Shown one piece after another: positions 1 to 64,000 of a stretch of 64,000 nucleotides of DNA. Where the stretch lies: contig OZ020314.1 in NCBI GenBank assembly GCA_963971305.1, positions 1,984,001 to 2,048,000 on the forward strand. Direction: 5' to 3'. Below the pieces are notes generated by a model, which was not told where the DNA came from, ran no database searches, and was given only the letters and a program-made list of their open reading frames with translations. Numbering within the stretch: the first letter of the stretch is position 1; each line of letters opens with the position of its first letter. This DNA comes from Arcuatula senhousia. Lineage: Eukaryota > Mollusca > Bivalvia > Mytilida > Mytilidae. Made by a program: the position numbers and the translations under genes.

Positions 1-181
1 CTGATGCTGACTGCATCATTCCGCTTCAGTGATCATTGGACTAACCTTGATTTAGAATGACTGATGCTGACTGCATCATTCCGCTTCAGTGATCATTGGA
101 CTAACCTTGATTTAAAATGACTGATGCTGACTGCATCTGTTCAAGTAAGTAATTATTGGATTTTACCTTGATTTAAAAAGG
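1..181. repeat. 60-bp tandem repeat, three units
   Basis: Two nearly identical 60-bp units and a third degenerate one. Each begins CTGATGCTGACTGCATC and ends in a TTGATTTARAATGA-like stretch. The array is cut by the window edge, so its full length is unknown. The same unit appears in reverse complement at 7758-8062. Confidence 0.9.
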
Positions 182-3067
182 CTGACCTTGACTGTATCAT
201 TCCTTGTCTGCATTGTTGGATGGACATTATTACACTCTCAATATGAATATTAAGTTAATAAAATAAATCTGATATGGAGTTTAAAATCTTCAACCTAAAA
301 GCTTAACAGTTCAAATTCAAACCATACATGCATTTACCATTGAGCGATCTGTAGAAAGAAATGTTTTTATTATAGCAGGTATAATTCATTTACAAAATAA
401 CGGTGTTATTAATATAATTTATTTCCAAAGTACACTTTTTGCAGCTTTTACAATGTAACTATCGACCTCCACATGCATGACATGTACATGTTTTATACGA
501 TTTTTGTACCGTAACCAAGAACTTAACCAAAGGGAATGGAGAGACGGTCTGGCCGACGTACAATCAAACAACATACGTTGGCGACCGGGCTATTAAAATG
601 ATTATCATTGAAAAAAGAACAGTTTAAGTTTATAAAATGTTAATGCGAGTCAACCTTGGAAATCAGCGACCATTCAAAATGACAAAAAAACAACGCTTTT
701 AAATAAAACTTTGTTTTATCAGTTGAACATTTAATATTTGCTAGTAGCATAATATGATTCCTTCCGTAGTGCGACAAAATTATTTCATGTATAATGTTTG
801 GAATTCCATCTTAAAATAAACTCTCGTATATGGGGCATAAAAAAATTATTGGTTACATATTGTACTTTTAAAGAGTAACAAGAATTTAAGGAAATAAGTA
901 TTTCCCTCTTATGAATTATTTTTGAATTTTATCATTACGAAACCTCTATTCGAATTAAGACTTAATTTTACAAATACGAAGAAGAAAAAACTAGAAAAAA
1001 ATATCAATGATTCTTATACATATCTCAATTCGTTAATGAATTTGTAGGTTTCACACTTTATTCTATTTTCTTTATGAACCACAATTTCCCGACGTTTTGT
1101 TGAAAAGGAGCGAATATATTTTCAAGGACACTTATCTTGCTGGCATGGTTGCAGCTTAACTGGTTTGTGTGTTAACAAATTATTTGTCTGTTGAATCCAA
1201 ATTTGTTGGGTTTAGCTTTTGGAATTATGAAATTCGAATTCACTTTGGTATTGTGTTTTCTTTAGCTTTTCTTCAGAAAACCACGCCGCAGTAAACTTAT
1301 TTAATTTTGTCTTGACCGGGCCAAGCATATTTCATTTAAATGCCATTACAAAACCAACTTTTGTGAACTCTGTAGATAAATTTTGTTTATCTCTCGCGAA
1401 CTCCTCTGGTTGTCTTGTTAGCTATAGAGAAAGTTTATGCATCTTTTTTTTCTTTTGTTACAATAATCGTAGAGCTTATCATGAATAAAATATGATCGAT
1501 GTAAGATAATCGGCACAAATTCCATAAATAAAAGGCATTTAAAATCTGCATTGGAAGACAGCAAACAATTAAACAAAACACCGACAAGTTTCGCAATACA
1601 ACTCGATCGTCGATACAACCTACATATAGCAACGGTATTATTAAAATCCACAATCGAAAATATTCAGCAAAAATCGAAAGTAAATTCAGTCAGTAAAGAT
1701 TCGAGTAGAAATAATCTGTGTGCCAAGTTTCAAGGAAAAAAACCCGCTTTTACTGCCTCTTCTAAGTAAACTCTCATTCGCTTTTTAGATTGCATTTCCC
1801 AGACCGCTGACCTGTTCATGTAAAAGCAAACGTGAATCTTATTGTTTTGATAGATATAAAACAATACATCTGTACATATTTTTTTTCTTTTTTAAGGTAT
1901 TTGTTAAAAAAAAAAATGTTTATCCATTTAAATATTTTTTTTTATTATAAAAAACATTCATTTATTTCTAAAATTATTTTTTTCTATTGACATGATTTAC
2001 TTTTTCTTAAATCTTAAGTTTTTAAGTAGGAATTAATTTGAAAAATAAATAATTCTTGATATTATTTATTTATTTTAATAATTTATTGACTTTTTAAACG
2101 TATGTATTTCAGAGCTCTGGTTTATATTTATTAAAATCAGTTATTTTGAAAAAAAAATTCTTTAAGATCTTTATTTAAATTCTAAAACTATCATTCCAAA
2201 TCAGTAAAATATTAGAAAAATTATTTTTGAAACAGAACAGTAACTTTCATTGCTTTCAACAAAATATTTGTTAACAAATATTTAATTTGTTTAATTTGTT
2301 TTAATTTATTATAATCATTAGCCTTTAAGACACTGTCACCTTCCGATCAGCCACGCCTCCGATTGTCAATTACAATTACATGTACAAGGAAATTACAGGT
2401 AATTCAATTTTGATTCTCCAATCAAAACTCAATCCGCGGTGACACACCCACCAACTCATGCCCCAATTTATTTGATAATTTCTTAAGCAGTACAATAAAC
2501 AAAATCCGATTAAATAGCATGCGTTATTTAGACTTGTATATTGTACACCTGTTAATTCAACTATCTTAAAATTGCCAGTCAGCAAATACGACCCATTGTT
2601 TTGGTAAAGCCAAAATTTGAAATATTTCATGTCCTAAGAATTTAATTTGAATTGAGCATTTAAATGTCTAGCTGAAAAATTCCCAAAATGAAATATATGC
2701 TTATAATAATATATATGCGTATGCAGCTTATTTTTACAAACCTTTGGTCATAACCAGAGAACGGTTAAAGGTCGACCATACATTTAGTATTTGCAAGAAA
2801 AACATATCTTTTATTAAACCTTTTTTTATATTTTTATTTTTAATGATGCTGGAATAAAGTTATATTATTTACTTTCTACTTTTGCAATAGCCGTTACTCG
2901 GCGTCCACACCCGTCTGTCATCTTTCGTCAGTCGGCCTTTTTTTCAACTTAAAAAAAAATCTCCTCTGAAATCGTTTTGCAAAGCTTTTGTTTTTCTATA
3001 ACTTTAAAAAAAGGTCAATTATAAAATACGCAACTTGCATATAATTCGGTCACTGTTTATTCTCATA
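182..3067. other. AT-rich intergenic DNA, no gene recognised
   Basis: Only short, overlapping open frames with low-complexity translations occur here. I see no domain, no convincing splice structure and no RNA gene. Long A/T runs dominate 1860-2330. Confidence 0.6.
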
Positions 3068-3154
3068 CATCTTCGCTAGCCAAGGGTTACGATTCGCTAT
3101 CTCTCATCGTGAAGATGAGAGGTAGCGGATCGTAACCCTTGGCTAGCGAAGATG
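3068..3154. mobile_element. 87-bp palindromic foldback element with 9-bp target duplication
   Basis: Two 41-nt arms (3068-3108 and 3114-3154) are reverse complements with two mismatches, separated by a 5-nt loop. The element is flanked by direct repeats ATTCTCATA at 3059-3067 and 3155-3163, which is a perfect 9-bp target site duplication. A 9-bp duplication is typical of Mutator-like and some foldback elements; the element encodes nothing and would be non-autonomous. The family assignment is inference. Confidence 0.8.
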
Positions 3155-3163
3155 ATTCTCATA

Positions 3164-4644
3164 GTACTGATATGTTTCATTCTTCTTCAAAAGCAAAAGG
3201 AAGAAAAAAATGTGTATACAAAACTTTCTGTTGTTAAATTCTAACCTGCTTGAAACTGAAGCTACCTAGGCTAAAAACAAAATGTCAAAAAAACTCTACA
3301 GGGTTATAACCGGCTTAGGTTAACACTGAAAATCTAACGACGGGAAAAAATAAACGCATATGGTCTCAAAATGTTGAATTGTATTTCACAGTTTCATAGT
3401 ATGTTAGTGCATTCTTGCCGGGTGTGATATGCAACCAAACAAAAGTGGTTATTTTTACAAATTCGATAAAAAGTTAAACGATTGCAAAAGTCAATCTGGA
3501 ACAACAACAAAGAATACTCAGACTTCGACTGTTTCAAAAGTATGATAAAAATATAAAGAATAGATCTTTAAAATATCCTGCGATGAAGCAGGCATATTAA
3601 ATTCATGCTTAATTCAACGTTCACTTTTGTAAACGTTAACGTTTTAAAAAGTTTACGGACGACGGACGGACGACGGACGTCAAGTATGTCTCGCCTATAA
3701 GCACCATCACTAAAATAAACTACCTAAGCTTCCAAAATAGACCTAAGTTCACAGAGTCATTGGGGCGTGACATGGGGTCAGGGTCACACGGCATGGTGAC
3801 AGTTGCGTAGACCATAACCTGAACTGTCTGTATACCCATTATCAGATGCATATCTATTATTCTTTACAAGCAATTCATTAGTCTTACAAAAAGGTTTACG
3901 CTGCCTCTGTTGCCGTCGCCGGATAGTAGTTATTTATATGTTCCGCCTTCCGCGACTTTTCGTCGTAGGCGAGACAAAAATGGCACATATCTTCAGATTT
4001 TCAGCTTTAAGGATTGTCAGTATTAACCGGTAAATGGAAGATATTACTTATATTCAACCATGAGACAAAATGCGAAATATTGGTTTCTAAATCTGTTTTT
4101 ATTAATATTAGTCGAATGGGTATACAATTTGTCATGATGCTATACGACCCCGGGTATACGACCCTCTCAAACAAACTATTCTCATGTAACGTTTCCGATA
4201 AAGCGCGGGCAAATGGTTTAACTAGGGTTAAACTTACTGCCCAAACACATCGCCGCGGCGGCATAGAACAGGAAATGCACGGATACGGATACCCAGGTCT
4301 TTTTCTTTTTTTAATTTCGGTAATGGAAAATAAAGTAAAAAAAAGGTTTGTATTTAAGTTCACAATGAACTTAAGCTACAAAAATGTAGCTATAAATGAA
4401 CTTGCATGCAGTGTTATAGTTATCTGTGGAACCTACAACAGACACCCGTTTTTACGCTTTAAGAATACAAAGTTATAACGTAAGTTTTTATTCAATAAGT
4501 GTAGTCTTGGTGACAGTCTTTAAGGGACACAAAAGATCATAAAAGACAATAGATCATTTATGCTAACATGAAAAAAACCAAAAACGATCAGTACACGAGC
4601 ACATTTAAATATTCTGTCCGGATTCTCGTCTTTTAAATAATATT
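3164..4644. other. intergenic DNA with short GGACGAC-rich repeat pieces
   Basis: Around 3655-3685 there is a run of ACGGACGACGGACG-type sequence followed by GTCTCGCCTATAAGC, and 3960-3980 carries the reverse-type GTAGGCGAGACAAAAATGG. These look like the two ends of a small dispersed repeat (3655-3980). A 154-codon open frame at 4014-4478 overlaps a 118-codon frame on the other strand; neither resembles a known protein. Confidence 0.4.
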
Positions 4645-5082
4645 TTCAATATTACACTAACCCCCAGGTTTTGATGTGAAAAATGAGTGAATATTTGTAA
4701 CTTTATATTTAGACATAGACCCCTGTATGACATGTATAAGATATAGTTAAATCTTTAATACATGTTATATACAGGTCTATAAATTGATTTTTCAATATTA
4801 CACTAACCCCCAGGTTTTGATGTGAAAAATGAGTGAATATTTGTAACTTTATATTTAGACATAGACCCCTGTATGACATGTATAAGATATAGTTATATCT
4901 TTAATACATGTTATATACAGGTCTATAAATTGATTTTTCAATATTACACTAACCCCCAGGTTTTGATGTGAAAAATGAGTGAATATTTGTAACTTTATAT
5001 TTAGACATAGACCCCTGTATGACATGTATAAGATATAGTTATATCTTTAATACATGTTATATACAGGTCTATAAATTGATTT
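4645..5082. repeat. three tandem 146-bp units with internal inverted repeat
   Basis: Units begin at 4645, 4791 and 4937 (period 146) and are almost identical. Within each, ATAGACCCCTGTATGACATGT and ACATGTTATATACAGGTCTAT face each other around a short centre, so each unit can fold into a hairpin. No coding potential is seen. Confidence 0.9.
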
Positions 5083-7757
5083 TAATGAGTATAACATGTA
5101 TAAGCTGCTATGAAATAATGAAAGATCAAAATAGAACCGGAAACAAAATCCATTTAGTTATCTATGATTAATGCTTTTGAAACCTGTTGCATATAAAACG
5201 TGTCGTATTTTTTTTTAATTGTCTCCCTTAGTATTTTTTATCATCTAATTCTTCTAATACGCATTATGAAATTTTCTCACAATGTTTATAGGTTTTATTT
5301 TCAAGAGAATATGTTTTTTAAAAAAATGATAAATAAAAGTTTTTTTGCAATAGTAAAAACTCATTGACACCTTAAATTTTTCATACGCATTTATGAAACT
5401 AACACAAGGCCGGCTCTGTGATTTGCAATACACATTATATTAGTCAAACCCAGCTGGAGGGATAATTACATGTTCTTTTTATATCAGCTGTGATTAAGAA
5501 TTATGTCAGATTTTATTAGAATGTCTGAAGTTGGTTTTGTAGAAATCTGGTGTTTAACTGATTTATTCTGTAACATTGATGATGATAATCAGTTGGTTAT
5601 TAAGTTTATATAGAACCTTTTTAACCATTGTGTAAACTACAAGACATACGATTCCTATTCAATGCTAAAGTTATAGTTTCATTCAATTGGTTTTTTTTAG
5701 ATATCTAAATTTAAAAAAAGGATGTTTTGTTACATATGAAACTGCATTGCCTTGTTCAATGTGTATAATGATTTACTTCTTATTGATGATACAATGTCTC
5801 AATCTGTGATATTATATGTTATATGCCACATTGTATCTTTCGGAAATAAAAGTTTGAAAAATAAAAAAAAGATGTACTATAGCAAAATAAATGTATTGTC
5901 TGAATAATGCTACACTCATCAAACATAACGACAGTCCAATTTATTTACCTGAGCATTACTTGAAAGAAAACGACAATAAATGGAAGTGGTAGGCAGCAGT
6001 CTAAGTCCAGTATATTGTGTGTCTATTTCTCTTATCTTTTCAAAATCATACAACGGTCGTTTTATTCTTAAATATCATCAGTTTGCCAGCAATGAAGCAC
6101 AGACAGTTATACCGCGTGTTGTTGAGAACATGATCATTTTAAGCAACTCTTTACCCTCTGAAACAGCCTTAAAAAAATCCAACATGTTTTCTATTAAATG
6201 CCCGAAGTGCCGTATGTTGCATTTTTCCAATTGTTATAAATACTACAAAATTTAATGCTGCGTTTTTGTTCAACATAGTAAACACTTTTTTAACACAACA
6301 TTCATTATCAGTTTTCGTAGGTGAATGAAATATAGAACATATTTTCTCTCGGGGGAAAATATGATTAATCAGTGGAAGCTACGTCATGTAGGATCGCATG
6401 TCCTCCCGGATTTTTTTTTTCGCGGAAGCCCCACCCTCTCCAGGAGTATACTCGGCGGGAAAACATGCCGCCTGTTTCTGTAAAAAATGTTTAAAAAATC
6501 GAGTTATTACCTCTAATATCATGGATTCTTGCAGGATTGGATCCAGGATTTTAGTCTATGGGTTGCTAAAAATTGTTTCTTGAATATTTTTTTCGGGCAT
6601 TTTGAAAAATAAACCTTTTTACAGTCTTGGGTGATAGGGAAGGGGGCGAATGCCTGGTACGCCTTGCCCTGGATCGGCGGCTTTTCTTGTATGGAAAGAA
6701 AATAAATTGTGATAATTGATATTAAACTAGCATGCTTTCATCGTGTAAATGCAGATGTAATCTGTGAAAAAATAAGTTTTTTCAGACTAAAGAAAAGTAG
6801 CAAGCATAAATCGATAACTTATTGGTACCGATTTTATTCCTTGAGAAACACCATTAACGTTTCCCAAACAGGAAGAAGATCATCAACAGGTATAAGATTC
6901 CTACAAACATTGTACCAGCACTAAATGGTACATATATTTCAAATAGATTGAGGGAATATAACTTTTCTGTAATATGTACAAATAATTAACCAAACAAAAA
7001 TAAAAAGTAAAGACATTAAGTTATAGGGGATTGAATCCGCCCGCCCGTTACACCTTAAGTGATACCATTTGTAACAGTTATTGAAAACTAATAGAAAAAG
7101 ATCACACATTGAATTTTCCTTAAACTTTCAATAATGAAACGCACCTCCTATATCAAACTTTGGGGAGGGCGGATCTAATAGTATAAAAATGACATTTTTG
7201 ACAAAACGTAACGAATAGATAAGGTTTGTACATGCTTCAAAGACTTTATAATTTTTATAACTGGTTCATTTTTCGCTTAAAATGTCTAAATTGGTGATTT
7301 TCTAAAATTGTGAAATCCCTTGAGTGTAAACTGTCTCAGGTACACGTTTGGCTACCAAGACAGACGTGCAGGTATTAGGTAATATACATGTAGTTCACAA
7401 TAAACATCCTGTCTAGGGTATTGATAACTCAGTAGGATAACCATCATTTAATTCACAGCAGTTTTTATTGACCTTACAATTTGTCTAGATATGTTTACTT
7501 TAATTATATAGATTGGGTTTAGTGACGGACCTTTTAATTTGAGAAAGGGGGTGGGGGTTGTTACAGTGTAAAGGAGTTGTAAATGTAATTTTAAAGTAAT
7601 AGTTTCGAAGGTTACATGTACACAAATCCTAGGGCGAAACTATTAAGGAAATAATTCCATTTTGACCTTCATGTTCCTGAAACAGTAAAATGGTGTAACT
7701 TCTTTTTAATAAGAACTTCAAAAGGAACCTTTTCATCAGTCTCTTTTGACCCAATTA
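5083..7757. other. intergenic DNA, no gene recognised
   Basis: Open frames at 5980-6255, 6398-6583 and 6709-6924 have no recognisable domain. Around 5840-5870 an AATAAA-like signal is followed by an A-rich stretch, which resembles the 3' end of an old retroposed sequence, but no body could be identified. Confidence 0.45.
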
Positions 7758-8062
7758 GGATTCATTACATGAACAGATGCAGTCAGTATCAGTCATTGTA
7801 AATCAAATTAAATCCAGTATTCACTGAAAGGGAATGACACAGTCAGCATCAGTGATTTTAAATCGAGGTAAATCCAGTACTCACTGAAAGGGAATGACAC
7901 GGTCAGTATCAGACATTTTAAATCATGGAAAATCGGATTTTGACAGATATGAACAGATGCAGTCTGTATCAGTCATTCTAAATCAAGGTAAAATTTAATG
8001 TTCACTGATGTGAACGGATGCAGTCGGCATCAGTCATTTTAAATCAAGGTAATTATTTAAAA
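7758..8062. repeat. about five units of the 60-bp repeat in inverted orientation
   Basis: Units of roughly 60-63 bp carry GATGCAGTCAGCATCAGTC and TTTAAATCAAGGT, the reverse complement of the array at 1-181. They are more diverged from each other than the first array. The two arrays therefore face each other across about 7.6 kb. Confidence 0.8.
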
Positions 8063-8648
8063 GTTCTGCAATGATCTGATACAGTGAATAAAAGACCAAG
8101 ACAGTGACACAAAGTAACTGTATTTGACTGATATTTACTGATTAAGTTCAAAACAAAGAAAAACAGTAGAAAGACCAATATTGTAATTTACTGGAAAGAC
8201 CTGTATCAGTCCGGAACAGAAAAAGATAGATCATTAACAGTAAATTTACAGTCATCATCAGTTTCTAAAAATCAAATATGAACTGTATATGGTAATGTCA
8301 GTCATTTTTTGGTTCATAGTGTGGGTCACTTTGAAATTATTGTTTTTGGCGGGAAATTTATATAGAAGTAATGAGACTGATCCAATATTTCAAAAGTTTG
8401 TTGTTCTCCATTGATTTAAGCAGTTTTTTCCATTACATTTCAACCAAAAACTAACATGAGAATGTCCAAATCTTTCTCTAAACAACGATATATAGTTGGT
8501 CATATGTCATGGAAGATCTTTTCACATTTTCAAGAATTTACATCAAAGTTAAACAATAGCGTTAAAGTTCAACGCTGTTCAGGTGAAATTGACCTTGCGT
8601 TTCAAATCGAAAATGGACGGTTTTTCTGTTTCACAGGTAAATTTAACG
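8063..8648. other. intergenic DNA upstream of the duplicated block
   Basis: No gene recognised. The open frame at 8456-8785 has no known domain and runs across the start of the duplicated block near 8649, which argues against it being a gene. Confidence 0.5.
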
Positions 8649-10762
8649 TATCCCCTTTAGGTATAACACAGTCCGTACGTATTATGGTTGTTTTATGTGG
8701 CGCTCTATTATTAACATCTAAATATAATCCACAAATTCTGGAACAACCATCTAAATACATGTATAACCCACAAATTATGGAATAACATGTCAGTTGTGAT
8801 AAGTAAATTTCAAAAGCTAGAGCTTACTGAAAGGAAAAAATGACCAGGAAATAGTATAGGTGCCACATTTTCAATGGAAATAGAGCTTACTGAAAGGTAG
8901 AATTGACCAGGAAATAATTTAGTTACCACAGAGCCGTATAAATTATGTTCGGTTGAACGCACCAACAATAGAAAATAATGAGATGTGGAATAAGTGTACC
9001 CAACACAGCCCACAATTAAACGGCAATTTAGAAAAACCACAATGGACAACCGCCAGCAGCCTTCAACGAGGCAATTTGGCACTGCTCGCGGTTCTGCAAT
9101 TGGCCCATGGTCTAAAAATAAAATGCATATAATTCAAATCCAGACCTGAAATAGTAACAGATAGACCCCCTTCGTAAACAAGGAACAGAAAACATCAAAA
9201 AGACAAGAACAAACAAAAGCTCTGTCAAAGATTCCAGGCCCAGGACAATTAACTTACTAGAACATTGTACTAAAACAAACGGACACGTGTTTTTATCTTG
9301 TGTTATATCTTCACTTTGAAACACAACTCGTGATACGATAAGATATACATGGATTACTTAATGCTACCCTGAAATCGTATATATTGTTAAAATGTACAGA
9401 CACTCATTGACGTTGGACACATTTTGGAAAGAAGATCAAATCATTTTAAAATGTACTGATATATCCATTTAATATATTGCCAATAGCTTTTTGTGTAAAA
9501 ACCATTTTAAATCATTATCCGTAGACAAAATTTAAACATTGCGAAAATGTTTAAACGTCATTAACAAATTAAATTTAAAGTTTCAAAGCTTTTATGTTAA
9601 CAAATTAACAAATAGAAAGTCAGATCAAAACACGATCGGTCACACTTAATTTAAATGTTATGGTAACATATATTGAACGATTATTATAAAAGCAGAGGCG
9701 GAAAATCTGCTCAGTATAAATTAAGAATTATATGTTCCACAGTTATATTTATATACACGGCGTGTATACAAAGACATAATATATAAACTTAAACGGCGAG
9801 GTCACGGCCACTAGACGGTAAAACGAGCGAAATTCTGTTAATTTACCTGTAGCATGGAGATAAATGCGCAAGAGGTCTGTTATTTGAGTCAGTTCTATGA
9901 CTGTTCAGATTGAAAATTACTTTTAAAAGTCATTTATGTACAAAAAATAATTTGTTTTCGGCCAAAACAAAAACTGCCTTTCAAAATGATTATTTTTAGC
10001 GGATGAACATGTAATGTTGCAAAAAGTAAAAACTTTGTCAACGGAGTTATAGATAAATTGAAAAGGCGATAGGAGAGGTAGAAGAAAAAACATATTTAAA
10101 AACATAATATCTGAGTTTTTTTAAAGATAAGAACTTAGAAAAGTGAAAATATCAGTATCATAAATGTTAATCTTGCACCCCAGAATTAATCTGGATACAT
10201 TTTGAGATATTTGTTGACAATGAATGCTTGAAAAGTATATTAGCTAGGCATGTGATATTGGGTATATAGAACCTTTTGTGTTTATATCAAAAGATGAAAG
10301 CTTAGGTAGTTGTTTTCAGTGATGATTCCGGCAGGCGAAACATACTTTTAGTGGCAACATTCGTTTTAATTATCCATATATTATGTTTAGAAGATTTTAA
10401 GTTATGTTAAACATTTAAGTTGTATGATTAAATCTCTGATCCATTCATCAAAATTGTCCCACTATACATACACACTATTAACCTTAAAAATGATTTTTTG
10501 TCTATCTATTTAAACGTTGTGAGTTAAATTTTTTCATATAATGCATGACAGTTCGGACTTTTTAAATACTAATCTTGAACACTTGGAACTTTATTAGGAA
10601 GTTTATGATTATAAGTATACACGTGATATACATGTGAAAATGGGGCCAATGGTATCATTTTTAGCTCACCTGACAATGATAAAAATAGAACAGGAGAGGA
10701 ACCAAACAATAGTTTTTGGCTTATCTTTTATAACTGAAATTATGAGTTTTTTTAATTTTTAG
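8649..10762 (+). other. 5' flank and probable upstream intron of copy A
   Basis: Homology to copy B begins near 8649 (partner near 40900) and continues through the gene. Between 9780 and 10490 the two flanks are close to identical; further upstream they are diverged and interrupted. I cannot place a promoter or first exon. A polypyrimidine tract ending in AG at 10761-10762 looks like a 3' splice site, so an untranslated upstream exon is likely. Positions 9040-9250 also match 33160-33339 and belong to a dispersed repeat. Confidence 0.5.
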
Positions 10763-10893
10763 GATAACACATGTTACAGCTGGAATAGGAAAACAGAATC
10801 AACAAACGCAGCTGGATTGTCATTAGTCCATAGTGTTGACACCAAAAAATACCCAGGGTCTCTATTTTCAACAGGATTGTTATCTGTGCTAGC
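10763..10893 (+). other. predicted 5' UTR part of first coding exon, copy A
   Basis: It follows the likely acceptor at 10761-10762. An in-frame TGA at 10837-10839 precedes the ATG at 10894, so that ATG is the first available start in frame. An alternative acceptor after TCTATTTTCAACAG (ending 10874) would bypass the TGA and allow an upstream coding exon; that cannot be excluded. Confidence 0.5.
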
Positions 10894-11416
10894 ATGGGGA
10901 AATCTCAATCCAAGACGGCTAGGGATAGAACGAAAAAGTCTCAATATGTAGTCACTACTGTTGCCACCAGCAGTTGTCCACCTGTTGTCAGTAGACAAAG
11001 TGTTGCCACCAGCACGCCTCAATTTTCAGCCACCGCTAGTGTTGCCACCAGCAATTCTCCATCTGTAGTCACTAGACAAAGTGTTGCCTCCAGCACTCTT
11101 TCACCTTCGGCCACTAGGGTTGCCACCAGCAGTCACCCAACTGCAGTCACTAGTGTTGCCATCAGCAGTGCTCATACAGTCACTAAAGTTGCCACCAGCA
11201 GTTCCTCATCTGTAGTCACTGGTGTTGTTACCTGCAGTCCCCCATTTATTGTCTCAAATTTTGCCACCAGCAGTCCTCCATCTACAGTCACCATAGTTGC
11301 CACCAGCAGTCCTCCATCTACAGTCACTAGTGTTGCCACCAGCACTCTCCCACCTGCAGCCTCTAATGTTGCCACCAGTAGTTCTCAAACCACTAGTGTA
11401 GGAACTGACACATCAG
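10894..11416 (+). CDS. Copy A coding exon 1: Ser/Thr-rich VATSS repeats
   Basis: The frame starts MGKSQSKTARDRTKK, a basic stretch fitting the M-G-x-x-x-S/T myristoylation pattern. About 12 repeats of 11-14 residues follow, each led by VATSS or a variant and rich in Ser, Thr, Val and Pro, so the segment is probably disordered. The donor is uncertain. CAG|GTACTA at 11416/11417 joins the Ig exon in frame with a GAA codon. The stronger TCT|GTAAGT at 11434/11435 has the same phase but creates TAA at the junction with the canonical Ig acceptor. Confidence 0.7.
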
Positions 11417-14400
11417 GTACTATAACAAATGTCTGTAAGTCACAGTCTTTAATTTTAGTTACATTGTAAAATAATTACAAGTCAAGCAAGAAAGACAGTA
11501 ACCATGTACAACAAAAAAGCACAACATACATACAGTCAGAGATGCCACTTAGACAAGTGACCAAAATTTAACTTCTTAAAGTTATTAAAAATTTACTTGT
11601 TATAGTGGAGTATTTTTTTCTGAACACAAATTTGCTTACATGTATATGTACACGGGTAAACTTGAAAATCTTGGAGCTCATTTTAATTGTTACACAGTAT
11701 TGTTACAATCAAACAGACAATTGGTGTGCAAGGCCTTTGAAAGTTGCACCATTATGAGAGATCAACATATCTTTGGAAAATGAACATGTACAAGTTTTTT
11801 TTGGTGAAATACATGAAAATATGTTTTAAATGAAACATTTTTAAAATCAAAATAGATATATTGTTAAATGAAAGGAAAAAATCAGTTTAAAAATACATTT
11901 ATCACAATGAAAAGTTTTAGATTTTGATACCTATAATTTATTATTTTGACAATTTTTTTTTGAAAATCATTTTCTTTATTTTGTAATTTTTTTTTTCGAA
12001 TTGATACATTCAAAATTTTAAAATCATAAAAATCTTAGAAATTATAAGTCTGGAACATTTCTGAGAAGTCAAAATAAAAAAATATTCAAAGAAAATTAAA
12101 TTCATTTTATTCATTGATGTTTAAACTGAAGTATATTTTTTAAGTACCCATACATGTAACAGTGAGGCTTTGAGAAGATTGATGTATGAATTGCTTTGTA
12201 ATAGAAAAATCTGCCATACATATTTTCTTTCATAATATTCCTTTCACATGTAGCTGTATACATGTACATGTAGTATTTGAAACCTTTACCAAAATGAACA
12301 ACATATTCATGTTTCATCTAATAAATTTATAAAACTTTTTTTTCTTTTTTTTTGTAATAAATAAATTCAAAAGATTTGATTTTAACTTGCTTTACTTTAT
12401 GAACTAACATTTTCTTTTCATTTCTTTTTATTCATTGTTTTCTTTTAAAAAAACTGTTTATTATCTTTCACTACACGTACTTTTAATTTATCCTCATGAA
12501 CGAAAGAACTATATAAGTAAAATTTGTGATATTATTTAATTTTAAAGTATTTCAATCATTTTCATAATTTTATTTTAGTTATGAAATATAAACATGTTAA
12601 TGCAATGGATAAATTTCAAATTAAGATCCTACTTTATTTCTTAAATGCTTTACCTTTTCTGTCTTGCAAATGATAACATAGACCAAAGAAAATTTAGTAA
12701 TACATGAAACAATTTTGTTTCATTATAAAAGTTTCAAATACAAATTATATACAGAAGAGAAAAAAAATGTAACAAAACAAAGTAAAAACATCAGGATCTT
12801 ATAAAAATATTTTTCATGCATTTTTCTTATTTGGTGCAAACATAAAAATCAAGGTTTTATTTTACACTACAGTACAAGTAACATGTTATAGAGTTCTATA
12901 TCTATTATAAACTTGATTTTGTTGATTTTAAAAAAAAAAGATTATTAAATATTTCAAACTTTAAAATTTTAAAATTCAAATATCTAATACTCAGTAAATG
13001 CATAGATCTGTATATTAATATACAGATCTATGGTAACTGTTATCACTCTATACAAAAGCTACAGGTAAAAATACACCTAGTTTTCAATGTGGACCTAAAG
13101 ATCAATTTTCTGCCAATTAACAGGTAAAATTAATAACCCAACCAGCGGACCATGATTTTATGGCCGCTATAAAACATCAGCAGTGACCATCAGCCCATGA
13201 TTTATTACCCCAAATAAAACTTCATTGGAGATGCTCAGCGTGGGTAGTTGTATGCTGAAAGTTGTACTGTAAATGTGATTTGGGTAGCAATACACCATCA
13301 ACTAGAAAGTATGTCACTGTGATCTATATTTTACGCATAAATGACTATGGTTAAGTTTTTTTGTTAAGGTCCATAATCGGATACTAGATGTTAAAGGTCA
13401 ATGACATTTCACCACTAGATTCAATTTTTCGTAGCACTACACCATCCATTAGAAAATAGGTCACTGTGACCTATATTTACACCAGTTACTCCAATACTAG
13501 ATGTTGGAGGTCAATGATATTTTATCACTACATGTGTTTTGGGTAACACTACACCATCCACTAGAAAGTGGGTAATGTGACTTATATTTTCTGAACGACT
13601 ATGATTTAGTTTTTGGTTAAGGTCCATAACTCGGAGATGTTGGAGAAATCCCAGGTAATAAATGTTGGGGGTCAATGATACTTTTAAGAACAGGAGGGCC
13701 ATATTTGGCTCATAGACACATTTTCTAGTTTGCAAATAACCAAATAAGGTGTTGGCACAATCTTCATGCAACTTATGTCATGAAATTATCTGATTGAGGT
13801 CCATGTTGTAACGTTATGTGCATGCTGATTTCCTTTGCTCATCTATATCAGAAGTAGACCCCCTCCCCAATAAAAAGTCCAAAATGGTATGGAGTTTTCT
13901 TATTTTGTACAGCTTTATTGGTCAACAAATATTATGTCGCCCTTACTTTGGTGGGGAGACATATTGTTTACGTCCTGTCCATCCATTTGTCTGTCTGTCC
14001 GTTACAAAGTTTGTCAGCACAACTCCTCGGAAAACTACTGAACCGATTTCAACAAAACTTAGTGTGTAGGAAGGACATTATATGGAGTTGTGCATATTAC
14101 CAGGAATTTTTGATCCACAAATTTGTGTGGAGTTTATTGACCTTTTGAACTTTTGGGGAAAATGGGGGTGGGGTTAACTTTAATTAATTAACCCTTTCCT
14201 TTATATAGACGCCTTTGGACGCCTCTCTGTCATTTTTGTGACCCCTCCCCCTTTTGGGGGGCCCCTAGAGACTCTGAACCCCTTGTATGAGCATGTTTGA
14301 GGCTACTTTAGCAAATAGAGTTGCTAACTAAAAACTTGTCACTTTTTTCGCGTGGTTGGCATGGTTGGGGAATAAAAGATGTTCCAGGGGGGTTTTCCAA

Positions 14401-17400
14401 AAAGGGGAATTTTCCGCTTTTTAGTCAGGGGTTGAAGGGGCAGCAAAACTCCCAGGACCGCGGTAATTGCTCCCAAAATTACTTCAAATGTCATATTTTT
14501 GAAAATTCAAAGTCAGAAAACCACTTGACATATTGATAATTTTTTAAAAAAATTTTAAAGGGCAAAAATTGGTTGTCAGATGGTAAAAAAATGCCATTTT
14601 TGGACCTTTTATGGCCAACATTGGTTACCATAGCAACCATGAAAATGGCAGTTTAGACCTGTATCAATAGAATTTGGCCCAGTGAATGGTCCAACCAAGT
14701 TATGAAACATTTGGATGAATAATAAAACTTTTACAGCATTTTCAATTTTTTCCCTTATTGCATAGTACATTTTTGGCTAATTTTGACCATTTTGTTAATT
14801 CGTCTAACTACATCTTTTCACATTTTCAGAACCGATAAAAGTAACAATATCATCTGGGGAGACCACAGTCTTACAGGGAAGTTCACTGATCCTGACCTGT
14901 ACTTTTAATGGAGAGTCTAAACCTTCAGCTGTTCTATGGACCAGATATCAAGAATCTGGGGAGGACATTCAGCTGACTCCAGACAAATATAGTGGTGGTA
15001 CTGTAGATACTCCATCTCTGACTGTCCATCATGTTAAATCTGAAGACTCTGGAGTGTATGTCTGTAAATTAACATTTGAAGGTGACCAAGTCTCCAGCAA
15101 CCCACTGACAATCAATGTTGGTAGGTCTAAAACTTTGTATTAAGGTCATTGAAACTTGCAGTATTGTCCATCCATCCCAAATAATTGTAGCAAGACGGGG
15201 TTTTATGTATTTTGGGCATATTCATTTTAGTATTTAGATTTCCACTTGTTTATGCAGGCTGTGTTGTGTATACCTATTCCTCATGTCATCATTTTCTATA
15301 AGCATTAAGATTGATTTTGTTCATACCAATCAGCCATCATTTGGTGTCCAGCATCTGACGACCCTCGGTTCATAAACTTTTTCAAATGTAAAATCATCTG
15401 ACACCAAAGAAGTAACAAAAATGGTACAGTTGAATATTAGCATATGTGGTACAAAACTGTCGTTTAGATTTTTTGATTTGTCAAAATATAGCTAATAATT
15501 TAACATCCGTCAAATTGCAGATATTCAAAACGTTATATGTATAAATTCCCCTTTTTTATTTAAAGTGGTAGTATGAGTTTTATTTTGTCGAAGTCATATT
15601 TGATTATAAAGTTCTTATCGGTCTTTACACTTTTATTTTAGATACAACAAGCGCCGTTTTATCTGAAGAAACAAACTATTTAAGGATATATCTTTTGTGT
15701 TTGAACATTGGCACAGATTCTGTCCGCCATTATTTTGATAGCCATGTGCCACCAGGTTCATTACATGGCCATCTTAGCACACATGAACACAACTTAAGAT
15801 ATACACAACCAATGAAATGTAACAAGGACCAGCTTAACTTACTCTTCCCAGGTAAATACATTAAATCAAATGTTAGTGGAATTTTAGATCAATTGAAGCC
15901 TCCTTATATCTAACTTTTTATATTCCCCGAAAACAAAATTTGGGGGTGGTATATAGGAATTACTCTGTCTTTTTGTCCGTCCACCCATTCGTCCGTCCCT
16001 AGATTAATTTCCTTCACAGATTTCTCAGCAACTACATGACCCAGAGGTCTGATATTTTGCATATAGTTTTATCCTATAGTACCGTGTGGTGTATACCAAT
16101 TTTATGCTCCTAGGTCTAGCACTCTATGTTTACCACATACTTAGGTTTTTACACATATAGAATGGAAACGATTACAGATATAGAAAACCTTTTTCATGCT
16201 TAAAAATACATGTTAAGAGGCTTTACAAAAGTGTCCAATAGGTCGAAGGGATTCCCCCTTTTAGTTTTGGGCTCATAAAATGTAAAACTGTTAATTTCCA
16301 GATAACGAAAACAAAATTGCTGGCTAAAATGTTCAACTTCAGAAGCTTCACAAACCTCTCCATAAATTTTACTCAAGTCAAATCTACCTACATGACAAAA
16401 TTGTCAACTAGCAAATCTTTTAAAGTTTCTGCTCTGCCAAATGAAGATTTACAATTTGTACACACAAAGAAAATAGAAATATCTGATATCATTATGTTTT
16501 GTAGCTATACCAATGTTGCCTGCGTCATCAACATTTGATTTCTCGCTCCTCTATAAGTTTAAGTTGACCAGAAATACATTAAATGTCCCCCAACCAGCTC
16601 GAGGTTGGGGATTCCCTCCACTGGCCAGTGATATATCAGATGAAGATGATGTGGAGCGTATCAGAAAGTATAGGAATCTCCTAGCTCATATTGAGCATTG
16701 CAAAATAGAGCAGGGTGTCTTTAGTATCATGTGGACTGAGCTCAGCCAGGTAAGTAACTAGTACAAATCAAAGTGCTAAAGTGTTTAAAGGCAAGTGAAA
16801 TATATATAAGTGCTATAGTAGATTTATTCTCTGTTAAAGTTTATTGATCAAATATTTGCAAAATAATTGGTGAGCGAAGAAGGGATGGTCAAATGCAGAT
16901 GTTCTCAACGTTAATAAACACAATACAAAAATGGAATCGATTGAAACATCCCTTCGATTAAAATGGACTCGTCCAATTGATGTGTATTGTGTATTAAATT
17001 TTGTGAATGAACCCAACAGAATCCTTGCATTGACCAATCAAATAAGAGAAATATTTATACTAACCAATGGAGTAATAGATGAATACATAATGTATATTCT
17101 ATCTCCTCTAACTAAATACTTCGTCAAGTAAAATGCAAAGGAAAAAACAAAACTTGTGCCGGTCATTTAAAATGCCAATAAAAATAAAGATTTATAAAAG
17201 TGTGTTTCATGTTAACAAATATTGAAAAGTAATATAGAAAATAAAGCTTTTTGCCTGACTGGATGCAGGAAAATCACTCCGTCTAGACTGAAAAAAAAAA
17301 CGCAAAAATCTTCACTACTCTATAGACTACATAAGGCTTTGCTAGGCTTGCCCCAAAATTGAAGCATTCAAGGTGTCATCGCATAGTCCACGCACCACCT

Positions 17401-20400
17401 TAGGGGGAAACTAGGTTTAGCAGTGCAAAGACCCACGGGACAATGCGGGTGTGGCGTGGCATTCTAATATCAGACAAAACAACAAGTTTTAACAATTTAT
17501 ATAAGCAAAATTTAATATTAAAAACAATAACAAAAATGATTCAAAGTTGAAGATTTCACAAAGTCCAAAGTTTAGAATTTCACAATTAAATTTGATTCAA
17601 AGTCCAAATGAAATATTTAAAAGTCCAAAGAATAAAAGTTAGCACAGTTTCGAAAGTCCAATAAATTTGAGTTGAATGCTGCTGCGTAGGCGGTTTGGTC
17701 CAGTCTTGTTCATGTCCTGAAGTGGCGACTTTTTCAGTTTGATGCTCACTCTTTGTCAGCAGCCAGAATGTTTGACTGTCACCGATGCCCCGTATAGCAC
17801 GTGTGGAATCCTCACGGTGTCATGTGTACGAACTTACTGCTGTTTCTTTGATTGGGTCATGAATTTATATGATGGACTGAAAAGAGCTCATTTTGAATTA
17901 TTTACCCTAATTTACAAAGTTTCATAAAAGTTTGAAATTAATACTCAGCTCAATGTCAAATTACAAGAAAAATCAATTAACAAAAATCTTTTCTTTAAAA
18001 CCCTAATTAGATAGAAGTATCAATTAATAAGTAATTTTACTCAAGCTTATTTTGACACTTAATATAATTAGTTTAACTAAGTAAAAATAAAATCTAAATT
18101 TGATTTTTAAAAAATCAGAAAAATAAAGAATAAATTACATAATAATATTTTAACAAAAAACTGTCCCTATTACAAAGGTATACAAACCCTATGTGTTAAG
18201 CCTAAAACATTTATCTCATAGTCAGACAGAATAAAAGAGGTGTAAAAAAAATAGACGTGATAATCCTTAACAGTGCTGTGAATTTTGAAATTTTGATGTA
18301 TTATAACTTATCACCATAGGGATTTTCCTAATGCATTTTGGTTATTTGTCCCTAACCATTTTACAAAAGGGGCAAAATGGACAGAGCTGTTGTAGAAAAA
18401 GTGTACAAATCATGTCAAAGGGCAATAAAATGTCATAAATTTGGGTAAAAAAAACCTAAGACATCACTGGATTAGTGATGATAACAACCAAGGTAGGTCT
18501 ATCTATCTAGGTCATAAGGGCAACTAATCTTAAAGCGCTTGATGGAGTTTGATGAAACTTGATGTGATCTTTTTTGTAAGAGTTTAGTGGAATATGAGTT
18601 ACTTGAAAATTATAATAGCTCTGCATCAGATATTTAAGAAATGATGAATTAAATTAGGGTCATTGCATCCGTCATTTGATATCTGACTTTGACCTCATTT
18701 TACACTCGATGACTGACAAAATTGATTTGTGTTCAGTCTTTTATGGTTAGTCTGTTTCTCAATGACTATGATAGAAGCAAAGAGGCACCAAGGTGTCAAA
18801 AGTCAACAAGAACAGCACCAGAAAATTAACTGAACAGAAATCAACAAGTGAACTCAGGTCATAACTAGAGTGAACTCAGGTGCGCCATAGGAGTAAGCAG
18901 TTCCTGTCTGCTATTGCATACCGTCGCTCTGCATATTCTCAATTCAGTGTGTCAAATCCAGTAAAGGAAGACCGAACAAAAACCCATGACAAACCAAGAT
19001 CTGCACTTATCTGCGAGAAAGAAATCTATCAAGAATCACTTTGGTTGGTCCATAGGAAAATGTCACTTAGACAATTACCAAATGACCTTGACATTTCTTT
19101 ACCGTTGAATCTCAAAAGCATATCTTTTAAAATCATCAAATAATTCATGCATTTAGATTTGCAATATCTTCAACAGGCAATACAGAGATTGAGCAAAGGA
19201 TCCTTAACTACTGAAGTAAACGGTTTAGAACACAAAAGACTGGACCAAGATATCAGAAGTCAAATGGTGGAAGATATCCTACAATTTAGGAAAGATGTAA
19301 AAGATTTACAACAAGAGGTTGAAGACATAATAAAAATTCAGAAAGACCAACAAGCAAGAATAGAAAGTCTGGAGGCTCGGCCAGTTCCACAACACATACC
19401 AAAACATATCAGAGGTAAGAATTATTGGTCCATAGGAGTGATGACGATTTGTTGTAATGGGAAATTTACATGTTCTTATTTTTGCGAGTCAAATGTTTCA
19501 TCTTCCTGGAAAACAGTTTTTTTTCTGGTATGATTATTGAATTTTAAATCAACGTCACTTTGCAAAGACCATAAAAGCCCTGTAGTTTAACATTATTGTA
19601 TAAACTAGTTGCTTTACTTGAGTTGATGTTTCTGACTGCAAGAAGCCAAGGTGTACCAAAGGTGCAATCAAATATTGTTGTTAACTCTAATCCTGAAAAA
19701 CAAACTTGGTACACATAAAATCATCAGAAAAAAACAAGCAACTACAAAACTATAATCATCAACACAAACCAAAGACACGATTTGGTTATAATATTTTGTG
19801 TACCCCGCTTCAAAGAAGAGGTTGATATACTGTTTTACCTGTGTCTGTCTCTAGTTCTGTGATTCCATAGTTCTGCCTGCTTTCTTTCCCCCTTTTTGTT
19901 TACTCATTACTCATATAATTTTTGTCACAAGCTTGATATTGACATAATACATAGTGGGATATATTTCTAGATCAATCAGATATCTACTTCAAGTTAAATG
20001 AAAACCTATTTTTTTTTCTGCCAAAGTTTAATTCCGTCCCACTATTTGTATGATTATAACTTGGTAACTATTATTTCTACTTTGCTTATATTTAGTTACA
20101 AGCTTGGTATGTACACCATGTATAGTGAGATATGATTTAGGATCCATTACACATCTACTGCTTGTTTACCAAAAATGAAAAAAAATTCTGTCACACTTTT
20201 CATTCACTTAGTGTATTATTCAGCAACTAATACGCCTAGGTTGCTGATAGTTGGACAACTGAAAATCCATGCAAATTCATAATATAGTGGAATTAAAAAA
20301 AGAATGATTCTTTCTGATGGTGCCGGCAGCCGCGACATACCTTAGTGTAACTCTTGTTTAGATCTTGTTTAGATCTATCAGACATCTACTTCCTGTCAAC

Positions 20401-22988
20401 CATTAACTAAATTTTTCTGTCGAACTATTGTTTAAATTCCATCACACTTTTCGTACATGAACAGCAAAATATTTGCAGATGAAGTATGGTATGATGTTGT
20501 TGTTTACATTGTATGTTAACGTAAGTGTTCCTATAATAAGTATATTTCTACTCAGATGATAATTCATGGCATAGTTGTGGGGCAGCAAGCATTTATATAT
20601 TTTGCATCATTTTTTTTTTCAGATGGCCAGATCACTCAGCTAGATGCATGGGCAGCAGAAGATGTGGTGTTCTACAGTGGAACAGCAGCTGTAAAAGAAG
20701 TTACAGACAAACTTAACCAACATCAGATTGTGACAATAATAGGAGGTCCTGGGGCTGGAAAGACAAGCATTGCAAGACATATAGCCCTGGAATACCAGAA
20801 ACAAAAATTTGAAGTGGTACCAATTTGTCAACTAGAGGACATTATACAGTTTGGTGACAAGTCTGTGTCTCAGGTTTTTGTACTTGACGATGTTTTAGGC
20901 GTTTTTTCTTTTGATGTTTCATTATATAACAAATTGAATAACATTAAAACCAGTATTTTGTCAGCAATAGGTAAACAATCAAAAGTTATTTGTACTAGCA
21001 GAACATTAGTTTATAATCAGGCTAACAAAGTTGGTAGTTTTGTACTAGAAAATGTTATTGATGTTGAGAGTAAGTCAAACCAGTTCACTGTATCTGATAA
21101 GATAAATATATTTAAAAACCATTGTACAAACAAAGATGTTAGGGAAAAGTTTGATAATCTATCATTTGAGAATTGTCATTTTATGTTTCCATTGTTATGT
21201 AGAATTTTTGCAGCATCAGATCAATATTTAAAGAATCCAAAAGCTTTTTTTGATCACCCACTGGAATGTGTTAAAGATGAACTGGACAAAATGGCTGAAT
21301 TCCAGAAAACACAATATGCAGTTTTGGTCCTCTGTATGATGAACTCCAAGAAAATATCAAGTTTGAATAAACCTTTGACATCCATCAATAAGGATTTGAC
21401 ACACCAAGTCTTTGACTTATGCAGTGATTGTGCCAACCCAACCAACAGTCAGATAAACCAAGCACTACAACATTTATCTGGAACATACCTCACTGAATCT
21501 GTTGACCACGACTCCATATATAAAATTAGTGATATCTTCACATTCATGTTAAACCCTAACATAATATTACAAACGAAATTAAACCCTGACACACTTACAC
21601 ACTTCACATTTATCCATGACTCCATATATGAAATTGTTGCGTACCATTTTGGAAAACAACATGTAGATCTCATGATAGAATACATGTCCAGTACATTTGT
21701 TCGGAACAAACTTGTTATATCAGGAGCAGAATTATTTGATCAGCTCAGTATTAAAGTCACAGAAGACATGTATCCAATTTTAGCTGACCGATTGTTGAAA
21801 GATATAGAAGATGGAAAGCTGTATGATGTATTTACCAACCCTACTCTGTCACATAGACAATTTATTGATGTCTTCATGGACGTTCTAAAGAAAAAGCTGT
21901 CATATCAACAATTCAAAGAAATGTTCCTTACAGTAATGGAAGGTGATACAGACCACATAACACAACAGAGTAAACAGATGGCAGTAAACAAGGAAGAGGG
22001 TACTCGTAATTATGATGAAGCACAACGTCAGGATCTGTTGTTAGGGCAATATTACTATACTAAATATTCAATACGTATTATCAGCTTCATTATATACTAT
22101 GGCCACATTCATCTTTTACATAGTATCATAGAGTATGTCCTCAGTGAACATGATACAGTGACATCTATTATTGGATCTGACCTATCAGAACAATCACGGT
22201 TACTTACCTTAGCAGTCTACAGTGGTAATGAAGATGTTTTACAGGTTTTATTGAAGTATACAGAAAGTAATGCTGTAAATGTATCAGCAGTGGGTGATGG
22301 TATGAATCCTTACAATAATGATCATAGACAGCATACACCACTAACAGCAGCGTGCAATGTTGGTAGCATGTCTGCTGTTAAGATTCTTTTAGAGATGAAT
22401 GGAATAGTTAACCCTGAAAATAAACCTTATTACACACCATTGACTGCAGCATCAGAGGGAGGACACCTTGATGTGGTGTCTTACCTGGTTGAACATGGTG
22501 GGGATGTGAACCTCTGTTCTAATAGAATTGAATCACCTCTGTACACTGCAGCCAGGGGAGGACACCTTCATATTGTTTCATTCTTGGTTAACCATGGTGG
22601 GGATGTGAACCTCTGCACTATACTTAATGAATCACCTCTGTACACTGCAGCAATGGAAGGACACCTTGATGTTGTGTCTTTCTTGGTTGAACATGGTGGG
22701 GATGTGAACCTCTGTACTAAGTATAATGAATCACCTCTGTACACTGCAGCAAGGAGAGGACACCTTGGTATTGTTTCTTTCTTAGTTAACCATGGTGGGG
22801 ATGTGAACCTCTGTACTAAGTATAATGTATCACCTCTGTACACTGCAGCAGAGGGAGGACACCTTGATATTGTGTCTTACTTGGTTAACCATGGTGGGGA
22901 TGTGAACCTCTGTGATGAGGATAATGAATCACCTCTGTGTGCAGCAGCCAGGAGAGGACACCTTGATATTGTAATACACCTAGTTTAA
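10894..22988 (+). CDS. Copy A: Ig-HEPN-STAND NTPase-ankyrin NLR-like receptor, truncated by a nonsense codon
   Basis: Six coding exons join in frame: 10894-11416, 14830-15120, 15642-15851, 16505-16749, 19177-19414, 20623-22988, giving about 1290 aa. Order: MGKSQSK start (possible myristoylation), VATSS-type repeats (about 20-170), Ig domain (175-271), DZIP3-type HEPN with RNLLAH (272-440), coiled coil, STAND NTPase with Walker A GGPGAGKTS and Walker B VFVLDD, ankyrin repeats. By family knowledge this suits a cytosolic sensor: ankyrins bind a ligand, the NTPase oligomerises, HEPN acts as an RNA-cutting effector; the immune role is inference. A TAA at 22986-22988 stops the frame inside the array, where a neighbouring unit reads AAA; the same frame stays open to 23591. 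No signal peptide or membrane segment is seen. Copy B is the intact partner. Exon joins are predicted from splice sites, not transcripts. Confidence 0.8.
13001..13032. repeat. perfect 32-bp palindrome
   Basis: CATAGATCTGTATATT is followed at once by its exact reverse complement. It is kept without change in copy B at 44948-44979. Confidence 0.9.
13258..13690. repeat. degenerate tandem repeat of about 140 bp, three units
   Basis: Each unit carries ACACCATCNACTAGAAA, a GTCACTGTGACCTATATTT-like block and ACTAGATGTTNNAGGTCAATGA. The middle unit contains the palindrome AGGTCACTGTGACCT at 13458-13472. The array is shared with copy B (about 45230-45640). Confidence 0.7.
13930..14170. repeat. dispersed mollusc-type repeat with CTGTCTGTCCGT core
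   Basis: TATGTCGCCC..GGTGGGGAGACATA at the start is a short inverted repeat, followed by a CTGTCTGTCCGTTAC block and a GGAAAACTACTGAACCGATT module. Open frames across it are not genes. It is also present in copy B (45880-46110). Confidence 0.6.
14830..15120 (+). CDS. Copy A coding exon 2: immunoglobulin domain
   Basis: Encodes one Ig domain of about 97 residues: strand-B cysteine in LILTCTF, tryptophan in VLWTRY, and the strand-F signature EDSGVYVC before KLTFEG. The acceptor is TTTTCAG at 14829 and the donor TTG|GTAGGT at 15120/15121, both phase 1. An Ig domain with no signal peptide in front and an NTPase behind is unusual and suggests an intracellular Ig fold, as in titin-like proteins. 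Copy B differs at nine bases in this exon, seven of them changing amino acids. Confidence 0.85.
15121..15641 (+). other. Copy A intron 2
   Basis: Runs from GTAGGT to a TTTTATTTTAG acceptor. It contains an inverted pair, ATTTGGTGTCAGATG-like sequences near 15340 and 15390, but no exon or gene. Confidence 0.6.
15642..15851 (+). CDS. Copy A coding exon 3: N-terminal half of DZIP3-type HEPN domain
   Basis: The translation includes ETNYLRIYLLCLNIGTDSV, SHVPPGSLHGHL and DQLNLLFPG, matching the start of the HEPN domain found in DZIP3-like proteins (from memory of the family). The acceptor restores GAT across the intron and the donor is CAG|GTAAAT. Copy B has exactly two base changes in 210, both silent, so the protein segment is identical in both copies. 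An open frame that runs past the donor to 15913 is not real beyond 15851. Confidence 0.85.
15852..16504 (+). other. Copy A intron 3 with CCGTCC-type repeat
   Basis: Positions 15920-16100 hold a repeat starting TATTCCCCGAAAACAAAATT with a TTTTGTCCGTCCACCC core and a CTCAGCAACTACATGACC module. The remainder is unrecognised. The intron ends TTTTGTAG. Confidence 0.6.
16505..16749 (+). CDS. Copy A coding exon 4: C-terminal half of HEPN domain with Rx4H motif
   Basis: The translation contains FDFSLLYKFKLTRN, ARGWGFPPLASDIS and VERIRKYRNLLAHIEH. The RNLLAH hexapeptide (16672-16689) fits the HEPN Rx4-6H motif, whose Arg and His are the usual catalytic pair of HEPN RNases. The exon ends in phase 0 at CAG|GTAAGT and continues into AIQRLSKGS of the next exon, completing the domain. 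It is six bases longer than in copy B because of an extra Phe-Lys after LLYK. RNase activity is inferred. Confidence 0.85.
16750..19176 (+). other. Copy A intron 4
   Basis: A 2.4-kb intron. Positions 17520-17670 carry a run of AAAGTCCAA-type motifs, and 17680-17930 an open frame shared with copy B but without a domain. A dispersed repeat occupies about 18770-19060. The acceptor is TCTTCAACAG at 19176. Confidence 0.55.
18770..19060 (+). repeat. dispersed repeat with GAGTAAGCAGTTCCTG core
   Basis: Core sequence GGAGTAAGCAGTTCCTGTCT followed by GTGTCAAATCCAGTAAAGG. Related copies lie at about 32330-32640, 34690-34945 (reverse), 40240-40650 and 50630-50920. Short open frames inside it, such as 18880-19143, are repeat artefacts. 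Confidence 0.7.
19177..19414 (+). CDS. Copy A coding exon 5: end of HEPN domain and coiled coil
   Basis: AIQRLSKGS completes the HEPN fold; a charged heptad-like segment follows (VEDILQFRKDVKDLQQEVED then DQQARIESLEARP), which reads as a coiled coil of about 55 residues linking effector and NTPase. The donor AGAG|GTAAGA is phase 1. Copy B differs at about four residues. Confidence 0.8.
19415..20622 (+). other. Copy A intron 5
   Basis: It contains a single 38-bp unit (19833-19870) that copy B has amplified to about 46 units, then two to three degenerate units of an older repeat (about 19900-20480) with GTACACCATGTATAGTGAGA and CAGACATCTACTTCCTG blocks. Just before the acceptor there is about 100 bp not found in copy B (around 20505-20610). 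The intron ends in T(10)CAG at 20622. Confidence 0.6.
20623..22988 (+). CDS. Copy A coding exon 6: STAND NTPase and first ankyrin repeats, to nonsense codon
   Basis: DGQITQLDAW leads into a STAND-type NTPase resembling the nSTAND3 family: Walker A GGPGAGKTS at 20742-20768, Walker B VFVLDD about 20874-20891, a TSR sensor-like motif and FPLLCRIF. A winged-helix-like FIHDSIYEIVAYHFG precedes a helical region and the ankyrin array. Compared with copy B there is a 31-residue insertion just before FIHD, carrying a partial repeat of DSIY. The true exon start is the acceptor at 20622; an upstream ATG at 20556 is intronic. The frame ends at TAA 22986-22988. Confidence 0.85.
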
Positions 22989-23440
22989 CATGGTGGGGAT
23001 GTGAACCTCTGTACTAAGTATGATAATGTATCACCTCTGTACACTGCAGCAGGGAGAGGACACCTTGATATTGTAATACACCTAGTTAAACATGGTGGGG
23101 ATGTGAACCTCTGTAATAAGTATAATGCATCACCTCTGTGTGCAGCAGCCAGGGGAGGACACCTTGATATTGTGTCTTTCTTGGTTTACCATGGTGGGGA
23201 TGTGAACCTCTGTACTATACTTAATGAATCACCTCTGCACACTGCAGCCAGGGGAGGACACCTTCATATTGTTTCTTTCTTGGTTAACCATGGTGGGGAT
23301 GTGAACCTTTGTACGGAGTATAATGAATCACCTCTGTACACTGCAGCCATGAGAGGACACCTTGATATTGTGTCTTTCTTGGTTGAACATGGTGGGGATG
23401 TAAACATCCGTTCTGCGCATTTTGGATCACCTATGTATGC
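22436..23440 (+). repeat. Copy A ankyrin array, 99-bp tandem units
   Basis: Ten successive 33-residue units share HGGDVNLC and SPLYTAA and are close to identical at the DNA level. One unit after the stop has an extra codon (TKYDNVSP). Changes between units cluster at repeat positions 1-3, 5, 13, 14, 18, 22 and 25. Copy B has eight comparable units. Confidence 0.9.
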
Positions 23441-23591
23441 TGCCTCATTGAGAGGACGTTATGATGTTGTTAAATTCCTGCTTGAGAATGGAGCAAAATT
23501 AAATCACGGGAGATCTCCAATTGATGTAGCAAGACAATCAAGACATGAAGACATAGTAGAACTTTTACAAAAATACCAAGCTGTCAAATAA
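22989..23591 (+). pseudogene. Copy A: ankyrin C-terminus downstream of the nonsense codon
   Basis: The frame continues unbroken past TAA at 22986-22988 for 200 codons: five more HGGDVN units, a capping repeat (RGRYDVVKFLLENGAK) and the C-terminal IVELLQKYQAVK. The matching codon in the next unit is AAA, so one A-to-T change explains the stop. The stretch shows no other damage, which points to a recent mutation, a segregating allele, readthrough or a sequencing error. Confidence 0.8.
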
Positions 23592-23880
23592 ATACTTATA
23601 GCATAAAGCTATTTTAGACTGAGAATACAATTTATATCTTTGATGCAGCAAGACTAGACAGAAATTTTGACATTGTAGAACTTCTACAAAAATACCAAGC
23701 TGTCAAATAAATACTGATAGCATACAGCTATTTTAGACTAAGAATACAATTTATATCTTTGATGCAGCAAGATTAGACAGAAATTTAGACATTGTAGAAC
23801 TTTTACAAAAATACCAAGCTGTCAATTGAATATTCATAGCATAAAAATATTTTAGACTGAATATACAATTTATGTCTTTA
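23523..23880 (+). repeat. last coding codons and stop repeated three times, 119-bp period
   Basis: GATGYAGCAAGA followed by a C-terminus-like IVELLQKYQAVK reading starts at 23523, 23642 and 23761. The first is the true gene end; the other two lie in the 3' UTR and end in TAA or a mutated AATTGA. Copy B has only one. Confidence 0.9.
23587..23592 (+). promoter_or_regulatory. AATAAA polyadenylation-type signal overlapping the stop, copy A
   Basis: AATAAA overlaps the TAA at 23589-23591. It recurs in the second 119-bp unit. So close to the stop it may not be the signal used. Confidence 0.3.
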
Positions 23881-24316
23881 TGTTAAGTTGTTTTTTGCAA
23901 AAAATGACAGGATAAAAACTGTGTAAGGTAATGGAACATGAATTTGTTTCTGATCGTTACAAACCTTTAATGCTTTCATGTTACAATCCTTTAATACTTT
24001 CATGTTTCACTTACATGATGTAAAGAAACTACACACCAAATCAAACAGATTTATTGTCACATGTTTCTCATTCAGCATAAACTGAAATTATTGGTCACAG
24101 TTTGATTATTTGAATTATTTATATTTTATGATTATATGAATGGTGTAAATCAATGACAGACAATTATACAATTTTCTATTTTTTTCAAAGACATATTTTG
24201 TACTTTAAGGAAAAAAGTTATTGTTATTCATATGGTGAACATATATCAAACACTAAGTTCTGCCTTAGAATTGTAATTATTCTAACAATGTCATGAATGT
24301 ATGCATAAAGTTATAG
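23881..24316 (+). other. 3' flank of copy A
   Basis: Closely matches 56790-57130 of copy B, including ACAAACCTTTAATRCTTTCATG repeated twice. It is probably UTR or flank and shows no gene. Confidence 0.5.
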
Positions 24317-24360
24317 TAATTGTATGGAACGCCACAACTGTCTTATATGGTCACTTTTTG

Positions 24361-24776
24361 TTATATGATGTCGTTTTGTCTTTATATGATGCCGTTTCGA
24401 CATTATATGATGTCGTCTTGTCATTATATGATGTCGGTTTATCATTATATGATGTCGTTGTGTCATTATATGATGCCGTCATGTTTTTATATGATGTGGA
24501 CTTATCATTATATGATGCCGTTTTGTCATTATATGATGCCGTCTTGTCTTTATGTGATGTCGTCTTGTCATTATATGATGTCGTCTTGTCTTTATATGAT
24601 GTCTTCTTGTCATTATATGATGTGGACTTAGCATTATATGATGCCGTTTTGTCATTATATGATGTCGTTTTGTCATTATATGATGCCGTCTTGTCATTAT
24701 ATGATGTCGTTTTGTCATTATATGATGCCGTATTGTTCTTATATGATGTCTTCTTGTCATTTTATGATGTGGACTT
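24361..24776. repeat. 21-bp array, left arm of foldback element
   Basis: About 20 units of TTATATGATGTCGTCTTGTCA with small changes. Because 21 is a multiple of three, all frames on both strands stay open for long stretches; these are not genes. Confidence 0.92.
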
Positions 24777-24785
24777 CCTATATAG

Positions 24786-25012
24786 CTAGTACAAACAGTT
24801 TGTATACGATTTGCTGTGTGGCTATTCGTACAAACAGCTTTTTTCATCCAATCAAAATGCTCATTTACTAATTAAAGTTGAGAAAATTGAAGAATTGAAA
24901 TTAAAATAATGTACACTCTAGCGCAAGAATGTATATTTAAAACAAACAACAAACAAACAAACAATAATTCAGAGACTTTTTGCGTTTGCTTTTTTATTGG
25001 AGGGAAAAAAGG
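24786..25012. repeat. 227-bp block duplicated inside the foldback element
   Basis: CTAGTACAAACAGTTTGTAT through TTATTGGAGGGAAAA recurs almost unchanged at 25672-25899; a shorter piece repeats at 25013-25097. The block is AT-rich with CAAACAAACAAACAA. Confidence 0.85.
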
Positions 25013-25098
25013 CGCAAGAATGTATATTTAAAACAAACAACAAACAAACAAACAATAATTCAGAGACTTTTTGCGTTTGCTATTTTATTGGAGGGAAA

Positions 25099-25637
25099 TT
25101 ATATGATGCCGTTTTGTCTTTATATGATGTCGTTTTGTCATTATATGATGTGGTTTAGTCATTATATGATTTAGTCATTATATGCTGTGGACTTGTAATT
25201 ATATGATGTCGTCTTGTCATTATATGATGTCGTCTTGTCATTATATGATGCCGTCTTGTCTTTATATGATGTCGTCTTGTCATTATATGATGTGAACTTG
25301 TCATTATATGATGCCGTTTTGTCTTTATATGATGTCGTCTTGTCATTATATGAAGTGGACTTGTCATTATATGATGCCGTCTTGTCATTATATGATGCCG
25401 TTTTGTCTTTATATGATGTCGTCTTGTCATTATATGATGTGGACTTGTCATTATATGATGCCGCCTTGTCATTATATGATGTCGTCTTGTCATTATATGA
25501 TGTCGTTTTGTCTTTATATGATGTCGTCTTGTTATTATATGATGCCGTTTTGTCATTATATGATGCCGTCTTTTCATTTTATGATGTCTTGTCATTATAT
25601 GATGTCTTCATGTCATTATATGATGTTGACTTGTCAT
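25099..25637. repeat. 21-bp array, second block in left half
   Basis: About 26 units of the same 21-bp motif, same orientation as the first block. With the flanking 227-bp copies this shows that array plus block was duplicated as one segment of about 890 bp. Confidence 0.9.
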
Positions 25638-27592
25638 ACATATTTAACCTGAATAGTTTTGGCTGTTGTTCCTAGTACAAACAGTTTGTATACGATTTGC
25701 TGTGTGGCTATTCGTACAAACAGCTTTTTTCATCCAATCAAAATGCTCATTTACTAATTAAAGTTGAGAAAATTGAAGAATTGAAATTAAAATAATGTAC
25801 ACTCTAGCGCAAGAATGTATATTTAAAACAAACAACAAACAAACAAACAATTATTCAGAGACTTTTTGCGTTTGCTATTTTATTGGAGGGAAAAAAGGCA
25901 AAAGTTCAGTAAACGTTTGTTTGTCCAAATGGATCATAAAAACGAAACAATTTTTTAAACAATTTTTGAGTATGACGGACTGGCAGAAAATTCTAGATGA
26001 ATGAAATAAAAATGACAAAAAAAGTTCCATACAATAAATTTGGATACGCCTGACGCGCGTTTCATCTATTTAAGACTCATCAGAGGCGCTCTACCAAAAA
26101 ATATTGAAAATGCCAAACACTAAATGATTATGAAAAGCATAAAGAATGACATAAACTTAAACATATACGTAAGTCTTAAAATATGGAAATTCAATAGTCT
26201 TCATACACATGATACTGTTGCGTCATACCAGAAATACATTTACTTATTTAATGTAACAATTAAAAGGGATTCAAAAGCAAAAATATTAGAAATTTGTAGG
26301 TAAATCTGTGTCATACAAGTCTGATAAATGACCTTGCTTTGTGTGTCTCTCATATTTAGAAAAAAAAATATTTTTTTATTCATTTACTTAAGCTAACGGC
26401 AAATTAATTGCTTTCCTGTAAGGTGGAAACGTACCAATAACCGAAAAGATAATCGTTATATTACTCTCAAATTCCGACCAGAACCTTCACGTGTTGAGAG
26501 TAAAGCATCGTAACAGCGACACGAAAGGACCGGATCCCTTATAACTGTAACGGTCAACACTGGCGGTGCACGGTATGCCGGCGAGCTGGACGACTCAAAG
26601 CATACAGCAAGTTTATCAACCGAAAGGTTGAACGTCGCTGCAGAGGCTTCTGGCCTTTAAAACCCGTCAAGTCAAGATAATCGTACAAAGTTAAAACTGT
26701 TTATACTAAGAACCACTGACCACTGTCTTAAAAGTTTGACCCATTTTTTATTGATTTTTAACTGTGAAGTCGAAGAAAAAAAAGAAAAAATAACTATAAC
26801 CAGGGATCGATGGTGTTTTGGACATTTCTGCTACAACCTACATGACCTAAAATGTTGCATTCTTTTAAAATCGTTTCTGTATTTTGTAATTTATTAACAC
26901 AATTTCTGTATGTTTATTGCCCTGCGACGACATGTCGGCGGTGGGAGATGGGTTTAGTTTTATTCATGTCTGTTCGTCCGTACGGATTTCTGTAAGCTTT
27001 TTTTCAAAAACCATACATGGTTTAATGGTTTGAAAATTGGTAGGATGGTTCAGCATTGCCATCTAAAAAACTTTCAAACCTGTCGGCCTTCTACCTTCTG
27101 TTCTGGGTCAGAGAGGCATCCGTGTTCCATGGACTTATTCCTTCTTTATTTTTCAAATGATTCTACATGTATATACTTAAAATTATAATGGCCAATATTC
27201 CCGTGTTCTCTGTTCTATATAATTTAACGCCATTATTCCGTAGACACGGTGAGGGTCATTTTCACCCATTTTAACGTCTTTTTAAAACTATATATTTGGT
27301 CAAATCTATAATTGGTGGCTAGCTATTATTAATTAATTGTTATTCCGGGGTAATCCATGACATCCAATATTTCATTTTTATGAAGAAAAGAATAGTATTG
27401 GGGGCATGTATTTATTGTGACAATTTAAACTCCTGTGCTATAAAAGACCAACTGAGTGGCGATAATGTGGACACCTTTGTATCTATATCTGTAAAGGTTT
27501 TGGTCAATGTTGCCTATTCTGTAGACCCCATCATCATGATAATAACTTTTTCCTCTAAATTATCTAAACTGAATTTTTCGAATTTTTCTGAT

Positions 27593-28037
27593 TCATATAA
27601 TGACTAAATCATATAATGACTAAACCACATCATATAACGACAAAACAATATCATATAATAACAAAACGCCATCATATAATGACTAAACGACATCATATAA
27701 TGATAAGACGGCATCATATAATGACAAAACGACATCATATAATGACAAAACGGCATCATATAATGCTAAGTCCACATCATATAATGACAAGATGACATCA
27801 TATAAAGACAATACGACATCATATAATGACAAGACGACATCATATAATGATAAGACGGCATCATATAAAGACAAGACGGCATCATATAATGACAAAACGG
27901 CATCATATAATGATAAGTCCACATCATATAATAACATTACGGCATCATATAATGACACAACGACATCATATAATGATAAACCGACATCATATAATGTCGA
28001 AACGGCATCATATAAAGACAAAACGACATCATATAAC
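27593..28037. repeat. 21-bp array, right arm, inverted
   Basis: About 21 units of the reverse complement motif (CATCATATAATGACAAAACG). It pairs with the left arm and would form a very long hairpin in single-stranded form. Confidence 0.92.
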
Positions 28038-28340
28038 AAAAAGTGACCATATAAGACAGTTGCGGCGTTCCATATAATTGTATACATATGATGTATATAT
28101 ATCACACTTACTTGTACCTATATTGTGTTACCTATTGTGACCTGTGATAGTCTTTGTACTGTATTTATTGTAACAATATACTCATGCAAAAAAGAAACTG
28201 CTTATGGGAAATTAATTGTACCCACATTTCTATTAATCAGAAAATCTTTAAAAATACAACAATCGAGTTAAGATATTCTGTAAAAGACTTTACCATTGCA
28301 ATGTTCATGTACACATGTTTTTTGATAAGTTTTATTAAAA

Positions 28341-29838
28341 AGGACTTTATTATAACAATACATTTGTACATAATCACCGATGTTTTGAAGTAAGGACTTT
28401 ATTGTAACAATACATATGTCAAGGTTTAGAAGTAAGGACTTTATTGTAACAATATATATGTACATAATAACCAAGGTTTTAAAGTAAGGACTTTATTATA
28501 ACGATGCATATGTACATAATAATCAAGGTTTTGAAGAAAGGACTTTATTGTAACAACAATTATGTACATAATAATAAAGGTTTTAAAGTAACAACTTTAT
28601 TGTTGAAAATAAATGTGCATAATAACCAAGGTTTTGAAGTAAGAACTTTATTGTAACAACACATATATAAATTATAACTTAAGTTTTAAAGTAAGGACTT
28701 TATTGAAACAATACATATGTACATAACAACCAAGGTTTTAAAGTAAGGAGTTTTTTGTAACAATACATATGTATATAATAACCAAGGTTTTGAAGTAAGG
28801 AGTTTTTTGTAACAATACATATGTACATTATAACCAATGTTTGGAAGTAAGGACTTTATTGTAACAATACATATGTACATAATAACCAAGGTTTTGAAGT
28901 AAGGAGTTTTTTGTAACAATACATATGTACATTATAACCAATGTTTGGAAGTAAGGAGTTTTTAGTAACAATACATATGTACATAATAACAAAGGTTTGG
29001 AAGTAAGGAGTTTTATGTTACAGTACATATGTACATTATAACCAATGTTTGGAAGTAAGGACTTTATTGTAACAATACATATGTACATAATAACCAAGGT
29101 TTTGAAGTAAGGAGTTTTTTGTAACAATACATATGTACATTATAACCAAGATTTTGAAGTAAGGACTTTATTGTAACAATACATTTGTACATAATAACCA
29201 AGGTTTTGAAGTAAGTAAGTATTTTGTAACAATTCATATGTACATTTATAACAAGGTTTTGAAGTAAGGACTTTATTGTAACAATATATATGTACGTAAT
29301 AACCAAGGATTTGAAATCAGGACTTTATTGTAACGATACATATGTACATAATAATCAAGGTTTTGAAGTAAGGACTTTATTGTAACAATACATATGTACA
29401 CAATACTCAAGGTTTTGAAGTAAGGACTTTATTGTAACAATACATGTGTACATAATAATCAAGGTTTTGAAGTAAGGACTTTATTGTAACAATACATGTG
29501 TACATAATAACCAAGGTTTTGAAGTAAGGACTTTATTGTAACAGTACATATGTACATTATAACCAATGTTTTGAAGTAAGGACTTTATTGTAACAATACA
29601 TATGTACATAATAACCAAGGTTTTGAAGTAAGGAGTTTTTTGTAACAATACATATTTTATTATAACCAATGTTTGGAAGTAAGGAGTTTTTTGTGTAACA
29701 ATACATATGTACAAAATAACCAAAGTTTGGAAGTAAGGAATTTTTTGTAACGATAAGTATGTGCATAATAATCAAGGTTTTGAAGTTAGGAGTTTTTTGT
29801 AACGATACGTTTGTGCATAATAACCAAGGTTTTGAAGA
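28341..29838. repeat. 51-bp tandem array downstream of copy A
   Basis: About 29 units of roughly 51 bp with AAGTAAGGACTTTATTGTAA, CATATGTACATAATAACC and AAGGTTTTG. Variants with GGAGTTTTTTG alternate with GGACTTTATTG. The same array occurs downstream of copy B at 58458-59397. Open frames on the reverse strand are artefacts. Confidence 0.92.
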
Positions 29839-29997
29839 ATCAGCTGTTATTAGGAATTCCAATGATGGAGAATTCTAATGTATAAAGACATGTTTTTGGA
29901 AATATATATTTGATTTGTAATTTTCCAACATGCCAATTATGATTGTTTGAATAGATAGAAATATTCTTAAACAAATTGTGTTTCATCATCTTTATTA

Positions 29998-30950
29998 TTT
30001 GCTCACCTGGCCAGGTGACCTTATGCCATCACTATGCGTCAGTTGTTATCGTCCCTCGTCCATTAAGAATTTCAAAAATTTCTTCTTCGAAACTTCTGTA
30101 CCAATTTAACTGAAACTTCGTAGGAATGATTTATGACATGTTGGCAACAAAAGATCCTCATTTTAAAATGATTTAATAAAAAAAACATTTTCACTGTTTC
30201 TAATAATAGAACATAGGGTAAAATCACTTAAAATGGCTAATAAATCAGCAACTATAACATATAGAAAAAATCCGAAGGATCTTGGACACTTCCGAATCAA
30301 AAGCTCTACAAAAGTCTCCATTTGGTCGAAGTTGTCAGATGACCCTTGATAGTGGTTATGGCCCTTTAAAGGTAAAAAAGTTGCGTTTTTTAATGTTTTT
30401 GCCCGAAATAATAAAAAAATATGCAGATACAGAAAAGCTGTTTCTTGCTTAAATGTTCTACAAAGTCTCCATAAGGTTGAAGTTGTTACATGACCCCTTA
30501 AAGGGGTACAGCAGCCATATTCACAAAAGTTCATAGACGTTTAGTTAGGCCTAACTAACATGGACAACAAGGGGAGGTACGACTAAAGTTTTGTTTAGTA
30601 CGAACTTTTGTGAATAAGTGTCCAGTCCCTCAAAAGCGAAACATAGTGTTTTTGGCCTCTAGAATGAAAACTATTGCAGATAGAGAAAAGCTGTTGCTTG
30701 CTTAAATGTGCAGCTTATTTAGCTCTACAAAAGTCTCCATAGGGTTGAAGTTGTCAGATGACCCCTCTAGGGGTTACCGCCCCTTAAAGCCAAAAAATAG
30801 TGTGTTTGGCCTCTAGAATGAAAACTATTGCAGAGAGAGAAAAGCTGTTTTTGCTTAAACATTCAGCCCATTTCTATACAAAAATCTTCACAGGGGTGAC
30901 ATCAACACCACGTGAACAATTCAAGCTCCTTGGAGCCACTTGTTATTTAT
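29998..30950. repeat. dispersed GCTCACCTGG repeat with diverged satellite monomers
   Basis: Starts GCTCACCTGGCCAGGTGACC, then a CGTCCCTCGTCC block and an ACTTCTGTACCAATTTAAC module, followed by several diverged monomers of about 155 bp (CTACAAAAGTCTCCATAGGG, GTCAGATGACCC, GAATGAAAACTATTGCAGA). The matching region after copy B is amplified into a large satellite. One monomer is split by a 97-bp hairpin element. Confidence 0.75.
30519..30615. mobile_element. 97-bp inverted-repeat insertion
   Basis: Ends ATTCACAAAAGTTC and GAACTTTTGTGAAT are exact reverse complements; inside lies the 18-bp palindrome TTAGTTAGGCCTAACTAA. It interrupts a satellite monomer. No clear target duplication is seen. Confidence 0.6.
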
Positions 30951-31865
30951 ATATTCAAAGTACATTTTTAGTCTGAAAATGTAGTTATTCTTTTCGAAGT
31001 TTGATGTTGAATTGATGTTATTTAGTTTTTATTTAAAACCTGTATTATTTTACAAATATTTTAGTAATATATTATTGTTATTCTCATAGCGGAAAATGAA
31101 TATATCAAGTGTCCATTGCTTAATGCTAAAATGTATTGTTTATTATTTATTTGTTCAAATTGATATATCAAAGATGTAAACCGTAATTTTATTAAATGTT
31201 TGATATTTTTCAGTGACAACAATTCCAGCTACATTTGTACTTTGTCACACACATTAAATATTTGCGCTGACTTTGTTTATAATTTCTATTTGTACTTTGA
31301 TATTTTTCAGTGACAACAATTCCAGCTACTTTGTCACACACATTAAATATTTGCGCTGACTTTGTTTATAATTTCTATTTGTACTTAATTATATTTCACT
31401 TAATAAACATATATTTTGTTTACTTTTGCCTTGTAAATTGTTTAGCCATCACTTTGCTGTTTTATTCATGTTTTTGCCTTACTAAGAGAAGAGCTGTTGC
31501 TAACTCAAATCATCGGCTCATTTAGCTCTACAAAAATCTTCATAGGGTTGTAGTTGTCAGATGACCTCTTCCAGGGGTCATGGTCCTTTTCAGTGAAAAA
31601 GGCGTTTTTTTTATGTTTTGGCCCAGAGAATGAAAACCATTGCAGATACAGAATGATGCCTGCTTAAACCATCAGCTCATTGAAGTATACAAGTCAAGGC
31701 TCTTTAAATATAAAAATTAGTATTATTTCATATTGTTTGCTCATAAAATGAAAGCTTTAGCTCAATAAGCTCTACAAAGTCTCTACTGAGTCAGTCAGAC
31801 GACCTCTCAATTGAATTTTAACTAATAAGTGATTCCCCTATAGCTTAAAGAAAAGGTGGGTGAAT
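30951..31865. other. intergenic DNA with a 97-bp tandem duplication
   Basis: TGATATTTTTCAGTGACAAC starts at 31201 and again at 31298; about 90 bp is repeated. An open frame at 31310-31525 is low-complexity and hydrophobic without a recognisable domain. Positions 31500-31690 carry more diverged satellite monomer pieces. Confidence 0.5.
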
Positions 31866-32220
31866 TAGGCTCTTTTGTTAGCTAACCTGACCCAAAGGGC
31901 CATTAGATCTATTGCCATACCTTCGCACCCGTCGTCGATAACATTTCTTAGGAAATCTCTGAAACTACTGCACACATCATGAATAGGACGCATTCCATCA
32001 AGATTACAAAAATGGTGACTATCGACCAAAAAAAACATGGCCACCGTTGCTAAAAATAGAACAAGCGGGTCAGATCCCAATTGTTGGTTTATTAATTGAA
32101 AAGTAAAATAGTTGGAGAAAATCTGACGAAAATTCCCACTTCAGCTTGAAAAAAGTTTTACAAAAATCTACTATGGGTTGAAGTTTTCAGATGACCCCTT
32201 ATAGGGGTTATGGCCAGTTA
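31866..32220. repeat. dispersed GCTAACCTGACCCAAAGGG repeat
   Basis: A diverged relative of the repeats at 29998 and 59571: TCGCACCCGTCGTCGATAAC, AATCTCTGAAACTACTGC, AAAATGGTGAC and ACATGGCCACCGTTGC occur in the same order. It ends in monomer-like GTTTTCAGATGACCCC. Confidence 0.7.
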
Positions 32221-32329
32221 CATGTGCAAACTAACAGATTCTTTTATGATTTTTTATGTTTGCCTTAATATATGGACACTATTGCAAATGGAGAATAGCA
32301 GTTGCCTTCTGAAAGAAGCAGAGGTACTA

Positions 32330-32640
32330 AACGAACATTTAAATGTCATAGTCCGAAAAGGCAGAGACAAATTCAGTCAACACAAGCAAGGACAGGACGA
32401 AAATAAATCACGGATTATCAAAGACTACTGAATATCAATAAAGCACGCTAACTCTAGTCATAATGAGAGGTGCTCCGACAAGTTAGCGTTTCCTGCCTGC
32501 TACATTCACCTTAAAGATGAAAATCCCATATTTGTCTATGAGTTAATGATGTATACCGTAAAATGACGACGGCAACCGAGGAGCAACATAACCTTGTGAT
32601 ACCAATATTCTGTGTCAAACGCTAGGGACTAGTTGTTAGT
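32330..32640 (+). repeat. dispersed repeat, AAGCAGTTCCTG family, diverged copy
   Basis: GAGGTGCTCCGACAAGTTAG with ACGACGGCAACCGAGGAGCA follows the same order as the copy at 40240-40650. Confidence 0.6.
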
Positions 32641-32849
32641 CCAACAAGCTCTGGAATAACGAATCAATTGTGATACGTTAACTCCATAAGCCAGTGCGGA
32701 CGGAATGTTGCTACACTGACAATTGGAAAATTGAATCATCACGTTTGTCATAGAGCTTTGTTTATTATAAAATATTCCTTAAGATTCTATTTCGAGATAA
32801 AGACTTTCTAGAATATATTGTGTGTTTCATCACAAGTTCTTGAGGTTGT

Positions 32850-33113
32850 ATGCGATGCAGAAAGTCACCAAATCGAGAATTGCTCAGTGAAAGGATATCA
32901 TCAATATAACGAAAAGTGAGGTTAAAAGAGAAAGCCAGTCTGCGATCTTTTTGTCTAGAACAGATTGTAAGATTTCTGTTTCATATGAATGAGGAAACAC
33001 ATCAACAAGCAAAGATGAACAATTTGTGCTCATTTGAATCCCTATTGTTTGCTGAAAAACACATCCACAAAACTAAACAAATATGTTGTCGATAAGAAAA
33101 TTGAGCATGTCGA
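32850..33113 (-). pseudogene. degenerate reverse transcriptase fragment
   Basis: Read on the minus strand the frame gives LIDNIFV, an in-frame stop, FQQTIGIQMSTNC in place of a GIPMGTNC motif, and a YIDDIL-like active site after a frameshift. It matches the order of motifs in the better preserved fragment at 35440-36130 on the other strand. It is a dead relic, possibly of a Penelope-like element; the class is uncertain. Confidence 0.65.
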
Positions 33114-33159
33114 TTTTTTGGTCTTTTGTATATTTGTTCAAAAATTCAAAAATCACAAG

Positions 33160-33339
33160 GAAAGACCGCCAGCAGTCTTCAACATGACCAGAGGTCGCTG
33201 TTCGCAGTCTTGCATTGGCCCAAGACTAAGAATACAATACAAAATATTCAAACAAATCCCTAAATTATCAACGAAAGGCCCATTCTGGATATAGAATAAT
33301 GAAAAAAGATAGGGACAAACAAAAGCTTTGACAAGGATT
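33160..33339. repeat. dispersed repeat interrupted by an inverted-repeat element
   Basis: CCGCCAGCAGTCTTCAAC, TTGCATTGGCCCAAGACTAA and ACAAACAAAAGCTTTGAC align in order with 9040-9220 in the flank of copy A. The sequence resumes at 34468 with TTCCTGGCTTCGGACAGG. Confidence 0.6.
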
Positions 33340-34467
33340 CCCAGATAACAAAAGTATGTTGGGCCCACGTTGGTTTATGGTTGGCAGACTTGTTGGCCCA
33401 TCGTTGGCTTAAGATATTGGCCCAACATCATTTTGCTCATCGGGCCCACGTCATTCCCAACCGTTGGCTCGACGTTGGCCCGACGTAGTACAAATGTTGA
33501 TGCCAACGGCGAACCAACGTTATTAATATGAGGAGTTTATTAGATCTTTTTTTGATTTTTATTTACTCTAAAATTCATACACTTAAGTTTATTTTACCGA
33601 TCAGCAATCAAGAAGTTTCTTGATGAAACTTGTTTTTGATATTGTTGATCTTTTAAAAAATAAGGCAATAACATAAGAAGTCCACTATAAAGGACTCTAA
33701 TTTTTGTGAAGTTAAGATGTAATAGGTTAAAATATCCCTTAATATTGCATAAAATTGATTTGAATCATCAGTATTGTTAAAACTTGTTAATCAATTAATA
33801 GAGTATGCATTTTCTGTTCCATAATATGTAAGAAACTTGAGTCTTTGTTTGTATAAATTGTAAAAATAATTTCATTTTATAATGATTTTAAGGGGAAATA
33901 ACCAAGTTTTTGACGTTGGCCTTAATACAACTTAAAACTTCTTACACCGAATCTCTTGACCTTGACAGATTAAGAGATGGGAGAAATCTATTCATTATCA
34001 GGATATAAAGTTCAAAGTATAAATCATGCAAAGTCGAAATGAATTCAGATGAAATTTTACTCAAAAGTACACATTATTTTTACACAATATTGACATGACC
34101 ACAAAATTGGATCGTAATTCAAAATGTATTTGAAGAATGATAATTGTATATGCTTGATCCGTGTAATCCATAAAATATTTACTGGATTGATTTAATAACC
34201 AAATCATTTATTTTCAGCTACCCAACGTTTTGCCAACCGTTGGCTGTACTTTGGTGGGCCAACATTGGGTCAATGTCGTACTGCCAACCGTTGGTTTTGA
34301 CACATTGGTCCAACGTTTGTCCAATGTATACAGGCCAATGCCAACCATATGCCAACCTTGCCAACTAAATGCCAACCATATGCCAACCTTGCCAACTAAA
34401 TGCCAACCATATGCCAACCTTGCCAACTAAATGCCAACGTTGGCCCAACAATGTCTTGCTATCTGGG
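33340..34467. mobile_element. 1.13-kb non-autonomous element with inverted ends rich in GTTGGCCCAAC
   Basis: Ends CCCAGATAACAAAAGTATG and, reversed, CCCAGATAGCAAGACATTG match and lead into GGGCCMACGTTGG motifs. Both subterminal zones are packed with CCAACGTTGGC-type pieces, including a run of 22-bp units (CCATATGCCAACCTTGCCAA) at 34355-34430. Removing the element and one TT restores AAGGATTCCTGG, like the uninterrupted repeat near 9225. The AT-rich middle encodes nothing. Confidence 0.75.
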
Positions 34468-34689
34468 TTCCTGGCTTCGGACAGGTACATATAAAATGTG
34501 GAGGGGTTATACTAGATTTTTGGGCCCAAATTTTTTAACCAATTGTTTATCAAAAAGATAACACACTAAAGATCAAATCACCAAGAAAGAGAGTGTTGGT
34601 CAGATGTTATCGAATTGCAGATGTTGGTTTGTCATAGGCTGTTGTTTTATCTTCCTTTACCGGATTTGACACGCTGAATGGACTATTGG
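34468..34689. other. tail of the interrupted dispersed repeat
   Basis: It continues the repeat broken at 33339 and then runs into the AAGCAGTTCCTG family in reverse. No gene. Confidence 0.5.
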
Positions 34690-34945
34690 CAACGCGACGG
34701 GTGTGCTATAGCAAGCAGGAACTGCTTACTCTTCCGGAGCACCTGAGTTCACTCTTGTTTGACTGGAGTTCGCGTTGTTGAATGATATTCAGTTATTTTG
34801 TGTTTCCATGTTTTACATGTTGCCTGTTTTTGTCCCGTTCCTGTTGGTGTTTACTGGTTTTGTCTCTGTCCTTTCGGACTTTTGATATTCGGATACCCCA
34901 TTGGTACCTCTGCTTCTTTGTCAAGAGACCATATGAGACGTGTTT
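34690..34945 (-). repeat. dispersed repeat, AAGCAGTTCCTG family, reverse orientation
   Basis: CAGGAACTGCTTACTCTTCC, TTGTCCCGTTCCTG and TCCTTTCGGACTTTTGATAT are the reverse complement of 40240-40450. Open frames here recur wherever this repeat occurs. Confidence 0.75.
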
Positions 34946-35439
34946 TCCCATTACCTTGGTTTATAAGCCGGACGTCGGGTAAAACAAGCCCTAGATATCC
35001 AATAAGTTGTGAAAAATACACTCCTTTTGCTGGTGTGGTGGTAGATATTTGTACCTGCGTTTTCTATTCTTTTTGAAAAAAAATGTGTTTAATTAGTTGT
35101 GCCAATCGTGATTTCAGTTGTTCATGTAGAATAGAAATGTAAAGTGTGGATTCATCGAAAGTTTTGATGCTGTTACAAGATGAAATTAATTAAGAGCTGA
35201 AAATCTCCATCAGTTTTTTCGAATTCTTAAGAATCCACATTTGATTGACACCATTTCTAAAATAACAACAATCGCAATATTTCTGGAACCCGGATTTAAT
35301 TGCCATAAGTATTGAAGTCAACAGAACTGAAAGAAGTTAAGTGGTACATAAACCTTCTTTAAAAAGCCTTTTCAAACTCTAGGAATTGTGTTGTTTTAGG
35401 TTATAATTCTATATTCTTTACCAAAACATCTTTCAAAGA

Positions 35440-36130
35440 TAAAAAATTGTTACACACTGGAACAAGTTTGCAGTATGCTTGATTTCCTCATTGACAACAT
35501 ATTTGTCACCTTCGGAGGAGAGATATTTCAACAACAAATCGGCATTCCAATGGGCACAAACTGTGCTCCTCTCGCCGATTTGTTTTTATACTCTTACGAG
35601 ACTGAATTTCTTCAGGGACTCGTAAAGAACAAGAAGATGAAAGAGGCAAGGTCATTTAATCTTACATTCAGATATATTGATGATGTCCTTTCTGTCCATA
35701 ACACTTCATTTGGTAAATGGATTCCTTCAATATATCCTCCAGAATTGGAGATTAAAGAGACCACAGAATCAAATTGCTTCACGTCTTTCTTGGATTTGCA
35801 CCTCGAATTTGACCCAGGTGGTCATCTCAGTACAAACATTTACGATAAACGAGACGATTACAATATTCAAATTATATATTTTCCCAATCTACAGAGCAAT
35901 ATACCTACTTCCCCTGCATACGGTGTTTATATTTCACAAGTTATTCGATATGACAGACCTTGCACACATTTCACAGATTTTTTGATCAGACACCGATTTC
36001 TTCGTGACCGACTTTTGGAGCAGGGCTATAAGAAACTACGTCACCTACGATCCCTAAAAAAAATTTTCTTCGTTATCAGGCACTAGTAGAAAAGTTCAAA
36101 ATTGAGTTGAAAGATATGGTAGTTAATTGT
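35440..36130 (+). pseudogene. truncated reverse transcriptase, possibly Penelope-like
   Basis: The open frame at 35475-36086, extendable upstream to about 35440 (YTLEQVCSM), has the RT motifs QQIGIPMGTNCAPLADLFLY (about 35535) and FRYIDDVLS with the catalytic YIDD (35674-35685), then SAYGVYISQ-like sequence. The DD pair is intact, but the 5' half is missing and a frameshift in an A-run near 36055 moves RYQALVEKF into another frame. No endonuclease domain is seen. It is an inactive retroelement piece; I lean to Penelope-like but cannot exclude another non-LTR class. Confidence 0.75.
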
Positions 36131-37499
36131 TTTAATTAGTGTTTGACTGGTCTGCTGTACTGAGATGATCACCTCAATATCCCTATTGTGTCTCACAACT
36201 ATGTTGTGTTCTATGGTCATTACCGGATCCTTAAATCGCAATGGAAGAGGGAGGTTTGGCGCCATAAATCCTGGTTTAACCCACCATTTCGTTTGAAATG
36301 CCTGTACCAAGTCAGGACCATTGCGATCCACCAATTCTCCGGTATGACTGATTCGTTTTTGTCATTCTCTCTGGACTATGAGATTGATCATTCAAGTTCG
36401 GTAGTTTTGTTATTACATTTATTCAAATATAACATTTATTGTAGAATTTTTATATACGACATTATGTTACATATTCTTGTAAAGAGCTACATGTTTTTAT
36501 TAATGATATGTACATCTTTATTTAAAATGCCCCCAAACATATTTAAGTATTTTGTAAATCGGTAATTAAACAATACGTTTTGAATGTGCTTCAATCAACA
36601 TGCGTAGCAGTGGAATTTTGTTGACATGAAGTAGACGAATATTTATGTTGTAACTAAACTATTTATTTCTATATTTCAACACTTTGACATATACTTTTAA
36701 TAATTCATTACAGCAGTGAAAATTCGCCTGATTTTTACTTGGGGCTAAAACGTTTGTTTTGCTGTAGAATGTATATTATTCATTTGATTTTGAAAAATTT
36801 TGAATTTTTGTATTTTATTAAATTCCTCATTAAAATCCTCTGTTAACTAACCCTGTTAATGGCCTTGGTATATGTTGCATAGTTTCAATAGACGAACCAC
36901 GCCCAAAATATCAATTGTTTTATTTTTGATCTGACTATCTAAATCTTATTATCATTGGAGTCCTTGTTGAAATCCATGCCTACATTGTTCAATCAGATTT
37001 GCAATATTTCTTTCCGTTTTCTAGTAATTAGTGGTCGAAGGGACAAGAAATGCCATTTTATAGTTTGTTGACGCAAACGATTTGACCCAAGTTTAGTTGT
37101 AGAGAACCAGTCAATTGTTATGAAGTTTTAATATGATGATTATATCTGCAAAAGGAGGCTTCTTGAAGGGAAAGTTCACAAAAAAATGAAAATTTGTCAT
37201 ATGATTTGTAATGCATTATCTAATTATGCTATATCATTTAAAATTTTATATTCAATTTAATAAGCTGACAAAACTGGACTTTTTTTTATCTTTTGGTTTC
37301 TGTCATTTTAAATTACACAAATACCACAAAGTCTCCTTTTGACAGTGACCCACCATTTACCTAATTATTGAATTGCCAATATATAATATTTTTGTGTGCA
37401 TCTATGTTAAGGCATTTTAAATAAGTGATATAAAATCCTTATTAAAACTAACAAAATTGAGTAATAATTAGTAATAATGATTTTTTGGTATAAAAATCA
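36131..37499. other. AT-rich DNA downstream of the RT relic
   Basis: 36180-36410 probably is retroelement tail. CTATGAGATTGATCATTCAA at 36377 recurs in reverse near 38500. No gene. Confidence 0.45.
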
Positions 37500-38508
37500 A
37501 TTTAAATAAGTCATTTTTAATTTATCTAAGTCATGTTGTGATAACCTTGCATATAAATAACATTATTGTTTTAAATGCTAGAATGAAAATAAAATCATCT
37601 AGTACATAAAACTTTGTTTCTGAATGTTTGTATATTAGGTTTTGACACCTGTAGGTATTGATAATTGGAATTTCCTGTTTATTTCACCCCAAGTCAGCTG
37701 TGACTAATTACATTTATGTTTACCTAACCATTACACAGGTACCTGCTGAGAGACAATGACAATAAATTCACATTAATTAACACTTTTAGCAAACCCAGTG
37801 GGGGATTAGAAAAAGGATGACCTGTAATTTACATGATTATATCACAATTATTTTCAATTAAATTTATGGCTTACATTTAAATACACAACTTCTATCTTAA
37901 TAGTAAAAAACATGATATTTTTTTGTATTATATAATTTTAATTTTAATTAATTGATTATAAAGTTCAATTTAAAAGAAAAAAAGATAACAAATTAATAAA
38001 ATGTTTTTTTAAACAGATTTTTATATAGAAAGTAATTGGAAATATTAAATGATCTTGTTGACTTTTGATTATTTTGATTATTTTGTTGGTTATTGGATGT
38101 ACCACATGATCACTTAAACGTTTGAACTAATATGATTTTTTGCTACTCAGTAGAAATTCTGATTAACTGAAGTAGTCCCCTAATGTAGAGTAGGGGTCTA
38201 TTTCAAATAAATAATCCCCAATATCTTTGTTATAAGTTAAGATACATGTATGAGTGAAAAAAATTACACACTGTTATAAAACATTGTTCTGAACAATTTA
38301 AGACCATATGTCAAAAATCGTGAACTTACCCTTTAATTCGTTAGGGGTTTATGGACATTAATTACTATAAAAGGAAAGAAGTTAGGGGTCAAAGGGCCAA
38401 AAATGTCAAGTCCTCGATATAAGCTCCAGTCTGGCAGGTTTTGGACTGTAAAATCTGTTCAATCCTGGGATTATGTAAATAAAGGTAATAACAAAAGTAC
38501 CGAACTTG
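37500..38508. repeat. 1-kb segment repeated at 62996-64000
   Basis: It starts TTTAAATAAGTCATTTTTAA and matches the end of the window with about 98% identity by eye. It has no gene and marks the start of a repeated block of about 25.5 kb. Confidence 0.9.
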
Positions 38509-38650
38509 AATGATCAATCTCATAGTTAACGATAACGTAACCTTTATGAAATATTTGAAATTACCTTTGAAGTTCGTCAATTCAACAATCATTGATTATC
38601 GCCTTTACCTTTGGGTATTTTGGGTTCTTTATACGAGTGTAACTTTTAAT

Positions 38651-38760
38651 GTGTATTGATATTTGTAAAAGCATGGACCTAAGCAAATTTTAAATGAAGC
38701 GCGGTAGCGCTTCTTGTTGCAAATGTGCGCAAAGGTCCACGCTTTTACACACCAATAAAG
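38651..38760. repeat. nested hairpin, MITE-like
   Basis: TATTGATATTTGTAAAAGC and TGGACCT on the left pair with AGGTCCACGCTTTTAC and ACCAATAAA on the right; in the centre GAAGCGC GGTA GCGCTTC forms a second perfect hairpin. Confidence 0.65.
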
Positions 38761-39309
38761 CTGAAAAAATATTGAATTCAATGCATATAATTACATTCCG
38801 ATAAAATTTATTAAATGTTTGCACAGAAAATTGCACGAAATGCATGGTTTATCTTTAATAAAATTACTCCGCGCAAATCGTTGTTAAGGTAGGCCGTGCT
38901 AGTGAGTTTTATCGAAAAATAAAACTGCATTATTAAACAATCGAAATTGTGGTTATAAATTCGAATGTAATTATAGTCTGTTGCATAAAACGACATTCTT
39001 GAACGGTAAAGTGAAAGTACTTGGAACGTTGTAAGTGATATGGTATACTTTTATATGCTTTATTATCGGTCAATGAAAATTCGCGAAAAATAGTACACAC
39101 ATATATGGAATTACTAGTTTGATATTATGTAGATTTAAGTTTTATAATTGAAAACGGTGAAAATTAGTGTACATAAAACAGAGAATTGGAGTTACTTCGT
39201 GAAAGTAAGTGACCACGAAAATTCGTTCACAATATTTAAAAATAAATCGTTGATCGTTCCGTTACTATATCCCTTCGTTCTGGTAAATTACGAGGTAACC
39301 ATTATCAAA
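38761..39309. other. intergenic DNA, nothing recognised
   Basis: AT-rich; the short open frames have no domain. Confidence 0.5.
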
Positions 39310-39660
39310 ACTATAATAAGTGTAAGTAAAAGTTTATATAAAGAATAACGTCCAAATAATCCATGCAAATAAATCAAATATTGAAATGAAGATCAAATTC
39401 TTTCGTACTATGTTAAATGTTACAAAACGGACTGATTCACATATCCCTTTAAATAGTGTTCAATAGCTTTTTTGTGTAAGAACCATTGGAAATCATTAAC
39501 CGTAGATAGGATTTAAACTTAACTGTAATATAGAATGTTTTATAAACTCGGACAAAACGCGATCGGCCATATTTGAATTTTATTGTGACATGTTTTGAAG
39601 GATTGTAATTGAAGCAGCCAGGAAAAAAAGGTATAGTATAAGTCAACAATCGTATTTTGA
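39310..39660. repeat. decayed extra copy of the gene's 5' flank
   Basis: 39420-39625 aligns loosely with 9450-9690 (and 41430-41670): CAATAGCTTTTTTGTGTAAG, AATCATTAACCGTAGA, a CGATCGGCCATA-like block and a final GAAGCAG. 39310-39380 also resembles 40790-40860. Identity is far lower than between copies A and B. Confidence 0.55.
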
Positions 39661-39711
39661 AAAACTATATTTTATGAACACTGTTGTATGGAAGCTGGTC
39701 ATTGATGCATG

Positions 39712-40134
39712 GGGGGACTGGGTAGCCGAGTGGTCTAAGGCGCTGGTTTAAATACCACGCTATTGCAATTGATCACTAGTCGATCTCCTCTCAGCTGGTG
39801 TTCGAGTTCCGTTTGTATTTAACAAAGAAGGGACTTCCCAAACTGTAATAGAAGAAGAAGAAAAAGAATGTTTTAACCAAAAGCATGGTCCCGCAAGGGG
39901 CATGATACAGAGCAATTAACACAATGTACTAGCTATTAATATAAAAGTTTCAAAGGAAGTATATAAAATTATCACCTATATAATGTCACTGTATGTGATT
40001 AGGTTTGTCAGTTAACTGCCCAATGTCGGTGGTTTCCTCCGGGTACTGCGGTTCCTCCACCATTAAAACTGACCGCACTACATGGTCCAGGTACGTCGAT
40101 AAAGGGCGATAAACACCAACACACACACACACAC
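39712..40134 (+). mobile_element. full-length tRNA-derived SINE with 11-bp target duplication
   Basis: The 5' end resembles a tRNA: GGGTAGCCGAGTGGTCTAAG is a good box A, GGTGTTCGAGTTCC a good box B. The central part contains GTCGGTGGTTTCCTCCGGGT, a conserved block found in several invertebrate SINEs (from memory). The tail is (AC)n at 40117-40134. ATTGATGCATG flanks both sides (39701-39711, 40135-40145). It is not a functional tRNA gene: the anticodon arm does not fold. Confidence 0.85.
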
Positions 40135-40239
40135 ATTGATGCATGTCGTAGTATTTGATACGGTTTACTGATTATGCTCTATTCCCGGTAAATGTAGACC
40201 TTGAAAAAAGTGCACACGATAATTCAATTATTGTATGTA

Positions 40240-40650
40240 AGTTAAAGAAGCAGAAGTACCAATGGGGCCTCCTAATGTCAAAAGTCCGAAAGGGCAGATA
40301 TAAAACCAGTAAACACCAACAAGAACGGGACAAAAACAGACAACATGTAAAATAAGGAAACACAAAACATGACTTAATATCCATCAACAAAGCGAACTCG
40401 AATCGAAACGAGCGTGAGCACAGGTGCTCCGGAAGAGTAAGCAGTTCCTGTTTGCTATAGCACATCCGTCTCAATGCGGTGTGTCAAATCCGGTAAAGGG
40501 AGAAAAGCAAAACCATATGACAAACCATAATCTGCACTCAACTGAGAGATCAAAATCCTATATTTGTCTAAAAGTGCATGGTATCTGCCGTAAAATTTCT
40601 GAAGTGAAGACAGCAACCGAGAGCAACATAACCCTGAGTGAGCAATTTTT
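40240..40650 (+). repeat. dispersed repeat, AAGCAGTTCCTG family, best copy
   Basis: AAAGTCCGAAAGGGCAGATA, GTGCTCCGGAAGAGTAAGCA, GTCAAATCCGGTAAAGGG and AGACAGCAACCGAGAGCAAC occur in order. Five related copies lie in this window. No protein is supported. Confidence 0.75.
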
Positions 40651-40899
40651 GGGTCAGTCGTGACGCTCGATGTAAGTTCCGATAAGTTTGATCAGTGAAA
40701 AGCGTGATTATTAATATTGATATACGCATATATACAACTGGGTTGAATTCGTAAAAGTTTGTCACGAAAACAATAATACATTCAAATTAGTGTAGGTAAA
40801 CATTTATATGAATGACATCCCAATAATCTCTGCAAAAAATATTAAATCATCGTGACAAAACCCACTAATTTATATAGCAAGTGACATAGGGCATAGAAT

Positions 40900-42721
40900 G
40901 TATCCCTTTTAAGGTGTAACACAGTCCTTTGTACGTATTATGGTTGTTAGATGTGGCTCTCTGGTTTCAACATCCAAATATAACCCACACATTCTGGAAA
41001 AGCATGTCGGTTGTGATAAGTAAATTTTAAAAGCTAGAGCTTAATGAAAGGGAGAATTGACCAGGAAATAATATAGTTACAACGTTTTATGGAGCCGTAG
41101 GAATAATGCTCTGTTGAACGTACCAACAAATATCAATAAATATACTACATTGCACTAAAACAAGCAGAAACGCGTTTTGTCTTGATGGTTTTATGATACT
41201 GATTACCCCTTTGGTACACCTTTGCGTCTTTCGTGATACTGATTACCCCTTTGGTACACCTTTGCGTCTTTCGTGATACGAGGAGATATACATTAAGAAC
41301 TTAATGCTACCCTATAATCGTATTTATTGTTAAAATGTACTGACAATTATTGATGTTGTTTTTCTTAAGAATACATTTTGAAAAAAGATCGAATCCGTTA
41401 TTACGAAGTTTTAAATTTCAAAATGTACTGATTCATAAAAATCCATTTCAATAAATTGCCAATAGCTTTTTGTGTAAAAACAATTTAAAATCATTATCCG
41501 TAGACAAAATTTAAACATTGCTAAAATATGAAATGTTTTAACGTCATTAACAAATTAAATTTAAAGTTAACAAATATAACAAATAGAAAGTCAGATCAAA
41601 TACGATCGGTCATACTTAATTTAAATGTTATGGTAAGATATATTGAACGACTATTATGAAAGCAGAGGAGAGAAATATGTACAATATAAATTAAGAATTA
41701 TATGTTCCACAATTATATTTATATACACAGCGTGTATACAACGACATAATATATAAACTCAAACGGCGAAGTCACGGCCACTAGACGGTAAAACGAGCGA
41801 AATTCTGTTAATTTACCTGTAGCATGGAGATAAATGCGCAAGAGGTCTGTTATTTGAGTCAGTTCTATGACTGTTCAGATTGAAAATTACTTTTAAAAGT
41901 CAATTATGTACAAAAAATAATTTGTTTTTGGCCAAAACAAAAACTGCCTTTCAAAATGATTATTTTTAGCGGATGTACATGTCATGTTGCAAAAAGTAAA
42001 AACTTTGTCAACGGAGTTATAAATAAATTGAAAAGGCGATAGGAGAGGTAAAAGAAAAAACATATTTAAAAACATAATATCTGAGTTTTTTTAAAGATAA
42101 GAACTTAGAAAAGTGAAAATATCAGTATCATAAATGTTAATCTTGCACCCCAGAATTAATCTGGATACATTTTGAGATATTTGTTGACAATGAATTGCTT
42201 GAAAAGTATATTAGCTAGGCATGTGACATTGGGTATACAGAACCTTTTGTGTTTATATCAAAAGATGAAAGCTTAGGTAGTTGTTTTCAGTGATGATTCC
42301 GGCAGGCGAAACATACTTTTAGTGGCAACATTCGTTTTAATTATCCATATATTATGTTTAGAAGATTTTAAGTTATGTTAAACATTTAAGTTGTATGATT
42401 AAATCTATGATCCATCCATCAAAATTGTCCCACTATACATACACACTATTAGCCTTAAAAATATTTTTTGTCTATCTTTCTAAACGTTGTGAGTTAAATG
42501 TCTTCATATAATACATGAAAGTTCGGACTATTGAAATACTTATCTTGAACTCTATGAAGTTTATGATTATAAGTATACACGAGATATACATGTGAAAATG
42601 GGGCCGTTGGTATCATTTTTAGCTCACCTGACAATGATAGAAATAGAACAGAAGAGGAACCAGACAATAGTTTTTGGCTTATATTTTATAACTGAAATTA
42701 TGAGTTTTTTTTAATTTTTAG
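40900..42721 (+). other. 5' flank and probable upstream intron of copy B
   Basis: Homologous to 8649-10762. It has a private 41-bp tandem duplication (about 41193-41274, TGATACTGATTACCCCTTTG) missing from copy A. The likely acceptor AG is at 42720-42721. Confidence 0.55.
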
Positions 42722-42852
42722 GATAACACATGTTACAGCTGGAATAGGAAAACAGAATCAACAAAAGCAGCTGGATTGTCATTAGTCCATAATGTTGACA
42801 CCAAAAAATACCCAGGGTCTCTATTTTCAACAGGATTGTTATCTGTGCTAGC
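42722..42852 (+). other. predicted 5' UTR part of first coding exon, copy B
   Basis: Two base differences from copy A in 131. The same in-frame TGA before the ATG is present. Confidence 0.5.
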
Positions 42853-43375
42853 ATGGGGAAATCTCAATCCAAGACGGCTAGGGATAGAACGAAAAAGTCT
42901 CAATATGTAGTCACTACTGTTGCCACCAGCAGTTGTCCACCTGTTGTCAGTAGACAAAGTGTTGCCACCAGCACGCCTCAATTTTCAGCCACCGCTAGTG
43001 TTGCCACCAGCAATTCTCCATCTGTAGTCACTAGACAAAGTGTTGCCTCCAGCACTCTTTCACCTTCGGCCACTAGGGTTGCCACCAGCAGTCACCCAAC
43101 TGCAGTCACTAGTGTTGCCATCAGCAGTGCTCATACAGTCACTAAAGTTGCCACCAGCAGTTCCTCATCTGTAGTCACTGGTGTTGTTACCTGCAGTCCC
43201 CCATTTATTGTCTCAAATTTTGCCACCAGCAGTCCTCCATCTACAGTCACCATAGTTGCCACCAGCAGTCCTCCATCTACAGTCACTAGTGTTGCCACCA
43301 GCACTCTCCCACCTGCAGCCTCTAATGTTGCCACCAGTAGTTCTCAAACCACTAGTGTAGGAACTGACACATCAG
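42853..43375 (+). CDS. Copy B coding exon 1: Ser/Thr-rich VATSS repeats
   Basis: By direct comparison I find no base difference from copy A across 541 bp from the ATG, while nearby intron DNA differs by 1-2%. The two alternative donors (43375 and 43393) are both kept, including the one that would create a stop. Confidence 0.7.
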
Positions 43376-46300
43376 GTACTATAACAAATGTCTGTAAGTC
43401 ACAGTCTTTAATTTTAGTGACATTGTAAAATAATTACAAGTCAAGCAAGAAAGACAGTAACCATGTACAACAAAAAAGCACAACATACATACAGTCAGAG
43501 ATGCCACTTAGACAAGTGACCAAAATTTAACTTCTTAAAAGTTATTAAAAATTTACTTGATATAGTAAAGTATTTTTTTCTGAACACAAATTTGCTTACA
43601 TGTATATGTACACGGGTAAACTTGAAAATCTTGGAGCTCATTTTAATTGTTACACAGTATTGTTACAATCAAACAGACAATTGGTGTGCAAGGCCTTTGA
43701 AAGTTGCACCATTATGAGAGATCAACATATCTTTGGAAAATGAACATGTACAAGTTTTTTTGGTGAAATACATGAAAATATGTTTTAAATGAAACATTTT
43801 TAAAATCAAAATAGATATATTGTTAAATGAAAGGAAAAAAATCAGTTTAAAAATACATTTATCACAATGAAAAGTTTTAGATTTTGATACCTATAATTTA
43901 TTATTTTGACAATTTTTTTTTGAAAATCATTTTCTTTATTTTGTATTTTTTTTTTTCGAATTGATACATTCAAAATTTTAAAATCATAAAAATCTTAGAA
44001 ATTATAAGTCTGGAACATTTCTGAGAAGTCAAAATAAAAAAAAATATTCAAAGAAAATTAAATTCATTTTATTCATTGATGTTTAAACTGAAGTATATTT
44101 TTTAAGTACCCATACATGTAACAGTGAGGCTTTGAGAAGATTGATGTATGAATTGCTTTGTAATAGAAAAATCTGCCAGACATATTTTCTTTCATAATAT
44201 TCCTTTCACATGTAGCTCTATACATGTACATGTAGTATTTGAAACCTTTACCAAAATGAACAACATATTCATGATTCATCTAATGAATTTATCAATCTTT
44301 TTTTTTTCTTTTTTTTTGTAATAAATAAATTCAAAAGATATGATTTTAACTTGCTTTACTTTATGAACTATCATTTTCTTTTCATTTCTTTTTATTCATT
44401 GTTTTCTTTAAATAAACTGTCTTTTATCTTTCACTACACATACTTTTAATTTATCCCCATGAACGAAAGAAATATATAAGTAAAATTTGTGATATTTGAT
44501 TTTAAAGTATTTCAATCATTTACATAATTTCATTTTAGTTCAGTTAATGCAATGAATAAATTTCAAATTAAGATCCTACTTTATTTCTTAAATGCTTTTA
44601 ACTTTTCTGTCTTGTAAATGATAATATAGACCAAAGAAAATTTAGTAATACATAAAACAATTCTGCTTAGTTATAAAAGTTTCAAATACAAATTTCATAC
44701 AGAAGAGAAAAAAATATAACAAAACAAAGTAAAAAAACATCAGGATCTTGACAATATGACGAAAATATTTTTCATGCATTTTTCTTATTTGGTGCAAACA
44801 TAAAAATCAAGGTTTTATTTTACACTACAGTACAAATAACATGTTATAGAGTTCTATATTTATCATAAACTTGATTTAAAAAAAAAGTTTATTAAATTTT
44901 TCAAAATTTAAAATTTTAAAATTCAAATATTTAGTACTCAGTAAATGCATAGATCTGTATATTAATATACAGATCTATGGTAACTGTTATCACTCTATAC
45001 AAAAGCTACAGGTAAAAATACACCTAGTTTTCAATGTGGACCTAAAGATCAATTTCCTGCCAATTAACAGGAAAATTAAATAAACCAACCAGTGGACCAT
45101 GGTTTTATGGCCCCTATAAAACATCAGCAGTGACCATCAGCCCATGATTTATTACCCCAAATAAAAACTCAGCTTTCAGTGCATTGGAGATGCTCAGCAT
45201 GGGTAGTTGTATGCTGAAAGTTGTACTGTAGATGTGATTTGGGTAGCAATACACCATCAACTAGAAAGTATGTCACTGTGACCTATATTTTACGCATAAA
45301 TGACTATGGTTAAGTTATTTGTTAAGGTCTATAATCGGATACTAGATGTTAAAGGTCAATGACATTTCACCACTAGATTTTTCGTAGCACTACACCATCC
45401 ATTAGAAAATAGGTCACTGTGACCTATATTTACATCAGTTACTCCAATACTAGATGTCGGAGGTCAATGATATTTCATCACTAGATGTGTTTTGGGTAAC
45501 ACTTCACCATCCACTAGAAAGTGGGTCAATGTGACTTATATTTTTTGAATGACTATGATTTAGTTTTTGGTTAAGGTCCATAACTCTGAGATGTTGGAGA
45601 AATCCAAGGTAATAAATGTTGGGTGTCAATGATACTTTTAAAAACAGGAGAGCTCATAGACACATTTTCTAGTTTGCAAATAACCAAATAAGGTGTTGGC
45701 ACAACCTTCATGCAACTTATGTCATGAAATTATCTGATTGAGGTCCATGTTGAAACGTTATGTGCATGCTGATTTTCATTGCTCATTTATATCAGAATTA
45801 GACCCCCTCCCCAATAAAAAGTCCAAAATGGTATGGAGTTTTCTTATTTTGTACAGCTTTATTGGTCAACAAATATTATGTCGCCCCCTACTTTGGTGGG
45901 GAGACATATTGTTTACGTCCTGTCAATCCATTTGTCTGTCTGTCCGTTACAAAGTTTGTCAGCACTACTCCTCGGAAAACTACTGAACCGATTTCAACAA
46001 AACTTAGTGTGTAGGAAGGACATTATATGGAGTTGTGCATATTACCAGGAATTTTTTATCCTTAAATTTGTGTGGAGTTTATTGACCTTTTGAACTTTTG
46101 GGGAAAATGGGGGTGGGGTAAACTTTAATTAATTAACCCTTTCCTTTATATAGACGCCTTTGGACGCCTCTCTGTCATTTTTGTGACCCCCCCTTTTTTC
46201 GGGCCCCTAGAGACTCTGAACCCCTTGTATTAGCATGTTTGAGGCTACTTTAGCAAATAGAGTTGCTAACTAAAAACTTGTCACTTTTTTCGCGCGGTTG

Positions 46301-49300
46301 GCATGGTTGGGGAATAAAAGATGGTCCAAAAATGGTTTTCCTAAAAGGGTAATTTTCCCCTTTTTAGTCAGGGGTTGAAGGGGCAGCAAAACTCCCAGGA
46401 CCGCGGCAATTGCTCCCAAAATTACTTCAAATGTCATATTTTTGAAAATTCAGTCAGAAAACCACTTGACATATTGATAATTTTTTTTTAATTTTTTTAA
46501 AGGAAGGCCATTTTTGGACCTTTTATGGCCAACATTGGTTACCATAGCAACCATGAAAATGGCAGTTTAGACCTGTATCAATAGAATTTGGCCCAAAGAA
46601 TGGTCCAACCAAGTTTTGAAACATTTGGATGAATAATAAAACTTTTACAGCATTTTCAATTTTTTCCCTCATTGCATAGTACATTTTTGGCTAATTTTGA
46701 CCATTTTGTTAATTTGTCTAACTACATCTTTTCACATTTTCAGAACTGATAAAAGTAACAATATCATCTGGGGAGACCACAGTCTTACAGGGAAGTTCAC
46801 TGATCCTGACCTGTACTTTTAATGGAGAGTCTAAACCTTCAGCTGTTCTATGGACCAGATATGGAGGATCTGGGGAGAACATTCAGCTGACTCCAGACAA
46901 ATATAGTGGTGGTACTGTAGATACTCCGTCTCTGACTCTCCATCATGTTAAAGCTGAAGACTCTGGAGTGTATGTCTGTAAATTAACATTTGAGGGTGAC
47001 CAAGTCTCCAGCAACCCACTGACAATCAATGTTGGTAGGTTTACTTTGTATGAAGTACATTGAAACTTGCAGTGTTGTCCATCCATCCCAAATAAATGTA
47101 GCAAGATGGGGTTTTATGTCTTTTGGGCATATTCATTTTAGTATTTAGATTTCCACTTGTTTATGCAGGCTGTGTTCCTCATGTCATTATTTTCTATAAG
47201 TATTAAGATTAATTGTGTTCAAACCAATCAGCCATCATTTGGTGTCCAGCATCTGACGACCCTTGGTTCATAAACTTTTTCAAATGTAAAATCATCTGAC
47301 ACCAAAGAAGTAACAAAAATGGTATAGTTGAATATTAGCATATGTGGTATAAAACTGTCGTTTAGATTTTTTGAATTGTCAAAATATGGCTAAAATGTAA
47401 ACATCCGACAAATTGCTGATGTTTTAAAACGTTATATGTATAAATTCCCCTCTTTTATTTAAAGTGGTAGTACATGTATGAGTTTTATTTTGTCGAAGTC
47501 ATATTTGATTATATGAAGTTCTTATAGGTCTTTACACTTTTATTTTAGATACAACAAGCGCTGTTTTATCTGAAGAAACAAACTATTTAAGGATATACCT
47601 TTTGTGTTTGAACATTGGCACAGATTCTGTCCGCCATTATTTTGATAGCCATGTGCCACCAGGTTCATTACATGGCCATCTTAGCACACATGAACACAAC
47701 TTAAGATATACACAACCAATGAAATGTAACAAGGACCAGCTTAACTTACTCTTCCCAGGTAAATACATTAAATCAAATGTTAGTGAAATTTTAGATCAAT
47801 TGAAGCCTCCTTATATCTAACATTTTTATATTCCCCGAAAACAAATTTTGGGGGTGGTATATAGGAATTACTCTGTCTGTCTTTTTGTCCGTCCATCCAT
47901 CCATCCGTCCCTAGATTAATTTCCTTCACAGATTTCTCAGCAACTACATGACCCAGAGGTCTGATATTTTGCATATAGTTTTATCCTATAGTACCGTGTG
48001 GTGTATACCAATTTTATGCTCCTAGGTCTAGAACTCTATGTTTACCACATACTTAGGTTTTTACACATATAGAATGAAAACGATTACAGATATAGAAAAC
48101 CTTTTTCGTGCTTAAAAATACATGTTAAAAGGCTTTACAAAAGTGTCCAATAGGTCGAAGGGATTTCCCCTTTTAGTTTTGGGCTCATAAAATGTAAAAC
48201 TGTTAATTTCCAGATAACGAAAAAAAAATTGCTGGCTAAAATGTTCAACTTCAGAAACTTCACAAACCTCTCCATAAATTTTACTCAAGTCAAATCTACC
48301 TGCATGACAAAATTGTCAACTAGCAAATCTTTTAAAGTTTCTGCTCTGCCAAATGAAGATTTACAATTTGAACACACAAAGAAAATAGAAATATCTGATA
48401 TCATTATGTTTTGTAGCTATACCAATGTTGCCTGCGTCATCAACATTTGATTTCTCGCTCCTCTATAAGTTGACCAGAAATACATTAAATGTCACCCAAC
48501 CAGCTCGAGGTTGGGGATTCCCTCCACAGGCCAGTGATATATCAGATGAAGATGATGTGGAGCGTATCAGAAAGTATAGGAATCTCTTAGCTCATATTGA
48601 GCATTGCAAAATAGAGCAGGGTGTCTTTAGTATCATGTGGACTGAGCTCAGCCAGGTAAGTAACTAGTACAAATCAAAGTGCTAAAGCGTTTAAAGGCAA
48701 GCGAAATATATATAAGTGCTATAGTAGATTTATTCTCTGTTAAAGTTTATTGATCAAATATTTGCAAAATAATTAATGAGAAAAGAAGGGATGGTCAAAT
48801 GCAGATGCTCTCAACGTAAATGAACACAATACAAAAATTGAATCAATTGAAACATCCCTTCGATTAAAATGGACTCGTCCCATTGATGTGTATTTTGTAT
48901 TAAATTTTATGAATGAGCCCAACAGAATCCTTGCATTGACCAATCAAATAAGAGAAATAACCAATGAAGTAATAGATGAATACATAATGTATATGCTATC
49001 TCCTCTAACTAAATAATTCATCAAGTAAAATGCAAAGGAATAAACAAAACTTGTGCCGGTCATGTGAAATGCCAATAAAAATAGAAATTTATAAAAGTGT
49101 GTTTCATGTTAACAAATATTGAAAAGTAATATAGAAAATAAAGCTTTTTGCCTGACTGGATGCAGGAAAATCACTCCGTCTAGACTGAAAAAAAAACGTG
49201 AAAATCTTCACTACTCTATAGACTACATAAGGCTTTGCTAGCCTTGCCCCAAAATTGAAGCATTCAAGGTGTCATCGCATAGTCCACGCACCACCCTAGG

Positions 49301-52300
49301 GGGACACTAGGTTTAGCAGTGCAAGGACCCACGGGACAATGCGGGTGTGGCGTGGCATTCTAATATCAGACAAAACAACAAGTTTTAACAATTGATATAA
49401 ACAAAATTCAATATTAAAAACAATAACAAAAATGATTCAAAGTTGAAGATTTCACAAAGTCCAAAGTTTAGAATTTCACAATTAAATTTGATTCAAAGTC
49501 CAAATGAAATATTTAAAAGTCCAAAGAATAAAAGTTAGCACAGTTTCGAAAGTCCAATAAATTTGAGTTGAATGCTGCTGCGGTGGCGGGTTGGTCCAGT
49601 CTTGTTCATGTCCTGAAGTCACTCTTTGTCAGCAGCCAGAATGTTTGACTGTCACCGCTGCCCCGTATAGCACGTGTGGAATCCTCACGGTGTCATGTGT
49701 ACGAACTTACTGCTGTTTCTTTGATTGGGTCATGAATTTATATGATGGACTGAAAAGAACTCATTTTGAAATATTTACCCTAATTTACAAAGTTTCATAA
49801 AACAAGAAAAAAATTTAAATTAATACTCAGCTCAATGTCAAATTACATGAAAAATCAATCAACAAAAATCTATTCTTTAAAACCCTAATTAGATAGAAGT
49901 AAAAATTAATAAGTAATTTTACTCAAGCTTATTTTGACACTTAATATATTTAGTTTAACTAAGTAAAAATAAAATCTAAATTTGATTTTATAAAAATCAG
50001 AAAAATAAAGAATTAAATTACATATCAATATTTTAACAAAAACTGTCCCTATTCCAAAGGTATAAAAACCCTATGTGTTAAGCCTAAAACATTTAGCTCA
50101 TAGTCAGACAGAATAAAAGAGATATAAAAACAATTAGACATGATGATCCTTAACAGTGCTGTGAATTGTGAAATTTTGATGTAATATAACTTATCACCAT
50201 AGGGATTTTCCTAATGCATTTTGGTTATTTGTCCCTAACCATTTTAAAAAAGGGAAAAAACGGACAGAGCTGTTGTTGAAAAAGTGTACAAATCATGTCA
50301 AAGGGCAATAAAATGTCATAAATTTGGGCAAAAAAACCCAAGACATAACTGGTTGAGTGATGATAACAACCAAGGTAGGTCTGTCGATCTACGTCATAAG
50401 CGCAACTCCTCTTATAGTGCTTGATGGATTTTGATGAAACTTGATGTGATCGTTTTGCAAGAGTTAAGTGGAATATGAATTACTTGAAAAAGTATAATAG
50501 CTAGGAATCAGATACTTAAGAAATGATGAATTAAACTAGGGTTATCTGACCTCAGATTTTGAATTGATTGTGTTCAGTCTTTTATGGTTAGTCTGTTTCT
50601 CAATGATAGAAGCGAAGAGGCACCAGGGTGTCAAAAGTCAACAAGAACATCACAGGAAAACACAAAACACAATATTAACTGAACAGAAATCAACAAGTGA
50701 ACCCAAGTCATAACTAGAGTGAACTCAGGTGCGCCGTAGGAGTAAGCAGTTCCTGTCTGCTATAGCATATCGTCGCTTTGCATATTCTCAATTCAGTGTG
50801 TCAAATCCAGTAAAGGCAGACCGAACAAAACTCCATGACAAACCAAGATCTGCACTTATCTGCGAGATAGAAATCAATCAAGAATCACTTTGGTTGGTTC
50901 ATAGGAAAATGCGCTCAGTCAATTACCAAATGACCTTGACATTTCTTTACCTTTGAATCCCAAAAGCATATCTTTAAAAATCCTCAAATAATTCATGCAT
51001 TTAGATTTGCAATATCTTCAACAGGCAATACAGAGATTGAGCAAAGGATCCTTAACTACTGAAGTAAACGATTTAGAACACAGAAGACTGGACCAAGATA
51101 TCAGAAGTCAAATGGTGGAAGATATCCTACAATTTAGGAAAGATGTAAAAGATTTACAGCAAGAGGTTGAAGACATAATAAAAAGTCAGCAAGACCAACA
51201 AGCAAGAATAGAAAGTCTGGAGGCTCGGCCAGTTCCACAACATATACCAAAACACATCAGAGGTAAGAATTATTGGTCCATAGGAGTGATGATGATTTGT
51301 TGTAATGGGAACTTTACATGTTCTAATGTTTGCGAGTCAAATTTTTCATCTTCCTGGAAAACAGTTTTTTTCTGGTATGATTATTGAGTTTTAAATCAAC
51401 GTCACTTTGCAAAAACCATAAAAGCCCTGTAGTTTAACATTATTGTATAAACTAGTTGCTTTACTTGAGTTGATGTTTCTAATTGCAAGAAGCAAAGGTG
51501 TACCAAAGGTGTACCATAGGTGCAATCAAATATTGTTGTTAACTCTAATCCTGAAAAACAAACTTGGTACACATAAAATCATCAGAAAAAAACAAACAAC
51601 ACAAACAACTACCAAACCACAATCAGCAACACAAACCCAAGACAGTTGTAATATTTTGTATACCCCTCTTTATAGAAGAGATTGATATACTGTTTTACCT
51701 GTGCCTGTCTCTAGTTCTGTGATTCCATAGTTTTACCTGTGTCTGTCTGTAGTTATGTGATTCCATAGTTTTACCTGTGTCCGTCTGTAGTTATGTGATT
51801 CCATAGTTTTACCTGTGTCCGTCTGTAGTTCTGTGATTCCTTAGTTTTACCTGTGTCTGTCTGTAGTTCTGTGATTCCATAGTTTTACCTGTGTCCGTCT
51901 GTAGTTCTGTGATTCCATAGTTTTACCTGTGTCAGTCTGTAGTTCTGTGATTCCATAGTTTTACCTGTGTCTGTCTGTAGTTCTGTGATTCCTCAGTTTT
52001 ACCTGTGTCTGTCTGTAGTTCTGTGATTCCATAGTTTTACCTGTGTCAGTCTGTAGTTCTGTGATTCCATAGTTTTACCTGTGTCCGTCTGTAGTTCTGT
52101 GATTCCATAGTTTTACCTGTGTCAGTCTGTAGTTCTGTGATTCCATAGTTTTACCTGTGTCTGTCTGTAGTTCTGTGATTCCATAGTTTTACCTGTGTCC
52201 GTCTCTAGTTCTGTGATTCCATAGTTTTACCTGTGTCTGTCTGTAGTTCTGTGATTCCGTAGTTTTACCTGTGTCTGTCTGTAGTTCTGTGATTCCATAG

Positions 52301-55300
52301 TTTTACCTGTGTCCGTCTGTAGTTCTGTGATTCCATAGTTTTACCTGTGTCCGTCTGTAGTTCTGTGATTCCATAGTTTTACCTGTGTCCGTCTGTAGTT
52401 CTGTGATTCCATAGTTTTACCTGTGTCCGTCTGTAGTTATGTGATTCCATAGTTCTGCCTGTGTCTGTCTGTAGTTCTGTGATTCCATAGTTCTGCCTGT
52501 GTCTGTCTGTAGTTCTGTGATTCCATAGTTTTACCTGTGTCTGTCTGTAGTTCTGTGATTCCATAGTTTTACCTGTGTCTGTCTGTAGTTATGTGATTCC
52601 ATAGTTTTACCTGTGTCTGTCTGTAGTTCTGTGATTCCATAGTTTTACCTGTGTCAGTCTGTAGTTCTGTGATTCCATAGTTTTACCTGTGTCTGTCTGT
52701 AGTTCTGTGATTCCATAGTTTTACCTGTGTCTGTCTGTAGTTATGTGATTCCATAGTTTTACCTGTGTCTGTCTGTAGTTCTGTGATTCCATAGTTTTAC
52801 CTGTGTCTGTCTGTAGTTATGTGATTCCATAGTTTTACCTGTGTCTGTCTGTAGTTCTGTGATTCCATAGTTTTACCTGTGTCAGTCTGTAGTTCTGTGA
52901 TTCCATAGTTTTACCTGTGTCTGTCTGTAGTTCTGTGATTCCATAGTTTTACCTGTGTCTGTCTGTAGTTATGTGATTCCATAGTTTTACCTGTGTCTGT
53001 CTGTAGTTCTGTGATTCCATAGTTTTACCTGTGTCCGTCTGTAGTTCTGTGATTCCATAGTTTTACCTGTGTCCGTCTGTAGTTCTGTGATTCCATAGTT
53101 CTGCCTGTGTCTGTCTGTAGTTCTGTGATTCCATAGTTCTGCCTGTGTCTGTCTGTAGTTATGTGATTCCATAGTTTTACCTGTGTCTGTCTGTAGTTAT
53201 GTGATTCCATAGTTTTACCTGTGTCTGTCTGTAGTTATGTGATTCCATAGTTTTACCTGTGTCTGTCTGTAGTTCTGTGATTCAATAGTTTTACCTGTGT
53301 CTGTCTGTCTGTCTGTAGTTCTGTGATTCCATAGTTCTGCCTGTGTCTGTCTGTAGTTATGTGATTCCATAGTTCTGCCTGTGTCTGTCTGTAGTTATGT
53401 GATTCCATAGTTTTACCTGTGTCTGTCTGTAGTTCTTTGATTCCATAGTTCTGCCTGCTTTCTTTCCCCTTTTTTGTTAACTTATAACTCATCTATTTTT
53501 TGTTACAAGCTTGATATTGACATGATGCATAATGGGATATCTTTCTAGATCAATCAGATATTTACTTTCAGTTAAATAAAAACTTAATTTTTTCCGCCAA
53601 AGTTTAATTCCGTCCCACTTTTTGTATGATTATAACTCTGCAGCTATTACTCCTAGTTTGCTTATATATGATAACAAACTTGGTATGTACACCATGTATA
53701 GTGAGATATGATTTAGGATTCATTACACATCTACTGCTTGTTTATCAAAAATGAAAAAAAATCTGTCACACTTTTCATTCACTTGGTGTATTATTCAGCA
53801 ACTATTACGCCTAGGTTGCTGAAAATCCATGTAAATTCATAATATAGTGGGAGTAAAAAAGATTAATTCTTTCTGATGGTGCCGGCAGGGGAGATATACT
53901 TTAGTGTTAACTCTTGTTTAGATCTATCAGACATCTACTTCCTGTTAACCATTTACTAAATTTTTCTGTCGAACTATTGTTTAAATTCCATCACACTTTT
54001 CATACATGAACAGCAAAATATTTGCAGATGAATTATGGTATGATGTTGTTGTTTTTCAGATGGCCAGATCACTCAGCTAGATGCATGGGCAGCAGAAAAT
54101 TTGGTGTTCTACAGTGAAACAGCAGCTGTAAAAGAAGTTACAGATAAAATCAACCAACATCAGATTGTGACAATAATAGGAGGTCCTGGAGCTGGGAAGA
54201 CAAGCATTGCTAGACATATAGCCCTGGAATATCAGAAACAAAAATTTGAAGTGGTACCCATTTGTCAACTAGAGGACATTATTCAGTTTGGTGACAAATT
54301 TGTGTCTCAGGTTTTTGTACTTGATGATGTGTTAGGTGTTTTTTCTTTTGATGTATCATTGTATAACAAATTGAATAACATTAAAACCAGTATTTTGTCA
54401 GCCATATGTAAACAATCAAAACTTATTTGTACTAGCAGAACTTTAGTGTATAATCAGGCTTACACAGTTGGTAGTTTTGTACTAGAAAATGTTATTGATG
54501 TTGAGAGTAAGTCAAATCAGTTAACTGTATCAGACAAGATTAATATATTTAAAAACCACTGTACTAACAAAGATGTTAAGGAAAAGTTTGATCACCTATC
54601 ATTTGAGAACTGTCATTTTATGTTTCCATTGTTATGTAGAATTTTTGCAGCATCAGATAAGCATTTAAAGAATCCCAAAGCTTTTTTTGATCACCCAGTG
54701 GAGTGTGTTAAAGATGAACTGGACAAAATGGCTGAATTCCAGAAAACACAATATGCAGTTTTGGTCCTCTGTATGATAAATCTCAAGAAAATATCAAGCA
54801 CGAACAAACCTTTGACATCCATCAATAAGGATTTAACTAGTGCCATCTTTGACTCATGCAGTGATTCTTCTAACCCAACTAACAGCCAGATTAACCAAGC
54901 ACTACAACATTTATCTGGAACATACCTCACTAAATCTGGTGACCACTACACATTTATCCACGACACTATATATGAAATTGTTGCCTACCATTTCGGAAAA
55001 CAACATGTGGAACTCATGATAGAATACACGTCCAGTACCTTTGTTTGGAACAAACTTGTTATATCAGGAGCAGAATTAGTTGATCAACTCAGCATTGAAG
55101 TAACAGAAGACATGTATCCATTATTAGCCGACCGACTGTTGAAAGATATAGAAGATGGAAGGCTGTATGATGTATTTACCAACACTGTTCTCTCTCATAG
55201 ACCTTTTGTTGATGTCTTCATGAACAATCTAAAGAAAAAGTTGTCATATCAACAATTCAAAGAAATGTTTCTTACAGTAATGGAAGGTGATTTAGACCAC

Positions 55301-56722
55301 ATAACACAACAGAGTAAAAAGATGGCAGTAAACAAGGAAGAGGGTACTTGTAATTATGATGAAGAACAACGTCAGAGGCTGTTGTTAGGGCAATATAACT
55401 GGTCTAAATATTCCATACGTATTATCAGCTTCATTATATACTATGGACATAGTCATCTTTTACAGTGTATCATAGATTATGTCCTCAGTGAACATGGTAC
55501 AGTGACATCTGTTATTGGATCAGACTTATCAGAACAATCACGGTTACTTACCTTGGCAGTCTACAGTGGTAATGAAGATGTTTTACAGGTTTTATTGACG
55601 TTTACAGAAAGTAATGCTGTTAATGTATCAGCAATGGGTGATGGTACGGATCGTTACAATAATGATCATAGACAGCATACACCACTAACAGCAGCGTGCA
55701 ATGTTGGTAGCATGTCTGCTGTTAAGATTCTTTTAGAGATGAATGGAAAAGTTAACCCTGAAAATAAACATTATTACACACCTTTGGTAGAAGCAGCAAA
55801 GAAAGGACACCTTGATATTGTTTCCTTCTTGGTTAACCATGGTGGGGATGTGAACCTCTGTACTAAGTATAATGAATCACCTTTGTACACTGCAGCCAGG
55901 GGAGGACACCTTGATATTATTTCCTTCTTGGTTAACCATGGTGGGGATGTGAACCTCTGTACTAAGTATAATGAATCACCTCTGTATACTGCAGCAGGGG
56001 AAGGACACCTTGATATTGTTTCTTGCTTGGTTGAACATGGTGGGGATGTGAACCTCTGTACTAAGGATAATGAATCACCTCTGTATACTGCAGCCAGGGG
56101 AGGACACCTTGGTATTGTTTCTTGCTTGGTTAACCATGGTGGGGACGTGAACCTCTGTACTAAGTATAATAAATCACCTCTGTACGCTGCAGCCAGGGGA
56201 GGACACCTTGGTATTGTTTCTTTCTTGGTTGAACATGGTGGGGATGTGAACCTCTGTACTGAGTATAATGAATCACCTCTGTACACTGCAGCAATGGAAG
56301 GACACCTTGATATTGTGTCTTTCTTGGTTAAACATGGTGGGGATGTTAACCTCTGTACTGAGGATAATAAATCACCTCTGTACACTGCAGTAGGAGGAGG
56401 ACACCTTGGTATTGTGTCTTTCTTGGTTAACCATGGTGGGGATGTGAACCTCTGTGATGAGTATAACAGATCACCTCTGTACATTGCAGCATGGGAAGGA
56501 CACCTTCATATTGTTTCCTTCTTGGTTAACCATGGTGGGGATGTGAACCTCTGCACTGAGGCTAATAGATCACCTCTGTGGGTTGCTTCATTGAATGGAC
56601 GTTATGATATTGTTAGATTCCTGCTTGAGAATGGAGGAAAAGTTAATCACGGGAAATCTCCAATTGATGCAGCAAGAGATCGAGGACATTTCAACATTGT
56701 AGAACTTTTACAAAAATACTAA
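42853..56722 (+). CDS. Copy B: intact Ig-HEPN-STAND NTPase-ankyrin NLR-like receptor
   Basis: Coding exons 42853-43375, 46744-47034, 47549-47758, 48417-48655, 51025-51262 and 54060-56722 sum to 4164 nt, an open frame of 1387 aa. Domains: MGKSQSK start and VATSS repeats (1-174), Ig (175-271), DZIP3-type HEPN with RNLLAH (272 to about 435), coiled coil (to 500), STAND NTPase with Walker A at about residue 541, winged-helix-like FIHDTIYEIVAYHFG, and ankyrins from about 980 to the end. No signal peptide or membrane span is visible. The layout matches animal and fungal NLR-like sensors: effector, NTPase switch, repeat sensor. Catalytic RNase activity and ligand are unknown. Splicing is inferred from consensus sites with consistent phases (1,1,1,0,1) and conservation between copies. 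Confidence 0.85.
43376..46743 (+). other. Copy B intron 1
   Basis: The same content as in copy A: 32-bp palindrome at 44948-44979, degenerate tandem repeat at about 45230-45640 with AGGTCACTGTGACCT at 45411-45425, and the CTGTCTGTCCGT repeat at 45880-46110. No extra exon is seen. Confidence 0.6.
46744..47034 (+). CDS. Copy B coding exon 2: immunoglobulin domain
   Basis: Same length as in copy A (291 nt). Differences alter RYQESGED to RYGGSGEN plus three further residues and the first one; the cysteines, tryptophan and EDSGVYVC are unchanged. The changes fall mostly in a predicted loop. Confidence 0.85.
47035..47548 (+). other. Copy B intron 2
   Basis: 514 bp, collinear with copy A, no gene. 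Confidence 0.6.
47549..47758 (+). CDS. Copy B coding exon 3: N-terminal half of HEPN domain
   Basis: Encodes the same 70 residues as copy A; the only two DNA changes are silent. Splice sites TATTTTAG and CAG|GTAAAT are conserved. Confidence 0.85.
47759..48416 (+). other. Copy B intron 3 with CCGTCC-type repeat
   Basis: Carries the TATTCCCCGAAAAC repeat at about 47827-48010, here with a longer CCATCCATCCATCCG run than copy A. Confidence 0.6.
48417..48655 (+). CDS. Copy B coding exon 4: C-terminal half of HEPN domain with Rx4H motif
   Basis: RNLLAH at 48578-48595 is unchanged. Two residues differ from copy A (Pro/Thr and Leu/Gln) and the extra Phe-Lys of copy A is absent, giving the more family-like LLYKLTRN. 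Confidence 0.85.
48656..51024 (+). other. Copy B intron 4
   Basis: Collinear with copy A intron 4, including the AAAGTCCAA-rich stretch and a dispersed AAGCAGTTCCTG repeat at about 50630-50920. It has small deletions relative to copy A, for example 24 bp near 49616. Confidence 0.55.
51025..51262 (+). CDS. Copy B coding exon 5: end of HEPN domain and coiled coil
   Basis: 238 nt as in copy A; substitutions Gly/Asp, Lys/Arg, Ile/Ser and Lys/Gln keep the heptad character. Confidence 0.8.
51263..54059 (+). other. Copy B intron 5, enlarged by a minisatellite
   Basis: Apart from the 38-bp array it matches copy A intron 5, with the older degenerate repeat at about 53480-54010. The acceptor TTGTTTTTCAG lies directly after the sequence where copy A has an extra stretch of about 100 bp. 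Confidence 0.65.
51693..53448. repeat. 38-bp minisatellite, about 46 units
   Basis: The unit is TTTTACCTGTGTCTGTCTGT then AGTTCTGTGATTCCATAG, with point variants. Copy A has one unit at the same intron position (19833-19870). Reverse-strand open frames within it are artefacts. Confidence 0.95.
54060..56722 (+). CDS. Copy B coding exon 6: STAND NTPase and full ankyrin array
   Basis: One exon of 2663 nt encodes the NTPase (Walker A GGPGAGKTS at 54179-54205), the winged-helix-like segment and all ankyrins, ending VELLQKY and TAA. The first 290 residues differ from copy A at about 27 places (roughly 91% identity by eye), more than the other exons. The real start is the acceptor at 54059, not the ATG at 54101. 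Confidence 0.88.
55780..56600 (+). repeat. Copy B ankyrin array, 99-bp tandem units
   Basis: Eight units with HGGDVNLC plus a capping repeat (GRYDIVRFLLENGGKVNH). Units are nearly identical outside positions 2, 3, 5, 10, 13, 14, 18, 22 and 25. A long reverse-strand open frame (55774-56484) is a by-product of the 99-bp period. Confidence 0.92.
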
Positions 56723-56729
56723 TTTGTCT

Positions 56730-56735
56730 ATTAAA
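56730..56735 (+). promoter_or_regulatory. ATTAAA polyadenylation-type signal, copy B
   Basis: Seven bases after the stop, at the position matching AATAAA in copy A. It may be too close to the stop to be the one used. Confidence 0.25.
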
Positions 56736-57144
56736 TACTTGTAGCATAAAGCTATTTTAGAGTGAGGATACAATTTATATCTTGATGTTAAGTTGTTTAT
56801 TGCAAAAATGACAGGATAAAACCTGTGTAAGGTATTGGAACATGATGTTTTTTCTGATCGTTACAAACCTTTAATACTTTCATGTTACAATCCTTTAGTA
56901 CTTTCATGTTTCACTTACATGATGTAAAGAAACTACACACCAAATCAAACACAGATTTATTGTCACATGTTTCTCATTCAGCATTTAAACAGAAATTATT
57001 GGTCACATTTTGATTATTTGAATTATTAATATTTTATGATTATATGAATGGTGTTAATGGTTAATCAATGACATACGCTTATACACTTTTCTATTCTTTT
57101 TTCCAATACATATTTTGTACTTTAAGGAAAAAGTTATTGTTATT
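56736..57144 (+). other. 3' flank of copy B
   Basis: Matches 23881-24235 of copy A. No gene. Confidence 0.5.
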
Positions 57145-57931
57145 AAGTCACCGACCACGAAGTGTCGGAGACTTATTGTTTTTGCACCGTTTCTTATTAT
57201 TATTATTTTTTTTTTCTCTGACGCAGCTTTGTCCGCAAGATTACGGAAAAGTGTCTGAAACGATTCTCATGAAACTTGGAATATATATAGGGTCACATAT
57301 GTAAGTGGGCCTCATGGTTTTAAATTTTTCAAAATGGCCGCCATTTTCAAAATGGCCGCCCTCAAATTAGGGTACTGAAAAATTATCTCGGAAACTACTG
57401 GATGGATTTCAACCAAATTTGGTATGAAGGTAGAAGGGAGAAAGGGAAGTTGAATGGTGGATACAAAAAATTCAAGATGGCTGCCGTTTTCAAAATGGCC
57501 GCCGTCAAAAATTGACCGAAATTTTGTCCGCTAAATTTTTCTACCTAAACCTCGATGGATTTGCATGAAATTTGGTATATTACTAGGCCATCATATGTAG
57601 ATGGTTTTTTTACCAAGAAAAAATTTCGCGCGTCGGCCATCGAAAATTGAAAAATTGGATATTTCTAAAACTACTTGACGGATTGCAACGAAATTTGGTT
57701 TGCAGGTAGATGGGAGTAAGGGAAGTTGAATGGCCAATTCGAAAAAATCAAGATGGCCGCCATTTTCAAAATGGCCGCTATCGAAAATTTAAAAAGGGGG
57801 GATCTCGGAAACTATTTGACAGATTTCAACACAATTTTATATGGTGATGCAGTTCAATACGTCGCTTCGAAAGACATGCAGTTCAAACGGGAGGTGACTT
57901 CTGTGTTGGCATCCCAACACAATCACATCTA
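57145..57931. mobile_element. 787-bp repeat insertion, AAATGGCCGCC type, only after copy B
   Basis: It begins AAGTCACCGACCACGAAGTG and contains several AAAATGGCCGCC motifs and three modules like CTCGGAAACTACTGGATGG plus TTTCAACCAAATTTGG. Copy A lacks it and has about 55 bp of other sequence at that place. Open frames in it are not supported. Confidence 0.65.
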
Positions 57932-58457
57932 GTTATTCTAACAATGTCATGAATGTATGCTTAAAGCTATAGTAATTGTATACATATGATGTATATATAT
58001 CACAATTACTTGTACCTATATTTTGTAACCTTTTGTGACCTTTGATAGTCTTTGTACTGTATTTATAGTAACAATGTACTCATGGAAAAAGGAAACTGCA
58101 TGCTTATGGGAAATTAATTGTACCCACATTTCTATTAATTGGAAAATCTTTAAAAATACTACAATCGAGTTGAATTTTTTACTGAATGTCAAGTGGATGA
58201 TGCAGATCATTTTTGGGTTGAAATTTGAAACTTTTAAATTTTCAGTTTCTGACATTTTTTCTACACCAAAAATGAAAAATCACCAAACAATTAGGCTGTT
58301 TAATTTCACCACTTATAACATGATGATAAAACAAATTGCTGTTGATTTTATAGTGTGATTTTGTGATTTCAAGATTGACACTACCTAATTTCAAGATATT
58401 CTGTAAAATACTTTACCACTGTTCATGTACACATGTTTTATGATAAGTTTTATTAAA
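57932..58457. other. 3' flank of copy B with empty foldback site
   Basis: 57973-57978 (TAATTG) is the uninterrupted counterpart of the insertion site in copy A. About 200 bp at 58170-58395 is absent from copy A. Confidence 0.65.
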
Positions 58458-59397
58458 AATGACTTTATTGTAACAATACATATGTAAATAATAACCAATG
58501 TCTTAAAGTAAGGACTTTATTGTAAAAATACATATGTACATAATAACCAAGGTTTTGAAGTTGGGACTTTATTGTAACAATACATATGAACATAATAACC
58601 AAGGGTTTGAAGTAAATACTTTATTTTAACAATACATATGTACATAATAACCAAGGTTTTGAAGTAAAGACTTAACAATACATATGTAAATAATAATCAA
58701 GGTTTTGAAGTAATGACTTTATTGTAATGATACATATGTACATAATAACCAAAATTTTGAAGTAAGGACTTTATTGTAACAATACATATGTACATGATAA
58801 CCAAGGCTTTGAAGTAAGGACTTTATTATAACAATACATATGTACATAATAACCAAGGTTTTGAAGTAAGGACTTTATTGTAACAATACATATGTACATT
58901 AATAACCAAGGTTTTGAAGTAAGAAATTTATTGTAACAATACATATATACATAATAACCAATTGCAAGGTTTTGAAGTTATGACTTTATTGTAACAATAC
59001 ATATACTAGTATACATTATAAGTAAAGTTTTGAAGTAAGGACTTTATTGTAACAATACATATGTATCTAATAACCAAGGCTTTAAAGTAAGGGATTTTTT
59101 TAACAAAACATATGTACAGAAAAACCAAGGTTTTGGAGTGAGGACTTTATTGTTACAATACATATGTACATTATAACCAAGGTTTTAAGTAAGGACTTTA
59201 TTGTAACAATACATATGTACATAATGACCAAGGTCTTGAATTAAGGACTTTATTGTTACAATACATATGTACAAAAAAACAAGGTTTTGAAGTAAGGACT
59301 TTATTGTAACAATACATATATACATAATTACCTAGGTTTTGAAGTAAGGAGTTTTTTCTTACAATACATATGTACATTATAACCAAGGTTTTGAAGA
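58458..59397. repeat. 51-bp tandem array downstream of copy B
   Basis: About 18 units of the motif seen at 28341-29838. Both arrays end at the same flanking sequence, GAAGAATCWGCTGTTAT. Confidence 0.92.
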
Positions 59398-59570
59398 ATC
59401 TGCTGTTATAAGGAATTCCAATAATTGAGAATTCTAATGTATTACAATATGTTTTTGGAAATATACATTTGATTTGTTATATTCCAACATGTCAATTATG
59501 ATAAATTGAATAGATGGAAATATTTTTAAACAAATTGTGTTTTGATCCAATACATTCATCATTTTTAGCT

Positions 59571-59865
59571 CACCTGGACCAAAGGTCCATGTGAGCTATT
59601 GCCATCACTTGGCGTCCGTCGTCGTCGTCCGTCCTTGTTAACTTTTCTTTGAAAATCTGTTCCTCCGAAACAACTGAAGGGATTGCTTTGAAACTTTGCA
59701 CACTTCATCTATGGGATGTCCTCTACCAAGTTTGCACAAATGGTGACCGCCGTCTAAACAACATGGCCGCCGTTACTAAAAATAGACCAGGGGGGTCAGA
59801 CTACTGTTTTTGGCTTGTAAATCAAAAAGTATAAGAGATAGATGAAATCTGATGCCAGGGTACTG
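59571..59865. repeat. dispersed AGCTCACCTGGACCAAAGG repeat, well preserved
   Basis: Starts with a short inverted repeat (AGCTCACCTGGACC / GGTCCATGTGAGCT), then CGTCCGTCGTCGTCGTCCGT, CTCCGAAACAACTGAAGGG and ACATGGCCGCCGTTAC. It leads directly into the satellite. The open frame at 59649-59834 is part of it. Confidence 0.75.
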
Positions 59866-62800
59866 CTTCAGCATCAAAATCTCTACAAAAGTCCTCATTG
59901 AGTCGAAGTTGTCAGATGGCCCCTTAAAGGTGAAAATAGCATTTTTTCATGTTTTTGGTTTATAGAATGAAAACTATGACAAATAGAGAAAAGCTGTTGC
60001 TTGCTTAAATGTTCAGTTCATTTAGCTGTACAAAAGTCTCCATAGGGTCAAAGTTGTCAGATGACCCCTTATAGAGGTTTCAGCCCCTTAAAGGCGAAAA
60101 ATAGTGTTTTTTGCCTATAGAATGAAAACTATTGCAGATAGAGGAAAGCTGTTGCTTGCTTAAATGTTCAGCTCATTTAGCTCTACAAAAGTCTTCATAG
60201 GGTCGAAGATGTCAGATGACCCCTTGTAGGGAAAACAGCCCCTCAAAGGCGAAAAACAATGCTTTTGGCCTATAGAATGAAAACTATGACAAATAGAGAA
60301 AAGCTGTTGCTTGCTTAAATGTTCAGTTCATTTAGCTGTACAAAAGTCTCCATAGGGTCAAAGTTGTCAGATGACCCCTTATAGAGGTTTCAGCCCCTTA
60401 AAGGCGAAAAATAGTGTTTTTTGCCTATAGAATGAAAACTATTGCAGATAGAGGAAAGCTGTTGCTTGCTTAAATGTTCAGCTCATTTAGCGCTACAAAA
60501 GTCTCCATAGGGTCGAAGATGTCAGATGACCCCTTTTAGGGTTACAGCCCCTTAATGCCAAAAAAATAACGTTTTTGGTCTAAAGAATGAAAACTATTGC
60601 AGATAGAAAAAAGCTGTTGCTTGTTTAAATGTTCAGTTCATTTAGCTCTACAAAAGTCTCTATAGGGTCGAAGTTGTCAGATGACCCCTTATAGGGGTTT
60701 CAGCCCCTTAAAGGCGAAAAATAGTGTTTTTGGCCTATAGAATGAAAACTATTGCAGATAGAGGAAAGCTGTTGCTTGCTTAAATGTTCAGCTCATTTAG
60801 CTCTACAAAAGTCTCCATAGGGTCGAAGATGTCAGATGACCCCTTGTAGGGATAACAGCCCCTCAAAGGCGAAAAACAATGCTTTTGGCCTATAGAATGA
60901 AAACTATTGCAGATAGAGAAAAGCTGTTGCTTGCTTAAATGTTCAGTTCATTTAGCTGTACAAAAGTCTCCATAGGGTCAAAGTTGTCAGATGACCCCTT
61001 ATAGAGGTTTCAGCCCCTTAAAGGCGAAAAATAGTGTTTTTTGCCTATAGAATGAAAACTATTGCAGATAGAGGAAAGCTGTTGCTTGCTTAAATGTTCA
61101 GCTCATTTAGCGCTACAAAAGTCTCCATAGGGTCGAAGATGTCAGATGACCCCTTTTAGGGTTACAACCCCTTAATGCCAAAAAAATAACGTTTTTGGTC
61201 TATAGAATGAAAACTATTGCAGATAGAAAAAAGCTGTTGCTTGTTTAAATGTTCAGTTCATTTAGCTCTACAAAAGTCTCTATAGGGTTGAAGTTGTCAG
61301 ATGACCCCTTATAGGGGTTTCAGCCCCTTAAAGGCGAAAAATAGTGTTTTTGGCCTATAGAATGAAAACTATTGCAGATAGAGGAAAGCTGTTGCTTGCT
61401 TAAATGTTCAGCTCATTTAGCTCTACAAAAGTCTCCATAGGGTCGAAGATGTCAGATGACCCCTTGTAGGGATAACAGCCCCTCAAAGGCGAAAAACAAT
61501 GCTTTTGGCCTATAGAATGAAAACTATTGCAGATAGAGAAAAGCTGTTGCTTGCTTAAATGTTCAGTTCATTTAGCTGTACAAAAGTCTCCATAGGGTCA
61601 AAGTTGTCAGATGACCCCTTATAGAGGTTTCAGCCCCTTAAAGGCGAAAAATAGTGTTTTTTGCCTATAGAATGAAAACTATTGCAGATAGAGGAAAGCT
61701 GTTGCTTGCTTAAATGTTCAGCTCATTTAGCGCTACAAAAGTCTCCATAGGGTCGAAGATGTCAAATGACCCCTTTTAGGGTTACAGCCCCTTAATGCCA
61801 AAAAAATAACGTTTTTGGTCTATAGAATGAAAACTATTGCAGATAGAAAAAAGCTGTTGCTTGTTTAAATGTTAAGTTCATTTAGCTCTACAAAAGTCTC
61901 TATAGGGTCGAAGTTGTCAGATGACCCCTTATAGGGGTTTCAGCCCCTTAAAGGCGAAAAATAGTGTTTTTGGCCTATAGAATGAAAACTATTGCAGATA
62001 GAGGAAAGCTGTTGCTTGCTAAAATGTTCAGCTCATTTAGCTCTACAAAAGCCTCCATAGGGTCGAAGATGTCAGATGACCCCTTGTAGGGATAACAGCC
62101 CCTCAAAGGCGAAAAACAATGCTTTTGGCCTATAGAATGAAAACTATTGCAGATAGAGGAAAGCTGTTGCTTGCTTAAATGTTCAGTTCATTTAGCTGTA
62201 CAAAAGTCTCCATAGGGTCAAAGTTGTCAGATGACCCCTTATAGAGGTTTCAGCCCCTTAAAGGCGAAAAATAGTGTTTTTTGCCTATAGAATGAAAACT
62301 ATTGCAGATAGAGGAAAGCTGTTGCTTGCTTAAATGTTCAGCTCATTTAGCGCTACAAAAGTCTCCATAGGGTCGAAGATGTCAAATGACCCCTTTTAGG
62401 GTTACAGCCCCTTAATGCCAAAAAAATAACGTTTTTGGTCTATAGAATGAAAACTATTGCAGATAGAAAAAAGCTGTTGCTTGTTTAAATGTTAAGTTCA
62501 TTTAGCTCTACAAAAGTCTCTATAGGGTCGAAGTTGTCAGATGACCCCTTATAGGGGTTTCAGCCCCTTAAAGGCGAAAAATAGTGTTTTTGGCCTATAG
62601 AATGAAAACTATTGCAGATAGAGGAAAGCTGTTGCTTGCTAAAATGTTCAGCTCATTTAGCTCTACAAAAGCCTCCATAGGGTCGAAGATGTCAGATGAC
62701 CCCTTGTAGGGATAACAGCCCCTCAAAGGCGAAAAACAATGCTTTTGGCCTATAGAATGAAAACTATTGCAGATAGAGGAAAGCTGTTGCTTGCTTAAAT

Positions 62801-62995
62801 GTTCAGTTCATTTAGCTGTACAAAAGTCTCCATAGGGTCAAAGTTGTCAGATGACCCCTTATAGAGGTTTCAGCCCCTTAAAGGCGAAAAATAGTGTTTT
62901 TTGCCTATAGAATGAAAACTATTGCAGATAGAGGAAAGCTGTTGCTTGCTTAAATGTTCAGCTCATTTAGCGCTACAAAAGTCTCCATAGGGTCG
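59866..62995. repeat. 155-bp satellite organised in a 620-bp higher-order repeat
   Basis: Monomers of about 155 bp share GAATGAAAACTATTGCAGAT, GCTGTTGCTTGCTTAAATG and GTCAGATGACCCCTT. A marker variant, CCTCAAAGGCGAAAAACAAT, starts at 60241, 60861, 61481, 62101 and 62721, exactly 620 bp apart, so four monomers form one higher-order unit. The array stops abruptly in mid-monomer at 62995. Confidence 0.95.
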
Positions 62996-64000
62996 ATTTA
63001 AATAAGTCATTTTTAATTTATCTAAGTCATGTTGTGATAACCTTGCATATAAATAACATTATTGTTTTAAATGCTAAAATGAAAATAAAATCATCTAGTA
63101 CATGAAACTTTGTTTCTGAATGTTTGTATATTAGGTTTTGACACCTGTAGGTATTGATAATTGGAATTTCCTGTTTATTTCACCCCAAGTCAGCTGTGAC
63201 TAATTACATTTATGTTTACCTAACCATTACACAGGTACCTGCTGAGAGACAATGACAATAAATTCACATTAACTAACACTTTTAGCAAACCCAGTGGGGG
63301 ATTAGAAAAAGGATGACCTGTAATTTACATGATTATATCACAATTATTTTCAATTAAATTTATGGCTTACATTTAAATACACAACTTCTTTCTTAATAGT
63401 AAAAAAAATGATATTTTTTGTATTATAGAAATTTTAATTTTAATTAATTGATTATAAAGTTCAATTTAAAAGAAAAAAAAAGATAATAGATTAATTAAAT
63501 GTTTTTTCAAACATATTTTTATATAGAAAGTAATTGGAAATATTAAATGATCTTGTTGACTTTTGATTATTTTAATTATTTTGTTGGTTATTGGATGTAC
63601 CACATGATCACTTAAACGTTTGAACTAATATGATTTTTTGCTACTCAGTAGAAATTCTGATTAACTGAAGTAGTCCCCTAATGAAGAGTAGGTGTCTATT
63701 TCAAATAAATAATCCCCAATATCTTTGTTATAAGTTAAGATATGAGTGAAAAAAATTACACACTGTTATAAAACATTGTTCTGAACAATTTAAGACCATA
63801 TGTCAAAAATCGTGAACTTACCCTTTAATTCGTTAGGGGTTTATGGACATTAATTACTATAAAAGGAAAGAAGTTAGGGGTCAAAGGGCCAAAAATGTCA
63901 AGTCCTCGATATAAGCTCCAGTCTGGCAGGTTTTGGACTGTAAAATCTGTTCAATCCTGGGATTATGTAAATAAAGGTAATAACAAAAGTTCCGAACTTG
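62996..64000. repeat. second copy of the 37500-38508 segment
   Basis: Begins TTTAAATAAGTCATTTTTAA right after a truncated satellite monomer (GGGTCG) and follows 37501 onward to the window end with few differences. It suggests a new repeat of the 25.5-kb block. Confidence 0.9.

Follow-up and report, generated by a model that had tools for sequence, protein, structure and literature searches.

Can one bivalve gene join a Ser/Thr-rich tail, an immunoglobulin (Ig) domain, a HEPN domain, a STAND NTPase and ankyrin repeats, and what would such a protein do? The question is raised by a locus of Arcuatula senhousia in a window of 64,000 nucleotides (C12:1984001-2048000 of a 1.036-Gb genome), for which an initial annotation proposed six in-frame exons encoding an NLR-like sensor with a HEPN effector and an added Ig module. 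Invertebrates lack antibodies, and the answer bears on the means by which bivalves and other filter feeders recognise many microbes.

The six exons (copy B, Table 1) can indeed be joined into one stop-free frame of 1387 amino acids that ends with the stop at 56722, as GT follows each of the first five exons, AG precedes each of the last five and the junction phases (1, 1, 1, 0 and 1) match. For exon 1 we used the donor GTACTA after 43375, because the alternative GTAAGT at 43394, although it looks stronger, gives a stop at the join between exons 1 and 2. The open stretch of this exon starts at 42799, directly after a stop and upstream of the ATG. The window holds the same exon set twice, in tandem, as copy A at 10894-23591 and copy B at 42853-56722; this second copy and the wider family described below were absent from the initial annotation. 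An open frame at 35400 had no Pfam match at E<=0.01.

Table 1. Exons of the two tandem copies, in window coordinates.
Feature	Position	Strand	Content
Copy A exon 1	10894..11416	+	
Copy A exon 2	14830..15120	+	Ig
Copy A exon 3	15642..15851	+	HEPN
Copy A exon 4	16505..16749	+	HEPN
Copy A exon 5	19177..19414	+	Linker
Copy A exon 6	20623..23591	+	nSTAND3 and ankyrin; in-frame stop 22986-22988
Copy B exon 1	42853..43375	+	MGKSQSK start, then Ser/Thr-rich repeat tail
Copy B exon 2	46744..47034	+	Ig domain; phase 1-1 exon; Ig_3 4.8e-11
Copy B exon 3	47549..47758	+	First part of HEPN_DZIP3
Copy B exon 4	48417..48655	+	HEPN_DZIP3 with RNLLAH motif
Copy B exon 5	51025..51262	+	Linker, many charged and Gln residues; likely coiled coil (by eye)
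Copy B exon 6	54060..56722	+	nSTAND3 NTPase, following region, ankyrin repeats, stop codon

The Ig, HEPN, STAND NTPase and ankyrin parts claimed for this locus each pass the Pfam cut-off in the joined copy B protein. Ig_3 (4.8e-11, residues 178-254) and Ank_2 (1.3e-73) lie above their curated cut-offs, HEPN_DZIP3 (PF18738; 1.8e-27, residues 309-449) scores 96.4 bits against a cut-off of 27, and nSTAND3 (PF20720; 2.6e-29, residues 518-669) scores 102.3 bits against 27.2. The profile search of the joined protein, suggested as a check when the locus was first described, thus rejected neither HEPN nor STAND. The Rx4H and Walker motifs noted at that time are likewise present (HEPN RNLLAH, Walker A GGPGAGKT and Walker B VFVLDD), and the Ser/Thr repeats correspond to the tail of exon 1, in which these two residues make up 46% of positions 17-174. 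The ankyrin part of exon 6 comprises nine Pfam Ank stretches, or about 12 repeats by eye, and contains a 99-bp array at 55804-56579. Exon 5 is likely a coiled coil, a judgement made by eye.

The nSTAND3 profile matched all 14 control prokaryote genomes, above the cut-off in seven, and the name alone is therefore not very specific; the HEPN_DZIP3 profile matched none of these genomes (0/14). The NTPase part also matches PDC-S73, a candidate anti-phage family, at 1.6e-19. Among PDB sequences, the HEPN-NTPase part found weak P-loop matches only (best 0.03; NRC4, 9cc8, 0.073), and cell-adhesion Ig proteins (MDGA1, NCAM) ranked first for the Ig exon, which indicates an Ig fold and says nothing on function. 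We rejected assignment to canonical NACHT-LRR NLRs, as neither NACHT nor leucine-rich repeats occur among the best 25 of 34 Pfam families at E<=0.1. No transmembrane stretch is present in the copy B protein, in which the highest mean hydropathy over 19 residues is 1.47. Both copies share the MGKSQSKTARDRTKK start within their identical first exons, and exon 1 is matched from residue 1 in many other copies. The first residues, MGKSQSK, resemble MGxxxS/T with basic residues, which we take to be the N-myristoylation consensus, and the Ser/Thr tail is possibly N-myristoylated, a suggestion resting on the two identical copies.

The window lies within a cluster of related genes at C12:0.2-3.3 Mb. 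In the genome search with HEPN_DZIP3, 150 of 266 candidates were scored, giving a lower bound, and with the Ig exon 150 of 624. Of the scored Ig exon matches, 49 fall within the first 3.3 Mb of C12, and 47 of these are free of stops. Another 14 (62-76% identity) belong to the same family but are located farther along C12 or on C1536 and C1038, and the remaining 87 (29-42% identity) look like different Ig domains. NTPase counts were taken from a search with the NTPase piece, because the PF20720 genome search scored only 22/333 candidates, and this search located 50 exons with 78-100% identity in the first 3.7 Mb of C12 (five with stops, three partial). The 62 matches of exon 1 correspond to 15 places in C12 and some weaker hits in C11. 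Some copy pairs may be assembly duplicates.

The order of exons in this cluster bears on whether the locus is one gene at all, or two or more separate genes in which an Ig gene sits beside HEPN-nSTAND3-ankyrin genes and is only apparently joined to them. In C12 below 3.3 Mb, 45 of the 47 HEPN exons are followed by an NTPase exon that lies on the same strand no more than 20 kb away, and 33 of the 47 have both a downstream NTPase exon and an upstream Ig exon (<=15 kb). Reverse arrangements did not occur within 15 kb: no HEPN exon (0/47) was followed by an Ig exon or preceded by an NTPase exon, and neither kind of exon lay on the opposite strand (0/47 each). An Ig exon occurred within 8 kb upstream of 31/47 HEPN exons, whereas 2000 random placements of Ig gave 3.3 such cases on average and never more than 9. 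In 12 genes it sits 1.3-1.5 kb upstream of HEPN exon 4 on the same strand, and in both window copies it is of phase 1 at both ends with AG and GT sites, all of which argues against separate genes. Such genes would account for the 12 of 45 cluster genes without an Ig match and for three genes whose closest Ig is found 8-11 kb away from HEPN exon 4; where Ig and HEPN are 8-12 kb apart, the assignment may be wrong. A close-up set of 29 sequences (the two window copies and 27 further loci) had the exons that were found ordered Ig, HEPN3, HEPN4, linker, NTPase and ankyrin. Ig was seen in 12 of them, the NTPase in 18 and the two together in five, most of the sequences ending at about 10 kb. Exon 3 was present there in 20 copies, 19 at 94-100% identity and one at 35%.

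Outside the main cluster we examined 21 NTPase exons (on C12, C1038, C1223 and C1536). Eleven of them have an Ig of the same family within 35 kb upstream, with HEPN between in six of the 11, and an Ig was found within 35 kb downstream in 4/21 and on the other strand in 0/21. For 10 of the 11, identity to the query NTPase is only 35-38%. The Ig-HEPN-NTPase layout is probably not a recent accident, because it recurs in this older, divergent clade, though a span of 35 kb is a wide one. The Ig exons of the outside clade are closer to that of the window (62-69%) than the NTPase exons are (35-38%), and exon exchange between clades is one possibility for this higher likeness.

Database relatives also speak to the separate-gene reading, in both directions. 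The best named relatives are proteins of Mytilus, Saccostrea and Crassostrea; no Ig Pfam domain is listed in the 71 relatives of residues 170-880, nor in eight relatives found with a two-sequence profile, which is what separate genes would predict. The exception is P0001, a predicted protein of Mytilus galloprovincialis with 39% identity over 1020 residues, in which an Ig-like stretch precedes HEPN in a single chain. This stretch lacks the usual cysteines, matches V-set at 0.0088 (below the cut-off) and matches the Ig exon at 0.12 by phmmer (among 71 proteins); it is weak, divergent and decayed. Two further Mytilus proteins, P0072 and P0073, have no Ig at E<=1, and in P0037, P0041 and P0057 the chain opens with HEPN. 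A protein search with residues 175-440 returned 0/1651 at E<=0.001 although P0001 aligns strongly there, and we disregarded this null. Since only P0001 has even a weak Ig-like stretch, an intact Ig-HEPN-nSTAND3-ankyrin protein is so far predicted only in the present genome. The joining of Ig to HEPN is thus suggested by exon phases, by paralogues and by one predicted Mytilus protein with a weak Ig-like stretch. In view of the phases and the repeated order, we hold separate genes to be very unlikely.

The Ig exon is absent from some genes and multiplied in others. Among the 45 cluster genes with an NTPase, 12 have no Ig exon, 21 have one, 10 have two and two have three, and the absence of an Ig match in 12 implies that the core function does not require it. 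The Ser/Thr tail, Ig, HEPN and NTPase occur together in 8/47 cases, the tail occurs without Ig in 6/47 and neither is found in 6/47. Our preferred view is that the Ig is an optional and multiplied module that would serve in binding or docking.

A different concern is that tandem duplication has produced mostly non-functional copies with no immune role. Some copies are evidently decaying, given the in-frame stop of copy A, which falls inside the ankyrin array, and the stops in 5/50 cluster NTPase exons; stops also occur in 2/49 cluster Ig matches, and there are minisatellites in introns and exons. The pattern of substitution argues otherwise. Pooled pairwise omega (13 Ig, 19 and 20 HEPN, 17 linker and 12 NTPase sequences) was 0.20 for HEPN3, 0.22 for HEPN4, 0.21 for the linker, 0.21 for the nSTAND3 core, 0.39 for the region after that core and 0.74 for Ig. 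HEPN and the NTPase core are under purifying selection and Ig is under looser constraint, yet with omega <1 overall. Nonsynonymous to synonymous changes on trees were 54:22 for Ig and 63:70 for HEPN (Fisher P 0.0014), these counts being made by parsimony on short exons and carrying tree error and gene conversion. In addition, 45 of the 50 NTPase exon pieces are open and the catalytic motifs are kept, with Walker A and B intact in 14/14 NTPase copies covering >=70% of the query piece. We therefore regard a family of mostly non-functional copies as highly improbable.

The HEPN motif bears on whether this domain cuts RNA. RNxxAH, as RNLLAH or RNFLAH, is intact in 30/30 copies of HEPN exon 4, down to 50% identity, and in Pinctada a typical Rx4-6H is reported for 194/202 proteins (PMC9646362). 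Such retention of R and H speaks against a HEPN that is not a nuclease and instead serves, like a death-fold domain, for homotypic docking or dimerisation that passes the signal to partners. That reading draws on the position of the domain: DZIP3-type HEPN occupies the place of CARD or DEATH domains in related STAND proteins, as P0032 combines CARD (PF00619), nSTAND3 and ankyrin, and the same Pinctada study describes NACHT proteins whose N-terminus is often a death domain or HEPN. We consider a docking HEPN unlikely, though clearly worth keeping in view beside the nuclease that we favour.

Comparison of the two window copies gives an impression of how the genes diverge. They match at every base across exon 1 and 15 bases on either side (553/553 bases), and the exon 6 pieces share 92.4% and 88.7% identity; gene conversion may explain an exon 1 that is identical between tandem copies in which exon 6 differs by about 8-11%. 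Nonsynonymous and synonymous changes number seven and two in Ig, two and three in HEPN and four and three in the linker, and omega is 0.29 for the NTPase with the part that follows and 0.92 for the ankyrins. The search pattern left 18 repeat positions free, and across 48 distinct ankyrin repeats taken from 12 sequences the five that vary most are 8, 33, 30, 31 and 9; differences there are nearly all nonsynonymous, with almost no synonymous ones. These five match positions that are randomised in DARPin binders. The variability is supportive only, because surface positions vary in most ankyrin families and the search pattern fixed the framework positions.

In our judgement it is reasonably probable that copy B belongs to a tandemly expanded set of cytoplasmic, NLR-like STAND receptors in which the ankyrins would bind, the NTPase would oligomerise and HEPN would cut RNA. 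Effector, STAND NTPase and C-terminal repeats lie in one predicted chain, the tripartite layout of NLR-like proteins, and their order is kept in the cluster. The original proposal of an NLR-like sensor with a HEPN effector and an added Ig is supported by the domain scores, the cluster order and the contrasting selection, while its RNA-cutting and immune role stay inferred. STAND NTPases switch and oligomerise when their C-terminal repeats bind ligand, and HEPN nucleases work as dimers (Csm6, Csx1, Las1, Ire1). By analogy, the C-terminal ankyrin array, and perhaps the Ig, may bind an invader molecule or a host signal, upon which the NTPase would swap its nucleotide and oligomerise, the linker helix would draw HEPN domains together into a dimeric active site, and RNA cleavage would stop the infection or kill the cell. 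The N-terminal tail might tether the protein to a membrane through N-myristoylation, and the Ig modules might provide a further surface for binding or else a site for docking.

More tentatively, and with somewhat less than even confidence, we propose a mollusc-specific, germline-diversified system. Its cluster, close to one end of a 52-Mb contig, would encode some 45 or more RNase receptors, cytosolic but tethered to a membrane, and in these a fixed HEPN-nSTAND3 engine would be combined with 0-3 interchangeable Ig exons and with Ser/Thr tails and ankyrin arrays of varying length, the ankyrin binding positions diversifying and new variants being supplied by duplication and gene conversion. If true, a concrete, testable answer to the question of microbial recognition would lie in a large and tunable repertoire of STAND receptors that carry an RNA-cutting effector and optional Ig modules. 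It would also place Ig domains inside the cell, in an NLR-like sensor, and tie animal immunity to HEPN and STAND parts of bacterial anti-phage systems.

Among the closest known proteins are the HEPN-nSTAND3-ankyrin proteins of Mytilus and Saccostrea (P0001, P0002, P0072 and P0073), which have the core order of copy B. They differ from it in that none has a sequence like its Ser/Thr tail, P0002 lists no Ig, P0072 and P0073 are the proteins without Ig noted above, and the N-terminus of P0072 is a transmembrane-like stretch. Tethering to a membrane, by different means, may be a shared theme, because P0072 starts with a hydrophobic anchor and copy B has none but carries a tail that may be myristoylated. 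RNase L, named as a parallel when the locus was first described, has an N-terminal ankyrin sensor, a pseudokinase and a KEN-type HEPN-superfamily nuclease and is activated by dimerisation. It resembles copy B in pairing ankyrins with a HEPN-superfamily nuclease, but its order is reversed, its nuclease is of the KEN type, and it has a pseudokinase and neither NTPase nor Ig, so that the parallel holds only as a loose analogy. We rejected membership in an RNase L-like group on the basis of the order, the absence of kinase and KEN among the best 25 of 34 families, and the ankyrins that end the protein.

Published systems supply several of the pairings. DZIP3-type HEPN is fused to ankyrin, CARD, NACHT and others and is expanded in oyster (Anantharaman et al., 2013, PMC3710099), HEPN_DZIP3 is among the expanded families of clams (PMC11592408), and a survey found the HEPN-NACHT pairing in cnidarians (PMC8260672). 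Pinctada has >50 NACHT proteins with DZIP3-type HEPN, and its NACHT and HEPN genes are enriched in haplotype-variable regions (PMC9646362). The HEPN-NACHT proteins of Pinctada fucata and other animals likewise have an N-terminal DZIP3-type HEPN with Rx4-6H, a central STAND-class NTPase and C-terminal repeats (PMC9646362, PMC3710099, PMC8260672), and those of P. fucata are, as here, a clustered expansion in a bivalve (PMC9646362); unlike them, the present protein has nSTAND3 as its NTPase, ankyrins as its repeats, and Ig modules and a Ser/Thr tail in front. In Crassostrea gigas, proteins joining HEPN, immunoglobulin repeats and DED-TRADD-N (Kaur et al., 2021, PMC8195603) unite HEPN and Ig in one bivalve protein, as in copy B, and are thought to act in cell-death immunity; they differ in having DED-TRADD-N and WD40 or cGAS-like parts. 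DED and TRADD-N are absent among the best 25 of 34 Pfam families for copy B, Pfam coverage of that clade's TRADD-N being uncertain. Among the best matches listed from the open-access literature, we did not find Ig, HEPN, nSTAND3 and ankyrin in one protein, and the remark in the initial annotation that the full combination was unfamiliar agrees with this and with the database relatives searched. The full Ig-HEPN-nSTAND3-ankyrin combination thus looks new while its parts and several pairings are known, and it is only a variant of known architectures because HEPN-Ig, DZIP3-HEPN-ankyrin and DZIP3-HEPN-NACHT proteins have been described in earlier studies (PMC8195603, PMC3710099, PMC9646362).

The whole gene is present a second time, in tandem, at window positions 10894-23591 (copy A), where the ankyrin array is interrupted by a stop and an in-frame insert of ~31 residues is located in the region following the NTPase. 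At a score of ≥400, no array similar to the 38-base minisatellite of the six-exon gene (copy B) was detected in the corresponding copy A intron (19415-20622). Among the other repeats of the window (see table), the 21-base type has several frames open, on both strands, and its two blocks are apparently mutually inverted. The reverse transcriptase-like open frame had no Pfam match (E up to 0.01).

Coordinates of repeats, related exons and paired copies
Feature	Sequence	Position (strand)	Copies	Remarks
38-base minisatellite	window	51692-53457	46	95% alike; within copy B intron 5
155-base satellite, large	window	59950-62996	20	downstream of copy B
52-base satellite, large	window	28420-29837	27	downstream of copy A
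Similar 52-base array, second site	window	58461-59396
21-base repeats	window	24361-25637; 27608-28036		SLYDVV type
Open frame	window	35400-36086		resembles part of retroelement reverse transcriptase, judged by eye
RNFLAH-type exon 4 repeat	L010	5861-7285 (-)	some 20
RNFLAH-type exon 4 repeat	L026	2498-2803; 3215-3598 (+)
Older clade	G000	C12:7.8-8.3 Mb; C12:14.3 Mb; C1536; C1038
Opposite-orientation pair 1	C12	3117375+ / 3147441-
Opposite-orientation pair 2	C12	3178884- / 3209990+

Two loci of the same genome (L010 and L026) carry HEPN exon 4 in a second form, with an RNFLAH motif. In this form the last helix continues into an in-frame tandem repeat with a unit of ~20 residues (SFIITDSDYQMKWTELSQAS), a coding minisatellite that seems to have grown out of the exon end.

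Equal-scoring copies are paired in opposite orientation in G000 (the A. senhousia genome) at C12:3117375-3209990, representing either a palindromic duplication or an assembly artefact. In the older clade outside the main C12 cluster, identity to the window gene is still 62-69% for the Ig domain and merely 35-38% for the NTPase. For the NTPase part of copy B (window 54062-56719), a match at 1.6e-19 to PDC-S73, one of the candidate defence families in PADLOC, suggests a bacterial link.
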